The position numbers and the translations under genes are program-made. Positions 1 through 64,000 of a stretch of DNA of 64,000 nt are shown here, in pieces. Below the pieces are notes generated by a model, which worked only from the letters and a program-made list of their open reading frames with translations, was not told the origin of the DNA and did no database searches. How positions within the stretch are numbered: position 1 is the stretch's first letter; every line of letters starts with the position of its first letter. This stretch comes from Bacteroidota bacterium (lineage in GTDB: Bacteria; Bacteroidota; Ignavibacteria; Ignavibacteriales; Melioribacteraceae): assembly GCA_018829205.1 (NCBI GenBank), contig JAHJUE010000022.1, forward strand, positions 62,001 through 126,000. Reading direction: 5' to 3'.

Positions 1-159
1 AATATTATCGCGTATAATATCCTTTATAAATGCTAGTCCGTTTGCTTTACCGCCTAACGAACCTTTGCCGATGCATGTAAAATTATCGGACGATTGAAAA
101 AACGCCCTATCGAATTGTTTAAACTTTTTACTTCCGTTTTCGTTTTTATCTAAGTTCAT
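1..159 (-). CDS. PEP/pyruvate-binding domain protein, N-terminal part (cut by window edge)
   Basis: The ATG at 159-157 opens a frame that stays open for 53 codons to the window edge, so only the N-terminus is present. The peptide contains FTCIGKGSLGGKANGLAF (residues about 28-45). This Gly/Lys-rich signature resembles the start of the ATP-grasp PEP/pyruvate-binding domain of PEP synthase and pyruvate phosphate dikinase-like proteins, where the Lys/Gly loop contacts ATP. The rest of the gene lies to the left, so subfamily and function cannot be set. There is no clear Shine-Dalgarno sequence before the ATG. Confidence 0.6.
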   Translation of the reverse strand, partial: MNLDKNENGSKKFKQFDRAFFQSSDNFTCIGKGSLGGKANGLAFIKDIIRDNI

Positions 160-360
160 AAGTTTAATATAAAGTAAATATAATGAACAAAAAATAAACT
201 GAATCTTCAATAAAAACATTTAAAATCGTTTTTACTAAAAAGAAAAATCAGCTTGAATGGAATATAAGCTATTTATTTTGTCGGAATTTATTGGAATAAA
301 ACAATTGAATTGATTCTATATAAAGAATAAAAAGTGGAGAAAAAAAGAAAAAATAAAATG

Positions 361-387
361 AGGGAATCTTCTTTAAGAAGATTCCCT
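361..387 (-). terminator. Rho-independent terminator after glutamate dehydrogenase
   Basis: A perfect inverted repeat, AGGGAATCTTCTT and its complement with a one-base centre (13 bp arms), lies 32 bp past the dehydrogenase stop codon. On the minus strand it is followed by a T-rich stretch. A second AT-rich hairpin (390-416, arms AAATTAAAT/ATTTAATTT) sits between it and the stop codon. Confidence 0.8.
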
Positions 388-419
388 TCAAATTAAATAC
401 GCTTCGGATTTAATTTATC

Positions 420-1706
420 TTAAACCCAGCCTCTATCTTTACAAGCTTGAGCTACGCGGCTGACTGCAATTACGTACGCAGCATCGCGCATATACAAGTT
501 CTGTTTTTTAGCCAAATCACTAACGGCTAAAAATGCAGCTGTCATTTTAGTATCGAGTTTACTTAAGACTTCGTCTTTTTCCCAATAATAATTCATATTG
601 CATTGAACTTGTTCAAAATAGCTGCAGGTAACACCGCCGGCATTAGCTAGAAAATCGGGAATAACGAATATTCCTTTTTTCTCAATTACTTTATCCGCAT
701 CCGGTGTTGTAGGTCCGTTTGCGCCTTCGGCTATTATTTTAACAGTATCTTTAATTTTATCAACGTTATCTTTTCTTATTTGATTTTCAATAGCTGCAGG
801 AATAAGAATATCTACTTCTTGTTCAATCCAAGCTTCTGCATCCAAAATTTCATAACCCATTTTAACGGCTTTTTCTTTATCGATTCCGCCGAATTTGTCG
901 GTAATCTTTAAAAGTTCTTCAAGTTTAATTCCGTCATTTTTCTTGTATGAATAAGATGTTTCGTCCTTCTGATCCCAGCATGAAACGCAGACTACTTTAC
1001 CGCCCATTTGAGTATAAAGCTGAATAGCGTATTGCGCAACATTACCAAAACCCTGAACGCTGGCAGTAGTATTTTCAGGTTTAATACCCATTTGTTTTAA
1101 AGCTTCGCGAACTGTAAAAATAACTCCGTATCCGGTAGCTTCTGTTCTGCCTAATGATCCGCCCATTCCAACAGGTTTGCCTGTTATAAATCCAGGGTAT
1201 TTAGCGCCGTTTATAACTTCAAATTCATCAAGCATCCATAACATATGCTGAGCGTTGGTCATAACGTCGGGAGCAGGAACGTCATTAAGCGGTCCTACAT
1301 TTTTTGACATCTGTCTAACCCAGCCGCGGCAAATTTGCTCTTGTTCTTTCATACTTAAATTATGAGGATCGCAGATTACTCCTCCCTTTCCGCCGCCTAA
1401 AGGAATATTTACAACAGCGGTTTTCCAGCTCATCCACATTGAAAGAGCTCTAACTGTATTTACGGTTTCTTGCGGGTGGAAACGGATACCGCCTTTACTC
1501 GGACCCATCGCATCGTTGTGCTGTACTCTGAATCCCTGAAACACTTGTGTTGTACCGTCATCCATTTTAACAGGAATGCTGAAATGGAATTCTCTTAAAG
1601 GATTTCTTAATAAATCTCTTGTGCCTTGATCAAGCGCCAATATATCAGCTACTTTGTCAAATTGGGCTTGCGCCATTGCGAAAGGGTTAAAATCTGTACC
1701 TTTCAT
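420..1706 (-). CDS. gdhA: Glu/Leu/Phe/Val-type dehydrogenase (glutamate dehydrogenase)
   Basis: This is a 428-residue protein of the normal length for the hexameric glutamate dehydrogenase family. It catalyses NAD(P)-dependent interconversion of glutamate with 2-oxoglutarate plus ammonia in the cytoplasm. The N-terminal dimerisation domain carries the glycine-rich catalytic-lysine motif GGGKGGVICDP. The second domain begins after MGGSLGRTEATGYG and has the Rossmann motif VQGFGNVAQYA. The ATG at 1706 is preceded by GAGGTG at good spacing. It is monocistronic, with its own terminator and a long upstream region. Cofactor preference (NAD or NADP) and a Leu/Phe specificity cannot be decided by eye, but the length and motifs favour glutamate. 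Confidence 0.9.
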   Translation of the reverse strand: MKGTDFNPFAMAQAQFDKVADILALDQGTRDLLRNPLREFHFSIPVKMDDGTTQVFQGFRVQHNDAMGPSKGGIRFHPQETVNTVRALSMWMSWKTAVVNIPLGGGKGGVICDPHNLSMKEQEQICRGWVRQMSKNVGPLNDVPAPDVMTNAQHMLWMLDEFEVINGAKYPGFITGKPVGMGGSLGRTEATGYGVIFTVREALKQMGIKPENTTASVQGFGNVAQYAIQLYTQMGGKVVCVSCWDQKDETSYSYKKNDGIKLEELLKITDKFGGIDKEKAVKMGYEILDAEAWIEQEVDILIPAAIENQIRKDNVDKIKDTVKIIAEGANGPTTPDADKVIEKKGIFVIPDFLANAGGVTCSYFEQVQCNMNYYWEKDEVLSKLDTKMTAAFLAVSDLAKKQNLYMRDAAYVIAVSRVAQACKDRGWV

Positions 1707-2174
1707 TTTTTCACCTCAACCATACTAGTTTATTTACATAAGTTAATTAACTAAGAGCTTTAATCCGGCATTTAGTTTTCCGTAAGATATTATGTTATTC
1801 ATTTTATCTTAGGTTTTGGTGTTTCATTATTCAATAATTCCGGTAATAGCTCAACAAATCATAAAGTAAAAATTTGCTTATGAAAAAATATATAATGTTA
1901 ATATGAGGCGCAATAAAATAAGATATCTAGAGCGGATTTTTTTATAATATATTTATTTATTTGTGATTTGCTTAATAAGATTAGTAATAGTTTTAATCGA
2001 GATTAATAAAATTAATTAAGGCCGAAACTTGATTTTACCTTAATATATTTTGTTAATTACTAACTTTCTGGAATATTTTTACTAATAAGGTTTTCTGAGC
2101 CTAAGTGTCGATTACATTTTTATATTTTTTAAAATTTGCGGATTGAATAGCCCCAAAATAAAATTAGTTAAATA
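1707..2174. other. Intergenic region upstream of gdhA
   Basis: These 468 bases contain no credible gene. A perfect 12-bp palindrome, AGTTAATTAACT, lies at 1741-1752, about 35 bp upstream of the dehydrogenase start codon, and could be an operator or part of the promoter. The rest is AT-rich. No tRNA, riboswitch or repeat was recognised. Confidence 0.4.
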
Positions 2175-2971
2175 TTACAACGAAGGATAAATCAGCAATA
2201 TAGGACATAGTTTATTTCTCATAATTAATTCTTGCGAAAGGCGCAGATATGATTCGGCGCCTTTTGATTTTGCGTCATATAATACAACCGGTTTTCCGAA
2301 ATATGTCGATTCGGCAATTGTAGAATTTTTTGGAATCGTACAGTTAAATACATACTTACCGAACTTACTGTACAATCTTTTTTCGGTAATTGTAGATACC
2401 TTTGTATTGCTTTCATACATTGTATGAAGAATACCTTCTATTTTTAATCCCGGATTGTAATTATTCCTAATCCAAAGAATATAATTTATCATTTTTTTTA
2501 GGGCAATTAATGAATAGTTGCCCGACTTAATGGGTATAATTACAGAATTTGAAGCGGCTAAAGCCAGTGAAGTTGATCCTTTAAGATAAGGGGGGGTATC
2601 AATTATTATAAATTTGTATGTGTTCAGCTGCTGCTGAATATATTATTTAATAAATTAATATTATTTGAAATTCTCGCAAGTCTTTCTTCATCCTGATAAT
2701 TAATAATTTTAGAAGGGACAAAATCCAAATTTTCGAGTTCTGTTTTTTGAATTACCTGAGGTATCGATTTGTGAAAATTAAGTACATCAAATATATCACC
2801 GTTGATATTTTCATTTTCAATTCCTAATGAAACCGAACATGAACCCGAAGGATCCATATCAATTAATAATGTACGTTTCTCCGCGGCGGCTAAGCATGAA
2901 GCAAGATTAACCGCGGTAGTCGTTTTCCCTACTCCGCCTTTTGGAATGGCGATCGAAATAACTTTACTCAT
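2175..2971 (-). pseudogene. ParA/Soj-family ATPase, frameshifted
   Basis: Two frames together make one ParA-type P-loop ATPase of about 265 residues. The first (from ATG 2971) has the deviant Walker A motif PKGGVGKTT and Walker A' LLIDMDPSG, and ends at TGA 2624-2626 after IFSSS. The second frame opens at about 2637 and continues QQQLNTYKFIIIDTPP, which is the Walker B region, through VIIPIKSG and on to the C-terminus at 2175. One missing T in ATATTCAGCAG would restore a single frame (ATATTTCAG). ParA proteins partition DNA or position complexes on membrane or nucleoid, usually with a ParB-like partner; none is seen here. The cause could be a true pseudogenising deletion or a sequence error. 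The longer start at 3013 is less likely because homology begins at MSKVISIAIPKGG. Confidence 0.75.
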
Positions 2972-3116
2972 AAAGAAAAGATTTTTAATTGCTGAAATGA
3001 AAAGATATGACAATAAACATAATTAAATCTTTATAAACAAAACAGATAAATTATATTAAAAGAAAGTTTGAAGTTCTATAGATAGTCTCAATATATAAAA
3101 AATCATTTAACAGATT

Positions 3117-3578
3117 TTATTTGAAATATTCTTCTTTATATTTTATTAAATGATAAACCCCTAGTCCTACCGCCGAAATTCCAGCCGCTGTTCCTATAAT
3201 TTTACCGAATGTCCCTAGCTCATTTTTTTTAATAAAACTATAGTTCATTAGCATAGCTTTAGACAGCTGAAGCTTTGACTTTTCCAGCCCGAAATTACTT
3301 TCTTTATCATTAACATTTTCTAATGAATTAAACAGATAAGAATTCGATATAAAATCTTTTGGCAAAAGAATTTCATTTGAATAGAACGGGATGTTCAGAT
3401 ATAAAGGGTTTACCGGAGAATAATAATCTTTATAATTTTTTTCGGTCATTTCATTTGCAATATCAGTACTGTCATTAACAATTGTCGGTGTTGTTGTAAT
3501 ACCGGCATCGCTTAAGTATTCAAAGGCATAATTTTCAGTAAAATGGATTAACGATATTAATATAAATAGTAATTTCAT
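3117..3578 (-). CDS. Small exported or membrane-anchored protein, unknown function
   Basis: I do not recognise this 153-residue protein. From ATG 3578 it begins MKLLFILISLIHFTENYAFE, a short signal-peptide-like segment. The middle is polar and rich in Asn and Ser. Near the C-terminus, KIIGTAAGISAVGLGVYHLI is a second hydrophobic stretch followed by a charged tail (KYKEEYFK), suggesting C-terminal membrane insertion. A longer start at 3599 exists, but it would add seven residues before the hydrophobic start and place the initiator inside the loop of the terminator hairpin at 3589-3612. It follows the ferredoxin gene but is separated from it by that hairpin, so co-transcription is doubtful. Confidence 0.55.
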   Translation of the reverse strand: MKLLFILISLIHFTENYAFEYLSDAGITTTPTIVNDSTDIANEMTEKNYKDYYSPVNPLYLNIPFYSNEILLPKDFISNSYLFNSLENVNDKESNFGLEKSKLQLSKAMLMNYSFIKKNELGTFGKIIGTAAGISAVGLGVYHLIKYKEEYFK

Positions 3579-3588
3579 TTTAATATAA

Positions 3589-3612
3589 CCGGACCGCATT
3601 TCTGCAGTCCGG
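3589..3612 (-). terminator. Hairpin terminator after ferredoxin gene
   Basis: On the minus strand CCGGACTGC and GCGGTCCGG form a 9-bp stem (one G-U pair) around a six-base loop, followed by TTATATTAAAAT. It begins 8 bp past the ferredoxin stop codon. Confidence 0.6.
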
Positions 3613-3620
3613 GTTAAAAC

Positions 3621-3920
3621 CTATCTTCCTAATTTGTCTAAAAATTCTTTTTTAGCCATTAAATCTTCTTTGGATTCAACATGATCTGGATCCATAATAA
3701 TTGCTTCGGTAGGACAAGCTGCAATACATTGCGGTTCGTCGTAATAACCAACGCATTCAGTACATTTACCAGGAACTACATATGTATACTCATCCGATAT
3801 TGGATCATGAGTTTCACCGCCAAGGTGCCAGTTTTCGCCGGCAGAATAAATTGCGGTATTTGGGCATTCAGCTTCGCAAGCATTGCAAGCGATACATTCT
3901 TCAGTAATTTTTACAGCCAT
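3621..3920 (-). CDS. 2[4Fe-4S] ferredoxin, YfhL-like
   Basis: This is a 99-residue bacterial dicluster ferredoxin carrying electrons between cytoplasmic redox enzymes. The first cluster motif is CIACNACEAECPN (residues 9-21). The second, CTECVGYYDEPQCIAACP, has the eight-residue insertion between the second and third cysteines that is typical of YfhL/Alvin-type ferredoxins. A C-terminal helix of about 25 charged residues follows. The start at 3920 has GAGGAAAT ahead of it. It is probably monocistronic, with its own terminator. The physiological partner is not evident; nearby genes do not help. Confidence 0.88.
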   Translation of the reverse strand: MAVKITEECIACNACEAECPNTAIYSAGENWHLGGETHDPISDEYTYVVPGKCTECVGYYDEPQCIAACPTEAIIMDPDHVESKEDLMAKKEFLDKLGR

Positions 3921-4049
3921 TATTTCCTCTATTATTTAGTATTTATATTTTGTGGATAAATGATGTTTTTAATAAATAACAGCTTCTAATAATTTGATAA
4001 TAATTTCACAAGTAAAATTAAGTAATAACAATATAGAATGAAAGCAGAA

Positions 4050-6881
4050 TTAATTGCCGGCGGGAAATTGCACAATAAATGTTGTTCCTGTGTCTGCCTT
4101 ACTGCTTAAACCAATTCTACCGTGCATTACTTCAACAAATTTTTTGGTTATTGTTAATCCAAGTCCGCAACCTTCAAATGACCTGTTATTACCCTCACTT
4201 ACCTGTCTGAATGGCTCAAATATAAGCTGCTGACTTTCTTTTGGTATTCCGATCCCCGAATCGGTTACTTTAAGGCAAGCATATTTTTTTTCTTTTACAT
4301 AATCATAATATAATTCAACAATAACTCCCCCCTTATTCGTATATTTCACCGAATTATCAACAAGGTTTTTCACTATATCCGAATATAATCTTTCATCTAC
4401 AGAGGCAATAATATGTTTATCTTCTTCGGTTACTAATAAGGATATTTTTTTATTAACCGCAATTTCATTAAACTGATCGGTAATTTCTTTCGTAAGTTTG
4501 TTTAATTCAATGTTCTCGATTTTAAGTTCCAGTTCATTGGACTCTACTTTAGATAAATCCAATATAGAATTTAAAGTGCGTGTAAGTCTTTTACCGCCGG
4601 AATAAATATTCCCTGCTATTTCTTTTAAGTCTTTTTCTCTAATTTCATCGAATAATATTTCGGCAAAACCGATAATACCAATCATCGGCGTTCTTAATTC
4701 ATGACTCATATTATTAAGGAAGATTGATTTTAATCTGCTCATTTCTTCCGCTTTTTCTTTCGCGTTTCTTAATTCAACTTCGGTTCTTTTTCTTTCCGTT
4801 ATATCTTCTTTTACAGCAATAAAATTAGTAATGCTTCCCTTGTCATTTTTTATTGGAGAAACCGACGCCAATTCCCAGAAATATTCATCGTTTTTCTTCT
4901 TATTATAAAACTCGCCGTACCATGTATTACCTTCTAAAATAGTCTTCCAAAGCATCTCATATTTTTCCTGAGATGTTTTCCCCGACTTAAGGATACGCGG
5001 TGTTTTTCCGATAACTTCTTCTTCAGAATACCCGGTTATTTCAATAAATCTGGGATTCACATATGTAATTTTTCCGTCGGTATCTGTTATCATTACCGAA
5101 GCGGGGCTTTGTTCTATTGCTGTTGACAATAATTTGAATTGAGCTTCAGCTTTTTTTCTGTCGGTTATATCACGCGCGATGCTTAGGATTGCCATTTTAT
5201 TTTCATAATCAATTATTCGTGAACTAATTTCAACAGGTATTTCTTTGCCGTCCTTAGTTCTATGCTCACTTTCATAAAGGTAGAATTTGTTTTTCTTTAT
5301 TTCCGTTAATATAAATTCCTTGTTTGCTTTAAAATCATCCGAAATAATATCCCACATTGTAAAATTCATAAGTTCATTTTTGGTGTATGCAAGATTTTCG
5401 AATGCCGAACTGTTAGCTTCTATTATTTTGCCTCCTAATTCGGAAATTATAATCGAATCGCTTATGCTGTCAAACAATTCGCTATAGCGTGTTTCGGAAT
5501 GTTTTAATGCTTTCTCGACTTGTTTTGAAGCGGTAATATCGTGACCAACGGATATAAGTAAATCATCGGGACCTTTTGTTTCCTGCCAGAGTATCCATGT
5601 AGGACTTCCGCTTTTGCTTTTGACAAAACGTTCATAAGGTTCCTTATTAATTTCCAATTTTCCCGAAGCTCTTTTTTGAGATTCCTCTTTTTCTTTTTCC
5701 ATTTCGCCGCTTACAAACCATGTATTCTGCCACCATCCGTCCCCCATAAGTTCTTCAGGTTTATAACCTAAAATTCCGTAAACCGATGGACTTATATATT
5801 TAATGGAAGACCTTGAGTCGGTAACAACAATAAGAGAACCGACATTTTGAAGAATTAGATCGGATAAAGTTATTTTATCCTGAGTGATTTTTGATTCTGT
5901 TATATCCATAGAATCGATATAAACTACACGTTTTCTGTTTTTATCTTTTACCGATCTCGCTGTTTCTTTTACCCAAAGGTTTTTGCCTTTTGAGTTTGTT
6001 CTCTGCAATTCCCAGTTTAGAACATTTCCTGTTTCTTTAACTAGTTTTTTTAAATGACTTCTAAAAACCTCAACATGGTTTGAGGAAGTTATTTTTTCAA
6101 TGGATTTCCCCACAAGTTCGTTTGAAGAAAAACCCAGAAATTCGGCGCCTTTTTTATTTACATATAATATTTTTCCGTCCGCGTCTATATTAAACTGCAT
6201 CAATGGTTTCTGTTCATAAAAATATTTTACCTTTGTTTCTATAAACGTAGCCCAATCGCTTACTTTTTTCATTTGCGCTTTAACATATCTGCTGTTTATA
6301 AATACAATAAAAAAAAGTAAAACCAATAAACCCGAAGCGATAAGATGATAGAACAGCCACTTCCATTTAGAGGCAAGCTCGGAACTATTTAAAAATCGTT
6401 TTTCATAAATATCATTTTTTATTTCAGCCGATAACTCGGTTATTAAATTTATATCAGACGTTATCGAGGTTTTTAGATTCGTGATCTTATCATGCGTCTC
6501 TGCTTTTAATAAAACCTGAAACTCATTATTAATTGAGTTTAGAATTGAATCTATTATTGAAATATTTAATTCGGCCTGCTTAATAAAGATTTTATTCAAT
6601 TTTATTGAATCTACTAAAGCTTTTATTCCAACAAACCTTTTATTCCAGTAAACAGCAGCAGAGTCTTTTTCAATTTCATTGCCGAATTCGTTTTCAATTA
6701 AAAATAATTCAGGTAGTATTTGACTTATAGAATTATTTTTATCGAATAAATTCGAATTTGCGTTCATCTCCGTTTGTTTCTTATTTATGTAGTCATACAA
6801 TTTATAACTCCATAACGAGAATACGGAGGTAATAAGCAGCATAAATATATAAAGAATAATAAATGAAATTTTTATCTTCAT
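4050..6881 (-). CDS. Membrane-bound histidine kinase with four PAS domains
   Basis: This 943-residue sensor kinase has an N-terminal transmembrane helix (residues about 5-27), a roughly 145-residue helical extracytoplasmic region, and a second membrane helix (about 176-197, LLVLLFFIVF). Four PAS domains with PAC ends follow (starting near 220, 340, 462 and 585; each ends in DIT- or DITERK-like motifs). The HisKA dimerisation helix has His727 in SHELRTP. The HATPase domain shows the N-box NLVDNSVKYT, DSGIGIP and GLGLT. There is no receiver domain, so it must phosphorylate a separate regulator. The ATG at 6881 has GGAGA at good spacing. It lies at the downstream edge of the signalling block, about 280 bp after the REC-kinase gene 7161-8243. 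The ligand is unknown; the fourth PAS closely resembles one in the 2284-residue kinase. Confidence 0.88.
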   Translation of the reverse strand: MKIKISFIILYIFMLLITSVFSLWSYKLYDYINKKQTEMNANSNLFDKNNSISQILPELFLIENEFGNEIEKDSAAVYWNKRFVGIKALVDSIKLNKIFIKQAELNISIIDSILNSINNEFQVLLKAETHDKITNLKTSITSDINLITELSAEIKNDIYEKRFLNSSELASKWKWLFYHLIASGLLVLLFFIVFINSRYVKAQMKKVSDWATFIETKVKYFYEQKPLMQFNIDADGKILYVNKKGAEFLGFSSNELVGKSIEKITSSNHVEVFRSHLKKLVKETGNVLNWELQRTNSKGKNLWVKETARSVKDKNRKRVVYIDSMDITESKITQDKITLSDLILQNVGSLIVVTDSRSSIKYISPSVYGILGYKPEELMGDGWWQNTWFVSGEMEKEKEESQKRASGKLEINKEPYERFVKSKSGSPTWILWQETKGPDDLLISVGHDITASKQVEKALKHSETRYSELFDSISDSIIISELGGKIIEANSSAFENLAYTKNELMNFTMWDIISDDFKANKEFILTEIKKNKFYLYESEHRTKDGKEIPVEISSRIIDYENKMAILSIARDITDRKKAEAQFKLLSTAIEQSPASVMITDTDGKITYVNPRFIEITGYSEEEVIGKTPRILKSGKTSQEKYEMLWKTILEGNTWYGEFYNKKKNDEYFWELASVSPIKNDKGSITNFIAVKEDITERKRTEVELRNAKEKAEEMSRLKSIFLNNMSHELRTPMIGIIGFAEILFDEIREKDLKEIAGNIYSGGKRLTRTLNSILDLSKVESNELELKIENIELNKLTKEITDQFNEIAVNKKISLLVTEEDKHIIASVDERLYSDIVKNLVDNSVKYTNKGGVIVELYYDYVKEKKYACLKVTDSGIGIPKESQQLIFEPFRQVSEGNNRSFEGCGLGLTITKKFVEVMHGRIGLSSKADTGTTFIVQFPAGN

Positions 6882-7114
6882 TATTGTCTCCGCAAATTGC
6901 GGTTTGTTGGGGAGTTACTTTATTTAATGACGTGCGTTAAGTTAGATAATAGTGCAGAATATTTCAAATATAATTGAATTCAAACATATCAATTTAAATT
7001 ACAGCGTAAATTTATAAGTATCAAAAAGTTATTAATTTAAAAATGGATTTTCGATTCAATGGGCGGGGAAAAATACCGATCTAGGAATTAAAATCAATTT
7101 TAAAAATACAGGGG

Positions 7115-7146
7115 GGAGACGCCGGAAGATTGGAGAATGCGTCTCC
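7115..7146 (-). terminator. Hairpin after REC-histidine kinase gene
   Basis: GGAGACGC (7115-7122) and GCGTCTCC (7139-7146) form an inverted repeat just beyond the stop codon at 7161. T-rich sequence lies close on either side, so it could act in both directions. Confidence 0.5.
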
Positions 7147-7160
7147 TCTTTTAATTTTAT

Positions 7161-8243
7161 TTAATCTCCTTTAAGCGGAATTCTTACCGAGACTTCGGAG
7201 AAATTGTTTTTACTATTAATTTGAAGAGTGCCTCCGACAAGGGTTAAAATGCTTTTAACAATTGATAAACCTAATCCGTTGCCGTTCTGCTGAAACTTAT
7301 CTCTGTCGAATTGAACAAACTCAGATACTTTTTTTATCTGATCATTTGTAAATTCTCTTCCGTTATTAGTTATTTCAATCTGATAATAATCGTTTTCTTC
7401 TTTAGTGCTTATCTTAACAATCCCGTTTGCAAGAGAGAACTTAATTGCGTTATCTATTAATTCATCCAGAAGAATTCTTAAATAATTTTCCGGGATATTA
7501 ATACTCCGCTCAATAATTTGGGATTCAAATGAAATATTATTTGAATAAATTTTCTGAAGTTTTTGAATTGTGTTTTCTATTGACCGGGCAATGGAATAAT
7601 CTGAGCAGCTTTCATCAAGATGATGACTACCTGAAAACTTAATTTCCGATTTCAGCTGTGTAAATATCAGAAACTTTTCTATGGTTCTTAATAGTCTGTT
7701 CCCCGCCACATTAATTCTTTCAACCATATCAATTATTTCGGCCGGTGTCTCTTCTTTAAAATCATTTAGTATTAAATCCGTATAACCTAAAATTGATACA
7801 AGCGGGGTCCTTAATTCATGAGGTATGTATTTTGTGATTCCGGTTTTAAGAATTTCAAATCTATCTTCCAGATCCTTTTTTTTCTTTAACCTTGTTTTTA
7901 CCGACTGAAGCAGTTCAGCCGCGTTAAAAGGTTTTGCAATGTAATCATCTACACCGAGATTCATTCCCTCTCTGTAATTTTCGTATGTTGTTTTAGCCGT
8001 TAAAAATACAAAAGGTATTGAGGCAAGAGTCTCGTCTTTTTTAATCTCCTCCAAAAGCTCATAACCGCTTTTTACGGGCATCATTATATCGGATAAAATT
8101 AAATCAAAAGGCTGTTCCTTAACTAATTTTAAAGCAATTTCACCATTATCCGCTTCGGTAATTTCATATCCCTCGTTTAACAACAAATATTTTATACCGG
8201 TTCTTATGCTTGAGTCATCTTCGGCAATTAAGATTTTTTCCAT
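7161..8243 (-). CDS. Hybrid receiver-histidine kinase (REC-HisKA-HATPase), paralog 1
   Basis: This 360-residue cytoplasmic protein has an N-terminal receiver domain (residues 1-120) with phospho-acceptor Asp52 in LILSDIMMP and acidic pocket EDD at 8-10. It is joined directly to a HisKA helix with His142 in IPHELRTPLVSI and a HATPase domain (NAIKFS, GNGLGLS). There is no PAS, membrane helix or DNA-binding domain, so it probably takes signal through its own receiver and passes it on. It is a close paralog of the gene at 21609-22700, with Asp52 and His142 at identical positions, and the two share an upstream direct-repeat element. The start is ATG 8243. Confidence 0.88.
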   Translation of the reverse strand: MEKILIAEDDSSIRTGIKYLLLNEGYEITEADNGEIALKLVKEQPFDLILSDIMMPVKSGYELLEEIKKDETLASIPFVFLTAKTTYENYREGMNLGVDDYIAKPFNAAELLQSVKTRLKKKKDLEDRFEILKTGITKYIPHELRTPLVSILGYTDLILNDFKEETPAEIIDMVERINVAGNRLLRTIEKFLIFTQLKSEIKFSGSHHLDESCSDYSIARSIENTIQKLQKIYSNNISFESQIIERSINIPENYLRILLDELIDNAIKFSLANGIVKISTKEENDYYQIEITNNGREFTNDQIKKVSEFVQFDRDKFQQNGNGLGLSIVKSILTLVGGTLQINSKNNFSEVSVRIPLKGD

Positions 8244-8310
8244 AATATGCTTAATAAATAATTTATTTAATTTAATATTCGAGAAGTAATTAATTATTTT
8301 AAAGCAAGAT

Positions 8311-8346
8311 GTGATAAGCGATGGTATTTTATGATAAGCGATAGTA
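8311..8346. promoter_or_regulatory. Tandem GATAAGCGAT direct repeats upstream of REC-kinase paralog 1
   Basis: Two copies of GTGATAAGCGATGGTA / ATGATAAGCGATAGTA start exactly 20 bp apart, about two helical turns, and lie 70-105 bp upstream of the REC-kinase start at 8243. A matching pair, also 20 bp apart and alignable without gaps over about 47 bp, lies upstream of the paralog (22767-22800). The same-face spacing suggests two monomers of a regulator; a LytTR-type protein is encoded next to the second copy. Confidence 0.55.
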
Positions 8347-8405
8347 ATATGATGTGAATAGCAGTCAAAATTAAACGTATAATTTGTCTAGTTTATTTTA
8401 AATAT

Positions 8406-9563
8406 TTATTTCGGCAGACTTAGTGTAAATACCGTGCCTTGTTTTTTATTTGAAACAAAACCGACGTTACCTTTTAAATACTGTTCAATTATTAATTTTA
8501 CGCTATATAAGCCAATTCCCCTCCCTTTTTCATTTTTTGTGCTAAATGACCTCTGAAAAAGCTGAAGTTGAATATTTTGAGGAATAATAGCCTGATTACT
8601 AATCTTAAATTGAATATTTTTTTTATTTTCAATTACATTTAAATCAATTGTGTCATTCTCATTTGATGCTTCAATGGCATTTTTCAGCAAATTTCCTAGT
8701 GACCTTATCAACAGATGCTGGTCGGTAATAATTTCTAAATCCGGATTTTGAACATTTATATCCAAATTTATTTTACCGTTTTTAATTTTGATAGAATAAA
8801 GTCTTTTTACTCCCTTTACTATATTTTCAATTTTTTCCACTTCCATATTGGGAGATAGATTTCCTTTTTCAGCGTTCGATAATTCCTGCTGGGACACAAT
8901 TTCGTCAATCAGCTGATCCATTGAACCTAACAATGAACTTATCAGTTCAACTCTTTGTGTCTTATCATCAAATTCCGGAAGTACTTCTGCGAGACCTCTC
9001 GCAGCGCTAACTGTGTTTAATACATCGTGAAAAAATATTCTTTCAAGAGATTCTTTTCTTTTTTCGTTGGAAATATCTCTTAAGGTAACCATTGTGTATA
9101 TATTTTTATCATAAACAATTGATTGGGTAAAAACCCTAAAATCAAAGGCGGTTTCAATTCCATTTATATCTGCCGTAATTCTGCACTCTTCAACGGCATT
9201 TGAATTTAAATTAATTGTGGTATTTAAAGCTTTAGCCGCGCCGCACTCTTTGCAGAATATTGAAGTGCCGCAGCCGCCGCTGAATTTGAATGCTTGAATA
9301 CAGTTCAGCGCTTCTCCAATTCTTTTCCCGCTTATTTCATATATATTTTCACAACCAAAGGATTTTAGTCCTATTGAATTACATGCAATAATTTGTCTAT
9401 GTTCATTTAAAAGAACTACTATTTCGGGGAAACCCTCAATTAGTTGATGAATTGTGGAATTATTTAATAAAACTGTCATTTCTTTATTAATAATTTCTGG
9501 ACTGCTTCTTTCGGGAGACATGAAATATGTTTTTATTTCATTCTGTGAATTCATAGTTTTCAT
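8406..9563 (-). CDS. PAS histidine kinase with cysteine-rich PAS domain
   Basis: This is a 385-residue soluble sensor kinase. The PAS domain (residues about 35-165) contains a cysteine cluster: GGCGTSIFCKECGAA, with Cys98, Cys104 and Cys107 plus Cys88. In other kinases this suggests a redox or metal-bound centre. The phospho-acceptor is probably His179 in FFHDVLNTVSAARGL, a divergent HisKA of the HDxxN type. The C-terminal HATPase shows NLLKNAIEAS and GRGIGLYSV. No membrane segment is present. It lies 30 bp downstream of the single-domain regulator at 9594-9989, its most likely partner. The start is ATG 9563; a second in-frame ATG lies three codons later. Confidence 0.82.
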   Translation of the reverse strand: MKTMNSQNEIKTYFMSPERSSPEIINKEMTVLLNNSTIHQLIEGFPEIVVLLNEHRQIIACNSIGLKSFGCENIYEISGKRIGEALNCIQAFKFSGGCGTSIFCKECGAAKALNTTINLNSNAVEECRITADINGIETAFDFRVFTQSIVYDKNIYTMVTLRDISNEKRKESLERIFFHDVLNTVSAARGLAEVLPEFDDKTQRVELISSLLGSMDQLIDEIVSQQELSNAEKGNLSPNMEVEKIENIVKGVKRLYSIKIKNGKINLDINVQNPDLEIITDQHLLIRSLGNLLKNAIEASNENDTIDLNVIENKKNIQFKISNQAIIPQNIQLQLFQRSFSTKNEKGRGIGLYSVKLIIEQYLKGNVGFVSNKKQGTVFTLSLPK

Positions 9564-9593
9564 ACTATTTAGTAAAATAAATAAAAGTTAATT

Positions 9594-9989
9594 TTAGATT
9601 AAAGATAAATCCTTGATACTTTTTATAATTTTTTCTTTTGTAATCGGTTTAACCAGATATGAAGAGCACCCGCCGTTATAAAATGTTCCTACAACATCTT
9701 TTGGTGTATCAAGTGCAGTAACCATAATTATTTTTACTTCATTTTTGGGAGGTATATTCCACTCCTTTTCTTTTTGCCTGATTATGCTTAATGCCTCTTT
9801 ACCATCCATTTCGGGCATCATTATATCCAGGCAAATTAAATCATATTGGTTATTTTCAATATAAGCCAGGCTGAAGGCTTCTACCGCTTCTTTCCCGTTA
9901 ACAGCTACATCGCAATTACCATATACAGAAAGCATTTTCTGCATTACTAATCTGCTAACGAAATCATCTTCAACAACTAATATTCTCAT
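9594..9989 (-). CDS. Single-domain response regulator (CheY-like)
   Basis: This 131-residue receiver domain has no output domain. Phospho-acceptor Asp55 lies in LICLDIMMPEMDG, the acidic pair is EDD at 7-9, the switch Thr is in MVTALD, and the conserved Lys is in YLVKPI. Such proteins act by binding a partner or by relaying phosphate. AGAAGGATT precedes ATG 9989. It sits between two kinase genes (10020-11957 upstream, 8406-9563 downstream) with 30-bp gaps, so it is probably co-transcribed with both and could be phosphorylated by either. Confidence 0.88.
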   Translation of the reverse strand: MRILVVEDDFVSRLVMQKMLSVYGNCDVAVNGKEAVEAFSLAYIENNQYDLICLDIMMPEMDGKEALSIIRQKEKEWNIPPKNEVKIIMVTALDTPKDVVGTFYNGGCSSYLVKPITKEKIIKSIKDLSLI

Positions 9990-10019
9990 AATCCTTCTCT
10001 TGTTTAATTATTATTTTAA

Positions 10020-11957
10020 CTAATAAATCATTACATTTTTTTCATTTATTGTATTTTTTGCACTTTCTAATTCTAAAACAAAATGGAAATGACTCCCATG
10101 CCCTACAATACTTTCTACCCAAATTTTTCCGTTCATAAATTCGACCAGCTGTTTAACTATTGCTAATCCTAGCCCGGTGCCCGAATATTTCCGTGTAAAA
10201 GAGCCGTCTATCTGTGTAAAATTTTCAAAAATAATATCCAATTTTTCTTCGGGAATACCCAAACCGGTATCGGACACTATAAAATGCAAAAGTTTATTCT
10301 GAGTTCCGTTATTTCTATGTTCGTAAGTTTTTTCGAGCTTAACATTAATACTTATAGTCCCGTGTTCGGTAAATTTAACCGCGTTGCTGACCAAGTTATT
10401 AATGATTTGTTTTATTTTACGTCCGTCACCTATTAATATTTCCGGCAAGGTTTCGTCAATTTCCAAAATTACATCCACTTGAGTTCTTTTTAATTGTATT
10501 TTATATGGCTGGATTATTTCATCAACAATCTGCGATAGATTAAAAGGAGCGATATTTAATAACTCTTTTCCGTCCTCTAATTTAGAGAAATCCAAAAGAT
10601 TATTAAGCAGATCGAGTAATGTTAAACCGCATTGTTTTATCATCTCCATGAATTCAGTTTGTTCCTCATCTAATTTTGAGTCCAAAAGCAAATCAGTAAG
10701 TCCCATAATTCCGTTAAGCGGTGTTCTGATTTCATGACTGACATTTGAGATTATTGTTCTTTTTACATTATTTGATGATTCGGAAACATCTTTGGCAAGT
10801 TTTAACTCATCTTCCATTAATTTTCTTTTTGTAATATCGAAACAGGCACCTATAAATCCTCCGAAATTTCCGTCAATATCGTTAAAAGGATTACCGGCGA
10901 AAATAAACCAGTGATAGACATTATCGTTTCTTAATATTCTTAATTCAGTATCAAATTTTTCTTTTTTTGTGAATGATGATTCGAATAAATTGATAAATTT
11001 ATTTTTATCTTCGGTATGAATACCATCATACCATCCTTTAAAAATTAATGAATCTAATTTATTGCCTGTGTATTCACTCCATTTTGAATTGAAGTAATTA
11101 AATTCTCCGTTTTTATTCGTTCTCCAGATTAATACAGGAAATTTTTCAAGTATGTTCAGATAAAAATCCTTACTGTAAATAGCCTGAAGCTGAGCATTTC
11201 TTCTTTTAGAAATATCACTTATTGTAATTACCTTTCCGGTAATATCTCCGGCTTCATTTCTAATTATTGATCTTTTCTCCTCAACAAAAACATGTCCGCC
11301 GCTTTTATTAACAAGTATTTTATCGTTAAACTCAGAAGGTTTGCCCTTGATTTCTGCTTCCTTCGAAAAAACTACAAGTCCTTCACTTGATGTATCCGGC
11401 AGGATTATTAGTTTGTCATTAAAATTTTCTCCAATCAATTCTTCGGTGCTGTAGCCCAATAGTTTTTCGGCTACATTATTCACAAATTTAATATTCTGGA
11501 ACTGGTCGATAACAATTACACCGTCGCTGATGCTGCATAAAATTGATTTGTACCAACGTTCGCTTTCTTTTAATTTATCATCGGCTTCTTTTTTATAAAT
11601 TGCGATCTGCAGCGTACCCTTTAGTTCTTTTATTTCAAAAGGTTTTACAAGGTAACCGTAAGGTTCCGCTATTTTTGCTTTTTGAATTGTTTTATCATCC
11701 GAATGGCTTGTCATAAAAATAACCGGGATGTTAAATTTCTTTTTTACAATTAAAGCGGTTTCAATTCCGTCGATATTGCCGTTAATTGTAATGTCCATTA
11801 AAATTATATCGGGGTCGCATTGCTCAATTAATTTTACCGCGTCTTCACCGGACGCAGCAATTCCAGCCACCTTATACCCAAGTTTAAGAATCATTTCTTC
11901 GGCGTAAAAAGCAATATTTTTATCATCTTCAACAATAAGTATTTTTTTTTCAGTCAT
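10020..11957 (-). CDS. Hybrid kinase REC-PAS-PAS-HisKA-HATPase
   Basis: This is a 645-residue soluble protein. The N-terminal receiver (1-122) has Asp55 in IILMDITING. Two PAS domains follow (about 130-255 and 265-385), the second ending GACFDITKRK. The HisKA helix has His408 in SNVSHEIRTPLNGIMG, and the HATPase domain (about 515-635) shows NLVSNAVKFT, DTGLGIP and GTGLGLA. The SHEIRTPLNGI form is typical of hybrid kinases feeding a phosphorelay, but no Hpt domain other than that of CheA is nearby. It begins 18 bp after cheB and probably belongs to the chemosensory transcript, so it may be tied to chemosensory output. Confidence 0.87.
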   Translation of the reverse strand: MTEKKILIVEDDKNIAFYAEEMILKLGYKVAGIAASGEDAVKLIEQCDPDIILMDITINGNIDGIETALIVKKKFNIPVIFMTSHSDDKTIQKAKIAEPYGYLVKPFEIKELKGTLQIAIYKKEADDKLKESERWYKSILCSISDGVIVIDQFQNIKFVNNVAEKLLGYSTEELIGENFNDKLIILPDTSSEGLVVFSKEAEIKGKPSEFNDKILVNKSGGHVFVEEKRSIIRNEAGDITGKVITISDISKRRNAQLQAIYSKDFYLNILEKFPVLIWRTNKNGEFNYFNSKWSEYTGNKLDSLIFKGWYDGIHTEDKNKFINLFESSFTKKEKFDTELRILRNDNVYHWFIFAGNPFNDIDGNFGGFIGACFDITKRKLMEDELKLAKDVSESSNNVKRTIISNVSHEIRTPLNGIMGLTDLLLDSKLDEEQTEFMEMIKQCGLTLLDLLNNLLDFSKLEDGKELLNIAPFNLSQIVDEIIQPYKIQLKRTQVDVILEIDETLPEILIGDGRKIKQIINNLVSNAVKFTEHGTISINVKLEKTYEHRNNGTQNKLLHFIVSDTGLGIPEEKLDIIFENFTQIDGSFTRKYSGTGLGLAIVKQLVEFMNGKIWVESIVGHGSHFHFVLELESAKNTINEKNVMIY

Positions 11958-11975
11958 AAATCAATTTCCCGTAAA

Positions 11976-13043
11976 TTAAAAGGGGCATTTGTTTATTACA
12001 AAATTAGCGATACTACCTAAGGGCAATATTTTATTTACTCCGCCCAATTTAATCGCTTCATTAGGCATTCCGAAAACAACGCTGGTTTTTTCATCCTGAG
12101 CAATTGTAAAGGCTCCGGCTTCCTTTAATTCAAGCATTCCCTTTGCGCCGTCGTCCCCCATTCCGGTCATAATAACACCTATTGCGTTTGAACCGGCATA
12201 ACGCGCGGCCGATCTGAACAAAACATCCACCGAAGGTCTGTGACGGCTAACTAACGGACCTTCTTTAATTTCTATATAATATCTGGCTCCGCTTCTTTTA
12301 AGCAGCAGATGATAATTCCCCGGAGCAATTAACGCCCGTCCTCTAATAACTGTATCGCCGTCTTCGGCTTCCTTAACTGAAAGTCTGCATATACTGTCCA
12401 ATCTTTTGGCGAATGCGGTGGTAAAATTTTCGGGCATATGCTGAACGATTACAATACCGGGCGAATCAAGAGGGAAAGCCTCCAGAAATGTTTTTAATGC
12501 CTCGGTACCTCCTGTAGAAGCGCCTACAACAACAACTTTTTCAGTAGTCTGAATCATTGCTTTGCTTGTATTCTTTGCTATTACCGCGTCAGCCGATAGT
12601 TTCGGTTCAACTTCAATTCTTTTTGAGACATATTTCCGAATATTAACAAGAGCCGCCGCTTTAACCGCGTCGCAGATTCGAATTTTAGATTCTTCAAGGA
12701 ACTGTTTTGTACCCATTTTGGGTTTAGTAATTATATCAACAGCGCCGCTTTCAAGAGCTTTCATGGCGGTAGCAGAACCGTGTTCCGAAAGGCTTGAACA
12801 AATTATTACGGGAATCGGATGCTGACTCATAATTTTCTGAAGAAAGGTTATTCCGTCCATTTGAGGCATTTCAATATCAAGAGTAATTACATCCGGAACT
12901 TGTTCGCTGATTCTATCTGCGGCAATAAATGGATTTGCCGCCGTAGCGATTACTTCGATAGCAGGGTCCGACGACAATAACTCACTAAGGGTCTGTCTTA
13001 CTATCGCAGAGTCGTCAACAATAAGTACTTTAACTTTGTCCAT
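11976..13043 (-). CDS. cheB: Chemotaxis protein-glutamate methylesterase/glutaminase CheB
   Basis: CheB, 355 residues, removes methyl groups from glutamates of chemoreceptors and is activated by phosphorylation of its receiver. The receiver (1-125) has Asp56 in [13 protein letters not shown]. The C-terminal methylesterase (about 165-350) has the catalytic serine in VGASTGG, histidine in IVQHMPENF and aspartate in MTGMGDDGA. The start (ATG 13043) overlaps the end of cheD by 14 bases, suggesting translational coupling. The family length is normal and no key residue is missing. Confidence 0.95.
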
Positions 13044-13542
13044 TATTTTTTAACCTATTTAAAAATACTTCGCCGGTTTTTGTGAAGAATAAAATTTTTC
13101 TTCCCTGCTGTCCGCCAACGTCGGAAACTGACAGATTTAGATTATTTTCAGTTATAGCTTTATTAGCGGACATAATATTCTGTTTCCCTACTGTATTCAA
13201 TTTGTTCCCGGAAGGGCTGTTTTTAAGAACATCTCCGCCGCCGAAAATTTTAACTTCTATATCACTTCTAATTATATTTCTTTCACCAAATTTTTTAACC
13301 ATACTCCTTACCGTACAATCAACATATTTATAAGGGTCCGCGCAATTTACGCAATCTGCTCCATCCCCTTTGCAAAGCGGAAGCTGGCAATGTGAAATAC
13401 CTGCATACGGCAGGGTTTTACAATACATTACAATGGATAAACACGATCCCAGAACAGTTGAAACAACAATTGGTTTGGCCGAGAAACAAACCTCACCGGG
13501 ATGGAGATAAACTACCTTTAAGCCTTCTATATTCGGACTCAT
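13030..13542 (-). CDS. cheD: Chemoreceptor glutamine deamidase CheD
   Basis: CheD, 170 residues, deamidates receptor glutamines and in some species binds CheC. The catalytic cysteine is Cys34 in [12 protein letters not shown], with His51 in GISHCQLP; both are conserved in the family. Unusually, a cysteine-rich stretch follows directly ([20 protein letters not shown], residues 57-76), with spacing that could hold a metal. I do not recall this from characterised CheD proteins. No cheC was found in the window. The gene overlaps both cheR (stop past 13539) and cheB. Confidence 0.9.
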
Positions 13543-14393
13543 AATATTTTTCTATAGGTGCTTGCCGCTAATTGAACAATGGGTAGATTTGAATTAAATA
13601 TAGATTCGGAATGACCGAGAAATAAATAGCCGCCCGGATTTAAGTAACCCAACAACCGCGCAATAAGCTTGTCTTGAGTAGGTTTATCGAAATAAATAAT
13701 TACGTTGCGGCAGAAAATAACATCAAATTTTTCTTTTATACCGAAGTCATCATCCATAAAATTAAGCCATTGATACTGCACCGAATTTCTTAATACTGGA
13801 ACAACCCGCACAAGCTTTTTTGTTTTGTCCTTACTTTTAAGAAAATACTTTTTCACCATTTCGTTTGGTATTGTAGAAATCCGGCTTTCCTCATAAACTC
13901 CTAAAACCGCTTTTTCCAAAATTCTTGTTGAAATATCCGTCGCGAAAATTTTATACGAATACCTTTTTATATTTGTCATAAATTCATTTAGAACAATCGC
14001 TAACGTATAAGGCTCTTCCCCGCTTGAACATCCCGCGCTCCAAATATTTAACGGACGGCTTATGCCGATATTGTCAAGTTCAATTAACTCCGGCAAGGCT
14101 GTTTCCGATAAAAAAACAAATTGTTTAGGCTCCCTGAAAAAATCCGTTTTATTAGTAGTAATTACATCAATCATATTTACTATTTCTTTTGAGCTTTCCT
14201 GTTTTGAAAAAAGAGCGTTGCAGTATTCATCGTAAGAATTCATATTTAATTCGCGAAGCCTTCTTCTTAACCTGGCTTCGACCATAACTTTTTTTGAATC
14301 GGGAATTTTTATGCCGCACTCTTTATAAATAAAACTGCTTAAGCGTTTAAAGTCGGAATTTGACAATGAAGGGGATTTTATTTCTGGGGCCAT
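13539..14393 (-). CDS. cheR: Chemotaxis protein methyltransferase CheR
   Basis: CheR, 284 residues, uses S-adenosylmethionine to methylate chemoreceptor glutamates. The N-terminal helical domain spans about 1-90. The C-terminal methyltransferase has the SAM-binding motif NIWSAGCSSGEEPYT, followed by FATDIS and FDVIFCRNVIIYFD. No TPR extension is present. The start ATG 14393 lies downstream of an inverted repeat at 14434-14466 that separates it from the receptor gene. The last bases overlap the start of cheD. Confidence 0.95.
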   Translation of the reverse strand: MAPEIKSPSLSNSDFKRLSSFIYKECGIKIPDSKKVMVEARLRRRLRELNMNSYDEYCNALFSKQESSKEIVNMIDVITTNKTDFFREPKQFVFLSETALPELIELDNIGISRPLNIWSAGCSSGEEPYTLAIVLNEFMTNIKRYSYKIFATDISTRILEKAVLGVYEESRISTIPNEMVKKYFLKSKDKTKKLVRVVPVLRNSVQYQWLNFMDDDFGIKEKFDVIFCRNVIIYFDKPTQDKLIARLLGYLNPGGYLFLGHSESIFNSNLPIVQLAASTYRKIL

Positions 14394-14433
14394 AATTATA
14401 ACTCTTATTTAGTATTTTTTTATTCTAATTATT

Positions 14434-14466
14434 TGCGCGTCACATAAAATTGTTAAGTGACGCGCA
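14434..14466 (-). terminator. Perfect inverted repeat between mcp and cheR
   Basis: TGCGCGTCAC and GTGACGCGCA make a 10-bp perfect stem with a 13-nt loop. On the minus strand it is followed about 12 bases later by a run of T residues. It lies between the receptor stop (14485) and the cheR start (14393). It could be a partial terminator or a processing/stability hairpin that makes receptor and CheA mRNA more abundant than cheR-cheD-cheB. Confidence 0.6.
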
Positions 14467-14484
14467 TTAAAGAATTATTTTTGA

Positions 14485-16218
14485 TTAGAATTTTTCAAAT
14501 TCCTGATCTAGGTTGTCGCCGTTTTTTCCCATATCTAAAGAAACGCCTACAGGTTTATTATTTTTTTTATTTTTACCGTTTGCAGGTTTTGGAGGAGCTA
14601 TTTTTAAAGGTGTTTTTTCTACTTGAACGTGATTAAAGCTTAACTTGTGCGAATCATTAAATGAATGTTTATTCTGCATTGTATTTGCTTTTCTTACGTT
14701 CTGACCGTTCTTGGTATCAATTTTAAAAAATGCCATTGTATCCTGAAGCATTTCGGCCTGACTTAATAATTCTTCGGCGGTTGATGCCATTTCTTCCGAC
14801 GCTGACGCGTTCTGCTGAATGATCTGATTGAGCTGCTGTATAGCGCTATTAATTTGTTCCGCGCCGCTGTTCTGCTCATTACTGGATGCCGTAATTTCCT
14901 GAACAAGTTCACTAGTTCTTTGAATATCGGGAACAATTTGAGTCAACAAATCGCCTGCTTTTTCGGCTATTTTAATGCTGGATGCCGATAATTGATTTAT
15001 TTCAGCTGCGGCTGTCTGACTTCTTTCTGCAAGTTTTCTAACTTCGCTAGCTACAACAGCGAAACCTTTTCCGTGTTCTCCGGCGCGCGCTGCTTCAATC
15101 GCTGCGTTTAAGGCGAGAAGATTTGTCTGACGTGCTATCTCTTCAATAATAGAAATTTTACCTGCTATTTCTTTCATCGCGTCTGCCGTTGCGATTACTG
15201 CCTTGCCCCCTTCTTTTGCGTCTTCCGATGATTTTAGAGCAATCTTTTCAGTCTGCTGAGCGTTATCCGCGTTTTGTTTGATGTTTGATGTCATCTGTTC
15301 CATAGAAGACGAAGCTTCTTCAGCGGCCGATGCCTGCTCTGTAGCGCCTTGCGACATTTCTTCTGAACTTGAGCTTAATTCCTGCGAGCCCGAAGAAACG
15401 TTATCCGAAGCAGCCTGAACGCTTTCAACAACATCTTTTAACTTATCCACCATTATATTTAAAGCTCCGGCAAGCTGCCCAATTTCATCCTTCTGGTCGA
15501 TATCCAATTTTTCTGTTAAATCGCCGTTTGAAACCATTTCTGCTAATCTAACGCCGCGCTTAAGTGAATTAACAATTATTTTTGAGATAAAAAGTCCTAA
15601 CGCGACGGCTATAACAATTGCGAATCCTATAATAACAAGCATTGTTACTGTCGCGGTATTAGCAATTACAGTATTATTATCCGCCGTATTTTTGGCGTCA
15701 ATTTCTTTGGCATGAACAATTTTATCAATCGCGTCGCTTTCCGCGTTAGCTGTTTTTGACATAGGTCCCTGCAGAAGTTCAAAAGCAGCGTCATTTTTAC
15801 CTTGATTTACAAGCTCTTCCAAATGATCCAAATCTTTTCCGTAATCTGCCCTTGTCTGCAGAAAATGATCATAAAGACTTTTCATTTCCGCGCTGAGAAT
15901 TTTAGTCTCAAATCGTTTTCCAATTGCGTCAATAGAGTCGCGGTAAACATTAATTCTTTCCAAAAATTCATTTTTTTCGGCAGGAGTCTTCGCTAATATT
16001 ATATCTCTTGTATTAACGCGCACCCTTTGAAAATAATTTGTAATAGTTCCCATTTCTGAAATCGGGATTGTCATATTCTTATACATTATATCACCGTTAT
16101 AGTCAATCGTTTTAATATTAGTGATACCCATATATCCAACAAAGCCGGTAATAAGAGCGACAAGAATAAAGCCGCTTAATAATTTTGTAGCGATTTTCAA
16201 ATCATAAAACCATTTCAT
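14485..16218 (-). CDS. Transmembrane methyl-accepting chemotaxis protein
   Basis: This is a 577-residue receptor. Transmembrane helix 1 is at about 12-32, a four-helix-bundle-type extracytoplasmic ligand domain at about 33-185, and helix 2 at about 188-211. The HAMP domain lies at about 212-265, and the long cytoplasmic coiled coil contains the signalling tip [20 protein letters not shown]. Likely methylation stretches are rich in E/Q/A/S on both sides of the tip. The ligand domain resembles the broad 4HB_MCP fold, so no ligand is assigned. There is no CheR-binding pentapeptide at the end; the tail is Lys/Asn-rich. ATG 16218 has GGAGA upstream. It sits inside the che operon. Confidence 0.93.
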
Positions 16219-16236
16219 TTTTTTATCTCCGTTTTA

Positions 16237-16752
16237 TTAACTAATTAAGGTTTCTTCGTTTGTTTTTGCGTTTACTGTATTCTGCACTAAATTTAATTCT
16301 TCGGATGAAAACACTTTATCTATATCAAGAATTATTATAAAGGTTTCATTGTGTTTACCCATACCTTTAATAAATTCGGTTTTTAATCTTGTGCCGATTT
16401 TAGGAGCCGGTTCAATATTTTTAGACTCAATTTCAAATACTTCCTGAACTGAATCTACAAGGGCTCCAATTACAGTTGTTTCATCGCCGATTTTAACTTC
16501 CACAACAACAATGCAAGTGTTAACAGTTTTTTCGGTACTTGACATTCCGAATTTTAAATTCATATCAACAACAGGAACAACGCTGCCGCGGAGATTTATA
16601 ACTCCCTTCATAAATTCGGGAGTCTGAGGCACCTTTGTTATTTTTACATAATCCAGGATTTCCCGCACCTGAGCAACATCAACACCGAAGACCTCGTCAG
16701 TCAACTTAAACGTTAGATATTGTTTTGTTTCGTTTAACACAGAATTATCCAT
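16237..16752 (-). CDS. cheW: Chemotaxis coupling protein CheW
   Basis: CheW, 171 residues, is the scaffold linking receptor tips to CheA. The two SH3-like subdomains are recognisable from YLTFKLTDEVFGVDVAQV, VINLRGSVVPVVDM and the conserved region GALVDSVQEVF. The C-terminal extension of about 20 residues is slightly long. CGGAGGAAT precedes ATG 16752. It lies between cheA and mcp, as in many compact chemosensory operons. Confidence 0.94.
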   Translation of the reverse strand: MDNSVLNETKQYLTFKLTDEVFGVDVAQVREILDYVKITKVPQTPEFMKGVINLRGSVVPVVDMNLKFGMSSTEKTVNTCIVVVEVKIGDETTVIGALVDSVQEVFEIESKNIEPAPKIGTRLKTEFIKGMGKHNETFIIILDIDKVFSSEELNLVQNTVNAKTNEETLIS

Positions 16753-16790
16753 TTATTCCTCCGAGTTATTAGTAAATCATTAGCTTCAAT

Positions 16791-18899
16791 TTATTTTATA
16801 GATAACTGTTCAAGCATATTTCTTTCATGTATTTCCTCATTAGAGGTAATGTCATTTATATCAAGTATAAGAGCAATTGTGCCGTCCCCCATAATTGTGG
16901 CGCCGGAAATTCCTTTAACGTCCTTATAAAAATGCCCTAATGATTTTAATACAGTCTGATGCTGACCTAAAACCTGATCAACAACAAATCCGGTTTTATT
17001 GCCTTTTATATCGGCTACAACTATTTGCTGTATATCCGGTCTTTTGGCGGTTATACCGAATCTTTCGCGGAGATTTATATAAGGGATAATTTTACCGCGT
17101 ACATTTATTACGTTCATTTCGTGTGAATTCGTAATCTCTTTTTTATTTAGTTCAATGCATTCTTCGATAGTGGATAAAGGTAGTACAAAATTATCATCAT
17201 CAATTCTTACAAGAAGTCCGTCAATTATCGCGAGCGTTAACGGAAGTTTTAAAGTGATAGTTGTGCCGGTTGTCTGGCTGCTTTTTACTTCAATTACTCC
17301 CCTTAAACTTTCAATAGCTCTTTTTACAACATCCATACCTACGCCTCTACCGGAAACATTTGTAACCTGAGCAGCGGTGGAAAAACCGGATGAAAAAACA
17401 AGCGCGTAAATTTGACTATCGGACAATTCATCTTTCTCATTTATTAAACCCATTTTTACTGCTTTGGCTTTAATAACATCCTTATTCATACCCGCGCCGT
17501 CGTCGCTGATTTCTACCAAGACATTTCCGCCGGACTGGCTGGCTGACAGTTTTACAGTACCTGTTTTTGACTTACCTGCTTTTTCCCTTATTTGGGGAGA
17601 TTCAATTCCGTGATCCACGCAATTACGGATGATATGAACCAGCGGATCGTTAAGTTTTTCTATAATGGTTTTATCGAGCTCTGTTTCGGCCCCTTCGGTA
17701 ATAATCTGCACTTCTTTGCCGAGTTCTTTAGAAAGGTCTCTTACAAGTCTTTTAAATTTGCTGAACGTTGTTCCTATTGGAAGCATTCTTGTATTTAACG
17801 CGCTTTCCCTCAAAGACCATGTTAATCTTTCAACTTCTTCAGAAACTAAATTGATTGTCGGGTCGTTTGTTTTGGCGGCAATCTGACTTAACCTTGCCTG
17901 AACGGTAACTAGCTCGCCTACTAAATTCACAAGTTCGTCCAACTTATCGGAACTTACCCTAATGCTTGAAGCGGTTTCAGATTCGCGGTTTGATTCCGGG
18001 CTTTCTTTTGATATCGGATTTTCTTTTTTATTGATTTTAATTTCAGCCGGAGTTTCGTTATGCTGATATTTTTCAAGCAGTTCGGTAATTGATGTTTTTT
18101 GAATTTTGGATGTTTCAAAGAGTAAATTTTTAAAATCCGTGAATGATTTTTCGTCTTTTAATTTCTTTAACTCATCGGTTTCGGCAATTTTTAGAACACA
18201 CTGATCTTCAATAAAAATAAAAACATCCTTTATAGCGTCAATGCCTTTATTGGTTTTTAATATAATTTCCCATGATACGCCGCAGTCTTCAGGATTAATA
18301 ATATCTAATGATTCAATACTATTAAAATCGGCCAGAATTATTGAATCGCCGAGGTCTTTCAGTTCTTTAATAAGATTAACAGGATTAGTTCCCGACAGGA
18401 AAATATCCTGAAAGGGCTGGAAATATATTAAGAATGTTTTAACAGGTTTAGAAGCGGCAAAACTATGTCCCGCGGGTTTAGCGGTTTTAATTTCATTTGT
18501 TTTATTATTCCTGCTGTTATAATCGGCGATGATATTTCTGAAAGAAGTTAATATTTCCTTGGTAAGGTTATCGTCCAACTGAGATGCGTCCTCAGATTTT
18601 ACAAGCATAAAAGAAATTTGATCGCCCGCGGCAAGTGTTAAATCAATCAGCTCTTTAGTAATGTTTATTTCGCCGTTTCTTACATGGTCGTAAACATTTT
18701 CGATATCATGCGTAAACATCGCAATATCATCGTATCCGAACATGCCCGAAGAGCCTTTAATTGTATGAAGCGAACGAAAAACTTTCGCTATTACTTCGCT
18801 GTCTTTGGGATTGTTTTCCAATTCAAGCAGGGATACTTCAAGCTGGGCAAGAAGTTCTGTAGCTTCTTCTATGAATGCTTTTCTGTGGGCGTCGATCAT
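16791..18899 (-). CDS. cheA: Chemotaxis histidine kinase CheA
   Basis: CheA, 702 residues, is a class II histidine kinase controlled by receptors. The P1 Hpt domain has phospho-acceptor His45 in SLHTIKGSSGMFG. A region of about 150 residues (about 150-280, containing two short alpha/beta repeats) replaces a typical P2 and may bind CheY. P3 dimerisation starts near 315 (SIRVSSDKLDELVNLVGELV). The P4 ATPase has HIIRNCVDHGIE and GRGVGMDVVK. The P5 CheW-like domain closes the protein. The start ATG overlaps the cheY stop (ATGA). Only one Hpt domain is present and all kinase motifs look intact. Confidence 0.95.
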   Translation of the reverse strand: MIDAHRKAFIEEATELLAQLEVSLLELENNPKDSEVIAKVFRSLHTIKGSSGMFGYDDIAMFTHDIENVYDHVRNGEINITKELIDLTLAAGDQISFMLVKSEDASQLDDNLTKEILTSFRNIIADYNSRNNKTNEIKTAKPAGHSFAASKPVKTFLIYFQPFQDIFLSGTNPVNLIKELKDLGDSIILADFNSIESLDIINPEDCGVSWEIILKTNKGIDAIKDVFIFIEDQCVLKIAETDELKKLKDEKSFTDFKNLLFETSKIQKTSITELLEKYQHNETPAEIKINKKENPISKESPESNRESETASSIRVSSDKLDELVNLVGELVTVQARLSQIAAKTNDPTINLVSEEVERLTWSLRESALNTRMLPIGTTFSKFKRLVRDLSKELGKEVQIITEGAETELDKTIIEKLNDPLVHIIRNCVDHGIESPQIREKAGKSKTGTVKLSASQSGGNVLVEISDDGAGMNKDVIKAKAVKMGLINEKDELSDSQIYALVFSSGFSTAAQVTNVSGRGVGMDVVKRAIESLRGVIEVKSSQTTGTTITLKLPLTLAIIDGLLVRIDDDNFVLPLSTIEECIELNKKEITNSHEMNVINVRGKIIPYINLRERFGITAKRPDIQQIVVADIKGNKTGFVVDQVLGQHQTVLKSLGHFYKDVKGISGATIMGDGTIALILDINDITSNEEIHERNMLEQLSIK

Positions 18900-19261
18900 C
18901 CTATCACCTTTTTCACAACATTTAAAAGTTGTTCAGGTACAAATGGTTTAACTATCCAGCCTGTCGCGCCGGCGGTTTTACCTTCCATTTTTTTCTCGCT
19001 TTGAGATTCGGTTGTAAGCATAATAATCGGGACAAATTTATTTTTATTATCCTTCCTGACATTTTTAATTAGTTCAATTCCGTCCATAACAGGCATGTTC
19101 AAATCGGTTAGAATTAAATTAAGCTCAACATTGTTTAATTTGGAAAGCGCGTCCTTTCCGTCGCACGCTTCAACAACATCATATCCTGCTTCTCTTAATG
19201 TAAAAGCGACCATCTGCCTTACGCTTGCCGAATCGTCTACAGTCATTATTTTTTTACTCAT
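18896..19261 (-). CDS. cheY: Chemotaxis response regulator CheY
   Basis: This is a 121-residue receiver with no output domain. The acidic pair is DD at 9-10, phospho-acceptor Asp53 lies in LILTDLNMPVMDG, the switch Thr is in IIMLTTES, and the conserved Lys is in WIVKPF. The start overlaps the STAS-like gene by eight bases and the stop overlaps the cheA start, so it is firmly within the operon. The WIVKPFVPEQLL form is common in CheYs encoded with cheA. The target (flagellar switch or something else) cannot be set because no flagellar genes occur here. Confidence 0.92.
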   Translation of the reverse strand: MSKKIMTVDDSASVRQMVAFTLREAGYDVVEACDGKDALSKLNNVELNLILTDLNMPVMDGIELIKNVRKDNKNKFVPIIMLTTESQSEKKMEGKTAGATGWIVKPFVPEQLLNVVKKVIG

Positions 19262-19601
19262 TGGTATGTTCTCCGGTAATTTCGATATTTTCCATTTCCG
19301 ACATCCAGTTAAACTCGGGACATCCGGAATCTTTAAGTAAAGCGGTAAAGTTTTCGGGATGATTATTTATAACGGAAAATTGTTTGTTATTTTTAACCGC
19401 TGTTTTAAACGTTGAAACTAGAAGCTGTATATATGATATGTCGAACTCATCCGCGTTTTTATGATTTATATGAAGATGTTCAACCTGTTTAATAGATTCC
19501 TGCAAGAAATTTTTTATAATAGTAGAATTTTGAATCGTTAATTTTCCGTTAAATAAAACGGTGCCGGAAAGTTTTGAATTATCAATTATAAATTCGTACA
19601 T
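19254..19601 (-). CDS. Small STAS-like protein of the che operon
   Basis: This 115-residue protein has the alternating pattern of a STAS domain. The segment EFDISYIQLLVSTFKTA takes the place of the usual D-S-SGLQLL motif, where a serine would be phosphorylated or would mediate binding; SGCPEF near the end fits the last helix. I chose ATG 19601 because AAGGAG lies just upstream; a longer frame to 19667 adds a segment overlapping the previous gene. Such MlaB/SpoIIAA-like proteins occur beside cheA operons, but their role is poorly known. The partner may be the soluble receptor-like protein encoded upstream. Confidence 0.65.
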   Translation of the reverse strand: MYEFIIDNSKLSGTVLFNGKLTIQNSTIIKNFLQESIKQVEHLHINHKNADEFDISYIQLLVSTFKTAVKNNKQFSVINNHPENFTALLKDSGCPEFNWMSEMENIEITGEHTNE

Positions 19602-19611
19602 ATTATTCTCC

Positions 19612-21462
19612 TTAAAAAAGTTCAATATTGTCGCCAAGATCATTACAGCTGTCAATTGAATTATCATTTGAATTATCTTCTAATCTTAAATTTTTATCTT
19701 CCGCGAAATTATTATGAATTCTTCTTTCGCTGTTCATTGTATAATTTTTCATTAATGCTTGTATATTGCGGCTTTTATTGGGATCGACACCTATTGAATT
19801 ATCTATAAGTCCGCTGATATTTTCAAAATCTTCTTTAATTCTTTCTATCGAAAATTTGAATTCGTTGTGAACGTCAAGATTAGCTCTAGTTTCATTAATA
19901 TCATTGTTTAATTTATCTACCCCTTTATGCAGGGTCTCTATTAATTTTCCGGCGTCTTCTTCCTGTTTAATAATTAGGTTTACAAGCTCCGAGATTTCTT
20001 TATTCGTAGCGAAAATACTATCGGCATTATCTGATTCTGCATTCTGCAACGAATGGCCGCTAAGTTTAATTGAAGTAGTTTCAATAGATTTAAATACATC
20101 AATTGTAGAAACTGTTTGAGATTTTGCTTCAAGTGAAAGATTTTGAATTGATTCTGCTATAACGCCTAATGCCATTCCGTTATCGCCGGTGCGCGCAGCT
20201 TTTACCCTTGCGTTTAAGGCTATGATTTCAAGCTCGCTTCCTATTTCTTCAATCTCACGAACTTGCGCTGCTAATTCATTTACAATAGTCACAACAGATT
20301 TTATCGATAACGTTAATTCATCCCCGATTTTTGTGCTTTTTATTAACCCGCCGGAAACCGTTTCCAATTCTACCTGTACATTTTTTAGAATGTTTTCACC
20401 CGAATGCTTTGAATCCGACAGCAGTTCCTCAGTTTCGACAAGAATATCATTTATATTATTTTCAACATTTTCCAGGCTTGTTTTAATATTCGCGACGGCA
20501 GACTCAAATTCATTTAATGAATTTTTAATCTGTTCAATTTGGAGTCCGCATATATTGCTTACAGTTCTTAATTTATCTACCGCTTCGTCCTGTCCGGTAT
20601 TGCAATCAATCTCAAGCAATCCATTTTTTATTTCGGCTGTTGATTCGCTTACGTGCTCCATCTGCTGCCGGGTGATATCGTGGAATTGAATTGAAGTAAC
20701 AATCTTACTAATGTTTTTGCTTACGCCCGTATAACTGCTGATATTGTTATCAATTTTTGAAATACAATCGCTGTACTTGTTCTTAAATATTTGGAGTGAA
20801 TGAGTAGTATTGTTTAGAATAATTTTGCTTTGATTTGTCTGTTCAATTTCTAGTCCGCTTAAATCAATAATAGTTTTGTTAATTTCAGTTTTTAGATGAT
20901 TTGCTTTATTATGAATCGCGGCGGCTTTGTCGCTAATTGTGCCGGATAATTCGTCAACTTTTTCGGCAAGCAGATAAAAGCCGTTATCATCAGTACCAAG
21001 GCGCGCGCTTTCAATTTTTGTGGAGATGCCGAGCATTTTTAATCTTTTAACAATTTTATTAAAACCAAACAGCTCGTTTATAATAGCTTCCATCTGCTTG
21101 TAAATATTCTGAAGGTTTTCTTTTTTATATTTTATTTCAAGCGCTGAGTTTGAGAATTTATCGCTGAAACTTTCAAGCAGTGTGCTAAGCTTTGCAATTC
21201 CTTCTTCTAATATTTCATTTGAAATTGAGCTGCCTGCTTTCTGCGATACGTCAAGCAGTTCTCTTGAAGTTGATAAATAATTCTGTAGTTTCCCGCCGAT
21301 TTCAAGAAATTCATTTTCAGAATTTCCGGCGACTGATGATATTTCATTAATAATATTTTCAAATTTGCTAATGAATACCGGAACTTCATGTTCAACAAAA
21401 AAAAGAATACTTTCGCTGTTCGAGTTTTTTCCGCCGATATTTTCTCTAATGTCCAAGCTCAA
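19612..21462 (-). CDS. Soluble receptor-like coiled-coil protein with two MCP-type tip motifs
   Basis: This protein has about 616 residues and no membrane helix, signal peptide or HAMP domain; it is almost entirely helical and rich in E/I/S/N. The segment IIALNARVKAARTGDNGMAL (in the C-terminal half) resembles the chemoreceptor signalling tip. A second related segment, LGISTKIESARLGTDDNGF, is followed by LLAEKVDELSGTIS, nearer the N-terminus. This suggests two receptor-like hairpins in one chain. It may act as a cytoplasmic receptor or CheA-array modulator. The start is uncertain: TTG at 21462 or TTG 21456 (AGG six bases upstream). It is the first gene of the che operon. Confidence 0.7.
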   Translation of the reverse strand: MSLDIRENIGGKNSNSESILFFVEHEVPVFISKFENIINEISSVAGNSENEFLEIGGKLQNYLSTSRELLDVSQKAGSSISNEILEEGIAKLSTLLESFSDKFSNSALEIKYKKENLQNIYKQMEAIINELFGFNKIVKRLKMLGISTKIESARLGTDDNGFYLLAEKVDELSGTISDKAAAIHNKANHLKTEINKTIIDLSGLEIEQTNQSKIILNNTTHSLQIFKNKYSDCISKIDNNISSYTGVSKNISKIVTSIQFHDITRQQMEHVSESTAEIKNGLLEIDCNTGQDEAVDKLRTVSNICGLQIEQIKNSLNEFESAVANIKTSLENVENNINDILVETEELLSDSKHSGENILKNVQVELETVSGGLIKSTKIGDELTLSIKSVVTIVNELAAQVREIEEIGSELEIIALNARVKAARTGDNGMALGVIAESIQNLSLEAKSQTVSTIDVFKSIETTSIKLSGHSLQNAESDNADSIFATNKEISELVNLIIKQEEDAGKLIETLHKGVDKLNNDINETRANLDVHNEFKFSIERIKEDFENISGLIDNSIGVDPNKSRNIQALMKNYTMNSERRIHNNFAEDKNLRLEDNSNDNSIDSCNDLGDNIELF

Positions 21463-21608
21463 CCTGCAATTTTAATTCTTAATTATTCACAGTAAATAAG
21501 AAAACCGTATAACTATCTATTACTTCCGTTTGCCTGGTTAAAGCTGCAAAACGGCATTGCTGCTATTGTAAATCTCATCTCATAAATTCAATAAACATAA
21601 CTAGCAAG

Positions 21609-22700
21609 TCATTGTTCAGCTTCATTTAATAACGGGATACTAATTTTAACATTGGTGGAACTGCCGTCGGATTGAATTTCTACAGTACCGCCGACTGAGT
21701 TAAGAATACTTTTGACAATAGTTAATCCAAGTCCATTTCCGTTCTGCTGAAATTCATCTCTATCGAATTGAACGAATTCAGAAATTCTTCTTATCTGATC
21801 GGCCGCGAACTTTTTACCATTATTAGAAATTTCTATTGTATAGAAATTATTTTCTATGCCGGTATTTATATTCACTATTCCGCAAGAGGATGAGAATTTT
21901 AAAGCGTTATCAACTACTTCAGTAATAAGAATCTGGAAATAATTCTCCGGTATCATTAAGCTTTTTTCAATTATTGTATTATTAAAAGTAATTTTGCTTT
22001 GATAAATTTTATTAAGTTTTTCACGGACATCCTCGAATATCCTGGAGATTGAGAAATCGGATATTTCTTTTTCCAAAAGAGTTTTGCTTGAAAACTTCAC
22101 TGAAGATTTTAATTCCGTGAATATTAGAAATTTTTCAATAGTTCTTAGAAGTCTGTTTCCGGCAACATTAATTCTCTGCACCATTTCGGTCAATTCGCCT
22201 GGCGTATTTTCTTTGTATTCGGTTAGTATCATGTCGGAAAAACCGATAATTGAAACAAGAGGAGTTCTTAATTCATGAGGCACATATTTTGTGATTCCTG
22301 ATTTTAACCGTTCGAATTTTTTTTCGATCTCATTTTTCTTCTTTAATCTTGTATCAATTGCCTGCAGTAATTCTATGGCTTTAAATGGTTTCGAGATGTA
22401 ATCATCGACCCCAAGGTTCATTCCCAATCTAAAATCATCGTACGAGGTTTTTGCGGTAAGAAAAAGAAATGGAATTGCCGAAAGCAATTCGTCTTTTTTA
22501 ATATCCATTAATAAATCATAGCCGTTTTTTACAGGCATCATTATATCCGAAATTATTAAATCAATTTTTTCCTTATTTAGAATATCCAATGCTTTCTGGC
22601 CGTCTTCGGCTTCAATTACGTTAAATCCTTTCTCAACTAATATATATTTAATACCGGTTCTAATCTCTATATCATCTTCAGCTATTAATATATTTTCCAC
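21609..22700 (-). CDS. Hybrid receiver-histidine kinase (REC-HisKA-HATPase), paralog 2
   Basis: This 363-residue protein has the same architecture as 7161-8243. The receiver has Asp52 in LIISDIMMPVKNG. The HisKA helix has His142 in VPHELRTPLVSIIGF, and the HATPase shows NALKFS and GNGLGLT. The start is GTG 22700 with CGGAGA just upstream. It lies 160 bp downstream of the LytTR regulator gene and about 150 bp upstream of the chemosensory operon. The shared tandem repeat at 22767-22800 is in its leader. Its receiver, directly fused to a kinase core, suggests control of kinase activity by phosphorylation from another kinase, perhaps the giant one upstream. Confidence 0.88.
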   Translation of the reverse strand: MENILIAEDDIEIRTGIKYILVEKGFNVIEAEDGQKALDILNKEKIDLIISDIMMPVKNGYDLLMDIKKDELLSAIPFLFLTAKTSYDDFRLGMNLGVDDYISKPFKAIELLQAIDTRLKKKNEIEKKFERLKSGITKYVPHELRTPLVSIIGFSDMILTEYKENTPGELTEMVQRINVAGNRLLRTIEKFLIFTELKSSVKFSSKTLLEKEISDFSISRIFEDVREKLNKIYQSKITFNNTIIEKSLMIPENYFQILITEVVDNALKFSSSCGIVNINTGIENNFYTIEISNNGKKFAADQIRRISEFVQFDRDEFQQNGNGLGLTIVKSILNSVGGTVEIQSDGSSTNVKISIPLLNEAEQ

Positions 22701-22766
22701 ATATTCTCCGGTAAATTTTTGCTTGCGACTAATATTCGGAGTAGAACTAAAAATATTTAGGTAAAT

Positions 22767-22800
22767 GTGATAAGTGATAGTCTATTGGGATAAGCGATGC
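22767..22800. promoter_or_regulatory. Tandem GATAAGYGAT direct repeats upstream of REC-kinase paralog 2
   Basis: GTGATAAGTGATAGTC and GGGATAAGCGATGCTT begin 20 bp apart, 70-100 bp upstream of the GTG start at 22700. The pair aligns without gaps to the pair at 8311-8346, and a further TGAYGTGA block following it is shared. This suggests a common operator or a duplicated promoter. Confidence 0.55.
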
Positions 22801-22860
22801 TTAAATGACGTGAGCAAATAAATAGAAATGATAAAGGCAGACAATTATTACTGTTATATC

Positions 22861-23628
22861 TTAAAATTTCATTTTATTTCTTATCAACGCGGTGAATCTT
22901 TGACTTAATGTAAATGGTTCGGCAAATCCTTTTATATAAACCCTATAAGTTCCGCTGGACCATTTAGAAATTTTTTCTACATAATTAAGGTTTATTATAA
23001 CCGACCTATGAATTCTAACAAAATTAGAATCGGGAAGCTGTTTTTCCCACTGCGCTAATGTTTTTCTAATTAATTCATTTTTACCATGAATTGATGAGAC
23101 TTTACAATAATTACCGAGAGCCGTAATGCAGGTTACATCACTTACTTTAATAAAATCCATTTTCCCAGCGTTGTCAAAAAATATCCGGTCGGTTTCAAGG
23201 AATTTCTTTTTAGCGGGTTCAATTTTTTCACTTAAATTTTTCTTTTCACTAAATAGTTTTTCTTTCTTAAGCAGACGTGTTTCAATCGCGTTAAGCAGTA
23301 TTTGGGAGGTAAAAGGTTTTACGATATAATCATCGGCTCCAAGTTCCATACCTTTTCTCAAATCGCTCATTTCAGCTTTTGCGGTTAAAAAAATAAAAGG
23401 AATAGAAAATGTATTTTCATCATCATTTAATGATTTGAGAACCTCGTAGCCGTCCATTCCGGGCATCATTATATCGCAGATTACCAAATCGGGCAAAATC
23501 TCCTTCGTTTTTTTTGATCCTTCAATTCCGTTCCCGGCGGAAAAAACTTTATATCCGGCAGCATTTAACAATTCATTAATCCCGGTTCTAATCGAGTTAT
23601 CATCCTCAATAACTAGAATTTTCTTCAT
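22861..23628 (-). CDS. LytTR-family DNA-binding response regulator
   Basis: This is a 255-residue transcriptional regulator. The receiver (1-120) has Asp52 in LVICDIMMPGMDG and Lys in YIVKPF. After a Lys-rich linker comes a LytTR DNA-binding domain (about 148-252), recognised from DFIKVSDVTCITALGNYCKV, LPDSNFVRIHRSVIINLNYV and the closing LSQRFTALI pattern. GAGGAATAACAT precedes ATG 23628, only three bases after the giant kinase stop, so kinase and regulator form a probable two-component pair. It is a good candidate for the protein binding the nearby 20-bp-spaced direct repeats, since LytTR proteins usually bind repeats about two helical turns apart. Confidence 0.9.
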   Translation of the reverse strand: MKKILVIEDDNSIRTGINELLNAAGYKVFSAGNGIEGSKKTKEILPDLVICDIMMPGMDGYEVLKSLNDDENTFSIPFIFLTAKAEMSDLRKGMELGADDYIVKPFTSQILLNAIETRLLKKEKLFSEKKNLSEKIEPAKKKFLETDRIFFDNAGKMDFIKVSDVTCITALGNYCKVSSIHGKNELIRKTLAQWEKQLPDSNFVRIHRSVIINLNYVEKISKWSSGTYRVYIKGFAEPFTLSQRFTALIRNKMKF

Positions 23629-23631
23629 ATG

Positions 23632-26600
23632 TTATTCCTCAATAATTGGAATTGTAATTGTGAAAGAAGTCCCCTCATTTATAACGCTGCTGCAATTAAT
23701 TTGACCTTTGTGCAAATCAACAGCTTTTTTAATAATTGAGAGACCTAATCCCGTACCTTGAATATTTCCTATATTATCCCCTCGTAAAAACGGCTCAAAA
23801 AGATTTTTCATAACTATATCAGACATTCCAATTCCGCTGTCTTTTATATTTAAGATTAAATTGGAATTTTTTATATCCACCGTAGAAATAATATCTCCGC
23901 CGTTAGGAGAATATTTTACGGCGTTGGATAATAGATTTGAAACTATATACCTAAGTAGTTTTGAATCGGCATAAATTACTTTTTTTCTTGAATTATAATT
24001 CAGAATTAAATTATGTTTAGAAGAAGCGTATAATTTTGCCTCGTTCATCATTTCTTCAAGGAATGATTTAAGATCAACATTATCGGGAGCAAAAACCAAT
24101 TTCCCCGTTTCAACCCTGCTCATTGTTAATACATCATTTATTAAATCGGTCATATATGTAACGCTGTTTTGTATTTTTTCCGTGTATTCAGACAGTTTCT
24201 CTTTATCGTTTTTATCCCTCTGCATAATAATAAGATCGGAAAAAATTCTGATTGATGTAAGCGGGGTTCTGAACTCATGTGAGGCCATAGAAATAAATCT
24301 GGTTTTAAGTTCATTCAACTCTTTTTCGCTCGCGAGATTTCTTTCAATACTTTCCTGAAGTTTTTTATGTTCTGAAAAGTCTATGTATGTGCCAAGAATT
24401 CCCCCGAACTCTCCGTATGCTTTCTGGTAAATCGTCTTTTTTATTATAAAATATTTTTCATGATTATTGTTATCCACAAAGGTCATATTAAAACTTTTAA
24501 GGCATTTTTCTTTCAGTACCTGCTGATCCTGCTTATTCATAATTTCTGCGGCTTCTAACGGGAAGACGTCAAAAACTGTTTTACCTATTATATCTTTTTT
24601 CTCCTTGCCGGCAAGTTCAATAAAGGCATGGTTAATTTCTATAAATTTTAATCCGCTGTCCTTAATAAAAGCCGCCGTTGGCATTGATTCAATAAATGTG
24701 GAAAGCATAAACAGCTGATCCTGAAGCTGTCTGTCAAATTCTTTCTGTTTGCGTATTTCTTCGGCAAGTTTAATATTTATAGTTTTCAGCTGTCCTGTTC
24801 TTTCATCAACAAGATTTTCGAGATGGTGTTTATATTGAATCAGTTCCTTTTCGGATTTTACCTTTTCAGTTATATCTTCTTTAACGGCAATATAATTTGT
24901 AATAATACCTTCGTTATTTTTTATCGGTGAAATATTAACCGACTCCCAGAACAATTCACCGTTTTTCTTTTTATTATGGAATAAACCGCTCCAGTCTTTC
25001 CCTTCCGTTAATTCATGCCACATTAACTTATAATCTTCTTTAGAAATTTCACCCGATTTAAGAATTCTGGGGTTCTGCCCGATTACTTCATCAGCTTTGT
25101 ATCCGGTAACTTCCTCAAACTTTGGATTTACAAATTCAATTTTACCGGTAGTATCAGTAATTACAATTGAAACCTGGCTTTGCTCAACAGCTCTTTGAAG
25201 TTTCTGTATGCTTTTTTCCTGTTCAACCCTTTGTGTAATATCATTAAATGAAACCGCGAAAAATCTTTTAACGGGAGAATACGCGTTTACGTGAAAATAT
25301 TTTTCAAGCGGAGCGGAATAATTTTCAAATGAAATCGGGTTTTGTTTTAATGCTACTTCCCCGTAGGTATTTATCCAATATAATTCGGTATCAGGCCATA
25401 TTTCAAGCACGGTTTTACCAACAATTTCATCCGCTTTTTTACCAACAATTTTTTCAAACCCTTTATTAATATTGACAAATCTATAGTCTATTGGTCTGCC
25501 GTTTTTATCGGTTATTATTTCATGGTATGCGAACCCGTTAATTTCATTTTCAAAAACAAGCCTGAATTTTTCCTCGCTTTTTTTAAGTTCGTTGAAAATA
25601 TTCAGCCTTTCAATTATTTCAGATAAAATTGATCCAATTGAGGTTAAAGCGTTCTGCACAGATTCGGAAAATGATTTTTCTTTACGCGAAGCTGCATTAA
25701 TACATCCTAATATTTTTCCTTCGGCAACTAAAGGAATAACCGCTATTTCTTTTATTCCTTCAATAAAGCCGGGATCGTTATCAGGTAGGTTTAATTTATT
25801 ATAATCGGCAAAAACAGGTAATCCGTTTTTAACAATGTTATACTGATATGAACCGTTTTTCACTAATTTAATTTTATTTACAAAGGATTCGGATAATCCT
25901 AAATTAACTTTTAATAGAAGATCATTATTTTCAATTAAATAAATACCTCCGCAATCAATTGTGCCAATTGAAACTATATTTGAAATAGCGATATCTAAAA
26001 TTTTATCTATGTCGGTTTCCGACTGCAGCTGGAAAAGCAGATCGGACTGCATTTTAATTAAATTAATATTTTCTTTTTTCTCCGTGATATCTTCCAGAAT
26101 TCCTTCATAATAAATAATATTCCCATTTCCGTCTTTTACCGTATGAGCGCTTTCTGAAATTACAATAATTGAATTATCACCTTTATAAAATAATTCCTCG
26201 AATCCGGAAACAAAACCTTTTGTTTCCATCTCATATTTAAATTTCTCTCTTTCGGCGGGATTTACATATAATTGACCGGCTTTTAGTTTTTTAAGATCTT
26301 CAATAGAATTATAACCAAGCGTTTCAAATAACGCTTTATTTCCGTATAATAATTCTCCTTCGGGCGTACCGCGGTAAATTCCAAGTTTGGCGTTGTCGAA
26401 TAACCCCTTAAATCGTTTTTCACTTTCAATAAGCTGAAGCTCGGCTGTTTTTCTTTGTGTATTATCAAAAATATAACCCTGCAGTTTTACAAGATTATTT
26501 TTGTCATCGAAAATTCCATACGTATTTTCAATCAAATAAATCTTTTCGCCGGTTATTTTTTTGTACTCATATTCAAAGTTTAATAAATTTCTGTTTTCTT

Positions 26601-29600
26601 TTAATAAATTTAAGAAGGACTCTCTAGCAGCATCATCCAAATATATATTTTTCATATTGCTGCTCATTGCTTCTTCAACATCTTTATATCCGAAAATTCT
26701 TGCAAATGAAAGGTTGCACGCTAAAAGTTCCCCGTCAACGGTGCTTATATAATCTCCCGTTAAATCATTTTCAAAAAATGCTCTGTATTTCTTTTCGCTC
26801 TCTTTTAACTTAAACTCGGCTTCCTTTAATTCGGTAATATCCCGGTTGCTCGATCTGCGCCCCAGGAATTTCCCGTTTTCGTCCATTACAGCTCTGCATC
26901 TATGAAATATCCATTTAACATGTCCTTGTTTCGTCACTATTCTAAATTCTTTACTGCAAATTTGAACTGTTGAATCTAATAAATTACTAAAATGAGAAAT
27001 TACATTTTGTCTGTCTTCTTCAAATATAATATCGGTAAGCAAATCAGAATTATTCTTAAAATCGAATTGCGTATATCCCGTAACATTAGTTACGGAAGGC
27101 GATATATATCTGAACTGTTTCTGCTCGTCAATCCAATATATCCAGTCGGTAGTATTATCTGCGACTATTCTATATTTTTCCTCATTTTTTCTTAAAGAAT
27201 CTTCAATAAGTTTTAAATCAGTTATATCTCTTGTAACAGCTAGTATATTTAGTTTCCCATTTAACTTCAGTACAGAGGCTGACAATAATCCGGTAAGAAT
27301 TTCCCCGCTTTTAATTCTGAACCTTGTTTCAAAATTTGTAATCGTACCATCTTTTTTTAATCTTTCAATTAATTTTTCTCTTTCAAATTCATCGGCCCAA
27401 AGATTTATTTCACTCGAAGATTTACCGATAACCTCCTCTTCGGTATATCCTGTAATTTTAGTAAAGCCCTCATTAATATTTCTAAAAACAGCATCATCAA
27501 GACTTGAAATACTTATTGAATCCGGAATAGTTGTAAACGCATTTCTGAATAATTCTTCGCTTTCTTTTACACGCAGTTGAGCATTTTTAATTTCATCAAT
27601 ATTTCGTGTAATAGAAAGGATATGAGGAACAGCGTTAAGATTAATTATTACGGCCGACATTAAACCGGTAATAATTGAACCGTCCTTCAATCTAAAATCC
27701 GCTTCAAGATTTGTAACCGAACCGTTTTCTTTTAAGCCTTTTACAAGTTTTTCTCTATCAACCGGATTTACCCAAATATTAATATCTTTTGAAGTTTTAC
27801 CTTCAATTTCATCCTTTGTATAACCAGTTATAGCTGTAAAACCGTCATTTATATTTACATATAAACCATCGCTCAATCTGTTAATATTAATAGAATCCGG
27901 GCTTGTTAAAAAAGCTTTGCGGAATAATTCTTCGCTTTCGGCTAAAGCAATTTCGGCTTTTCGCCTGGCAGTAATATCGTGAGCTACTCCCTGCAGTCCG
28001 GTAACTATTCCGTTTTTTATTATCGGGTTTTCATATACTTCAAGAAGGATTGCATAGTTATCGGCGTGTTGAATTTCGACATTAATTGGTGCTGAAGTGA
28101 ATTCACCTTTTAAGTGTTTATGAGTATACTCAATCGCTAATTTATTAATCTCATTATCGGTTATAAACCAGTGTGATTCATTAATCCAATCCTTTACTTT
28201 ATGCCCTGTAATTTTTTCAACCGAAGGAGATATATATTTAATTTTAGCCGCGGCGTCCTGTGTGTAGAAGAACAAATTAGGTGTACCTTCAACAATTACG
28301 CGCATACGTTCTTCATTTTCAATCAATTTTTCTTCAGCTTTTTTTCTTTTGGTAATGTCTCTGTTTGTGCTTAATATTGCCACGCGGTTTTGGTAATTAA
28401 TTTTAGTGGCGTTTATTTCAACAATAATTTCACTTCCGTCTTTTTTAAATTGAGTTGTCTCAAATCCGCGAATCCAGCCGTCATTTATTACTGTATTTAT
28501 TCTTTCTTTACCAGCGTTTATATTATTTGAAATTTTTGTAAGGGACATTCCGATAAATTCTTCTTTGGAGAACCCGTAAACATGGCATGCTTTGTCGTTT
28601 ACGTCTAATATGGTTTCATCTTCGGGGACAAATATTATAATTGGATCGTGTCCCTGGTTAAATAAAGTTTTATAATCTTCCTCGGAACGTTTAAGATTTA
28701 ATTCATAATTTTTACGTTCAGTTATATCAGTTATTGTACCGAATAATTTTACCGGGTTATTTTGTTCATCAAACTCAAGTTCACCCAAACCGTGCACCCA
28801 TCTTTCAATTCCATCGAATACACGAACAATTTTATATTCTTTATCAAATCTTTGTTTTTTGGCGATCACTTCATTTGTTACATAGTTAAGCATCATTTCC
28901 CTAAAATCGGGATGAACAATATTAGCCCATCCTTCCAATGAGCGGTTATAGTTTTGGTCAATGCCGAAAATTTCGTTTAGAATATCTGAACTGGACCAAA
29001 TATTTGTTGAAAATTCCCAAACATAATTTCCTAATTTCGCAACTGCCTGCGCTTCTCTTAAATCATTTCTGCTTTGCTCCAATATTCTAGTCGCTTTATG
29101 TTCTTCCGTCTGGTCCCTAAAGACAAGTACTACACCAATAATTTCATCGTTTTCTGTTTTAATGGGAGCGCCGCTGTCTGCAATTGAGGTTACTTTTCCG
29201 TTTTTAGAGACAAGAAGGGTATGGTTCGCAAGTCCTACTATTAATCCTTCCGTTAACACTCTGTCAACCGGGTTTTCAACCTTACGTCTCGAATCTTCAT
29301 TAATTATATCAAAAACATTTTCAATAGCTTTATTTTGAGCATCGGCTTCTTTCCAGCCCGTTAAATCTTCGGCAACCTTATTCATATGTTTTACGCGGCC
29401 GTAAGCGTCGGTTGTTATTACACCGTCACCTATACTATAAAGCGTAATTCTGAATAATTCCTCATTTTCTCTAAGTTCTTTTTCCTTTAATAAATAACTT
29501 TTATAAACGCCGCTTTGCCTGTATTTATAAATAAATGAAATGCCCGCGGCCAGAAGTAAAATTGAAAGTCCGGAAAGCAAAATGATAAACAAAGCTCTAA

Positions 29601-30486
29601 ACCAAAGTTCCTCGTATATTTCAGAGATGTCTACCTTCGCTATCATAATCCAAGGAGTGTTATTAACAGGAACTATATCGGCAAGCACGTCAACATTTCT
29701 ATAATCCTTTGCTTCAATTATTCCTGTTTTATCTTTAAACGCCAGACTTGCTAAAATTTCATTATTAGAATCCGGGATTTTAAGCGATATGTTTAAATTA
29801 TTTTTAAAACGAAGATTATTTAGATATTCAACATAACCGTTATTTTTTCTTACAAGAAGAGTTTCTCCTGTTTTATAAGGCATTGGCCATTTCTGAATCA
29901 GCGGGAAAAGGAAATCATTCGGATTTATACGGAATAAAAGTACGGCGATGCATTTATCGTTATTAAAAATCGGGGCTAAAATATCGAAATGAATACAATT
30001 GTGGGTTTCACAAGTATAAAAATCGCTGAAAATTATTTCTCTTTTCTCAAATACCTTATCAGCAAAATCAGAAGTTATGGAATCAATTTTATAATTTTCA
30101 GCATATAAATTGAAAATAAAAGAGCTTTTATCGGAGATGATAAATATATTCTGATACTTATGATTAACAGCTATTGTGGAAAGCGTATTAGTAAAATACT
30201 CTTTTAATGATTTTGAATTTTTATCCGATAAAAGCTTTTGCGTGTTTTGAATAAATAAATCATCGCTTGAAAAAAACTCGGCTTCGGAAAGTCTTTCGTT
30301 TTTCCATTGAATAAGATCGGCAACCTTTAATTCCGCGATAGCTTTTAAAACGCTGTGTTTCTCAAATCTAATATCACCGGCTTCGTGATTATAATAACTA
30401 AAACCGCCGGCGACTACAATAAAACTTAAAACGAGAGTTATAATTATTAATGGTTTTTTCTTCTGAAGGATTAACTCTAGTTTCAT
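23632..30486 (-). CDS. Giant sensor histidine kinase, about 12 PAS domains and one GAF
   Basis: This is a 2284-residue protein. Transmembrane helix 1 is at about 12-32, an extracytoplasmic Cache-like sensor at about 35-290, and helix 2 at about 295-320. PAS domains begin near residues 345, 475, 600, 720, 845, 960, 1080, 1205, 1325, 1615, 1740 and 1895, with a GAF domain at about 1455-1610. A short coiled coil (KHHLENLVDERTGQLKTIN) precedes the last PAS. HisKA has His2070 in SMASHEFRTPLTSIRIF, and HATPase shows NLLSNAVKYS, DSGIGMS and GTGLGLS. I chose ATG 30486; an upstream TTG (30504) would add six residues. There is no receiver domain; the adjacent LytTR regulator is the likely target. Positions are estimates. 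Confidence 0.88.
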   Translation of the reverse strand: MKLELILQKKKPLIIITLVLSFIVVAGGFSYYNHEAGDIRFEKHSVLKAIAELKVADLIQWKNERLSEAEFFSSDDLFIQNTQKLLSDKNSKSLKEYFTNTLSTIAVNHKYQNIFIISDKSSFIFNLYAENYKIDSITSDFADKVFEKREIIFSDFYTCETHNCIHFDILAPIFNNDKCIAVLLFRINPNDFLFPLIQKWPMPYKTGETLLVRKNNGYVEYLNNLRFKNNLNISLKIPDSNNEILASLAFKDKTGIIEAKDYRNVDVLADIVPVNNTPWIMIAKVDISEIYEELWFRALFIILLSGLSILLLAAGISFIYKYRQSGVYKSYLLKEKELRENEELFRITLYSIGDGVITTDAYGRVKHMNKVAEDLTGWKEADAQNKAIENVFDIINEDSRRKVENPVDRVLTEGLIVGLANHTLLVSKNGKVTSIADSGAPIKTENDEIIGVVLVFRDQTEEHKATRILEQSRNDLREAQAVAKLGNYVWEFSTNIWSSSDILNEIFGIDQNYNRSLEGWANIVHPDFREMMLNYVTNEVIAKKQRFDKEYKIVRVFDGIERWVHGLGELEFDEQNNPVKLFGTITDITERKNYELNLKRSEEDYKTLFNQGHDPIIIFVPEDETILDVNDKACHVYGFSKEEFIGMSLTKISNNINAGKERINTVINDGWIRGFETTQFKKDGSEIIVEINATKINYQNRVAILSTNRDITKRKKAEEKLIENEERMRVIVEGTPNLFFYTQDAAAKIKYISPSVEKITGHKVKDWINESHWFITDNEINKLAIEYTHKHLKGEFTSAPINVEIQHADNYAILLEVYENPIIKNGIVTGLQGVAHDITARRKAEIALAESEELFRKAFLTSPDSININRLSDGLYVNINDGFTAITGYTKDEIEGKTSKDINIWVNPVDREKLVKGLKENGSVTNLEADFRLKDGSIITGLMSAVIINLNAVPHILSITRNIDEIKNAQLRVKESEELFRNAFTTIPDSISISSLDDAVFRNINEGFTKITGYTEEEVIGKSSSEINLWADEFEREKLIERLKKDGTITNFETRFRIKSGEILTGLLSASVLKLNGKLNILAVTRDITDLKLIEDSLRKNEEKYRIVADNTTDWIYWIDEQKQFRYISPSVTNVTGYTQFDFKNNSDLLTDIIFEEDRQNVISHFSNLLDSTVQICSKEFRIVTKQGHVKWIFHRCRAVMDENGKFLGRRSSNRDITELKEAEFKLKESEKKYRAFFENDLTGDYISTVDGELLACNLSFARIFGYKDVEEAMSSNMKNIYLDDAARESFLNLLKENRNLLNFEYEYKKITGEKIYLIENTYGIFDDKNNLVKLQGYIFDNTQRKTAELQLIESEKRFKGLFDNAKLGIYRGTPEGELLYGNKALFETLGYNSIEDLKKLKAGQLYVNPAEREKFKYEMETKGFVSGFEELFYKGDNSIIVISESAHTVKDGNGNIIYYEGILEDITEKKENINLIKMQSDLLFQLQSETDIDKILDIAISNIVSIGTIDCGGIYLIENNDLLLKVNLGLSESFVNKIKLVKNGSYQYNIVKNGLPVFADYNKLNLPDNDPGFIEGIKEIAVIPLVAEGKILGCINAASRKEKSFSESVQNALTSIGSILSEIIERLNIFNELKKSEEKFRLVFENEINGFAYHEIITDKNGRPIDYRFVNINKGFEKIVGKKADEIVGKTVLEIWPDTELYWINTYGEVALKQNPISFENYSAPLEKYFHVNAYSPVKRFFAVSFNDITQRVEQEKSIQKLQRAVEQSQVSIVITDTTGKIEFVNPKFEEVTGYKADEVIGQNPRILKSGEISKEDYKLMWHELTEGKDWSGLFHNKKKNGELFWESVNISPIKNNEGIITNYIAVKEDITEKVKSEKELIQYKHHLENLVDERTGQLKTINIKLAEEIRKQKEFDRQLQDQLFMLSTFIESMPTAAFIKDSGLKFIEINHAFIELAGKEKKDIIGKTVFDVFPLEAAEIMNKQDQQVLKEKCLKSFNMTFVDNNNHEKYFIIKKTIYQKAYGEFGGILGTYIDFSEHKKLQESIERNLASEKELNELKTRFISMASHEFRTPLTSIRIFSDLIIMQRDKNDKEKLSEYTEKIQNSVTYMTDLINDVLTMSRVETGKLVFAPDNVDLKSFLEEMMNEAKLYASSKHNLILNYNSRKKVIYADSKLLRYIVSNLLSNAVKYSPNGGDIISTVDIKNSNLILNIKDSGIGMSDIVMKNLFEPFLRGDNIGNIQGTGLGLSIIKKAVDLHKGQINCSSVINEGTSFTITIPIIEE

Positions 30487-30698
30487 AATAGTCCCAAACG
30501 GCAACTAAAAAGCGCTTAAGTTATATAATTCACCGGCTAGAATCTCAAATTCTGATTGAGAAATAATAACCAATCTTTATTTAATGTAAAAATCTATATG
30601 AAAGAATCGAACAAATCGCTTATTAGTTAATTTATTAGAGTAAAATCCGCATAATAATATATAAAAATAAATCAAAATATAACAAGACTATATTGTGT

Positions 30699-30714
30699 TT
30701 TGATCCTGATCACA
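30699..30714. promoter_or_regulatory. CRP/FNR-family operator-like palindrome
   Basis: TTTGATCCTGATCACA matches the CRP consensus TGTGA-N6-TCACA at nine of ten fixed positions and is also close to the FNR form TTGAT-N4-ATCAA. It lies inside a wider ATTGTG...CACAAT repeat. It is about 215 bp upstream of the giant kinase start, so it would act from a distance or on an unidentified transcript. Confidence 0.45.
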
Positions 30715-30956
30715 ATAATTATCGAAGGATTCTTTCGTTTGGTTAAATGAAGAAATTATAAAAATAAATCCGGTGAAACCTTATGTTAATATAATGAGGA
30801 ATACTTTTAGACTTCTACACGTTCATTTAATAAACGGCACTTTTTAAATAGTATTTTTATTTCCACACCCATGAACTATTGTCCCATTCCCTTTTTTCTG
30901 ACTTTAAATTGCAAGCTTCCGTAATAAACTTTTCAATTCTATCAACAATTTTGCTA

Positions 30957-31106
30957 TTAATTGTTAGGGATTTTATAAAGTCCAGGTTTTTCTATTTCAC
31001 CGCCTTTAAGAAGCGTGGCAATATCTCTTGTGTGAAATCCGGCGTCTTTTAGTTCTTTCATCCTAATGTAACCGTGCTTTTTGATATGTTCAATTATCTC
31101 ATTCAT
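30957..31106 (-). CDS. Short winged-helix protein, AbiEi antitoxin N-terminal-like (possibly truncated)
   Basis: From ATG 31106 the frame encodes 49 residues: IIEHIKKHGYIRMKELKDAG, then FHTRDIATLLKGGEIEKPGLYKI. This HTH pattern (helix, K/R-rich helix, GxIEKPGLY wing) resembles the N-terminal domain of AbiEi-type antitoxins and related regulators, which normally continue for another 100-200 residues. A +1 frame directly downstream stays open to a stop at 30857-30859 and reads a protein-like tail (DRIEKFITEACNLK, then EWDNSSWVWK), so the gene may be a frameshifted remnant. No partner toxin gene is present, and no Shine-Dalgarno sequence is evident. Confidence 0.4.
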   Translation of the reverse strand: MNEIIEHIKKHGYIRMKELKDAGFHTRDIATLLKGGEIEKPGLYKIPNN

Positions 31107-31275
31107 AACAGTGGTTCTTTTTTTCTGTAAATATAACAAACTTACAGAAGAAACGAACCATCTTTTTACATTAAACTTGTCAAGGTATCCGATGAAACAA
31201 AAACATCTTTATAAATTTCACTGTATTTTTCATTACAGTAAATCAAAACTCTTCTCATTATAGGTTTATGCTTGT

Positions 31276-31310
31276 TATATGCTGGTTGCTTGCTGGTTTC
31301 ATGCTGGTTT
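31276..31310. repeat. Short tandem TGCTGGTT repeats
   Basis: ATGCTGGTTGC, TTGCTGGTTTC and ATGCTGGTTTC occur head to tail with an 11-12 bp period, followed by related CAGTAGTTATAC. Coordinates are approximate to a few bases. The function is unknown. Confidence 0.6.
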
Positions 31311-31409
31311 CACAGTAGTTATACGCCGGTATAGTATAAAATTCTTCGTTTTATGCGGTTGCGTATTTTATACCTATTTTACGTACTGTATGCGGTATTA
31401 CAGTAAGGG

Positions 31410-31463
31410 TGAATGAATGATTGATTGATTGATTCATTGATTGAATGATTGATTGAATGATTG
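31410..31463. repeat. Four-base microsatellite (GATT/GAAT units)
   Basis: A run of GAATGAATGATTGATTGATT followed by further GATTCATT, GATTGAAT and GATT units spans about 54 bp with a four-base period. Such tracts can expand by slippage. It lies in an intergenic region, about 450 bp upstream of the epimerase-like gene, so any effect would be on spacing or expression and not on a reading frame. Confidence 0.8.
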
Positions 31464-31907
31464 TTTTGTCTGCCGGAGGAGGAATGATTGACCTCTCCAC
31501 CCATCTGGTAGGAATGATTACAAATAAATAGTCTTTGAGCAAATTTTTAATTTAAAAACAAATTATTGTTTTTAAATTTTATCTTACTAAATATGGCCTT
31601 AGATGTATCAATTAATTTTGATTAAAGATTTTATTTTTCTCTTCAATTTCTAAAGACTGGCTTATAATCTTTTTTTTGAAACATATTTAGTCCGCTTTAA
31701 TCGAGACTTTTTTATTGCTTGCAGAGAGTCAGCGAGTCTATGTATTGTTAAAATTGTTCAGAACTAGAACTAAATTACTTAATTATTAAAATATTGCAGT
31801 TGTTTTGTGACCAGGTGATAATTATTTATAAATCATTATAAATGATTTTTCGAATCACATAAATTATTAGTTATATTCAATTTTTGAATATACTGAATGG
31901 AAATAAT

Positions 31908-32720
31908 ATGAAAATTCTATTTACAAAATCAAAATGGGAAGCTTGGGAAGAACCGACCGAAACTTTTCTGAAGAAAACTAAAAACGATGGTTACGATGGA
32001 ACCGAAATTTATTTAAATGAAATTAAAGAATCGCCTGAAGAACTAATTGAACTTCACGATAAATACGATTTAAAAATAATTGCCCAGTTTTTAACAGAAG
32101 GCAATAATATTGATGAACACCTAAGAAGCGTTGACAAATTCGTCGAAAAAGCGTTAAAGTGTAATCCTATTTTAATCAATTGCCATCCTGGAAAAGATTA
32201 TTTTACTTTTGAAGACAACCTGCTGCTCCTAAAAAAGTTAAGCAACCTTTCAAAAGAAACAAATATAATTATTACAGCCGAAACACATCGCGGACGTTCT
32301 ACCTATTCTTTAATTGAAACGGTGAAATATCTTGATGTACTGCCGGATTTATACCTAACCGCCGATTTCTCTCACTGGATGGTCGTTCACGAAAGTGATT
32401 TATCAAATCAAAAAGAGAATTTAGATTTAGCAATTTTAAGAAGCAGGCATATCCATGCTCGAGTTGGTTTTGAAGAAGGTCCGCAGGTAACAGACCCGCG
32501 CGCGCCGGAATGGAAACAACATTTAAATAATCATTTATCTATTTGGCAAAGAATAGTTGATAATTGCAAATCATTAGGAATGGAACATTTAACTGTTACA
32601 CCTGAATTCGGTCCGCCAAATTATATGCACACTCTCCCCTTTAGCCACAAACCAGTAAGTGACGCATGGGAAATCAATAATGCGATGAAGGAAATTTTTA
32701 AAGAGAGAATTAAAAATTAA
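31908..32720 (+). CDS. Sugar phosphate isomerase/epimerase-like TIM barrel
   Basis: This 270-residue cytoplasmic protein of the xylose-isomerase-like (AP endonuclease 2) superfamily interconverts or rearranges sugar phosphates or keto sugars with a divalent metal. Likely metal ligands are Glu in ITAETHRGR, Asp-His in LTADFSHWM, His in IHARVGFEEGPQ and Glu in VTPEFGPP. I chose ATG 31908 (GGA six bases upstream) over a TTG at 31884. It is the only plus-strand gene on this side of the aldo/keto reductase and faces it across a bidirectional terminator. The substrate is not evident; the neighbouring glycyl radical locus suggests a linked sugar pathway. Confidence 0.8.
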   Translation: MKILFTKSKWEAWEEPTETFLKKTKNDGYDGTEIYLNEIKESPEELIELHDKYDLKIIAQFLTEGNNIDEHLRSVDKFVEKALKCNPILINCHPGKDYFTFEDNLLLLKKLSNLSKETNIIITAETHRGRSTYSLIETVKYLDVLPDLYLTADFSHWMVVHESDLSNQKENLDLAILRSRHIHARVGFEEGPQVTDPRAPEWKQHLNNHLSIWQRIVDNCKSLGMEHLTVTPEFGPPNYMHTLPFSHKPVSDAWEINNAMKEIFKERIKN

Positions 32721-32727
32721 TAAAAAG

Positions 32728-32755
32728 AAAAGGCTGCTTTTATCGGCAGCCTTTT
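32728..32755. terminator. Bidirectional terminator between convergent genes
   Basis: AAAAGGCTGC and GCAGCCTTTT flank an eight-base loop, giving a 6-bp GC-rich stem extended by A-T pairs and a T run on either strand. It lies between the epimerase-like gene (stop 32720) and the aldo/keto reductase (stop 32781). Confidence 0.85.
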
Positions 32756-32780
32756 GAAGTACTAATCACCTTAATTATCA

Positions 32781-33776
32781 TCACCCTCTAAAATCATAAT
32801 CAAGTTCAGGTTTGTTGTCCAAAATAGCATCAATCTTGTTCATAACTTCATCCGTCAATTTTTCAGCAACGTCAAGCGATTTCATATTTTCTTTTACTTG
32901 TTTCTCGTTTGAAGCGCCGGTTATAACCGTACTTACGTTTTCGTTTTTTAAACACCATGCCAACGCCAAATTTGCGAGACTTACTCCCAAATCCTTTGCA
33001 AGCGGTTCAAGTTTTTTTACTTTTTCAATTTTGTTTTTACCGCTTTCGCTCAATAAAATGTTTTTCAGCCATTCATAATTTTTTAAATTAACGCGGCTGT
33101 TTTTCGGTATGCCTTTGTTGTATTTCCCGGTTAAAAAACCACTCGCAAGCGGACTCCAAATTGTAGTTCCCAAACCTATTTCTTCAAATAATCTTAAATA
33201 TTCTTTCTCAACTTTGTCGCGTTTGAACATATTGTATTCAGGCTGTTCCATTAAAGGCGGAATTAAATGTTCACGCCTTGCTACTTGATATGCTTCAGTT
33301 ATCTGCTCGGCGCTCCATTCGCTTGTTCCCCAATAAAAAGCTTTGCCTTGATTTATAACATGATTCATCGCTCTAACTGTCTCTTCAATCGGCGTGTGAA
33401 TATCCGGTCTGTGGCAGAATATTAAATCAACATAATCCATCTGCATTCTCTTTAGCGAAGCGTCCGTTCCTTCAATTATGTGTTTGCGTGAAAGCCCGGT
33501 ATTGTTTGGTCCCGCACCTCCCCAAAATATTTTTGTGGAAACAACAAGATCACTTCTTTTCCATTTCGACTTTTTAATTACCTTACCCATCATTACTTCC
33601 GAGTTTCCTTCGGCATAAACTTCTGCATTGTCAAAAAAATTAACCCCGGCATCGTAGGCGGCTTTCATACAATCGTAAGCTGTTTTCTCGTCAATCTGCT
33701 CATGAAAAGTAACCCATGAACCGAAAGACAAAGCGGATACCTTTAAACCGGATTTTCCTAAATATCTATACTCCAT
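32781..33776 (-). CDS. Aldo/keto reductase (Kv-beta-like)
   Basis: This is a 331-residue NADPH-dependent reductase in a TIM-barrel fold, reducing aldehydes or ketones of sugars. The catalytic tetrad is visible: Asp and Tyr in [11 protein letters not shown], Lys in VVSTKIFW, and His in LIFCHRPD. The C-terminal cofactor loop [18 protein letters not shown] is intact. It is 20 bp downstream of the AraC-type regulator and probably co-transcribed with it, divergently from the glycyl radical enzyme. If that enzyme makes an aldehyde or ketone, this protein could reduce it; this is inference from context. Confidence 0.88.
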
Positions 33777-33795
33777 TAAATCCTCCTAAATTTTA

Positions 33796-34662
33796 TTACG
33801 GTATAATTGATGTTCTATATTTATTTCTAAAATCCCCGGGTGAGGAATTAAATTTTTTTTTGAAGATATGATAAAAGTGACTGAGGTTTTCAAAACCCGC
33901 TTCCATCGAAATGAAAGGAATATTTTCATCAGTGTTCGTTAAAAGGTTTGCAGCGTAATTAAGTCTCTGGTCATTTATAAATTCCGTCGGTGTTAACTCA
34001 AAATGTTTTTTAAATTCCCTGCACACATGTTCTTTGGATTTGTTTGAGATTCTCTGCATCTCGGAAAATCCTTTAATAAAATTTTCTTTTTTCAGCATCT
34101 CTTCTCTTAAAGTGGAAAGCCACCGCGGCACGTTTGTTTTTTCATCGTTGTAATTTGAGGAAAAATATTTTATAAATATTTCTAAAAGAAGAATCCGCAG
34201 TTTTGTATTTATCTCTTGTTTGCTATCGCGGTTTATTAAATTTAAGTCCTCCATCCTTTTTATGATTATCCCGGTTTCAACATTTGATAATTTTACGGAA
34301 TGCGGCATGCCATTTTCTAAAAGACTTTTTCTATTAAATCCTTCGCCCAAATAATTAAATAGTTCCTTTATTGTTTTCTGCGGGAAGGCGATGTTTATCA
34401 GTTCGCAGTTTTCATCTTTATATTTTTTGTAATGATGAACATCTGAAGGTCTAATGAACACAAGCGTTCCTTCTTCAAGAAGCTGCTTGTTGTCGTTTAT
34501 ATTATGTACAACCTTTCCCTTTGTGATCAAAAAGATTTCATAAAAATTATGCGTGTGTTCAATTGTAATGTCGTTTAACGATTTATGCCACGCGAAATGA
34601 ACCTCGGTAAAAGGATCAATAATTTTTTCTGAATAGATTTTTAAGTGTGAACGGTCTTTCAT
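33796..34662 (-). CDS. AraC-family transcriptional regulator
   Basis: This is a 288-residue regulator with an N-terminal cupin-like ligand domain (about 15-110: TEVHFAWHKSLNDITIEHTH, HNFYEIFLITKG) and a C-terminal pair of helix-turn-helix motifs (about 185-283; KEHVCREFKKHFELTPTEFI, then GFENLSHFYHIFKKKFNSSP). The cupin domain suggests sugar binding. It is transcribed divergently from the glycyl radical enzyme across 112 bp and upstream of the aldo/keto reductase, so it probably controls both directions. ATG 34662 is the natural start. Confidence 0.9.
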   Translation of the reverse strand: MKDRSHLKIYSEKIIDPFTEVHFAWHKSLNDITIEHTHNFYEIFLITKGKVVHNINDNKQLLEEGTLVFIRPSDVHHYKKYKDENCELINIAFPQKTIKELFNYLGEGFNRKSLLENGMPHSVKLSNVETGIIIKRMEDLNLINRDSKQEINTKLRILLLEIFIKYFSSNYNDEKTNVPRWLSTLREEMLKKENFIKGFSEMQRISNKSKEHVCREFKKHFELTPTEFINDQRLNYAANLLTNTDENIPFISMEAGFENLSHFYHIFKKKFNSSPGDFRNKYRTSIIP

Positions 34663-34774
34663 AAAATATCAATATACTACAATTATTTTATCAAGGAAAA
34701 ACAAGAATATCGATTATTTTGTAATAATTTAGCTATTGACAAATATATCATATTAATAAATAAAATCAATATTT
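34663..34774. promoter_or_regulatory. Divergent promoter region, AraC regulator / glycyl radical enzyme
   Basis: This 112-bp, strongly AT-rich gap serves genes on both strands. A TTGACA at about 34736 reads toward the radical enzyme as a -35-like element, but no good -10 at 17 bp is seen. It contains no clear direct repeat matching known AraC operators. Confidence 0.35.
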
Positions 34775-37006
34775 ATGAAAAAGAATTTTAAAACAGAAAT
34801 TAAGTTTACACGTACTTACAAAGAGTATATTAATCATCACCCTGCGATCAGGGAAGCGCACTGTCTTAAAGCGGAGTTCCCGGATTATTTTCAACCGATT
34901 CAGCAAAACGATCTTTACGCAGGTAGACTGAAACATGGGTTGGTAGGATTCAGTCCGGACGAATGGGGTTCAACAGCCTTCGGATATTACATATTAAAAC
35001 CCGAACTGCAGAATATTTTAAATGATGAAACGACCGATGAAAAAACCAAAAAAGAAATTGAAGAGATCATAAGCTTCTGGGAAACCGAAAACACTTCCGC
35101 AAAGATAAGAAGAAGTTATCCGCCGGAGATGGCAAAATATTTGCCGAGCGACGATTGGATGAATCAATCAGGAATAGCTTTCCCGCTTTACAGGCTCACT
35201 GGCGGAAATATTAATTTTAAGAAACTTATGCAGCTCGGTCTGCCAGGATTAAGAAAAGAAATACTATCGAAATTAGCAACAGCAAAAGAAAATAATCTCG
35301 ACGAAAAATTTTATGAAGGATCATTAATCGCGTTGAATGTAATTAATGATATTATTGATTATTATATAAGAGACGCAGAAACACAAAAGGAATTAGCTGA
35401 CGCGGAAAACATTTTACGGCTAAATAATATTATTGACACACTTAAATTAATTAAAGATTCAAGACCTAAAACACTTCGCGAAGGGATTCAATTGTTCTGG
35501 CTTTACGCCAATGCAGCTGATGTAAGAAATTACGGAAGAATGGATGTATACCTCGGCGATCTTTTGGCAAACGATCTTGATTGCCGTATTATCACCGAAG
35601 TCGAAGCTTTAAAAATGCTACAGTCGCTATGGCAGTTAATGGCTGACAAACATACAGTTGTTCACAATAGAGTTATTATCGGAGGCAAAGGAAGAGCTAA
35701 CGAAAATAATGCCGACCGTTTTGCAATACTTGCGATGGAAGCTAGCCGAACTGTACTTGAAATTGAACCGCAATTATCATTGCGTATTTATGAAGGTATG
35801 AATCCTGACGTTTTTGATAAAGCTCTTGAAGTTATCGGTGAAGGTAGAACATTTCCTATTATTTATAATGACGATGTAAATTTAAATTCAGTTGTGAAAG
35901 CTTTCGGCTTTACGGAAAAAGAAGCTGAACAGTATGTGCCTTACGGCTGCGGCGAATATATTTTGGAACACCAAAGTTTCGGTACGCCGAGTGGAGTTAT
36001 TAATTTATTAAAAGCATTAGAAGTTACACTTCATAACGGAATAGATCCGGTTACAAAAAAACAGATGGGATTAGCACTCGGCACTTTCGAAAGCTTTAAA
36101 ACATTTGACGATTTATGGAACGGTTATAAAAAACAAATTGAACATTATGTAAGAATTATGGCTGACCATGAAGCCCTTGAGTACAATGTTGCAGGCGAAG
36201 TTGCGCCGTATTTATTAATGAGTATGCTATACGATGACTGCCTAGAAAAAGGCAAAGGAATTTTCTCTGGCGGCATCCGTTATCTCGGAGGAACACTAGA
36301 GACTTACGGCAATACAAATACCGCCGACAGTCTGCTCGTAATTAAAAAATTAATTTATGTGGACAAATCCGTATCCAAAGAAGAATTATTAAAAGCTATT
36401 GACAATAATTTTATAGGATTTGAAAAACTAAAAAAGAAAATAGCCGATGTTCCGAAATACGGAAACGATATAGACGAAGCGGACGATATGCTGTTGAAAG
36501 TTCACAATCATGTCTGTAATTATGTTAGAGATCAGAAAGACAGAGTAGGACTTCATTCATATATGATTGTAAATATTAATAACAGCGCAAACACTTTAAT
36601 GGGAAGATCCACAAGCGCATCGGCAGACGGCAGATTGGCTTTTACGTCAATGAATAACGGGAACACGCCCACTAGCGGAAACGATAAAAACGGAATTACT
36701 TCATTACTTAATTCTATTGTGAAACCGGCGACAGACATTCACGCCGGTGCTGTGCAGAATATAAAATTTAGTAGTCAAATGTTCACTGAACACAAGGATG
36801 AATTAAAAGCCCTGCTAAAAACGTATTTTGAAAACGGCGGAGCCCAGGCAATGATTACTGTAGTTAACCGGGGTGATCTCGAGAATGCAATGAATGAACC
36901 GGAAAAATATAAACATGTTTTTGTACGAGTAGGGGGATTCAGCGCACGGTTTGTGGAACTCGCAAAAGATATTCAGTTGGATATTTTAAACAGAACGTTG
37001 TATTAA
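34775..37006 (+). CDS. Glycyl radical enzyme of the pyruvate formate-lyase family, substrate unassigned
   Basis: This 743-residue cytoplasmic, oxygen-sensitive enzyme has the two hallmarks of the family. The thiyl Cys392 lies in VPYGCGEYILEHQ, and the glycyl radical site Gly721 lies in FVRVGGFSARF about 23 residues from the C-terminus. The Cys is followed by Gly-Glu, so the Glu used as a base in glycerol/diol dehydratase-type members (GCVE in those) is kept. The flanking sequence differs from true pyruvate formate-lyase, choline lyase, benzylsuccinate synthase or 4-hydroxyphenylacetate decarboxylase as I remember them. A dehydratase or C-O/C-C lyase on a sugar or polyol is plausible from context. 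No microcompartment genes accompany it. Confidence 0.85.
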   Translation: MKKNFKTEIKFTRTYKEYINHHPAIREAHCLKAEFPDYFQPIQQNDLYAGRLKHGLVGFSPDEWGSTAFGYYILKPELQNILNDETTDEKTKKEIEEIISFWETENTSAKIRRSYPPEMAKYLPSDDWMNQSGIAFPLYRLTGGNINFKKLMQLGLPGLRKEILSKLATAKENNLDEKFYEGSLIALNVINDIIDYYIRDAETQKELADAENILRLNNIIDTLKLIKDSRPKTLREGIQLFWLYANAADVRNYGRMDVYLGDLLANDLDCRIITEVEALKMLQSLWQLMADKHTVVHNRVIIGGKGRANENNADRFAILAMEASRTVLEIEPQLSLRIYEGMNPDVFDKALEVIGEGRTFPIIYNDDVNLNSVVKAFGFTEKEAEQYVPYGCGEYILEHQSFGTPSGVINLLKALEVTLHNGIDPVTKKQMGLALGTFESFKTFDDLWNGYKKQIEHYVRIMADHEALEYNVAGEVAPYLLMSMLYDDCLEKGKGIFSGGIRYLGGTLETYGNTNTADSLLVIKKLIYVDKSVSKEELLKAIDNNFIGFEKLKKKIADVPKYGNDIDEADDMLLKVHNHVCNYVRDQKDRVGLHSYMIVNINNSANTLMGRSTSASADGRLAFTSMNNGNTPTSGNDKNGITSLLNSIVKPATDIHAGAVQNIKFSSQMFTEHKDELKALLKTYFENGGAQAMITVVNRGDLENAMNEPEKYKHVFVRVGGFSARFVELAKDIQLDILNRTLY

Positions 37007-37008
37007 AA

Positions 37009-37926
37009 ATGAATGCAACAGACACTAACGGTTTAGTTTTTGATATACAAAGATTCTCACTTCACGACGGGCCGGGAATACGCACTACTATATTTTTAAA
37101 AGGCTGCCCGCTTAATTGCGCATGGTGCCACAACCCGGAAGCAAAACCTTATAAACAGCAGTTATCTTTTAACGAAAACTTATGTACTTCATGCATGGAA
37201 TGTGTAAAAGTCTGTAATAATACTGTTCATTCTTTTGTTAACGGTAAACACAATGTTAATTTTGACGCATGTGAATTAAGCGGAAAATGTGTTGAAGTAT
37301 GTCCAAGCGAAGCGCTACAAATTATCGGCAAAGAATATTCTACTAATGAAATTATTAATATCGTTTTAAGAGATAAAAAATATTTTGAAAACTCAAACGG
37401 CGGTTTAACAATTTCCGGCGGAGAACCTCTCGCTCAATTTAAATTCACAAAAAGTTTATTGATGAAAGCCAAAGATGCTGGACTTCATACTGCAATTGAA
37501 ACCTGCGGCTTTGCTAAAGAACAACAGTATCTTGATATACTTCCCTATGTTGATTTATTTTTATATGATATTAAAGCGGCGGAAGATAAAAAGCATATTG
37601 AATTTACAGGAGCTTCGAACAAATTAATTTTACTTAATCTTGATCTGCTTTCGAACAACGGAGCGAATATAATCTTACGCTGCCCTTTAATTCCGGGAGT
37701 TAATGATTCAGAAGAGCATTTAAGTTTTATTGCTGGTCTGAATAAGAAATATCAAAACATCTTAAAAGTTGAAGTGATGGCGTTTCATAATATCGGCAGG
37801 GACAAATCAAAAAACATAGGTGTTGAATACAAATTCAACGACAAACCGAACGCCGACGAAAATACAAAAAGAATGTGGATTGCAAAATTGGAAGACTACG
37901 GCTGCACAAATATCTCAATCGGGTAA
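37009..37926 (+). CDS. Glycyl radical enzyme activating protein (radical SAM)
   Basis: This 305-residue enzyme installs the glycyl radical on its partner using S-adenosylmethionine and a [4Fe-4S] cluster. The radical SAM motif CX3CX2C is CPLNCAWC (Cys33, Cys37, Cys40), preceded by HDGPGIRTTIFLKG. An auxiliary ferredoxin-like insert (about 58-105; CTSCMECVKVC, then CELSGKCVEVCPSEA) is typical of dehydratase activators and absent from the pyruvate formate-lyase activator. TISGGEPL follows. It begins two bases after the enzyme's stop codon, so the pair is an operon. Its stop lies one base from the stop of a convergent oxidoreductase gene, with no terminator between. Confidence 0.93.
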   Translation: MNATDTNGLVFDIQRFSLHDGPGIRTTIFLKGCPLNCAWCHNPEAKPYKQQLSFNENLCTSCMECVKVCNNTVHSFVNGKHNVNFDACELSGKCVEVCPSEALQIIGKEYSTNEIINIVLRDKKYFENSNGGLTISGGEPLAQFKFTKSLLMKAKDAGLHTAIETCGFAKEQQYLDILPYVDLFLYDIKAAEDKKHIEFTGASNKLILLNLDLLSNNGANIILRCPLIPGVNDSEEHLSFIAGLNKKYQNILKVEVMAFHNIGRDKSKNIGVEYKFNDKPNADENTKRMWIAKLEDYGCTNISIG

Positions 37927-37927
37927 A

Positions 37928-38920
37928 TTATCTGAAATAAACTTTCTTACCAGTTGCGGCCGATTTTAACGCACTCAAAACAATATTCAAATCTTTATAT
38001 GCTTCGTCAAACGTGCCAATAATTTTTTCGCCTTTAGTAATTGCATTGTAAAAATTATTCAGTTCATTGTAGAATCCGTGATCGTCAGAACAATCATATT
38101 CTTTCGGCGGTTTGCCTTCTTTTCTAACTATTACTTTATCTTGATCTATTTCAATTGCTCCCGCATCGCCTAATACAACAACCCTATCTTCCCAAAAACC
38201 TTTTGCGCTGTAATGCATATTAAATGTACCAAATATATTTTTTGCAGTTTTAAACTGTAATGATAATGTATCGAGCTCGCCTATTTTACTATTTACAGAA
38301 TGAGTTACTGCAACACCGGATTTTATTTCACCTATTAGATGTCTGATTCCAGCTATATAATGAACTCCCCCGTCAGTTAAAAACCCGCCTGAATATTTAT
38401 GATTTTTACGCCATTTTGTTTTCGCGTATTTACTATTTTCATGAACATTATGAAAGACATCATATTTTAGTGAATAAACTTTCCCGATAGTATTTTTATC
38501 AATTAACTTTTTAGCGAAAGTGAAATTTTTTCTGTAACGGAAGTTTTCCGCTACCATCATTACTTTTTGAAATTCCTTTTGCAGCATAAGCATTTTTTTT
38601 GCTTCTGTTAAATTTGCTGCAATTGGTTTTTCTACAATTACATGTTTGCCGGCTTTTAAAGCTTCTTTTGTGATTTTGTAATTCAAATCAATAGGGAGCA
38701 AAATATCAACAGCCTCAATTTTAGGATCGTTTAATATTTCTTTGTAATCCATAGTGTAAGGTACATTACCGGCAAGCATTGAAAATCTTTTTGCTTTTAC
38801 TTCCGTATGATTACAAACTTTCGCAATCTTAATTTGATTTTTTAGTTTTAATAGTGCCGGTAGATGAAGTTCTTCAGCCGCCAGCCCAGTTCCAATTATC
38901 CCAAGATTAATTTTTTTCAT
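37928..38920 (-). CDS. Gfo/Idh/MocA-family oxidoreductase
   Basis: This is a 330-residue NAD(P)-dependent sugar or polyol dehydrogenase. The Rossmann motif GIIGTGLAAEELHLPAL is at the N-terminus, and the family lysine is in VIVEKPIAAN. Dimer-forming beta sheets fill the C-terminal half, and GGFLTDGGVHYIAGIRHLIG carries the likely catalytic Asp/His pair. No signal peptide is present. It is the most downstream gene of the long minus-strand sugar run, 12 bp after the GH92 gene. The substrate cannot be named. Confidence 0.88.
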   Translation of the reverse strand: MKKINLGIIGTGLAAEELHLPALLKLKNQIKIAKVCNHTEVKAKRFSMLAGNVPYTMDYKEILNDPKIEAVDILLPIDLNYKITKEALKAGKHVIVEKPIAANLTEAKKMLMLQKEFQKVMMVAENFRYRKNFTFAKKLIDKNTIGKVYSLKYDVFHNVHENSKYAKTKWRKNHKYSGGFLTDGGVHYIAGIRHLIGEIKSGVAVTHSVNSKIGELDTLSLQFKTAKNIFGTFNMHYSAKGFWEDRVVVLGDAGAIEIDQDKVIVRKEGKPPKEYDCSDDHGFYNELNNFYNAITKGEKIIGTFDEAYKDLNIVLSALKSAATGKKVYFR

Positions 38921-38932
38921 AGTTCGTTTTTT

Positions 38933-41128
38933 TTATTTTAAAAAATAATAATTTAATTTCCCGCCGGATGTAATTTCTTTGTGAGTAATATTTAACCTGT
39001 CGAGCAGTCTATTGTTCAATTCAATTTTATTAATTTCGTTAGGGGTCTTTGTATATTTTCTTATTATTACAAATTCATCGCCGGAATAATAGTCCTTGTT
39101 CAGTTTAATTGTTGATTTATAAAACAACGGAATCCCGGTTTGATAGTCTTGTGAAGCCGGACAAACAGGATAAAATCCTAGAGCCGAAAAAACAAACCAG
39201 CCGGATATTGTTCCGCAGTCGTCATTGCCCGGAAGCCCGTCTGCTTCAATTCCGAATTCATTATCTATTATACCTTTTACTATTATTTTAGTGCTGCTGT
39301 CCATTCCTTTTATATAATTAAAAAGATATGGATAAAAAATATCCGGCTCGTTGTTAATTGTGAATTGTCCGTTTCTAAACATTGTTAGTAATTTTGACGC
39401 GAAGTTTTCTTCGCTTCCGAACAAATCAATTAATCCTTGTATATCGTGGGGAACAAACCAAGTATAATTCCAGGCGTTGCCTTCTACATAACCGGGTCCG
39501 CCGGAACCTGCCCATTCTCCCGAACCCTCATTCTCCAATGGATTAAAAGGTTCGAGCCATTTTCCGTCTTTTAATCGGGGACGCATAAATTTAGTTTCAT
39601 TATCAAATAGATTTTTATAATTCATTGACCTATTAAAAAACTCTTTATAATTATTTTCTTTTCCGAGATATTTGGCAATCTGCGCAATTGTCCAGTCTGC
39701 AAAATTATATTCGAGAGAAGTTGAAACAGGTCCCCAAGCCCACCATTCGTTGGTCATATCCTGATCGAATGGAATGTAACCGTATTTAAGTAAATCATGA
39801 TAACCGGCTCGTACCGGCGGAGCTTTTTCATTTTCATTCAGAATTGTAGTTTCTAACATTGCTTCAAAAGCAGTTTTAATATCAAAATCTTTTATTCCTT
39901 TTAAATAACTGTCCGCAATTACGGGAACAGCCGGTTCACCTACCATCATGTACGTTTCGACTCCTGCCAGTTCCCACTTCGGCAGGAAACCGGATTCTTT
40001 ATACATATCTATCATTGTTTTAATCATGCCGGATTGTATCTCAGGATAAACAAGGGTTAAAAAAGGATGGAGCGTTCTATAAGTATCCCACAAAGAAAAA
40101 ACGTTATAACGGTTACGATCTTTATAATTACCAATTCCCGTTTGTCCCATTAAAGGGAAATCACCACTTACATCGTTAATAATATTGGGATGAATCAGCA
40201 TGTGATAAAGCGCGGTATAAAATTTTGTGTAATCGGAGCGCATTCCCCCTTCAACCATTATTCGCGATAAAACTTTTTCCCATTTTTTTTCAGCGGTGTT
40301 TTTTACTTTTTCAAAATCCCAATCCGGTATTTCGGTTTCCAAATTCAATTCGGCGTTATTAATACTTGTGTATGAAATGCCGGTCTTTAAATATATTTCT
40401 TCGCCTTTGTTTACCTTAAATGTATAACAAACCGCTAGTGAAGAATCATTAACTTCAGCAGAGCTTTCACTTATTTTTATATCATTAATAATTATAAATT
40501 TTGAATGACACTCCTTGCTGAACTTTGAACTGAAATAAATCTTTTCTCTATTTTCTTCTCCGCAAAAACCGCCGCTTATGTTATAGCCTTCCAAATTTGT
40601 GTGTGAAATAATTTCAATCATTCCGCCGCCCAATAAACCTAAACTTCTTCCGGCGTCTATAATTATTTTTATCTCTCCTTCTTCTTCTGAAATAAATTTG
40701 ATCAGACCGCATCTTTCTGTTGCAGTAACTTCAATATCAATTTTATAATCGTTTAGAGACACACGATAAAATCCCGGCAATGCTTTTTCATTAGAATATT
40801 TTGATTTATAATTCTGAGGATCGGAAGAAGCAACATCTCTTGTTGCAGTAACAATTATATTTCCAAGTTCTGCGCATCCTGTTCCGCTTAAATGTGTATG
40901 CCCCAGACCGTAAAAGTAATCTCCTCCTTTTATATACCCCGAAGGCGCACCCAAACTATTGTGCGGGCTGACGGAAACCATTCCCCACGGAACAACAGCG
41001 CCGGGGAAAGTATTTCCGCCGTTTGCGGTTCCTATAAATGGATTAACATATTGAGTCAGATTTTTATGTTGAGCTGAAACGGAAACAGTTAAAAAGAAAA
41101 ACAGAAGTATTATTTTTAATTTTTTCAT
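38933..41128 (-). CDS. Secreted GH92-type alpha-mannosidase
   Basis: This protein, about 731 residues after the chosen start, belongs to the GH92 alpha-mannosidase family, exo-acting calcium-dependent enzymes of periplasm or outer surface. ATG 41128 begins MKKLKIILLFFFLTVSVSAQ, a clear Sec signal peptide; an upstream start would add residues before it. The mature part opens QYVNPFIGTANGGNTFPGAVVPWGMV, the GH92 beta-sandwich start. Later motifs include LWDTYRTLHPFLTLVYPE and the helical barrel GMVSVSPHN-type loops. There is no T9SS sorting domain. Activity on alpha-1,2- or other mannosides cannot be predicted. Confidence 0.85.
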   Translation of the reverse strand: MKKLKIILLFFFLTVSVSAQHKNLTQYVNPFIGTANGGNTFPGAVVPWGMVSVSPHNSLGAPSGYIKGGDYFYGLGHTHLSGTGCAELGNIIVTATRDVASSDPQNYKSKYSNEKALPGFYRVSLNDYKIDIEVTATERCGLIKFISEEEGEIKIIIDAGRSLGLLGGGMIEIISHTNLEGYNISGGFCGEENREKIYFSSKFSKECHSKFIIINDIKISESSAEVNDSSLAVCYTFKVNKGEEIYLKTGISYTSINNAELNLETEIPDWDFEKVKNTAEKKWEKVLSRIMVEGGMRSDYTKFYTALYHMLIHPNIINDVSGDFPLMGQTGIGNYKDRNRYNVFSLWDTYRTLHPFLTLVYPEIQSGMIKTMIDMYKESGFLPKWELAGVETYMMVGEPAVPVIADSYLKGIKDFDIKTAFEAMLETTILNENEKAPPVRAGYHDLLKYGYIPFDQDMTNEWWAWGPVSTSLEYNFADWTIAQIAKYLGKENNYKEFFNRSMNYKNLFDNETKFMRPRLKDGKWLEPFNPLENEGSGEWAGSGGPGYVEGNAWNYTWFVPHDIQGLIDLFGSEENFASKLLTMFRNGQFTINNEPDIFYPYLFNYIKGMDSSTKIIVKGIIDNEFGIEADGLPGNDDCGTISGWFVFSALGFYPVCPASQDYQTGIPLFYKSTIKLNKDYYSGDEFVIIRKYTKTPNEINKIELNNRLLDRLNITHKEITSGGKLNYYFLK

Positions 41129-41155
41129 AATTATTAATGAGAACAATTTACAATT

Positions 41156-42166
41156 TTAATTTAAGCCGGATGTTTTAACATTAATTTTATAAAGGCTTCC
41201 GCCGGCTGTGATGTATAAAATATTTTTGTAATCCCCTTTCCCAAAACAAACATTGCTAGGAACTTCAGGTAGCCGGATCCAATCTATTGTTTCTCCTTCG
41301 GAATTAAAAACCCAAATAGCGGGGTCGTCTTCGTTTCTAACGGCTGCGTAAAGGTTTCCATCGGAATCAACCGTCAGGCCGTCGGGACCGTAACCGCCGA
41401 AAAATTCAGTAAAGATTTTATCGAAAATAAAATCGCCGGCCATATTTTTTTTATAGCGGGCTATAAACATTCCTGTGTAAATTGAATCGAATTTATTTTC
41501 AGCGGCCGATTCATCGTTGCAGCTGACATATATATATTCTTCACCAGGTGATAAAGCAATACCGTTCGGCATGCTTATATTATCTATAATTAATTCTACG
41601 TTGCCGTTAATATTAATTTTATAAACGCCCATGACCGGCTGCTCAAGTTTTTCATTGCCGGAATAACGCGGGTCTGTAAAATATATATTTCCTTGTGAAT
41701 CAATCGTTAAATCGTTAGGAGAGTTAAATGGTTTGCCGTTATAAGAAGAAGCTACAACACTGCTTTCACCGTTTACTAAATTGGTTTGTGTAATTCTTCT
41801 TCCGCCGGTATCGGCGCCCTCGCAAACAATTAGATTGTTTGATGGGTCAATCATCATTCCGTTAGACATATTACTAGGGGAACGATAAATTTTTGTTTCG
41901 CCAGTTAAAGGATCGTAAACGAAAAGATGTCCACATTCGCCCGGCACTTCGCTAGTAAAAGTTATATCGCTGAAATAAACTTTACCGTCATAAGCAGCAG
42001 CCGGACCTTCTGAGAAGAAAGCATTATCAAAAACTTTTTCGGCAAATTCGTATTTAGGAACAACACCTTTATTACCCCCTGTCTTTTCTCCTAAACATCC
42101 GCATTGAGCTTTGAGCTGTGCTATAAGAATCATAACTAGAATAAATATAGAAATAATATTTTTCAT
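41156..42166 (-). CDS. Exported SMP-30/gluconolactonase-like protein
   Basis: This 336-residue beta-propeller protein of the SMP-30/gluconolactonase/LRE family hydrolyses sugar lactones in characterised members, using a divalent metal. The start MKNIISIFILVMILIAQLKAQCGC is a signal peptide with cleavage near Ala20-Gln21. Family motifs include FFSEGPAAAYDGKVYFSD, SPNDLTIDSQGNIYFTDPR and YGPDGLTVDSDGNLY. Next to several sugar dehydrogenases it would fit opening of a sugar lactone, but export places it outside the cytoplasm, so the lactone would have to be periplasmic. It lies ten bases from the alcohol-dehydrogenase-like gene. Confidence 0.82.
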   Translation of the reverse strand: MKNIISIFILVMILIAQLKAQCGCLGEKTGGNKGVVPKYEFAEKVFDNAFFSEGPAAAYDGKVYFSDITFTSEVPGECGHLFVYDPLTGETKIYRSPSNMSNGMMIDPSNNLIVCEGADTGGRRITQTNLVNGESSVVASSYNGKPFNSPNDLTIDSQGNIYFTDPRYSGNEKLEQPVMGVYKININGNVELIIDNISMPNGIALSPGEEYIYVSCNDESAAENKFDSIYTGMFIARYKKNMAGDFIFDKIFTEFFGGYGPDGLTVDSDGNLYAAVRNEDDPAIWVFNSEGETIDWIRLPEVPSNVCFGKGDYKNILYITAGGSLYKINVKTSGLN

Positions 42167-42176
42167 TTTCCTTCAC

Positions 42177-43211
42177 TTAAAAATTTATAACTGCTTTTAT
42201 AACCCCATATTCATATTTACTTACCGTCTCAAACGCTTTTTGAGATTCAGTATAATTGAAAGAATGAGTAATTAACTTCTTGCTAAAGCTTTTGAACTCC
42301 TTGTAAATACTAATCGCCTTTTCCATCGAATTATTCTGTCGCCGCACATTTATAATTATAATCTCTTTTCTTCTCAATTTGTTGATATCAAAATTTATAA
42401 AATCAGTTGATGGGATTCCAACAACCACCAATTTTCCACCCGGTTTTAAAATATCAACTGCGGTGTTTAAAGCTGATTGTTCACCGCAGCATTCAAACAC
42501 AACATCAATTCCCAAACTCTCTTTTGATTTTATGAACTCCGATATATCTGTTTCATTTGGGTTGACGGAAAAGGAAGAGCCAAGCTGCTCTGCAATCTTT
42601 CTTCTATAATTTAGTTTATCGGCGGCAAAAATATTTTTATGTTTATCGAACATTAAACTCATAATAACGCTTAATCCAATTGGTCCACATCCCAAAACGG
42701 CAAAAGATTTTTCATATATTATATCCGCAAGTTTAACGGCATAAGCTCCGACGGAAAGGGGCTCAATGAAGCAAGCTTCGCAAGCGGTAAAATCATCCGG
42801 AACCGTGTAAAGATTTTTTTTAGGAATCACAATATACTCACGCATCATGCCGTCAAGCTGTCCCGGCGCGCCTATAAATTTTAGATTTCTACAGGTGTGT
42901 TCCCTATTTGCCAAACATTGGTCGCACTTTCCGCAAGAAACTGCCGGGTCCATTGCAACTAATTGTCCTTTATTAAGTTTGCTGTCATCACCTATTAATT
43001 CTTCAATATAACCCGATGCTTCGTGCCCGATAATAAAAGGGTAATCAATAACCTGTTCCCCTATTCTGCCATCTGCGAAATAATGAATATCCGAGCCGCA
43101 GACGCCAACCGAGTTAATTTTTATTAATGCGCTGGCATCGTCTATTAATTCAGGTACGGGTGTTTCAAACACTTCAAACATTCCGCGATCTATTAATCTT
43201 AGTACTTTCAT
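42177..43211 (-). CDS. Zinc-dependent MDR alcohol/polyol dehydrogenase
   Basis: This is a 344-residue medium-chain dehydrogenase of the sorbitol/threonine dehydrogenase type. The catalytic zinc site is in GVCGSDIHYF and GHEASG. The structural zinc cluster is CGKCDQCLANREHTC, and the NAD-binding fold is GCGPIGLSVI. It oxidises a sugar alcohol or sugar-derived alcohol with NAD. It overlaps the solute-binding protein gene by four bases (ATGA). The specific substrate is not evident; polyol or gulonate/galactonate-type substrates are possible. Confidence 0.87.
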   Translation of the reverse strand: MKVLRLIDRGMFEVFETPVPELIDDASALIKINSVGVCGSDIHYFADGRIGEQVIDYPFIIGHEASGYIEELIGDDSKLNKGQLVAMDPAVSCGKCDQCLANREHTCRNLKFIGAPGQLDGMMREYIVIPKKNLYTVPDDFTACEACFIEPLSVGAYAVKLADIIYEKSFAVLGCGPIGLSVIMSLMFDKHKNIFAADKLNYRRKIAEQLGSSFSVNPNETDISEFIKSKESLGIDVVFECCGEQSALNTAVDILKPGGKLVVVGIPSTDFINFDINKLRRKEIIIINVRRQNNSMEKAISIYKEFKSFSKKLITHSFNYTESQKAFETVSKYEYGVIKAVINF

Positions 43212-44515
43212 TTTTTATGCGTCAATTTAGATTCATGTAAAATTCTATTAACTTTTTCCGCGGCATCGTTCAATGATTTTTCCGCGTCCACATTTCCGAG
43301 CAAGGTTTTTTCAACTGCTTCTGCAATTATCTGATTAATTTCAATCTTGTTAAAGTCTATATTCTGTCTAGGCATTCCTATTTTCATCTGTTCTACAAAT
43401 GCCGCTAAATATTTATCATTCTTTAAATGATTTTTATATTCAGGAAGTTCAATCGTGGTATTGCGTACCGGAAGATAACCGGACATAATAGAAAACTTAG
43501 CTTGAATATCGGGACGAATAAACCATTTAATAAATTCCCACGCTTTACCGGGATGATCGGAATTCTTAAATATTGTTAAGTGTTCGCCTGCTAGATAAGT
43601 GGCTTGTTTAACAGGTCCAGCTGGAAGGGGCGCGATTCCCCATTCAAAATTTTTAATTTCCCTGAATTGCGGAAGATCCCATGAGCCATCCATAATCATC
43701 GCGACCTTTCCCGATACAAATCCCATGTTATGTGTAAGAGAAAATGAAGTAAGATTTTGTTTGTCATAAAGTTCTTTCCATAAAGTTAATGCTTTTATCC
43801 CCGCTTCATTATTAAAAGAAGCTTGCGTCTGGTCATCATTTAAAAATTTTCCGCCTGCCTGCCACAAAAAGGGTTCCCATTGCAGGAGCATCCATATGCT
43901 CAATGGTCCCGAGGCGGGAAAAGCTGGTATGTAAAAACCGTACTGTTCATTTATGCCATCTTTGTTTTCATCAAGAGTTAGTAATTCCGCGTACTTTATT
44001 AAATCGCCCCAAGTTTGCGGCGGCTGTTCCGGATCCAATCCCGCTTTTCTGAAAAGATTTTTGTTGTACAACAGCGCTAGGTTTGTTGCTTCCAATGGCA
44101 TGGCATACAAAGTATCTCTCCACTTTGCGTTTGCAAGCAGTTGCGGAAAGATATCATTATACTCTAATTCACTTAAGCCGTTAGGCCCTTTTATAAAATA
44201 GTTCATTTTATAAATTGCGTCAGCAGCAACAAGCTTATCTAAAAAATCTGCATGCACCCAGGCAATATCAGGAGTTGTTCCGCTTTGAATCGCGGTGACA
44301 AGTTTTTGAATAAGCGGATCGCCCGAAGGAACATACTGCGCTAAAATTTTTACGTCCGGATTTTCTTTTTCATATAACTCAATTATTTCATTTAGCGCTG
44401 GAATAGTGTTGGAGACAAAACTGTGCCAGAATGTAATTTCAGTCTTATTATCATTTTGATTTGAACATGACAATAAAAGAGAAATACCTAATATTAATCC
44501 TGTTAATTTTTTCAT
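43208..44515 (-). CDS. Sugar ABC transporter substrate-binding lipoprotein (family 1)
   Basis: This is a 435-residue extracellular solute-binding protein. The lipobox LLLSCSNQ puts the lipid-attached Cys at residue 17. The mature part begins EITFWHSFVSNTIPALNEII and has the family 1 sugar-binding fold (MYNKNLFRKAGLDPEQPP-like loop, GEHLTIF, WEFIKWFI). It captures mono- or oligosaccharides for an ABC importer. The ATPase lies at 46247-47353, but no permease gene is found in the window, so the transporter is split or incomplete here. Confidence 0.88.
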   Translation of the reverse strand: MKKLTGLILGISLLLSCSNQNDNKTEITFWHSFVSNTIPALNEIIELYEKENPDVKILAQYVPSGDPLIQKLVTAIQSGTTPDIAWVHADFLDKLVAADAIYKMNYFIKGPNGLSELEYNDIFPQLLANAKWRDTLYAMPLEATNLALLYNKNLFRKAGLDPEQPPQTWGDLIKYAELLTLDENKDGINEQYGFYIPAFPASGPLSIWMLLQWEPFLWQAGGKFLNDDQTQASFNNEAGIKALTLWKELYDKQNLTSFSLTHNMGFVSGKVAMIMDGSWDLPQFREIKNFEWGIAPLPAGPVKQATYLAGEHLTIFKNSDHPGKAWEFIKWFIRPDIQAKFSIMSGYLPVRNTTIELPEYKNHLKNDKYLAAFVEQMKIGMPRQNIDFNKIEINQIIAEAVEKTLLGNVDAEKSLNDAAEKVNRILHESKLTHKK

Positions 44516-44529
44516 TTGAATTATTTTTA

Positions 44530-45411
44530 TTATTTGAAAACCGACAAATATTCTTCGAAGAATTTTTCTCTGTTCACATCAACAGCAACTTCATGCTTCT
44601 TAATTTCACTTTTGGGGAACCAATGTGTTAGTCCTCTTTCTTTTTCCTTTTCAAGCTCAATTGTTACAAGACCTTTTTCAAATTTGCAAATCGAATCGTT
44701 AAAGATTAAGGCTGCGGCGAGAGGATCGTGGAAAGTAATTACATCCCATTCTTCAAACCAAATTTTTGAAAAATCCAGTACAGGCATTAATAATTTATGA
44801 TTACAGATTTTCTTGAACTCGTTTGAATCCATCGTAACCCTTGAAGAAATATCAATCCCGATTGATTTATGAAAAGGAACATTTGCGCGGTAAACAATTT
44901 CTGTCGCGTGGTAGTCACCCATGGCGTTCCATTCAACATTGCTATATGCCGGTGCGTTTAAGTCAAACTTGCCAGCCATAGTAACGAGTCCTTTTAACAG
45001 AGAAGGAATTTCATGATCAATTGAAAAAAGAACAGCGATATTTGTAAGAGGTCCGATAGTAAGCAGCACTATTTCGTCGGGATTTTCGCGGATAATTCTT
45101 CGCATAAAATTAATAGCTTCATATTTTGGGAAAACTTTTTCATGAGACCATTTATTAAGCGCTTTTGCCTGTTGTGCTTTTTTCTGAAGCTGTTCTATAA
45201 TTAAAGGGTTTTCTATTCCCGGATAAATAGGAATATTTTTACCTGATATTTTGCAAAGTGAACTAGCAAGCATAGCTCGTTTATCTGATTCGCCTGTTAC
45301 CGTTGTTATACCTACTAACTCGCAGTTTGGGTTTGCTAAAAGATACGCGAGACAGATGGCGTCGTCAACATCTGTCCCTATATCCGTATCAAGTAATATT
45401 TTTGTTTTCAC
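44530..45411 (-). CDS. Inosine-uridine-preferring nucleoside hydrolase family protein
   Basis: This 293-residue enzyme of the nucleoside hydrolase family cleaves N-ribosyl bonds with a bound calcium. The calcium-binding motif DTDIGTDVDDA is at residues 7-17, and LTIGPLTNIA and FHDPLAAAL carry further conserved sites. The start is GTG 45411. It sits in the sugar operon between the binding protein and the dioxygenase gene, an odd place for a nucleoside salvage enzyme. It may release ribose or another sugar from an imported nucleoside-like compound; the substrate is unknown. Confidence 0.85.
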   Translation of the reverse strand: MKTKILLDTDIGTDVDDAICLAYLLANPNCELVGITTVTGESDKRAMLASSLCKISGKNIPIYPGIENPLIIEQLQKKAQQAKALNKWSHEKVFPKYEAINFMRRIIRENPDEIVLLTIGPLTNIAVLFSIDHEIPSLLKGLVTMAGKFDLNAPAYSNVEWNAMGDYHATEIVYRANVPFHKSIGIDISSRVTMDSNEFKKICNHKLLMPVLDFSKIWFEEWDVITFHDPLAAALIFNDSICKFEKGLVTIELEKEKERGLTHWFPKSEIKKHEVAVDVNREKFFEEYLSVFK

Positions 45412-45456
45412 AAAGTCTCTCGCCTTAATTTCAAAATGAGAAATCTCAAATCATAT

Positions 45457-46209
45457 TTATTTTACCCGTACACCGTTTTTCAAGAAAGGCTCATCCAAAC
45501 CTTTTAAACTTCCATCTAATTCATAAATAATTTCCGGAGAATATTGTATTGCCCAGGCCCTTCTCATTTTACTGGTTTGATTAGGACCCGACCTGTGAAA
45601 AGCTGTACTTGAAAAAACAGCAATCGATCCCGCCTTTGCAACAACAGGAACGCCTTTTTCATTTCCGAAATACCCGACTCTATCACTAGAACCTTCCATT
45701 AGTTTATGTTCAATTTTATCTTTTGTCCCTGCTAAACCGTAAGGCAGTAAATAAACAGTTCCGTTTTCTTCGCTTACGTCGTCAAGAGGTATCCAGCAGT
45801 TTACATAAGGTTTATGCGGACCGTCAACATAACCGGAATCTTGGTGCCAGTTAAACTCGGCTCCTTTAGGATCTGTACCCTTCACAACAAATTGTTCCCA
45901 GAATAGATAGGAGTCGTTGCCTATTGTTGCTTTACATAACGATTCCATTAAATCACTAAAAATAAATTCTCCTAATTGTTTTCTTTCCTTGTATGCAAGA
46001 AATACAAAGTAACGGCTGTTTCTTCTGCTTAGGTTGAGTACATCAACTCCCTGTTTATCCATTTCTTTATTTTGAAGATCGATTAAAAGATCACATTCTT
46101 TTCTGAGTGACTGTAATAATTCATCTTGAATAGCGTTTTCTATTATAAAAAAGCCATCTGTATTATATTTTTCAACTTGTTCTTTAGTGACATTTAATTT
46201 TTCTAACAT
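45457..46209 (-). CDS. Phytanoyl-CoA dioxygenase (PhyH)-family Fe(II)/2-oxoglutarate oxygenase
   Basis: This is a protein of about 250 residues. Iron ligands fit His and Asp in NWHQDSGYVDG and the distal His in STAFHRSGPN. The 2-oxoglutarate-binding Arg probably lies in MRRAWAIQYSP. AAGGAGGACAAT directly precedes ATG 46209, and an in-frame start 15 bases upstream is weaker. Members of the family hydroxylate diverse substrates, so the one here is unknown. An oxygen-requiring enzyme in an operon next to an oxygen-sensitive glycyl radical locus is notable. Confidence 0.85.
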   Translation of the reverse strand: MLEKLNVTKEQVEKYNTDGFFIIENAIQDELLQSLRKECDLLIDLQNKEMDKQGVDVLNLSRRNSRYFVFLAYKERKQLGEFIFSDLMESLCKATIGNDSYLFWEQFVVKGTDPKGAEFNWHQDSGYVDGPHKPYVNCWIPLDDVSEENGTVYLLPYGLAGTKDKIEHKLMEGSSDRVGYFGNEKGVPVVAKAGSIAVFSSTAFHRSGPNQTSKMRRAWAIQYSPEIIYELDGSLKGLDEPFLKNGVRVK

Positions 46210-46246
46210 ATTGTCCTCCTTCATAAATTGTTAGGAGAAATTAGGA

Positions 46247-47353
46247 TTAATGAGATATAGCATCTTCTGTTTTGTTATCAAAAAAATGTAATTTATTGAT
46301 ATTTAACATCAAATCTATATTTTTACCATCAGTTAAATCATCAACAGCCTGAACTCGAGCCACAATTTGATTTTCGGAAATTTTGAAGTATAGGTATATT
46401 TCATTTCCCATTGGTTCTACCACATCAAGACTTACCTTCATTACATGATTTGATTCTGACATGCTATATTCTTTTAACAGTATATCTTCTGGTCTTACAC
46501 CAAGTGTTACTTTTTCATTAATATATTTTGATAATAATGAATTATATTTTTCGGTAATTGGAAATATCAAATCATTATTAATAGACTGAAATTTTAGTGT
46601 ATCTTCCGATATAATTTTACCTTCAATAAAATTCATTGCAGGACTTCCGATAAAACCCGCTACAAATTTATTTTTAGGTTTTCTATATAACTCAAGCGGG
46701 GTAGCAGTTTGTAATATATCTCCTTTATCCATAATTACAATCTTATCACCCATTGTCATAGCCTCGGTTTGATCGTGAGTAACATAAATCATTGTGACTT
46801 CAAGTTTGGAATGAAGTTTTGCTATTTCTGTTCTCATCTGTACACGTAATTTGGCATCGAGATTGCTAAGAGGTTCATCAAATAAAAATACTTTCGGCTT
46901 TCTTACGATTGCTCTTCCCAATGCAACACGCTGTCTTTGACCACCTGATAATGCTTTCGGTTTTCTATCAAGTAATTCTGTAATACCTAAAATATCTGAA
47001 GCGTGTTTAACTCTTTCATCAATTTCTTTTTTGTTAAATTTTCTCAATTTTAAACCGAAAGCCATATTTTCATAAACGGTCATATGAGGGTAAAGCGCGT
47101 AATTCTGAAAAACCATTGCGATATCCCTGTTTTTTGGCAGCACATTATTCATTAATTTACCGTCAATATACAATTCGCCTTCTGTTATTTCTTCAAGCCC
47201 GGCGATCATCCTCAAAGTAGTTGATTTTCCGCATCCCGACGGCCCGACTAAAATAACGAACTCTTTATCTTTAATTTCAATATTTGCTTTGTTTACGGCA
47301 AGCACATCCTTTTCATAAACTTTTGATACATCTTTTAATATTACTTCTGCCAT
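46247..47353 (-). CDS. Sugar ABC transporter ATPase (MalK/UgpC-like)
   Basis: This 368-residue cytoplasmic ATPase of a sugar importer has Walker A GPSGCGKST, signature LSGGQRQRVALGRA, Walker B VFLFDEPLSNLDAK, and H-loop IYVTHDQTEAM. The C-terminal about 130 residues form the TOBE/regulatory domain of the MalK/MsmK/UgpC group, which often energises several transporters. It is 21 bp downstream of the FGGY kinase gene. No membrane subunits are encoded in the window, so it may serve permeases encoded elsewhere. Confidence 0.9.
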   Translation of the reverse strand: MAEVILKDVSKVYEKDVLAVNKANIEIKDKEFVILVGPSGCGKSTTLRMIAGLEEITEGELYIDGKLMNNVLPKNRDIAMVFQNYALYPHMTVYENMAFGLKLRKFNKKEIDERVKHASDILGITELLDRKPKALSGGQRQRVALGRAIVRKPKVFLFDEPLSNLDAKLRVQMRTEIAKLHSKLEVTMIYVTHDQTEAMTMGDKIVIMDKGDILQTATPLELYRKPKNKFVAGFIGSPAMNFIEGKIISEDTLKFQSINNDLIFPITEKYNSLLSKYINEKVTLGVRPEDILLKEYSMSESNHVMKVSLDVVEPMGNEIYLYFKISENQIVARVQAVDDLTDGKNIDLMLNINKLHFFDNKTEDAISH

Positions 47354-47374
47354 ATTTCACCTTTATTCAATAAT

Positions 47375-48928
47375 TTAGGAATACAATTTATTTTCAATAT
47401 TAGTTATATCAGTAAAAGCTGATTTTAATGATTCATATAAGGATTTATATACTTCATAATAATCTTTATAAATTAATGTATCATTATAATTGGGAATAAC
47501 CGTTTCCAATTCCTTAATTGAAACAGAACATGCCTCTGAAATATCACTAAAATGGTTTGTCCCAACTGCTGCAAGTAAAGCGGCGCCAAAAGGTGCTGTA
47601 TCTACAGTTGAAAGCGATACAATTTCTTTATTTAGAATATTTGCAATAATCTGCTGCCATAATTTACTTTTAGCACCACCTCCGGAAATTCTTACTTTAT
47701 CTGTTCGAACTCCTATCGCTTCATGAAGAATAAAACAATCTTTCAATGAGTAACCTACTCCTTCCAGAATTGACCTGGAAAAATGATTGATATTATGCTT
47801 CACTGTTAAACCTGTAAAAGTTCCCTTTGCATTTGGATCAGGATAGGGTGTTCTTTCTCCGGTTAGGTATGGCAGAAATATCAAACCATTTGAGCCTGGT
47901 TTGATTTCAGAAGCCTTATTTGTAATAACCTCATATAAATTATGGTTGTTTATTTCATAATTTTTTGTTTCAAAATGGAAAACATTTTCCTTAAACCATT
48001 TTAGTGAACCTGCTGCAGATAATGTTACACCCATTACATGCCACGAATTATTAACGGCGTGACAAAACGAGTGCACTCTCCCGTACGTATCATAAGTATA
48101 TTTATCAGTGCATGAAAATACAACACCCGATGTTCCCAAAACAATTGAAGTAACTCCATTTTTAATAGTTCCAGTACCTATTCCTCCTGCTGCTTGATCA
48201 CCAGCTCCTGCAACAACAGGAATACCTGCCTCTAAACCTATAAGCTCACCTGCTTCTTTATTTACTTTAGCAACAACTTCTTGGGATTCAAAAACATCCG
48301 GCAGCCATTTTTTATCAATATTCATTAAATCTATAATTTCATTAGACCACTTTCTTTCTTTAACATTAAATAAAGATGTTCCTGAAGCGTCAGATACATC
48401 GATGCCAATTTCTCCGGTTAGCCGAAATCTTATATAATCTTTCGGTAATAATACGTGCCTTACTTTATCATATATTTCCGGTTCATTTTTTTTAACCCAT
48501 AATAATTTAGGTGCTGTAAAACCAGTCAAAACTTTGTTACCAGTTATACTTATTAATTTTGCCGTTCCAATTCTTTCGTTCATTTCTTTGCATTCATTAG
48601 CTGTTCTTTGGTCATTCCACATTATACAAGGACGCAACACTTTTTTATTTACATCTAAGATAACTAATCCGTGCATCTGGCCTGTTAGTCCAATCCCAAA
48701 AACATTTTCAGCACTGATATCAGAATCTTTCATTAATCTTGACAGGCAAATGACAGTCGCGTTCCACCAATCTTCTGGGTCCTGTTCGCTCCATTGCGGT
48801 TTTAGATTTGATGTTAAATATTCTTCGTATGATGTAAGAACAATATTGCCAATACTATCAATCAACAGTGCTTTTGTACCTGATGTACCTATATCAATTC
48901 CTATGAAATACTTATTTGGACTTTTCAT
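47375..48928 (-). CDS. xylB: FGGY-family carbohydrate kinase, xylulokinase-like
   Basis: This protein of about 517 residues phosphorylates D-xylulose or a related ketose with ATP. The N-terminal domain opens with FIGIDIGTSGTKALLID. MHGLVILD and the catalytic Asp in VVAGAGDQAAGGIGTG follow, and then the second ATP-binding segment RISGGGAKSKLWQQI. ATG 48928 has AAGGATAAAG upstream and lies four bases after the flavodoxin gene; an upstream start would overlap that gene. The overall sequence best fits the xylulokinase branch. Together with the GH10-like proteins it supports pentose catabolism. Confidence 0.85.
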   Translation of the reverse strand: MKSPNKYFIGIDIGTSGTKALLIDSIGNIVLTSYEEYLTSNLKPQWSEQDPEDWWNATVICLSRLMKDSDISAENVFGIGLTGQMHGLVILDVNKKVLRPCIMWNDQRTANECKEMNERIGTAKLISITGNKVLTGFTAPKLLWVKKNEPEIYDKVRHVLLPKDYIRFRLTGEIGIDVSDASGTSLFNVKERKWSNEIIDLMNIDKKWLPDVFESQEVVAKVNKEAGELIGLEAGIPVVAGAGDQAAGGIGTGTIKNGVTSIVLGTSGVVFSCTDKYTYDTYGRVHSFCHAVNNSWHVMGVTLSAAGSLKWFKENVFHFETKNYEINNHNLYEVITNKASEIKPGSNGLIFLPYLTGERTPYPDPNAKGTFTGLTVKHNINHFSRSILEGVGYSLKDCFILHEAIGVRTDKVRISGGGAKSKLWQQIIANILNKEIVSLSTVDTAPFGAALLAAVGTNHFSDISEACSVSIKELETVIPNYNDTLIYKDYYEVYKSLYESLKSAFTDITNIENKLYS

Positions 48929-48932
48929 TTCT

Positions 48933-49436
48933 TTATCCTTTATACATTGAAACCCAATGTGATAACTTTTTACCAAGTTTTATGCAGGCGTCAATTTCTT
49001 TTTGTTCTCTCGGTTCCCCTGCAGTAACTGCACCGTAATGAAGCGTAAATTTATCAGCCACATAATCTGTTACTCCGAAAACCAGGAACCCGTAATTCAT
49101 TAATACAGTAAGAATTGACATACAAGTGATCTCAGCTCCTCCGCCCCAACCGCCTGAAGATGAAAAAGCGCAACCGATTTTACCGTCTATTTTACCCCAG
49201 CACTCGTCTCCAATTTCATCCCAAAATTTTTTCATCTTCCAAGAGATTATTCCCATTTGTGTGGGTGTGCCTACGGAAATACCGTCGCACCAATTAATAT
49301 CCTCTGCCGAGGCTTGATCAACATGAAGAATTTTTACTGTCGAATTTTCATTTTCTTCTGCGCCTAGTTTTACATATTCAGCCATTTTCTTTGTATTGCC
49401 TGAATTAGAATCGTATAAAATTAATATGTTTCTCAT
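48933..49436 (-). CDS. Flavodoxin-fold NAD(P)H:quinone oxidoreductase-like protein
   Basis: This 167-residue WrbA-like flavoprotein has the FMN phosphate loop YDSNSGNTKKM at the N-terminus and SSSGGWGGGAEITCMSILTV carrying the isoalloxazine contact. It reduces quinones or acts as a small FMN carrier. Its start overlaps the end of the aldo/keto reductase gene by four bases. Its role in a sugar operon is unclear, but a redox partner for the adjacent oxidoreductases is conceivable. Confidence 0.83.
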   Translation of the reverse strand: MRNILILYDSNSGNTKKMAEYVKLGAEENENSTVKILHVDQASAEDINWCDGISVGTPTQMGIISWKMKKFWDEIGDECWGKIDGKIGCAFSSSGGWGGGAEITCMSILTVLMNYGFLVFGVTDYVADKFTLHYGAVTAGEPREQKEIDACIKLGKKLSHWVSMYKG

Positions 49437-50473
49437 TGTACACTTTTCACTTTATAATTTTCTTGATAGGATTCTTTTCTGTACACGTTAAAATACCAGT
49501 GCGGATAATATTCTCTCGGCTGCGTCAATCCATCCAACTTATTTATTTCTTTTTCTTCGAGTTTAAAATCGCTTGTCTTAATATTTTCGATTAGTTGTTT
49601 CTCATTTGTTGCGCCGATAACAATTGTTGATATTCCCTGTTTTCTTAAGAGATAATTTAACGATACCTGCGCCATTGTAACATTTCTTTTAATTGATATT
49701 CTTTTTATTTCATTTAGAACTTTTGTTTCTGTCTTTTTGTCGTGCGGCCTTCCGAAATCATCCGATTTAATTCTTGTCCCTTTTGGCCATTTATTAACAT
49801 TATAATATTTACCTGTTAATATTCCGCCGTGCAGCGGTCCCCATATCATTATTCCAACACCCTGATCTATACATGCGGGCATTAAGTCAAGTTCAAGATC
49901 GCGTCCAAGCAAGGTATAATATGCCTGCAGACTTATAAATTTTTCCCATCCGTTTATTTGTGATGTGTACATTGCTTTAGTCAACTGCCACGCCGTATAG
50001 TTTGAGCAACCAATGTATCTTACCTTTCCGTCTTTTACCAATTGATTGAGCGCAGAAAGAGTTTCTTCAATTGGTGTTGTAAAATCGTCGGAATGAATTT
50101 GATATAAATCTATGTAATCCGTACCGAGTCTTTTTAAGCTGTCTTCACAAGCTTTGATGATTCTATTTCTTGAAAGTCCGTCGCCGTTTGGTCCGTCCTC
50201 CATTCTGAATCCAAACTTTGTAGCAATAATAGTAGAGTTTCTTTTTTTACCTAAGGCTTTGCCTAGCATTATTTCTGATATACCGTTTGAATAAACATCA
50301 GCCGTATCATAAATATTTACACCGTTATCGAATGCAATATTTATAAGTTTATCGGCCTCCCGCTGTTTTGTATTCCCGACATGAGTCCAGCCTTTTGCGT
50401 TTGTAAATGTCATAACCCCGAAACATATTTCAGAAACCATCAACCCGCCGCTGCCTAATTTTCTATAATTCAT
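49433..50473 (-). CDS. Aldo/keto reductase, second copy
   Basis: This is a 346-residue NADPH-dependent reductase. Catalytic Asp and Tyr are in YDTADVYSNGISEIM, Lys in IIATKFGFR and His in YQIHSDDF. The cofactor loop IVIGATNEKQLIENI is intact. It is related to the enzyme at 32781-33776 but clearly divergent, with longer loops near the active site. Its ATG shares one base with the stop of the preceding bicupin gene, so the two are translationally coupled. The sugar aldehyde or ketone substrate is unknown. Confidence 0.88.
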   Translation of the reverse strand: MNYRKLGSGGLMVSEICFGVMTFTNAKGWTHVGNTKQREADKLINIAFDNGVNIYDTADVYSNGISEIMLGKALGKKRNSTIIATKFGFRMEDGPNGDGLSRNRIIKACEDSLKRLGTDYIDLYQIHSDDFTTPIEETLSALNQLVKDGKVRYIGCSNYTAWQLTKAMYTSQINGWEKFISLQAYYTLLGRDLELDLMPACIDQGVGIMIWGPLHGGILTGKYYNVNKWPKGTRIKSDDFGRPHDKKTETKVLNEIKRISIKRNVTMAQVSLNYLLRKQGISTIVIGATNEKQLIENIKTSDFKLEEKEINKLDGLTQPREYYPHWYFNVYRKESYQENYKVKSVQ

Positions 50474-51099
50474 TAACTAATCGCTCCTTTAGAATGTGTA
50501 TGATTCCAGAGATGTCCTTCTCTTTTTAACCCCTTCAATGAAGTTTCAAAATAGACACCGTGAACCGTTTCATATATATCAATAAAATCATGATGTTTAC
50601 CAGCTTTTGTAGCGACACAGTATCCGGATTCGATTTCGAAAATTTTACCTTCTGTTGCTATTTGGGCGGATCCTTGAACAATTATCCAATATTCATCACA
50701 GTCGTGAAAATGATTATCAAAATCGGTTTTTCTTGTTTTGTCATAGTCAGCAGCATCGCCAATGTTTTTGGGCATAGCACTGTTTTCAATTACAAATACT
50801 CCCTTCGTTCCGCATTCACCCGACCAATTTCCTGCAATTCTGACTATTGAGCAATATTCATCACCAGTTTTAATTGAATAGTTATTAATCCCTTTATTGA
50901 ATTCATGATAGTCTCCCGCTTTCAAATATTTATTCTCGAAGTTAGAAACAATGATACAAGTCCCGCTTACAGCAAACAAAACTTCGTTATTACTATTCTT
51001 CTGGATGTCAAATATAGAATTCGTATTCAGGCTAATAATTTCGTAAAACTTAACCTCCGACCAATCCGGCAGTTCGGTATAATTATTCACAACCGGCAT
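50473..51099 (-). CDS. Two-cupin-domain protein
   Basis: This is a 208-residue cytoplasmic protein with two cupin barrels. The second has a clear metal motif: His pair in FDNHFHDCDEYW and His in AGKHHDF. The first (about 30-95) keeps the barrel pattern but lacks the full histidine set. Such bicupins include sugar isomerases, dioxygenases and ligand-binding regulators. It lies between the mannose-6-phosphate isomerase-like gene and an aldo/keto reductase, so a sugar-related role is likely but unspecified. Confidence 0.7.
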   Translation of the reverse strand: MPVVNNYTELPDWSEVKFYEIISLNTNSIFDIQKNSNNEVLFAVSGTCIIVSNFENKYLKAGDYHEFNKGINNYSIKTGDEYCSIVRIAGNWSGECGTKGVFVIENSAMPKNIGDAADYDKTRKTDFDNHFHDCDEYWIIVQGSAQIATEGKIFEIESGYCVATKAGKHHDFIDIYETVHGVYFETSLKGLKREGHLWNHTHSKGAIS

Positions 51100-51105
51100 A
51101 ATTTA

Positions 51106-52299
51106 TTAATCCTTGTATTTTTTCAGCATTGGAACGTTTTTATTAACATCCGGGCCGAAGAATTTAAATATTATTAAATCTTTATCACCCGTGTTTTTAA
51201 CTTTTAATTCTTTTACAGCTCTTTCATGGCATACGATCAATTCATCTTTATCGAAATTTTCTCCCTCAATTTCTAATCCGTCAAACAAACCTTTGCCTCT
51301 CCAGACTAAAATATTATACACACCGTCATCCTTGCCAATAAATTCGCCGCCGGGCTGCACAACTAATTTTTTCCCGCTGAATTTATTGGTATTATAAAAT
51401 ATCCAGTATTCTTCCCCGCCTTTTTGTTTAGTTTCATCTATGGGAATCGGCGGAGTGTGACGGTTTTCATAAAAGTAAGGGTCTCCGCTTGTTTCCCAAT
51501 CTATCATCTCAAGAATAATTTTCTCGCCGTATTTTTCTCTGTCTTCTTTTCTAACATCTTTGAATAATAAATCTTTATTAATAATTTTTCCGCCTGTCTT
51601 TGCCTGCAGCATTGCGAAAACATCGGAATCCTCCTGGAGTTCTATGGTTAAAGCGGATCCAGGCGCATGCAGTACGCCTGAAGGAATTTGATATCCGTCA
51701 TTTGGCATAAGTTTAAAAGCACGTGCATATTGTAGAATTGCGTCGTCCTTCCAATCGACCATATGAGGTAATAACAAGTCGTATTTTTTTTGTTCCGTTA
51801 TATATGGATGAACGCCGAAATATGTCTCCGCTTCTATGCCCATATCAAGTCCTTCAGGGAAATAATAAGCTTCATCTTTGGAATTGCATCCGACAAGTTT
51901 TGCATGTTTCTGCATTTGATGAATATGATACGGCAGACGGAATTTGTAATCAAATATTTTGGCAAGACGGTTTAATGTTTTATGTTTCTTTGAATACATA
52001 TTTCCTAATACTAATTCAGGTAAAAGCTCAACGACTTCTTTTAATGTTATATCTTCTCCTTTTATATCCACCTGGCTTAAGCCTTCGTTCTTAACTGATA
52101 TTTTATTGTCGGCTTTAGTCGTTGATCCCAACCATCTTTCGCATATTCCTCCTCGTTCTCCGAGGTTATACATTTCTTCGGGTAAACCGAGCCTTTTACC
52201 GGGAGGAAGAAAATCCCTTGCTACCCACGCAGGTTTAAGCCTTAAAATTCCATTGTTCTTTTTAATTTCATTTTCTAAAATATTTCTTTTGTTTTCCAT
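51106..52299 (-). CDS. Cupin-type mannose-6-phosphate isomerase-like protein
   Basis: This 397-residue protein shows features of class I phosphomannose isomerases. YHIHQMQKHAKL has the first metal ligands, and GYQIPSGVLHAPGSALTIELQEDSDV corresponds to the family phrase ending in HA-G-EIQ-SD. The first 90 residues are an extra domain. It is more distant from the classical enzyme than usual, so it may act on another sugar or sugar acid. The start ATG 52299 has CGGAG. It is 11 bp downstream of the GH2 gene. Confidence 0.72.
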   Translation of the reverse strand: MENKRNILENEIKKNNGILRLKPAWVARDFLPPGKRLGLPEEMYNLGERGGICERWLGSTTKADNKISVKNEGLSQVDIKGEDITLKEVVELLPELVLGNMYSKKHKTLNRLAKIFDYKFRLPYHIHQMQKHAKLVGCNSKDEAYYFPEGLDMGIEAETYFGVHPYITEQKKYDLLLPHMVDWKDDAILQYARAFKLMPNDGYQIPSGVLHAPGSALTIELQEDSDVFAMLQAKTGGKIINKDLLFKDVRKEDREKYGEKIILEMIDWETSGDPYFYENRHTPPIPIDETKQKGGEEYWIFYNTNKFSGKKLVVQPGGEFIGKDDGVYNILVWRGKGLFDGLEIEGENFDKDELIVCHERAVKELKVKNTGDKDLIIFKFFGPDVNKNVPMLKKYKD

Positions 52300-52310
52300 T
52301 TATCACTCCG

Positions 52311-55007
52311 TTAATTCTTACTTAAAAAAGTAAGAGTAGGTTTACATTCTTCACTCTTTATATATTTTATCAACTCAGTAAACAAAGTTTTTGTATATGG
52401 GTCTTCAGTTTTCTTAAAGAAATCAAAAGTTGTTAAGATTAATTTCCCGTTTCCTATTTTTATTTCTATTAAGTAAGCCGAATTCATATGCAGCCAGCCG
52501 ATAAACATTCCTGATAAAACATTATCAAAGTATTCCGCGTTAATTCCCGTTAAAACATATTTTGGGAAAACATCGTATGCTTCAAAACCCATGGTATTTC
52601 CGAGATTAATATTTTTAAACGGGCTTTTGGAGTTATCAACCCAGCTCAGTGCCGACGCCCAGTTTCCGTCGAGCCATTCGGAATTTCTCGATTTTATCTC
52701 AATTGGAATTTCATCAGTAAGTACGGTGTTGCTGTCAATTATACAAATTGCATTAGCACCGTTTCTAATTTTACTTAATAGAAGCGAATCAATGGATTGG
52801 GAAATTATAACATCATTATTTTCACCTTCTGCAATTTTGCCAATTTTATAAGTACCAGGGAAAATATAAACTTCAGTAAAGTTTTCAGACAAAACTATAC
52901 TGTCCTTTTCAAGAGTGAATTCAATTTTTAGTTTTCGCGGAATATTTGTTTCGCCCACATTTATTTTTATTTCTGCCGCTTTCTGTACATCTGCGTTTTT
53001 TATACTAGTTAACTTTATTGAGTTTTCATAACCGTCGGAAGTTTTATATTTCAACAAAGAGTTCGATAAATTTTCCCCGCTGAAATTGGAAATTGATATT
53101 TCTACCACAGCAGTATCCTTTTCCCAATAATTATATTTTTCTGTTCTTGGTATTATTATATCGGGCTGCTGAATTTTGTTTAATTTTTTTGAACCGTATT
53201 TATAATTCCGCCACATATCCAGCAGACCATTTACTTCCCAGTTTATATCGGTAAATTCCGTTATAACATAACCTTGAATATCTTTAGCAAGTCTGATTTC
53301 TTCTATTTGCCATTTTAATGCATTATACTGGGCTATCTGACTTGCTCCAGCTAATTCATTATATGATTTAAATATGCGGTTCAGTTTATATTTGTTGAAT
53401 CTTTCATAAACACCTTTAGGCATTGATACATCAATATCAATAAATTGCCTGTCAAACCAGAACGGAAGAGCATCAGGAAGAATCGGCAAGCCCCAATTTC
53501 CAAATTCAGATATCATTATAACTTCGTCGCCGGTTTGATGTGAGTCTCCGAAATTACTGAACAGCCAATCAGGTCTATTTGCAACATCCTTAATCGTATT
53601 TGAAAAATTTATTTTATTTTCCGGAATAGCCCAATAAGTGTGATAGTCATTTATATCAGTTTTGAGATGAAAGTTGCCCCAGCATGCGCTGTTATCAACT
53701 ATTAATCTTCCCGCCGCTTTCTCTTTAGCATAATCAAATTCATTTATTAGCCACTCTCTTTGTTCTTTTTGATTTAAATCGATTCCCCAGCTTTCATTAA
53801 TAATACTAATTACACATAAAGACGGATGGTTCCAATCCCTTTCAAGCATACGATCAAATGTAGATCTTGCTCTTGATTTAACGCTCTCATCAAAGAAATC
53901 CCAATTTGGTATTTCATACCAAACCAGTATACCAAGTTCATCGGCAAGTTTTAAATAATTTTTATCCGGAATTTTTATGTGACACCGCAAAGTATTTAAT
54001 CCCATTTCTTTCGCTTTAATAATTTCATCACGTAAATATTCTTCCGAAGGTGTTGTATAAATTGTTTCGGGATAAAAGTCCTGGTCGAGCGCGGAAATCA
54101 TATAAAAAGGTTTCCCGTTCAAATAAAATTTTCCGTTCTCTTTTTTAAATTCTCTAAAACCGTATTTGTCTTCGTACGTTTCACCATTATAATTTATTTT
54201 TATAGTGTAAAGATTCGGACTTTTTAATTCCCACAATTGCGGTTTTAATATTTCACCGGAAATAATTTCAGTTATACTATCTGCTTCTTTATTAAATTGA
54301 AAAACTTCTTTTCCTTCCGGCGAATAAATTTTCAACTCAAAATATTCTTTCTGTGAAACGTCATTAAAATCAAAATCTATTTTTGCTTCAAATTTCCCGC
54401 TGATATCTGAGTTTATTTTTACTGTCTTAATAAAATTGATCGGTTTAATTTTTAAAAATACATCCTGCCAGATTCCGCTGCACTGAACATACCAGCTTTG
54501 TTTACCGTGGGGTATATGCCAGTAACGAATTCCGTCGGTTCTTTGCTCTTCAGCAGTCGGGTCATTAACCCTTACTAATATTTTGTTATCTCCTTCTTTC
54601 AAAGCTTCTGTAATATCAAATGAGAAAGGTGTATACCCGCCTTCATTTTCTCCAATAAATTTATTGTTTATATAAACTTTTGATAAATAATCAACCGCTT
54701 CAAACTCAAGAATATATCTTTTACCTGTTTCAATTTTAGTAATTGTTAATACTTTTCTGTACCAGGCAATACCCTGGTAATCGAGGAATCCTTCGTTTAC
54801 TATATGCCATGTTGAAGGTACGGTAATGCTTTGCCAACCTATTTTTTCATCGACATCATTATTAGTGAATTCATTAAGGGTATCTTTCAGTATTTCCCAT
54901 TCACCGTTAAGATTCATTACTTGAGCATTTACAAATTGTTTTGTCATAGTCAGCAAAATTAAACTCATTAAAAATATTTTTGGGATATTTAGCGAAGTTT
55001 TATTCAT
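52311..55007 (-). CDS. Secreted GH2 glycoside hydrolase
   Basis: This protein of 898 residues has a GH2 layout: jelly-roll domain (about 30-200), immunoglobulin-like domain (200-290), and TIM barrel (from about 295) with acid/base Glu405 in IINESWG and nucleophile Glu501 in ISEFGNWG. These two sites mark beta-galactosidase, beta-mannosidase or beta-glucuronidase-type enzymes. ATG 55007 begins MNKTSLNIPKIFLMSLILLT, a signal peptide ending near ANAQ-like FVNAQ. The C-terminal 250 residues are a further beta-rich region. The ATG shares one base with the stop of the preceding gene. Sugar specificity is not decided. Confidence 0.87.
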   Translation of the reverse strand: MNKTSLNIPKIFLMSLILLTMTKQFVNAQVMNLNGEWEILKDTLNEFTNNDVDEKIGWQSITVPSTWHIVNEGFLDYQGIAWYRKVLTITKIETGKRYILEFEAVDYLSKVYINNKFIGENEGGYTPFSFDITEALKEGDNKILVRVNDPTAEEQRTDGIRYWHIPHGKQSWYVQCSGIWQDVFLKIKPINFIKTVKINSDISGKFEAKIDFDFNDVSQKEYFELKIYSPEGKEVFQFNKEADSITEIISGEILKPQLWELKSPNLYTIKINYNGETYEDKYGFREFKKENGKFYLNGKPFYMISALDQDFYPETIYTTPSEEYLRDEIIKAKEMGLNTLRCHIKIPDKNYLKLADELGILVWYEIPNWDFFDESVKSRARSTFDRMLERDWNHPSLCVISIINESWGIDLNQKEQREWLINEFDYAKEKAAGRLIVDNSACWGNFHLKTDINDYHTYWAIPENKINFSNTIKDVANRPDWLFSNFGDSHQTGDEVIMISEFGNWGLPILPDALPFWFDRQFIDIDVSMPKGVYERFNKYKLNRIFKSYNELAGASQIAQYNALKWQIEEIRLAKDIQGYVITEFTDINWEVNGLLDMWRNYKYGSKKLNKIQQPDIIIPRTEKYNYWEKDTAVVEISISNFSGENLSNSLLKYKTSDGYENSIKLTSIKNADVQKAAEIKINVGETNIPRKLKIEFTLEKDSIVLSENFTEVYIFPGTYKIGKIAEGENNDVIISQSIDSLLLSKIRNGANAICIIDSNTVLTDEIPIEIKSRNSEWLDGNWASALSWVDNSKSPFKNINLGNTMGFEAYDVFPKYVLTGINAEYFDNVLSGMFIGWLHMNSAYLIEIKIGNGKLILTTFDFFKKTEDPYTKTLFTELIKYIKSEECKPTLTFLSKN

Positions 55008-56047
55008 TATATAATTCCGGTTTTGAATTGACTGAATTTTGTTTTCCATTTATTTATAAATTCAACTTCATCTTTTCTGAAATTATATCCAACCGAATCA
55101 CCTTTGAACTCATTTATATACCAGTCTATAGTTGAAGGCATCCATTCATTAAAAGGTGTTGATGTAAAATTTATATCCTTTTTAATTTTTTCTGTACTAA
55201 AAATCGCGGTTGTGTATGTGTTAAATGGAAACGCGTGCCCTCCGTTAATAATACTGTACGGCAGTTTTTCAAATACCTCGATATCTATGTTTATTCTTTC
55301 GGGATTTTTGTTCAGCAATTTGCAGAGACTGTCGAGATAATCATTCAATGAAAATATCTCTTCAGCCGCGACGTTATATGCTTGTCCGATTGTTTTTTCG
55401 GTTTTAATTATATCAACAAATGCTTTTGCCAAATCATTGACGTAAACATGGTGGGATGCATAGTCACCAGAGCCGGGTATAAGTAAAGGATTGCCGTCGA
55501 GTATTCTTTGAATCCAAAAGTAATCTCGTATAGCTGGATCGTGGGGTCCGCAAACATACGGCGGACGAATTATTGTTACCGGAAAATTATTATTATTGTG
55601 GGCATTCCACAAAACATCTTCACATTTTCTTTTATCAATTCCGTATTGCATACCAAAAGGATTTCTTCCCCAGAATTCCATTAAGCATCCTTTATCTTGG
55701 TCTTCGGTAATCGGGCATTGAAATTCTTTTGAAACCATATAAACCGAAACAGTGCTTGTGTGAATAAACCTTTTGGTTTTCCCGTAAAACACTTCGGCCA
55801 TTAAAGCCGATTCATCTTCAGTAAAGGCTGCAAAATCATAAACAACATCAAAATTATAAGATGCAGCTTCGATCATCTTACTTTTATTGTGTCGATCTGC
55901 GTTTATAAATTTTAAATTATTATTTTGCGCTGAACGGTTTTCAGTTTTACCTCTGTTAAAAATTGTTACTTCATGTCCTTCATTCAGAAGCATTTCAACA
56001 ACATATGAACTTATAAAACCTGTTCCGCCGATTACTAAAATTTTCAT
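55007..56047 (-). CDS. NAD-dependent epimerase/dehydratase (extended SDR)
   Basis: This is a 346-residue nucleotide-sugar-type epimerase/dehydratase. The NAD-binding motif GGTGFISSYVVE is at the N-terminus, and the catalytic Tyr-Lys pair is in FGMQYGIDKRKC. HTSTVSVY supplies the Ser/Thr. It acts on a sugar, or a sugar-nucleotide, in the cytoplasm. The stop TAA overlaps the start of the GH2 gene by one base (TAATG). The substrate is unknown. Confidence 0.85.
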   Translation of the reverse strand: MKILVIGGTGFISSYVVEMLLNEGHEVTIFNRGKTENRSAQNNNLKFINADRHNKSKMIEAASYNFDVVYDFAAFTEDESALMAEVFYGKTKRFIHTSTVSVYMVSKEFQCPITEDQDKGCLMEFWGRNPFGMQYGIDKRKCEDVLWNAHNNNNFPVTIIRPPYVCGPHDPAIRDYFWIQRILDGNPLLIPGSGDYASHHVYVNDLAKAFVDIIKTEKTIGQAYNVAAEEIFSLNDYLDSLCKLLNKNPERINIDIEVFEKLPYSIINGGHAFPFNTYTTAIFSTEKIKKDINFTSTPFNEWMPSTIDWYINEFKGDSVGYNFRKDEVEFINKWKTKFSQFKTGII

Positions 56048-56110
56048 TTCGATCTTTCTTATAGATTATTTATAAATATCTCTGACGCTTAATATGCGAC
56101 CATACAAACA

Positions 56111-58447
56111 TTATTTTACTAGTATCATTTTTTTTGTGATTACTTTGTTTCCGAATTCAATTCTGTAAAAATAAATCCCGCTTGCCAGCTGTGAGGCGTT
56201 GAATTCGGTATAATGAATTCCCGCATTTTCAAATTTATTTACAAGAGTTTGAACTTCGCGTCCAAGCAGATCATAAATTTTTAATTTCACATTCCCGGCT
56301 TCGGGTAAAACAAACTTAATTATTGTCGAAGGATTAAACGGGTTAGGATAGTTTTGGGCAATTTCCAACTCAGTCGGTAAGGTTTCTTCTAAATTATGAA
56401 TTCCCACAACAGTATCAATAGAATCTGCCAGATGCAGAATTCTTGTTATATAACCTTGAATCGGAATTGTTAAGCTTGTTAAATCATTTACCGTTGCAGT
56501 AAATGATTCTCCGCTCATTAAATCGGTTAAATAATATTGTGTATCGGGATTTAAATTTAATTCATCAACTGGAAAAGAAAGCTTAACATTTGCTGGATTC
56601 TTTCCCATATTAATTACAGTGAACAAATTTTGATTTTCATTCCATCTTCTGAAGGCAAAACATGTATTGCTGCCCGATAAATTCACTTCATTAAAATTTT
56701 CTGTAATTAGTGCCGGAAAATCTTTTCTTATCTCAATTAATCTTTTATAATAATTGAATAACCCGTATTGACTTTGCCCTTCAATTGATATACCCGGGAT
56801 AAAAGTTCTCTCAGTACTGTATGGATGCCCCGACAATCCTGTTTCCTGCCCGTTATATATAAGAGGAATTCCGTTCAGTGAGAACATTAAAGATGCCGCC
56901 ATTTTTGTCTGCTCAACACTATGGTGAGTTATAAAATGGAATACATCATTGTTTTCCATAAATCTCAATATTTTTGCGTTGGGCACATAACCGCTGCCGA
57001 AATTTGATAATGAATTTCTAAGCATTCCCGGTCTGCTGCTTTCGCTTCCTTGATTAAAAATAGTAGGATTAGAATTTTCACTATAAAAAGTATTCCAAAC
57101 CCAATGAGAGACCCATGATTCTTCAGGCGCCCAATCATAAGCTGCGTCAAAGCGTTCATCGAAAGTTTCGGGCCACGTTGCTTTGTCTTCAGCCAATAGA
57201 AAGACATCCGGCTTTATTCTTTTTAATGCAAGCCTTAGTTGTTTTGTAAATTCAGGCGCTCTTGCCGTTACGCCCCATATCGCGTCAAATCGATATCCGT
57301 CAATATTATAATTATCAATCCAGTATTTCGCGGCTTCTATCATCCAGTTCCATACTTCCGGATTATCGTAATTAAACATTATTAGATCCGTCCAGAAATA
57401 ATAATAGAAACCGCGCGAATTTTTATTATAGTGTTGAGAATAAGGAGCATTGTCGTCGATGTGTTTATAAAAATTATAATAATGGGAATCTTCGCCGTAT
57501 TGAATAGCATCTTTATAATAAGGGTGCTGGAATGAAGAATGATTAGCAACAAAATCAAACAGAACCCTCATACCAAGCGATTTGGCAGTTGAGATTAATT
57601 CACTTAATTCTTGTTCAGTACCAAGATCATTCCGCAAGTTAAAATAGTTTGTAATATCGTAACCTTGTCCACCTCCGTAAGTACTAAATACGGGTTGAAT
57701 CCAAATAGTATTTATACCCATTCTACTTAATTCAGGCAGTTTATTTTTAATATTTACGTATTGATTAAAAAACGAAAAGGTATAAGGCGTTATACAGTAT
57801 ACAACGGCGCTGTCAATCCACGCTGCGTAATCTGTTTTAATATTAAAAGGAACTATAGTTGAATCTTTATAGGTAAAATATGTTCTAGCTTTTGAAGTAT
57901 CATTGTCAGCATCAACAACAAATAAATCGAAATAATATTCACCTTTCATCAACTCGGCATTATAAATAACTGAAGTATACGGGGAGGAATGATCAGCTAT
58001 TTCTCCAATAACGGGATTTTTTTCATCTTGACGCCAATAATACGTTAAAATATTTGACTCAGGATTTGAAACTATATCTGAATGAAGAACAATACTTGCA
58101 GCTTCCGCCGTAATGTATGCATAAACTTCAGGTATAATTTTAAAATTAACTGTCAACAACAAGGTGTCTGACACAACAACACCTGATGAATCATTAATTA
58201 CGGCATATATTTCATTAACGCCTTCGCCTAAATTTATTACTACCGAAAACGAATTTGATTCTACACTAAAAATATTCGGCTGAGAGTTTACATAAAGAAT
58301 TCCATTCGATGCTGTAAAGTCAACTTCTCCATTAATAACTTGTGTGCGTGACCAAACGACAGCATTCTTTTTTTTAAGCTTAACTTCAGAAGCATAAATG
58401 TTTAGAGTTAAAAAAAACAATAAAAATAATTGATAACAAAAGCGCAT
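56111..58447 (-). CDS. Secreted GH13 alpha-amylase with T9SS sorting domain
   Basis: This 778-residue protein starts MRFCYQLFLLFFLTLNIYAS, a signal peptide. Beta-sandwich repeats (about 20-195) precede a GH13 barrel with all four regions: DFVANH (I), DGYRFDAIWG (II, nucleophile Asp), LLAEDKA (III, Glu) and MENNDVFH (IV, Asp). The C-terminal about 90 residues hold IAQNYPNPFNPSTIIKF and LGREVQTLVN, then GIYFYRI: the type A sorting domain that sends proteins through type IX secretion to the cell surface. It is the clearest lineage marker in the window. It acts on alpha-glucans such as starch or glycogen. Confidence 0.92.
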   Translation of the reverse strand: MRFCYQLFLLFFLTLNIYASEVKLKKKNAVVWSRTQVINGEVDFTASNGILYVNSQPNIFSVESNSFSVVINLGEGVNEIYAVINDSSGVVVSDTLLLTVNFKIIPEVYAYITAEAASIVLHSDIVSNPESNILTYYWRQDEKNPVIGEIADHSSPYTSVIYNAELMKGEYYFDLFVVDADNDTSKARTYFTYKDSTIVPFNIKTDYAAWIDSAVVYCITPYTFSFFNQYVNIKNKLPELSRMGINTIWIQPVFSTYGGGQGYDITNYFNLRNDLGTEQELSELISTAKSLGMRVLFDFVANHSSFQHPYYKDAIQYGEDSHYYNFYKHIDDNAPYSQHYNKNSRGFYYYFWTDLIMFNYDNPEVWNWMIEAAKYWIDNYNIDGYRFDAIWGVTARAPEFTKQLRLALKRIKPDVFLLAEDKATWPETFDERFDAAYDWAPEESWVSHWVWNTFYSENSNPTIFNQGSESSRPGMLRNSLSNFGSGYVPNAKILRFMENNDVFHFITHHSVEQTKMAASLMFSLNGIPLIYNGQETGLSGHPYSTERTFIPGISIEGQSQYGLFNYYKRLIEIRKDFPALITENFNEVNLSGSNTCFAFRRWNENQNLFTVINMGKNPANVKLSFPVDELNLNPDTQYYLTDLMSGESFTATVNDLTSLTIPIQGYITRILHLADSIDTVVGIHNLEETLPTELEIAQNYPNPFNPSTIIKFVLPEAGNVKLKIYDLLGREVQTLVNKFENAGIHYTEFNASQLASGIYFYRIEFGNKVITKKMILVK

Positions 58448-58456
58448 TAAAAACTC

Positions 58457-60106
58457 CTAACTTTTTTGACCGGGCAAATGATTCCAGCTTTTTAATAATT
58501 CTTGCAATCTGTAATATGAACGTTTAGGAGTTGCGTCTTCTCTAACTAATCCACCGTTTCTTATAAACGGCCTGAAGTCTGAGAAATCATACCAATTAAT
58601 TGCTTTGATATTTTGTCTTGAATAGTACAAAGTAAAAACTTCTTCGAGCCAATCGGCTTGAAGTTCTTCGTCCCATCTGCGGTGCCAATCGTAAGGCGCA
58701 TCTTCGATATCAGCTTGATCTAATTTTATTGATTGTTCATCATAACCAGCCGAGGCACCAATTTCAGTTATATAAATTGGTTTATTGAATTTTTCAAATG
58801 ATTCTAATTTTCTTACAATATCCGATAGATCACGGTATGGGAAGTAAATTTGAACACCGAGAATATCAAATTCTACTCCTGCCTCAACTAAATCCTCAAT
58901 AAATTTTCTTGGTGAGCGTAAAGGTCTGCCAGCTTGTTCTTTTTGTCTTGCGAATCTTCCTCGAGCGGCGTATTCTGCCCAAGGACAGCAGTTATTAATT
59001 AATCTTTTGACGTTAGGATTAGTTTCTTTTGTTGTGTTAAGAGCTAATCTCGCAATCTCAGTAATTTGGTCTTCGGTATGATTGTGAACGTTTGCCCAAT
59101 CATGATGTTCATTTATAACTTCCCAAGAAGATATTTTATCGCCGTAATGTGATACCAGATCCTGCGTGTGTTTTTTAACATAATCTTTCACTTGTGAATA
59201 GTTTTTATCCTTGAGCCAATCGGGTGTAACAACAGGATGAAACCAGAATAGTGGTCTTCCTTCAATTTGAATATTATTATCGGAAAGCCAGTTAACTATA
59301 TTATCCTTTATCCCCCAATTATAAACTCCTTCTCTTGGTTCAAAAACTTCGTACCATGTATCCCAAACATAATGTGTAATAGTAGCAAAGTTAAAAAGTT
59401 CAACAAAACGTTTCGTCATATCTTCCGACTTAGCCCAAATATATTGGCGGGTTTCGCATCCGAAATGAACTTGTTCCTTTCTTTTGTATTTTAGGATATT
59501 AAACTTTGCAAATTCGAGTTCAATTTTTTCTCCGGCCCATAAAGCGTACATCAAACAATTATTTGAAATCTCTCCGCATTTATTGCCATTATTAATATTT
59601 TTTGTTGCATCTTCAAAAAGATTTTCAGAAAGGTCGGAAAGATAATTAACTTCAGCAGAAAATATAATACCGCTTTTCTGATATCGTTTTTTAACATTGC
59701 TGTTTCTAGTTATTCTGCTCTTTGCGAATTCATAATTTAAATTCAAAGACTTAGAAAAATCCTTATGTGTATAAAATTCTCCTCCATTATCGGCAGATAA
59801 ATAAATATATCCGAATCCTTCAATAAACCATCTAGTGTTAACAGAAAATTTCTTGCTGCCTAGATTATCCGGAATATTAATTCCGTCGCTATTTACGGTA
59901 ACATCAGAATAAAACGGATCATCGCTTTCATCCGCGAGATAAACAAAATTTATAGGAGGCATCCATTTATGAGGATAAGGTATAAATGTCATTCCCCTGT
60001 TAGTTTTAGCGTAAATGTTAGATACGTTTGTAATAAAGGGTGAAACACCCAAAGCGCCGGATGCGATCACTGTGGATTTAAGAAAATTTCTTCTGGAATA
60101 ACTCAT
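58457..60106 (-). CDS. Tat-exported GH10-like protein, copy 1
   Basis: This is a 549-residue protein. MSYSRRNFLKSTVIASGALG is a twin-arginine signal; ATG 60106 is preceded by AAGGAGAATGT. A domain of about 180 residues (about 45-225; TRWFIEGFGYIYLSADNGGE) is not a GH family I know. The GH10-like barrel follows, with acid/base Glu333 in SWEVINEHH and nucleophile Glu448 in YITEIGASAG. Canonical GH10 residues are altered: GHTLVWH-type motif is GRPLFWFH, and the glutamine-histidine of the GLQSH motif is GVQIYF. Activity on a xylan-like chain is possible but not secure. Confidence 0.82.
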   Translation of the reverse strand: MSYSRRNFLKSTVIASGALGVSPFITNVSNIYAKTNRGMTFIPYPHKWMPPINFVYLADESDDPFYSDVTVNSDGINIPDNLGSKKFSVNTRWFIEGFGYIYLSADNGGEFYTHKDFSKSLNLNYEFAKSRITRNSNVKKRYQKSGIIFSAEVNYLSDLSENLFEDATKNINNGNKCGEISNNCLMYALWAGEKIELEFAKFNILKYKRKEQVHFGCETRQYIWAKSEDMTKRFVELFNFATITHYVWDTWYEVFEPREGVYNWGIKDNIVNWLSDNNIQIEGRPLFWFHPVVTPDWLKDKNYSQVKDYVKKHTQDLVSHYGDKISSWEVINEHHDWANVHNHTEDQITEIARLALNTTKETNPNVKRLINNCCPWAEYAARGRFARQKEQAGRPLRSPRKFIEDLVEAGVEFDILGVQIYFPYRDLSDIVRKLESFEKFNKPIYITEIGASAGYDEQSIKLDQADIEDAPYDWHRRWDEELQADWLEEVFTLYYSRQNIKAINWYDFSDFRPFIRNGGLVREDATPKRSYYRLQELLKSWNHLPGQKS

Positions 60107-60120
60107 ACATTCTCCTTTTG

Positions 60121-61665
60121 TTATTTCAATTTTTTCCATTCGTTTTGGAGTTTCAATAATCTATCAACGGCTGCTTTTTTTTCACCTTTGTCTGAACGAA
60201 GAAGCCCTCCGCTTTTTAAGAAAGTCATTGGATCTACAAAGTCATACCAGTTAGCTGCTTCAATAAACGGTTGACTGTAACCATAAGTAAAAACATATTC
60301 CAGCCAGTCGGCCTGCAGTTCTTCGTCCCAGTGTCTTCTCCATTCATAAGGATGTTTTGAGAAATCTTCTGTTTCTTTATCTACAAACTCCTGAGTAATT
60401 CCCCGTGACGGAGAACCGATTTCAGCAAGCTGGACTCTTTTATTAAAAACTTTATATCGTTCGATTGCCTGTAAAGCCTCGGTTAAAGTTCTATGGACAA
60501 AATAGACCTGCATGCCAATGATATCAAAATTTACTCCCGCGTCAACTAACTGCTTGGTAAACTGATGTGGTGTACGTTGAGGATAAAGAGCGGGTCTATC
60601 GCCCCATTTACCCAGTTGAACATAATCTGCAAACGGGCAGCAATTATTAACAAGAAGCTGGACTTTGGGATTTGTATCTTTCGCAACTTCGCATGCAAAT
60701 TTAGTTAATTCAATTGTCTGTTCTTGATTTAACTCTACTTCATTTGCCCAATCGTGCATTTCGTTTACAATTTCCCAGGTCAATATTCTATCACCGTAAT
60801 GCGATATAACTTCACGAACATGTTTCTCAACATATTTTTTCAACTCATCATAGTTTTTCTTTTTAAGCCAGTCCGGGCTTACCCAAAAGTGGCTCCAAAA
60901 TAAAGGTCGGCCTTCAACTTTTATATTCCTTTTCAACAATTCATCTAAAAGTTTATCACGTTCAGAAAATTGTTTTTTCCCTTCTACCGGTTCAAAGTTT
61001 ATTACATCACCGATTAAATAATGTGTGATGGTGGAGTAATTGAACAATTCGGTAAAACGCTCAAGAAACAAATTACTATCCATTTGAAAATATCCGCGCG
61101 CGTCGCAGCCGAACAAAAAATCTTTCCTATAGCCGTTCTTCAAAACGTCATGTTTAGATTTTTCAATTTCCAATTGCTCGCTTGCAATCACTGCATGTTT
61201 TAATCCTGTTTGTGAATATTGCGCACAGATCTCATTGTCACTTTTATAATTATCAGCCGAACTTAAATATTCATCGCCAAGTTGAAGCAAATGATTTAGC
61301 TCTACAGAAGGTTTCCACCCGTCGGATCTAAACTTATTTAATCTTTTCCTGTTTCTTTCAACTCTGGTTTTCAACAATTCATAATTAAGATTAAAAATCA
61401 GTTCTTTGTTTTTTTCAATTTCATAAAATTCTCCGGCGTTGTCGCAAGGCATATAAAGAAAACCGTAACCTTCAACATTCCATCTGACGCTTATGCCGAA
61501 TTTATTTCCCTTAGTATCGGAAATCTTTATTCCAACATTGGTCAAAATTATATCTGATTTGAACGGATCACCGTTGATATCAAAAGATAAAAATTTATCT
61601 ATTATATGCGGTCCTCGCCCCTTCTGTACAAAATATGGCTTGAAAATAATTTCACCGGCTGCCAT
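60121..61665 (-). CDS. GH10-like protein without signal peptide, copy 2
   Basis: This 514-residue paralog begins MAAGEIIFKPYFVQKGRGPH at the point where copy 3 has its mature chain, so the signal peptide has been lost or the protein works in the cytoplasm. The same N-terminal domain (RWNVEGYGFLYMPCDNAGEF) and GH10-like barrel are present, with acid/base Glu302 in WEIVNEMHD and nucleophile Glu415 in QLAEIGSPS. AAGGGATATT precedes ATG 61665. There is a 14-bp gap to copy 1. It could act on an imported oligosaccharide. Confidence 0.8.
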   Translation of the reverse strand: MAAGEIIFKPYFVQKGRGPHIIDKFLSFDINGDPFKSDIILTNVGIKISDTKGNKFGISVRWNVEGYGFLYMPCDNAGEFYEIEKNKELIFNLNYELLKTRVERNRKRLNKFRSDGWKPSVELNHLLQLGDEYLSSADNYKSDNEICAQYSQTGLKHAVIASEQLEIEKSKHDVLKNGYRKDFLFGCDARGYFQMDSNLFLERFTELFNYSTITHYLIGDVINFEPVEGKKQFSERDKLLDELLKRNIKVEGRPLFWSHFWVSPDWLKKKNYDELKKYVEKHVREVISHYGDRILTWEIVNEMHDWANEVELNQEQTIELTKFACEVAKDTNPKVQLLVNNCCPFADYVQLGKWGDRPALYPQRTPHQFTKQLVDAGVNFDIIGMQVYFVHRTLTEALQAIERYKVFNKRVQLAEIGSPSRGITQEFVDKETEDFSKHPYEWRRHWDEELQADWLEYVFTYGYSQPFIEAANWYDFVDPMTFLKSGGLLRSDKGEKKAAVDRLLKLQNEWKKLK

Positions 61666-61687
61666 AATAATATCCCTTAATTATTAT

Positions 61688-63400
61688 TTAATGTTTAGCG
61701 GCTTCACGCCACATTGTTTTAAGTTGTTTTAACTTGTGATAAGCAAATTTCTTTTCGCCTTTTGTGTTAGCAAGAACTCCGCCGTTTTTTATAAATGAAT
61801 ATGGATCAACAAAATCATACCAATTGATCGCTTCGATCCAGGGTTTACTGTAATGAAGTGTGTAAATTTTTTCAAGCCAGTCAGCTTGCAGATCTTCATC
61901 CCAATGGCGGTGCCAGGTATAAGGCATTTCCGGTAAAGTTAATTCGCCGTTGTTTATGGTATCTTTTGACGGACCTGATGTTGTACCAATTTCAGTAACT
62001 TGAACTGGTTTTCCGTAACGCGTTAATCTTTCCATCATCCTAATTGTATCCGCTAAGTCGCGGTTAGTATATTGATAATATAATTGCTGTCCTGTAATTG
62101 TAAAATCAACTCCTGCTTCGTAGCACATTTTTATAAATTGGTGCGGCGTGATTAAAGGGAACTTTTTATCGAACTCATCCCAATTAATTATTTGAACATA
62201 ATCGGCCTGAAGACAGCAGTTGTTAATTAAGCGGTGTACATTAGGATTTGTATCTTTTGAAGTTTCAGCAATCAACTTTGCGATTTCAACCATTTGATCC
62301 GGGACAAGTTTTAATGCGTTCCCGAAATCGTGAGCCTCATTAATGATTTCCCACCCGTACATATCTGTGCCGTAATGCGAAACAACTTCACGCGTATGTT
62401 TTTCAACATACTTTAATAAATCCGGATAACTTTTATTAATTAGCCATTCCGGCGAACAGCATTCATCGGCCCAGAATATCGGCCTTCCTTCAACAGTAAC
62501 CCCGCGCTTTTTAAGTTCTCTTAGTTGTTCGTCGCGGTCTAGATATGTATACTTTCCTTCTTCTTTTTCAAAGCGGGGTAAATAGTGAGTTATAGTCGCA
62601 TAATTAAATACATCGGAAAACAAATCCATAAAAAGACTTTTCTCCATATGAGGATAACCTTTTGTATCGCATCCTATAAAAAAATTATCTCGGTATTTCA
62701 TTTGCGAAATATCAAACCATGCTTTATCAAGCTCCAGCATTTCGCCTCCCCACATTGCGTAGTACAATGCTTTTTGCGAAAGTTTTCCTCTCTTTAATTC
62801 ATCAGTTTCAATTTTATTGGATTCATAAATAAACTCATCACTTAAATCAAGAAATGTTTTTACTTCTTTATTGGGAAGATAATTCTCTTTTGAAAACTTT
62901 TTCAGCCTGTTATTGTTTGCTATAACTCTAGATTTGGCTAGTTCAAAATTCAGGTTTAAAGTTTTTTCATTTCCGATTTTAGGAAGCTCATAAAATTCTC
63001 CGCCGTTATCTGCGGTCATATAAATGTAACCGAATCCTTCAACATTCCATCGTACATTAATTCCAAATTTGTCCTTGCCTTCTGCGTCGGAAATAGTTAC
63101 TCCGTTGTTGTCCACCCAAATATTGGAATGAAAAGCGTCCCAATCATTATCGCTTGCAAAGGCCCAGCTCGGGAAATCCCATTCATGTGGTCCCATACTT
63201 TTTAAAGATTTTATACTTCCTAGATGTGGCCCTTTTCCTGTCTGCACTATATACGGCTTAAAAATTAATTTTCCTTTTTCAGTATTCATCATTGTTTTAT
63301 TTTTGGTTATAATTTCGGGTGCAGAAAACAATTGACTTGTCAATAACGTAGCTCCCAATCCAGCTACGGATGATTTTTTTAAGAATTCTCTTCTTTCCAT
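61688..63400 (-). CDS. Tat-exported GH10-like protein, copy 3
   Basis: This 570-residue paralog begins MERREFLKKSSVAGLGATLL, a twin-arginine signal. An extra 50-residue insertion (about 60-95) precedes the shared domain RWNVEGFGYIYMTADNGGE. In the barrel, acid/base Glu355 is in YGWEIINEAHD and nucleophile Glu470 is in VQVTEIGTTSG. The subsite changes are the same as in copy 1: GRPIFWADECC in place of the GHTLVWH motif, and ITGQQLYYQY in place of the GLQSH motif. The conserved LINNCC phrase replaces the usual NDYN loop. It is 22 bp upstream of copy 2. Confidence 0.82.
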   Translation of the reverse strand: MERREFLKKSSVAGLGATLLTSQLFSAPEIITKNKTMMNTEKGKLIFKPYIVQTGKGPHLGSIKSLKSMGPHEWDFPSWAFASDNDWDAFHSNIWVDNNGVTISDAEGKDKFGINVRWNVEGFGYIYMTADNGGEFYELPKIGNEKTLNLNFELAKSRVIANNNRLKKFSKENYLPNKEVKTFLDLSDEFIYESNKIETDELKRGKLSQKALYYAMWGGEMLELDKAWFDISQMKYRDNFFIGCDTKGYPHMEKSLFMDLFSDVFNYATITHYLPRFEKEEGKYTYLDRDEQLRELKKRGVTVEGRPIFWADECCSPEWLINKSYPDLLKYVEKHTREVVSHYGTDMYGWEIINEAHDFGNALKLVPDQMVEIAKLIAETSKDTNPNVHRLINNCCLQADYVQIINWDEFDKKFPLITPHQFIKMCYEAGVDFTITGQQLYYQYTNRDLADTIRMMERLTRYGKPVQVTEIGTTSGPSKDTINNGELTLPEMPYTWHRHWDEDLQADWLEKIYTLHYSKPWIEAINWYDFVDPYSFIKNGGVLANTKGEKKFAYHKLKQLKTMWREAAKH

Positions 63401-63417
63401 TCTTCTACTCTGTTTAG

Positions 63418-64000
63418 TTAGAGTGATTTAAATTTATTTTGAAGATTTATTAATCTTTCATATGCTGCTTTCTTTTCGCCTTTAGGAGATTCCAACAACC
63501 CTCCTCCTTTAATCCATGAATAAGGATCGACGAAATCATACCAATTAACAGCTTCAATCCAAGGTTTGCTGTAGGCTAATGTATATAATCCTTCTAACCA
63601 GTCAGCTTGAAGTTCCTGATCCCAAGGTCTATGCCAAATATATGGTTCTGTTTCAATACCAAGTCTGCCTGAATTTATAGAATCTTTAGTAGGACCCGAA
63701 GAGGCGCCGACTTCGGTTAATTGGACAGGTCTTCCAAACTGTTCATGACGTTCAACCAGCATTATTGTGTCTTGAAGATCACGATACGGGAAATACATTT
63801 GCTGTCCGGTAATTGTAAAATCAACACCGGCATCATTTAATTCCTTCATAAATTTTACGGGAGTTCTTTGCGGATAAGTGGCGTCAAGTTCGCCCCATTT
63901 TTTCAACTGAACATATTCTGCAAAAGGACAACAATTATTTATCAATCTATGAACTTTTGGATTTATTGATTTAGCGACATCACAAGCCAGTTTTGCAACT
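63418..64000 (-). CDS. GH10-like protein, copy 4 (C-terminal part; cut by window edge)
   Basis: Only the C-terminal about 194 codons are in the window; the frame stays open to base 64000, and the start and acid/base residue lie to the right. The visible part has LINNCCPFAEY, FTITGQQMYFPYRDL and nucleophile Glu in VQLTEVGASSG, so it is the same family as the three copies downstream. The end TEPYIWHRPWDQELQADWLE resembles the others closely, suggesting recent tandem duplication. Confidence 0.8.
   Translation of the reverse strand, partial: VAKLACDVAKSINPKVHRLINNCCPFAEYVQLKKWGELDATYPQRTPVKFMKELNDAGVDFTITGQQMYFPYRDLQDTIMLVERHEQFGRPVQLTEVGASSGPTKDSINSGRLGIETEPYIWHRPWDQELQADWLEGLYTLAYSKPWIEAVNWYDFVDPYSWIKGGGLLESPKGEKKAAYERLINLQNKFKSL

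Follow-up and report, generated by a model that had tools for sequence, protein, structure and literature searches.

Gene array and genomic context

The window, meaning the whole 64,000-nucleotide stretch analysed, ends in GH10-like genes on the minus strand: positions 58457-64000 hold three whole copies (X1, X2, and X3) and the 3' part of X4, while the assembly places X5 11 bp upstream of X4 and outside the window (Table 1). In the genome, the order is X5-X4-X3-X2-X1, with neighbouring genes overlapping or 11-22 bp apart. An earlier sequence-only reading had counted at least four tandem copies; the tandem arrangement was right, but the number is five. The host bacterium is a member of deep-branching, mostly uncultured lineages.

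Table 1. Features of the GH10-like array and neighbouring genes (window positions unless prefixed L006, which are assembly positions).
Feature	Position	Strand	Description	Basis
X1	58457..60139	-	Fifth in transcription order; Tat signal (SRRNFLK), N-terminal β module and helical region, GH10-like barrel	ORF; PF00331 80.4 bits; tree
X2	60121..61665	-	Fourth gene; 19 bp overlap with X1	ORF; PF00331 66.5 bits
X3	61688..63400	-	Third gene; Tat signal (MERREFLKK)	ORF; PF00331 54.1 bits
X4	63418..64000	-	Second gene; 3' part only within window	
X4, whole	L006:10419-12080		553 aa	Assembly
X5	L006:12092-13768		558 aa; beyond window end	
Acid/base Glu	X1 Glu344 59108..59110; X2 E302 60760-60762; X3 E355 62336-62338	-		83/83 in family alignment
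Nucleophile Glu	X1 Glu459 58763..58765; X2 E415 60421-60423; X3 E470 61991-61993; X4 63712-63714	-		
Arg at GH10 β3 His	X1 Arg295 59255..59257; X2 R253 60907-60909; X3 R306 62483-62485; X4 Arg294	-		83/83 in family alignment
Tyr at GH10 β6 His (QSH)	X1 Tyr432 58844..58846; X2 Y388 60502-60504; X3 Y441 62078-62080; X4 Tyr429 63793-63795	-		83/83 in family alignment
GH13 α-amylase-family protein	56111..58447	-	T9SS C-terminal sorting tail	PF00128 138.7 bits; PF18962
NAD-dependent epimerase/dehydratase	55007..56047	-	Conserved partner, 17 loci	PF01370
GH2 family protein	52311..55049	-	Conserved partner, 11 loci	PF02837/PF00703
Predicted FGGY-type sugar kinase	47375-48976		About 10 kb downstream	

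The array lies in an operon with the conserved order Gfo/Idh, TIM-barrel isomerase, GH42-like, MFS, array, GH13, and epimerase, and the partners keep this order across phyla. The GH13 gene lies 9 bp downstream of X1 and is a partner at 18 of the 28 loci examined. Neighbour functions include GH13, GH42-like, GH2, GH92, GH106-like, nucleoside hydrolase, ribokinase/RbsD, levoglucosan-dehydrogenase-like Gfo/Idh, and PIG-L proteins, while the xylan-debranching families GH43, GH51, GH67, and GH115 are absent among the annotated operon genes. Assignment of a substrate from operon content was attempted and rejected, as no single glycan explains the genes present.

A Tat signal is found in 19 of 19 orthologues of X1, 9 of 9 of X3, 14 of 23 of X4, and 12 of 15 of X5; many of the X4 and X5 misses look like truncated or misplaced starts. 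X2 is predicted to be cytoplasmic, with no Tat signal or other leader in any of 17 orthologues. None of the five array copies carries a T9SS tail.

Fold, phylogeny, and selection

All five copies pass the Pfam GH10 model (PF00331) in a whole-genome search, with 47.9-81.3 bits against a cut-off of 22.1. An AlphaFold2 model (pLDDT 91.7) has a (β/α)8 barrel with GH10 topology, and its best structure match is AcXyn10A (PDB 8B73; Z 30.3, 300 residues aligned, rmsd 2.8, 23% identity). The top 50 PDB matches (Z 27.6-30.3) are all GH10 or GH10-derived, including Kemp eliminases built on a GH10 scaffold, and no other clan GH-A family (GH5, GH39, GH51, and others) gave a better match among the PDB matches listed. 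The modelled structure thus shows that the array proteins have a GH10 barrel. Additional to the barrel is an N-terminal β/helical module, kept in all copies, for which residues 40-218 gave no Pfam match and no PDB sequence match.

The array proteins form one clade (support 100/100, stem 1.39) apart from the canonical GH10s of related genomes. Within it, X1 to X5 are five orthologous groups, each a clade spanning several lineages, and most full arrays have the order X5-X4-X3-X2-X1. The array is found in Ignavibacteria, KSB1, Neomarinimicrobiota, and Kryptoniota, one per genome. Contig-end fragments apart, no intermediates between array members and other GH10s (≤56 bits) were found in 395 genomes of the same phylum, 82 of the phylum of the KSB1 locus, and 199 of the phylum of the Neomarinimicrobiota locus. 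In every group with unsaturated dS, dN/dS is 0.03-0.09.

The five copies could be redundant recent duplicates kept for gene dosage, as their tandem arrangement might imply, but this has almost no chance of being correct, as the five clades each extend across several lineages and X4 is nearer to its orthologues in other phyla (up to 70-73% identity) than to its paralogues in the same genome (45-57%).

The array and canonical GH10 genes are distributed independently of each other. Seven of 245 genomes of the class have the array, and two of these seven also have canonical GH10; a whole-genome GH10 search found none in the genome studied here.

Active-site residues

Residue counts were taken from an alignment of 83 family members, with copies from several phyla. 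The acid/base glutamate, which follows Asn on β4, and the nucleophile, in TE on β7, are each present in 83 of 83 (E343 and E456), bearing out the earlier statement that both are kept. The Asn before the acid/base and the β8 Trp are likewise conserved, in essentially all of the 83 members. Profile-profile and structure-chain alignments place the altered residues opposite ENxxK, GHTLVWH, QSH, and NDYN of GH10. The −1 subsite histidines of GH10 endo-β-1,4-xylanases, on β3 and β6, are absent, replaced throughout by Arg and Tyr, and the −2 motif ENxxK gives way to TH or TF/TY. That the replaced residues serve the −1 and −2 subsites is presumed here from Cex-type GH10 structures and sequence mapping; among the papers searched, none stated the role of each −1 residue.

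The sequence-only reading had given the changes as EN to TH, GHTLVWH to GRPxFW, QSH to Q-x-Y, and NDYN to NNCC, the same in all copies. The last two agree with the alignment, where the Tyr of QxY is invariant, NDY becomes NNC, and C383 of NNCC is found in 82 of 83. The Arg of GRPxFW is likewise invariant, but X5 reads GRLLYW, and TH is not universal: X5 has ITF instead of ITH, and Y replaces H in some X3 and X4 members. Because of the conservation across the family and the dN/dS of 0.03-0.09, the substitutions are far from chance, and the same evidence rules out decay. A single clade, five ancient orthologous groups, strong purifying selection, and invariant catalytic residues agree with the view that the changes mark a subfamily.

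Loop differences are also visible. The β5 and β7 loops are longer and W482 and W486, after the nucleophile, are invariant, while the β2, β3, and β8 loops are group-specific in the alignment. Only three specificity-determining positions were found at a strict threshold, with no significant enrichment in β-to-α loops (p 0.60), and invariant positions were not significantly enriched there either (p 0.068). Because these positional tests were not significant, any divergence of subsites is argued from the visible loop differences and not from statistics.

Comparison with known xylanases

Among characterised enzymes, AcXyn10A lies closest in the tree (96/80, long branches); it is the GH10 endo-β-1,4-xylanase of Acetivibrio clariflavus and a proven xylanase (PMC12485897). 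It shares with the array the GH10 barrel, the catalytic Glu pair, a similar β7 loop length, and a WWDFVD-like β8 motif, and it too lacks ENxxK. Unlike the array, it has GH (His) at β3, QSH at β6, and ND at β5, and it does not match the N-terminal module; identity is only 23%. The canonical GH10s of related genomes and Mros2091 of Melioribacter roseus share fold and catalytic residues with the array, but score about 106-351 bits with PF00331 against 44-85 for the array family; nearly all those compared keep the β3 and β6 His, with ND or NE at β5. Mros2091 lies in a xylan cluster with β-xylosidases and an arabinofuranosidase (PMC3534657). The Pm25 cluster and CjXyn10C are characterised xylanases without the −2 Glu, which becomes Gly (PMC7848910); by published description, this loss is common to them and the array. 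Because Pm25, CjXyn10C, and AcXyn10A also depart at −2, the −2 changes alone are weak evidence. The GH10 part of NF041944 (bifunctional endo-1,4-β-xylanase/feruloyl esterase) matches four of the five array proteins (best E 1.7e-9), but the one score seen, 20.4 bits, compares with a cut-off of 1200 bits, and the array proteins showed no esterase domain. Nothing was found that places them in a characterised xylanase subfamily, and the papers searched contained no described non-xylanase GH10 subfamily and no description of this five-gene array.

Function of the array

The −1 environment, as read from the alignment, is shown to be rebuilt identically across the family, with Arg in place of the β3 His and Tyr in place of the β6 His. 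These invariant pocket changes suggest an uncharacterised enzyme set that acts on some glycan different from plain xylan. The array is read here, with somewhat more confidence than doubt, as five paralogous, predicted retaining β-glycosidases of an uncharacterised GH10 subfamily, probably not for plain β-1,4-xylan. The replacement of both −1 His, the absence of debranching families among annotated operon genes, and the independence of array and canonical GH10 agree with the earlier suggestion of a substrate that may differ from plain xylan.

All five enzymes would use classic two-step double displacement and would accept one and the same sugar at −1, from a single glycan that is probably not plain β-1,4-xylan; a shared −1 sugar is inferred from invariance only. 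They would differ in aglycone and neighbouring subsites through the β2, β3, and β8 loops. Tat export would place X1, X3, X4, and X5 at work in the periplasm, and X2 would act on oligosaccharides imported into the cytoplasm. The products may be taken up and processed by other proteins of the operon, namely the MFS transporter, the GH42-like enzyme, the sugar isomerase, and the Gfo/Idh dehydrogenase. A fuller proposal has an even chance of being right: a GH10 subfamily with a substrate new to GH10, whose catabolic operon has passed between phyla while keeping the block of paralogues mostly unbroken. In this proposal, four Tat-exported enzymes and one cytoplasmic enzyme would be specialised for different linkages or decorations within a single uncharacterised glycan. 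The GH42-like, GH13, GH2, and GH92 neighbours converge on no single named glycan, which speaks against a one-glycan reading.

Alternatively, rather than endo-depolymerases, the enzymes may be exo-acting or disaccharide-specific glycosidases that cleave oligosaccharides or natural-product glycosides, with a long β7 loop (WHRxW invariant) and an extended NNCC loop closing the pocket. The extra β5 and β7 loop length, the invariant W482 and W486, the periplasmic and cytoplasmic placement without a T9SS tail on any copy, and neighbours from the exo-type families GH42, GH2, GH92, and GH106 are consistent with this; however, the proven endo-xylanase AcXyn10A has a β7 loop of about equal length, and the alternative is held to be rather unlikely. 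It is partly compatible with the preferred reading of a β-glycosidase subfamily, which allows endo or exo action.

Less probable still is that these are ordinary but divergent β-1,4-xylanases that tolerate the pocket changes and serve xylan or xylo-oligosaccharides. By sequence as well as by structure, the top match is an enzyme of proven xylanase activity (PMC12485897) that itself lacks ENxxK, other known xylanases lack the −2 Glu (PMC7848910), and a predicted FGGY-type sugar kinase lies downstream. However, both −1 His are invariantly replaced, yet kept in AcXyn10A and nearly all same-lineage canonical GH10s, the operon's annotated neighbours include no GH43, GH51, GH67, or GH115, and genomes with both types have their canonical GH10s elsewhere (in G031, the array is on C14 and canonical GH10 on C16 and C56).

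GH10 enzymes with transglycosylase activity exist, and strongly conserved tandem paralogues would be in keeping with binding proteins as well. A loss of hydrolysis in favour of either role is nevertheless very improbable, as the two catalytic Glu, the Asn before the acid/base, and the β8 Trp persist in essentially all 83 members, while binding-only homologues usually lose these.

Since GH10 is regarded as a family of xylanases, all five proteins would receive that label in genome annotations. Should the invariant −1 changes point to a different sugar, the carbohydrate profiles drawn from genomes of Ignavibacteria, KSB1, and Neomarinimicrobiota give a wrong picture of what these bacteria feed on. 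The array also raises the question of why one member remains cytoplasmic while the others take the Tat route. Five conserved paralogues in one operon would be a natural series for the splitting of aglycone specificity after duplication with a fixed −1 pocket.

Gene array and operon

The window (G000:C15:62001-126000, from a 4.59 Mb assembly) holds three complete GH10-like genes, X1 to X3, and part of a fourth, X4, with X5 just beyond its end. These five are the only PF00331 matches in the whole genome, and that search found no canonical GH10. The intergenic gaps are 11, 17, and 22 bp, X2 and X1 overlap by 19 bp, an MFS transporter gene ends 13 bp before X5, and a GH13 gene starts 9 bp after X1; given this spacing, X5 to X1 and both flanking genes look like one operon.

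Features of the array, its neighbors, and the window
Feature	Location	Strand	Basis or remark
X1, complete GH10-like gene	window 58457-60139	minus	ORF
X2, complete GH10-like gene	window 60121-61665	minus	ORF
X3, complete GH10-like gene	window 61688-63400	minus	ORF
X4, 3' part only	within window 58457-64000	minus	ORF
GH42-like partner	locus L006:15046-17187		15 further loci
URO-D-family gene (PF01208)	locus L031:3785-4933		one of 11 loci
Ribokinase and RbsD	locus L082:7471-8816		upstream of array
Lone GH10 homologue	locus L085:1268-2323		genome G439
Nucleoside hydrolase (PF01156) and PhyH dioxygenase	window 44530-46224		adjoining, within sugar cluster
Glycyl radical enzyme (PFL-like), then probable activase gene	window 34775-37926	plus
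AraC-type regulator	window 33796-34662	opposite to glycyl radical enzyme genes
Signaling and chemotaxis-type genes	window 4050-30504		translations only

Family assignment and fold

The array is well supported as a new, conserved GH10 subfamily. X1 to X5 score 47.9-81.3 bits against the Pfam GH10 cut-off of 22.1; across 245 genomes of the same class, array members score 44-85 bits and other GH10s about 106-351, the lowest non-array scores belonging to contig-edge fragments. A tree of the barrels that included canonical GH10s of related genomes groups the array proteins in a single clade (support 100/100, stem 1.39). AcXyn10A (8B73), an endo-xylanase (PMC12485897), lies beside this clade with support of 96/80, a placement that is tentative because the branches are long. 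The AlphaFold2 model, made with the 83-sequence alignment A2 (pLDDT 91.7, pTM 0.88), starts with a disordered leader, followed by a β module at about 44-133, long helices at 134-217, and the barrel at 219-553. All PDB structure matches listed are GH10 enzymes or Kemp eliminases on a GH10 scaffold, and AcXyn10A is the best among them (Z 30.3, 300 residues, rmsd 2.8 Å, 23% identity). For the N-terminal module, sequence searches of Pfam and PDB gave no match. All paralogues keep this module, and its β part has a mean between-group identity of 46.8% versus 48% for the barrel.

Active site

In X4 numbering, the acid/base E343, the preceding N342, and the nucleophile E456 are invariant in 83 sequences; from this conserved machinery and established GH10 chemistry, the array enzymes are predicted to be retaining β-glycosidases. 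In Cex-type GH10s, two histidines and the ENxxK residues shape subsites −1 and −2. The array residues fall opposite the GH10 motifs both when their profile is aligned with that of canonical GH10s (probability 99.5%) and in PDB profile alignments, with R294 in place of the β3 His of GHTLVWH and Y429 in place of the His of QSH. Both are invariant in the 83 sequences, as are H345-D346 directly after the acid/base, N381, W482, W486, and D515, while C383 is present in 82. The predicted −1 pair of Arg and Tyr is the distinguishing feature of the array. The sequence-only reading had also treated TH (for EN) and GRPxFW as common to all copies; in X5 the H of TH is F and in some X3 and X4 copies it is Y, and in place of GRPxFW X5 reads GRLLYW. 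AcXyn10A, a proven xylanase, likewise lacks ENxxK, and some known xylanases lack the −2 Glu (PMC7848910). The lone GH10 homologue of L085, outside the array clade, has GRSLVW at β3 and Q-V-N, without His, at β6, so these positions are also altered outside the array.

Relation to xylan

Judged from sequence, the specificity of the array is likely something other than plain xylan. Seven of the 245 class genomes have the array, and canonical GH10s occur in two of these (G031 and G550, in the former on a different contig) versus 32 of the 238 without it; thus the two do not travel together. No GH43, GH51, GH67, or GH115 was seen among the annotated operon neighbors. In Melioribacter roseus, the canonical GH10 Mros2091 belongs to a separate xylan cluster (PMC3534657), and the array is found at L008 in a MAG labelled M. 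roseus.

Operon partners

The operon partners keep their identity and order across phyla: PF04115 (ureidoglycolate-lyase-like), DUF6259, Gfo/Idh/MocA, an AP_endonuc_2 TIM-barrel isomerase, GH42-like, MFS, and the array, then GH13, an epimerase, and GH2. A URO-D gene sometimes precedes GH13; 11 loci have it, in many of these directly after the array, and it is absent in G000. Some loci have PIG-L, GH92, nucleoside hydrolase, or ABC solute-binding genes inserted before the array. The Gfo/Idh/MocA partner is levoglucosan-dehydrogenase-like, but scores 192 bits versus the 650 required. An Asn before the acid/base Glu is near-universal in clan A; in the GH42-like partner, Ser replaces it before the presumed acid/base, within WNV[GA]SEPE in 16 of 16 readable copies, making this a second operon enzyme with a putatively altered −1 site. 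The G000 cluster has GH106-like, ribokinase, RbsD, and TonB receptor genes upstream of the array, and GH92, lactonase, dehydrogenase, FGGY kinase, and ABC genes downstream. The nucleoside hydrolase, ribokinase, and RbsD hint at possible ribose or riboside use.

Old paralogues, distribution, and export

A single scan of genome contigs gave 27 loci, nearly all with several adjoining copies. A tree of 86 copies has five clades, each across several lineages (labelled in the records as Ignavibacteriota, KSB1, Fidelibacterota/Neomarinimicrobiota, Kryptoniota, and others), X3 having the narrowest span. The order X5-X4-X3-X2-X1 is found in six of eight five-copy loci, X3 being displaced in L015 and L026, and smaller arrays preserve this order among the copies they have. 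X4 of G000 is 70-73% identical to X4 of KSB1 or Neomarinimicrobiota genomes versus 45-57% to its own-genome paralogues, and such similarity across phyla suggests that the block moved by horizontal transfer. The array is rare, with 9 of 58 close relatives, 6 of 395 genomes in the phylum sample, and 6 of 199 in that for Neomarinimicrobiota having it, and has a single location per genome, contig breaks apart. Each of the five groups shows a dN/dS of 0.03-0.09 for comparisons with unsaturated dS.

Tat motifs are present in X1 (19/19), X3 (9/9), X4 (14/23), and X5 (12/15), and absent in X2 (0/17), which begins directly with the β module. The X4 and X5 copies without the motif mostly have short or truncated N-termini, which resemble start-choice problems. 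From these signals, the common pattern would be export of four of the enzymes, with the fifth staying in the cytoplasm.

Elsewhere in the window, the glycyl radical enzyme genes lie beside the AraC-type regulator. The signaling region is dense in histidine kinases, response regulators, and chemotaxis-type proteins (CheA/CheB/CheR/CheD/CheW-like and a methyl-accepting protein), and includes a 2290-aa multi-PAS kinase.

Follow-up and report, generated by a model that had tools for sequence, protein, structure and literature searches.

What is the segment that precedes the barrel in a row of GH10-like genes, and is it a working part of these enzymes or a separate module attached to them? The question arises from a stretch of 64,000 nt, here called the window, from Bacteroidota bacterium (Melioribacteraceae; assembly GCA_018829205.1, contig JAHJUE010000022.1, positions 62,001-126,000). 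The initial annotation had noticed there a block of about 180 residues shared by three complete copies, matched by no carbohydrate-binding module (CBM) that it recognised and strictly retained in a copy without signal peptide, and had therefore assigned it to the enzyme's working unit. By computation we establish the domain itself, its fold prediction, its coupling to the barrel, the order of the array, the conserved residues and the pattern of leaders.

A tandem array of barrels with a common N-terminal domain

All copies in the window lie on the minus strand. Copy 1 (58457-60139, 560 residues, PF00331 at 1.8e-22) and copy 3 (61688-63400, 570 residues, 1.9e-14) each consist of an RR leader, the N-terminal domain and a GH10-like barrel. 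Copy 2 (60121-61665, 514 residues, 3.2e-18) has the same two domains and no leader, and its frame overlaps the start of the copy 1 frame. Copy 4 (63418-63999) is a barrel fragment, as the window edge cuts the gene and leaves its N-terminal domain beyond the edge. The PF00331 scores of the complete copies (80.4, 66.5 and 54.1 bits) exceed the gathering cut-off of 22.1; the cut copy 4 fragment reaches 19.4 bits, and the full genome search puts all five copies above the cut-off. The block profile locates the N-terminal domain, again on the minus strand, at 59468-59992 in copy 1 (E 7e-86; contig coordinates 121468-121992, the window offset being 62000), at 61117-61650 in copy 2 (E 5e-91) and at 62681-63268 in copy 3 (residues ~45-240, E 1e-101), where short strands are followed by helices.

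The pattern RWxxEGxGxxYxxxDNxGEF, read from the translations, indeed stands ahead of the barrel in all three complete copies. Their blocks align over ~175-196 residues with 41-44% identity to copy 3, which confirms the block as common to all three and brings its length nearer to 190 residues. Three complete copies is likewise correct for the window, and the genome total is five: a block profile search (E 1e-101 to 5e-64) found exactly five copies in a single tandem array at contig coordinates C15:121468-128635, with the blocks of two copies outside the window. The observation is thus real and the array continues past the window. A genome profile search for GH10 returned the same five genes and no others. 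Chance similarity or low complexity of the block was ruled out with E-values down to 1e-101, and W118, G124, E153 and R158 of the block are the same in each of the 92 complete frames. A literature search in open-licence papers found no publication on the domain or its array.

Beyond this genome, contigs of 84,980 species were scanned with two close-family motifs, which remote relatives would escape. The 27 resulting loci belong to Ignavibacteria and relatives, KSB1, Marinimicrobia, Calditrichota, Kryptoniota and Rhodothermia. Four whole-genome search sets, overlapping in part, contained the block in 8 of 58 relatives' genomes (six with five copies, one with three and one with two), 6 of 395 phylum-sample genomes (all six with five copies), 8 of 82 genomes of the phylum with the KSB1 and Calditrichota loci and 6 of 245 genomes of the Marinimicrobia phylum. 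Each of the 26 genomes reached by way of loci holds between two and five copies. Altogether 98 distinct block-bearing frames were read. Six are cut by contig ends and were left out of alignment and trees; the 92 complete ones all include the barrel. The profile search for the domain apart from the barrel, proposed in the initial annotation, accordingly returned no such protein among the frames read. A mobile module was also considered and rejected, as no barrel-less copy occurs among the frames read, the short frames in the genome searches are all cut by contig ends and the block is absent beside the other GH10 barrels tested. Among 30 pattern matches in a viral collection none was a relative, and plasmids gave two barrel-level matches only, at 22-24% identity. 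GH10-like proteins of Planctomycetota and other distant phyla may possess a helix resembling one in this domain.

Predicted fold of the domain and its probable place on the barrel

AlphaFold2, run with 83 sequences, yielded a model of block and barrel together (copy 3, residues 43-570) with pLDDT 94.3 and pTM 0.92, and a model of the block alone with pLDDT 90.7 and pTM 0.86. In the block model, three helices (model residues 108-128, 136-154 and 159-191) come after seven short strands. With so high a pTM, the two-domain model points to a fixed position of the block on the barrel. We lean, with some reserve, towards a domain that is integral to the enzyme, at the N-terminus of a distinct subfamily related to GH10, and that occurs in exported and cytoplasmic copies alike. 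Its small beta part and three-helix bundle would pack onto the (beta/alpha)8 barrel, where its most likely role is to stabilise the barrel and to shape or cover the substrate cleft, and the domain would not be a free substrate-targeting module. That the block belongs to the working unit would fit this model and shared ancestry, the lack of barrel-less copies among the frames read and its retention in leaderless proteins. On the other hand, within a lineage the block is the more variable of the two parts (block versus barrel identity of 51 versus 70% in lineage A, 49 versus 67% in E and 61 versus 73% in C), as is common for accessory domains, and we count this against our main reading.

Searches with sequence and structure were in line with the earlier impression that the block matches no known binding module. 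A Pfam and NCBIfam scan of the window proteins recognised the GH10 barrel only, besides weak signal-peptide or chance matches. No CBM family was found in the blocks of 83 members with Pfam at E 0.1 or with NCBIfam at E 0.01, and the block profile had no match below E 0.1 among PDB sequences. The fold search that had been proposed along with structure prediction was performed with the confident block model as one query, and Foldseek found nothing in the PDB at E 0.001 or better; the viral models of BFVD likewise gave none at E 0.001. VIA-align did return matches to the block model (best Z 9.3, rmsd 2.4, 85 aligned), which qualifies the statement in so far as they cover mainly the helices (residues 91-194). 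They are arrangements of bundled helices, designed proteins among them, whose scores fall under the threshold that the tool itself sets as a warning for helical bundles, and were set aside.

Could the strand part still be a carbohydrate-binding module that has diverged and that ties the barrel to a polysaccharide, the helix bundle serving as linker? The N-terminal part of the block model is mostly made of short strands, the weak Foldseek rows include Ig-like filamin domains (~50-70 columns, all E > 1), and the variability of the block relative to the barrel would fit such a role. We nevertheless consider this unlikely given the absence of CBM families and Foldseek matches at the thresholds above. 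Moreover, E153 and R158, two of the four invariant block residues, sit in the first helix, and leaderless copies, which would have little use for a polysaccharide anchor, retain the block. N-terminal CBMs do occur in GH10 enzymes, for instance in XynRA2 and Mros2091, with a domain of roughly similar size ahead of the barrel (PMC6539836, PMC3534657). The block of the array enzymes differs from these by the lack of a CBM match in 83 members, by three helices between strands and barrel and by its retention in proteins without leader.

The whole-protein profile meets 7d88 from profile position 141, in the helical region ahead of the barrel, which could raise the suspicion that the block is just a known kind of N-terminal extension shared with other GH10 xylanases. 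The structure matches listed for the full model are GH10-type barrels, some of them engineered, with alignments that start at model residue 179 or later. The nearest solved structures, 8b73 (AcXyn10A; Z 31.3, rmsd 3.2 over 307) and 7d88 (thermostable XynA; Z 31.0, rmsd 2.4 over 299), align from model residues 188 and 179, respectively, and hence past nearly all of the block. Likewise, the block profile stayed at E 0.17 or worse on 23 loci with other PF00331 matches from the same KSB1 phylum, and the PDB sequences gave nothing below the limit already stated, so that a known extension is hardly probable.

Active-site residues and the paralogous lineages

PF00331 matches 83 of 83 scanned members, and the predicted acid/base Glu355 (codon at 62336-62338, minus strand; copy 3 numbering) and nucleophile Glu470 (61991-61993, minus) do not vary in any of the 92 complete frames, the register being taken from the alignment to 1vbr. 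With this catalytic pair retained throughout, all copies appear competent in catalysis. AcXyn10A and XynA share the barrel fold and the catalytic glutamates with the array enzymes, whose extra N-terminal domain stays outside the aligned range. The array enzymes differ, however, by Arg and Tyr in place of two His and by Gly in place of the Asp after the nucleophile. Arg306 (codon at 62483-62485, minus) takes the position of the canonical GHTLxW His, as judged by alignment to 1vbr and by control GH10s, and Tyr441 replaces the His after a conserved Gln. Both replacements occur in 92 of 92 frames, which therefore lack the canonical active-site histidines at both positions. Gly472, two residues after the nucleophile, stands where the GH10 signature has Asp, again in 92 of 92, and none of the 92 members fits TE[LIY][DN], which we take to be the end of the GH10 nucleophile signature PROSITE PS00591. 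Among 30 control GH10 frames from the KSB1 phylum, 12 per motif did not fit the search pattern; the first motif was readable in 18, of which 17 have GHTLxW and one GRSLVW, and the nucleophile motif was readable in 18 and always reads TE, then L, M or I, then D.

With two signature features missing and the family profile and catalytic pair retained, a distinct GH10-related subfamily is the best-supported reading of the set. From these replacements we infer a substrate other than plain xylan.

The tree of the 92 proteins resolves lineages A (copy 1), B (copy 3), C (copy 4), D (copy 5) and E (copy 2). In the barrel-only tree A, B, D and E were recovered and C did not form one group; in the block-only tree A, B and E each form one group and C is mixed with D. 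Block and barrel thus appear to have been mostly inherited together. The mixing of C and D, which we count as a further point against an integral domain, probably reflects exchange of block sequence between neighbouring copies. Five D copies (L015, L018, L023, L027 and L017) have N-terminal domains that group with C while their whole proteins group with D, and exchange is probable here.

The copies share one strand in all 37 locus stretches examined, which include some genomes twice and one single-copy stretch. Their usual order is D-C-(B)-(E)-A with losses. Exceptions are two array types with B ahead of C, or of D and C, and one locus in which C and D are swapped; lineage A, where present, always comes last. 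The D-C-A array of one KSB1 genome ends with a decayed copy, a 93-residue lineage A remnant (L015:9095-9373). Residue 312 follows the lineages, being His in A (21/21) and E (18/18), Tyr in C (24/24) and Asp or Ala in B (11/11). Under the integral-domain reading, tandem duplication would have given rise to up to five lineages (D, C, B, E and A) with lineage-specific cleft residues, all of them presumably competent in catalysis.

Leaders, neighbouring genes and a possible glycan pathway

The copy described as lacking a signal peptide is copy 2, whose ATG lies about five residues ahead of the block. This is a general feature of its lineage: in a census of 30 arrays, some cut by contig ends, lineage E was leaderless and retained the block in 19 of 19 arrays, so that none of its 19 members has a Tat-like leader; another count gave 18 of 18. 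Tat-like leaders were found in 23 of 24 lineage A copies (one leaderless), 9 of 10 lineage B copies (one cut), 15 of 19 lineage D copies (four leaderless) and 15 of 27 lineage C copies, where eight are leaderless, one is cut and three have an RR motif without the usual start codon. The latter three (L055, L056 and L028) show no ATG, GTG or TTG shortly upstream, and they could have an unusual start or a decayed leader. The Tat call rests on the RR motif because the Tat profile scores stay below cut-off (TIGR01409 in copy 3, 16.5 versus 16.7; PF10518 in copy 1, 13.7 versus 22.7). TatC is encoded in the genome. Most copies would therefore, by their leaders, be exported folded via the Tat route, and lineage E together with some C and D copies would stay in the cytoplasm and act on imported oligosaccharides.

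Tat transports folded complexes, and a leaderless copy might accordingly leave the cell bound to a leader-bearing partner if the domain were an oligomerisation module through which the paralogues form a mixed complex. Co-occurrence of the paralogues on one strand and in conserved order would agree with this, as would the presence of at least one leaderless copy in 25 of 30 arrays and the distribution of leaders in lineage C, which is leaderless in 6 of 7 arrays without E versus 2 of 16 with E (Fisher p 0.0017, kinship ignored). The latter association comes down to a single phylogenetic contrast, lacks statistical independence and is no proof alone. In addition, an MFS transporter beside 19 of the 30 arrays gives the cytoplasmic reading a simpler role. 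We therefore regard a mixed complex as distinctly unlikely. A bolder version, in which a fold absent from the PDB assembles the five paralogues, the leaderless member included, into a Tat-exported periplasmic multi-glycosidase complex acting on a non-xylan glycan across phyla, seems very unlikely to us.

The coexistence of exported and leaderless enzymes has a parallel. XT6 and IXT6 of Geobacillus are a pair of extracellular and intracellular xylanases, and both structures are among those returned in this analysis. They resemble the array in that exported and leaderless GH10-type enzymes occur within one organism. In contrast to this pair, the leader-bearing and leaderless copies of the array are tandem paralogues with a common extra domain and altered GH10 signature residues.

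The genes around the array look like a locus that serves glycan use. In the window, the next gene after the array encodes a GH13-type protein with a T9SS sorting tail (56111-58447), followed by an NAD-dependent epimerase family gene (55007-56047), which is a recurrent neighbour, and a GH2-family protein (52311-55049), which recurs in nearer relatives; all three are on the minus strand. Families adjoining the 30 arrays are GH13 with T9SS tail (at least 19), MFS transporter (at least 19), GH42-like (at least 16), URO-D-like (at least 13), AP_endonuc_2 (at least 10) and epimerase (at least 9), these counts being lower bounds because the flanks are short. The MFS transporter of the cluster would be the likely importer of oligosaccharides.

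Some further observations concern single loci. A sulfatase gene lies between E and A in an array of the Marinimicrobia phylum (L159:12520-14034) and hints at a sulfated glycan there. Proteins of the URO-D family are often methyltransferase-like, and methylated sugars are possible where such a gene is found near the array (13 of 30, e.g. L022:10744-11937). An 839-residue protein (L026:1698-4214) is conserved near five arrays and has no Pfam match at E 1e-6. The window also contains GH92-family and nucleoside-hydrolase-family genes (38936-41146 and 44533-45411), both families being found beside some KSB1 arrays as well, and a 2290-residue minus-strand frame at 23632-30504.

Profile annotation would name the genes of this array xylanases because the barrel alone is recognised. 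The uncatalogued domain, the altered signature residues and the ordered array of paralogues point to another substrate and to work divided between the periplasm and the cytoplasm. Together with its neighbours (GH13, GH42-like, MFS and often URO-D or GH92), the array constitutes a testable glycan-pathway locus in little-studied bacteria.
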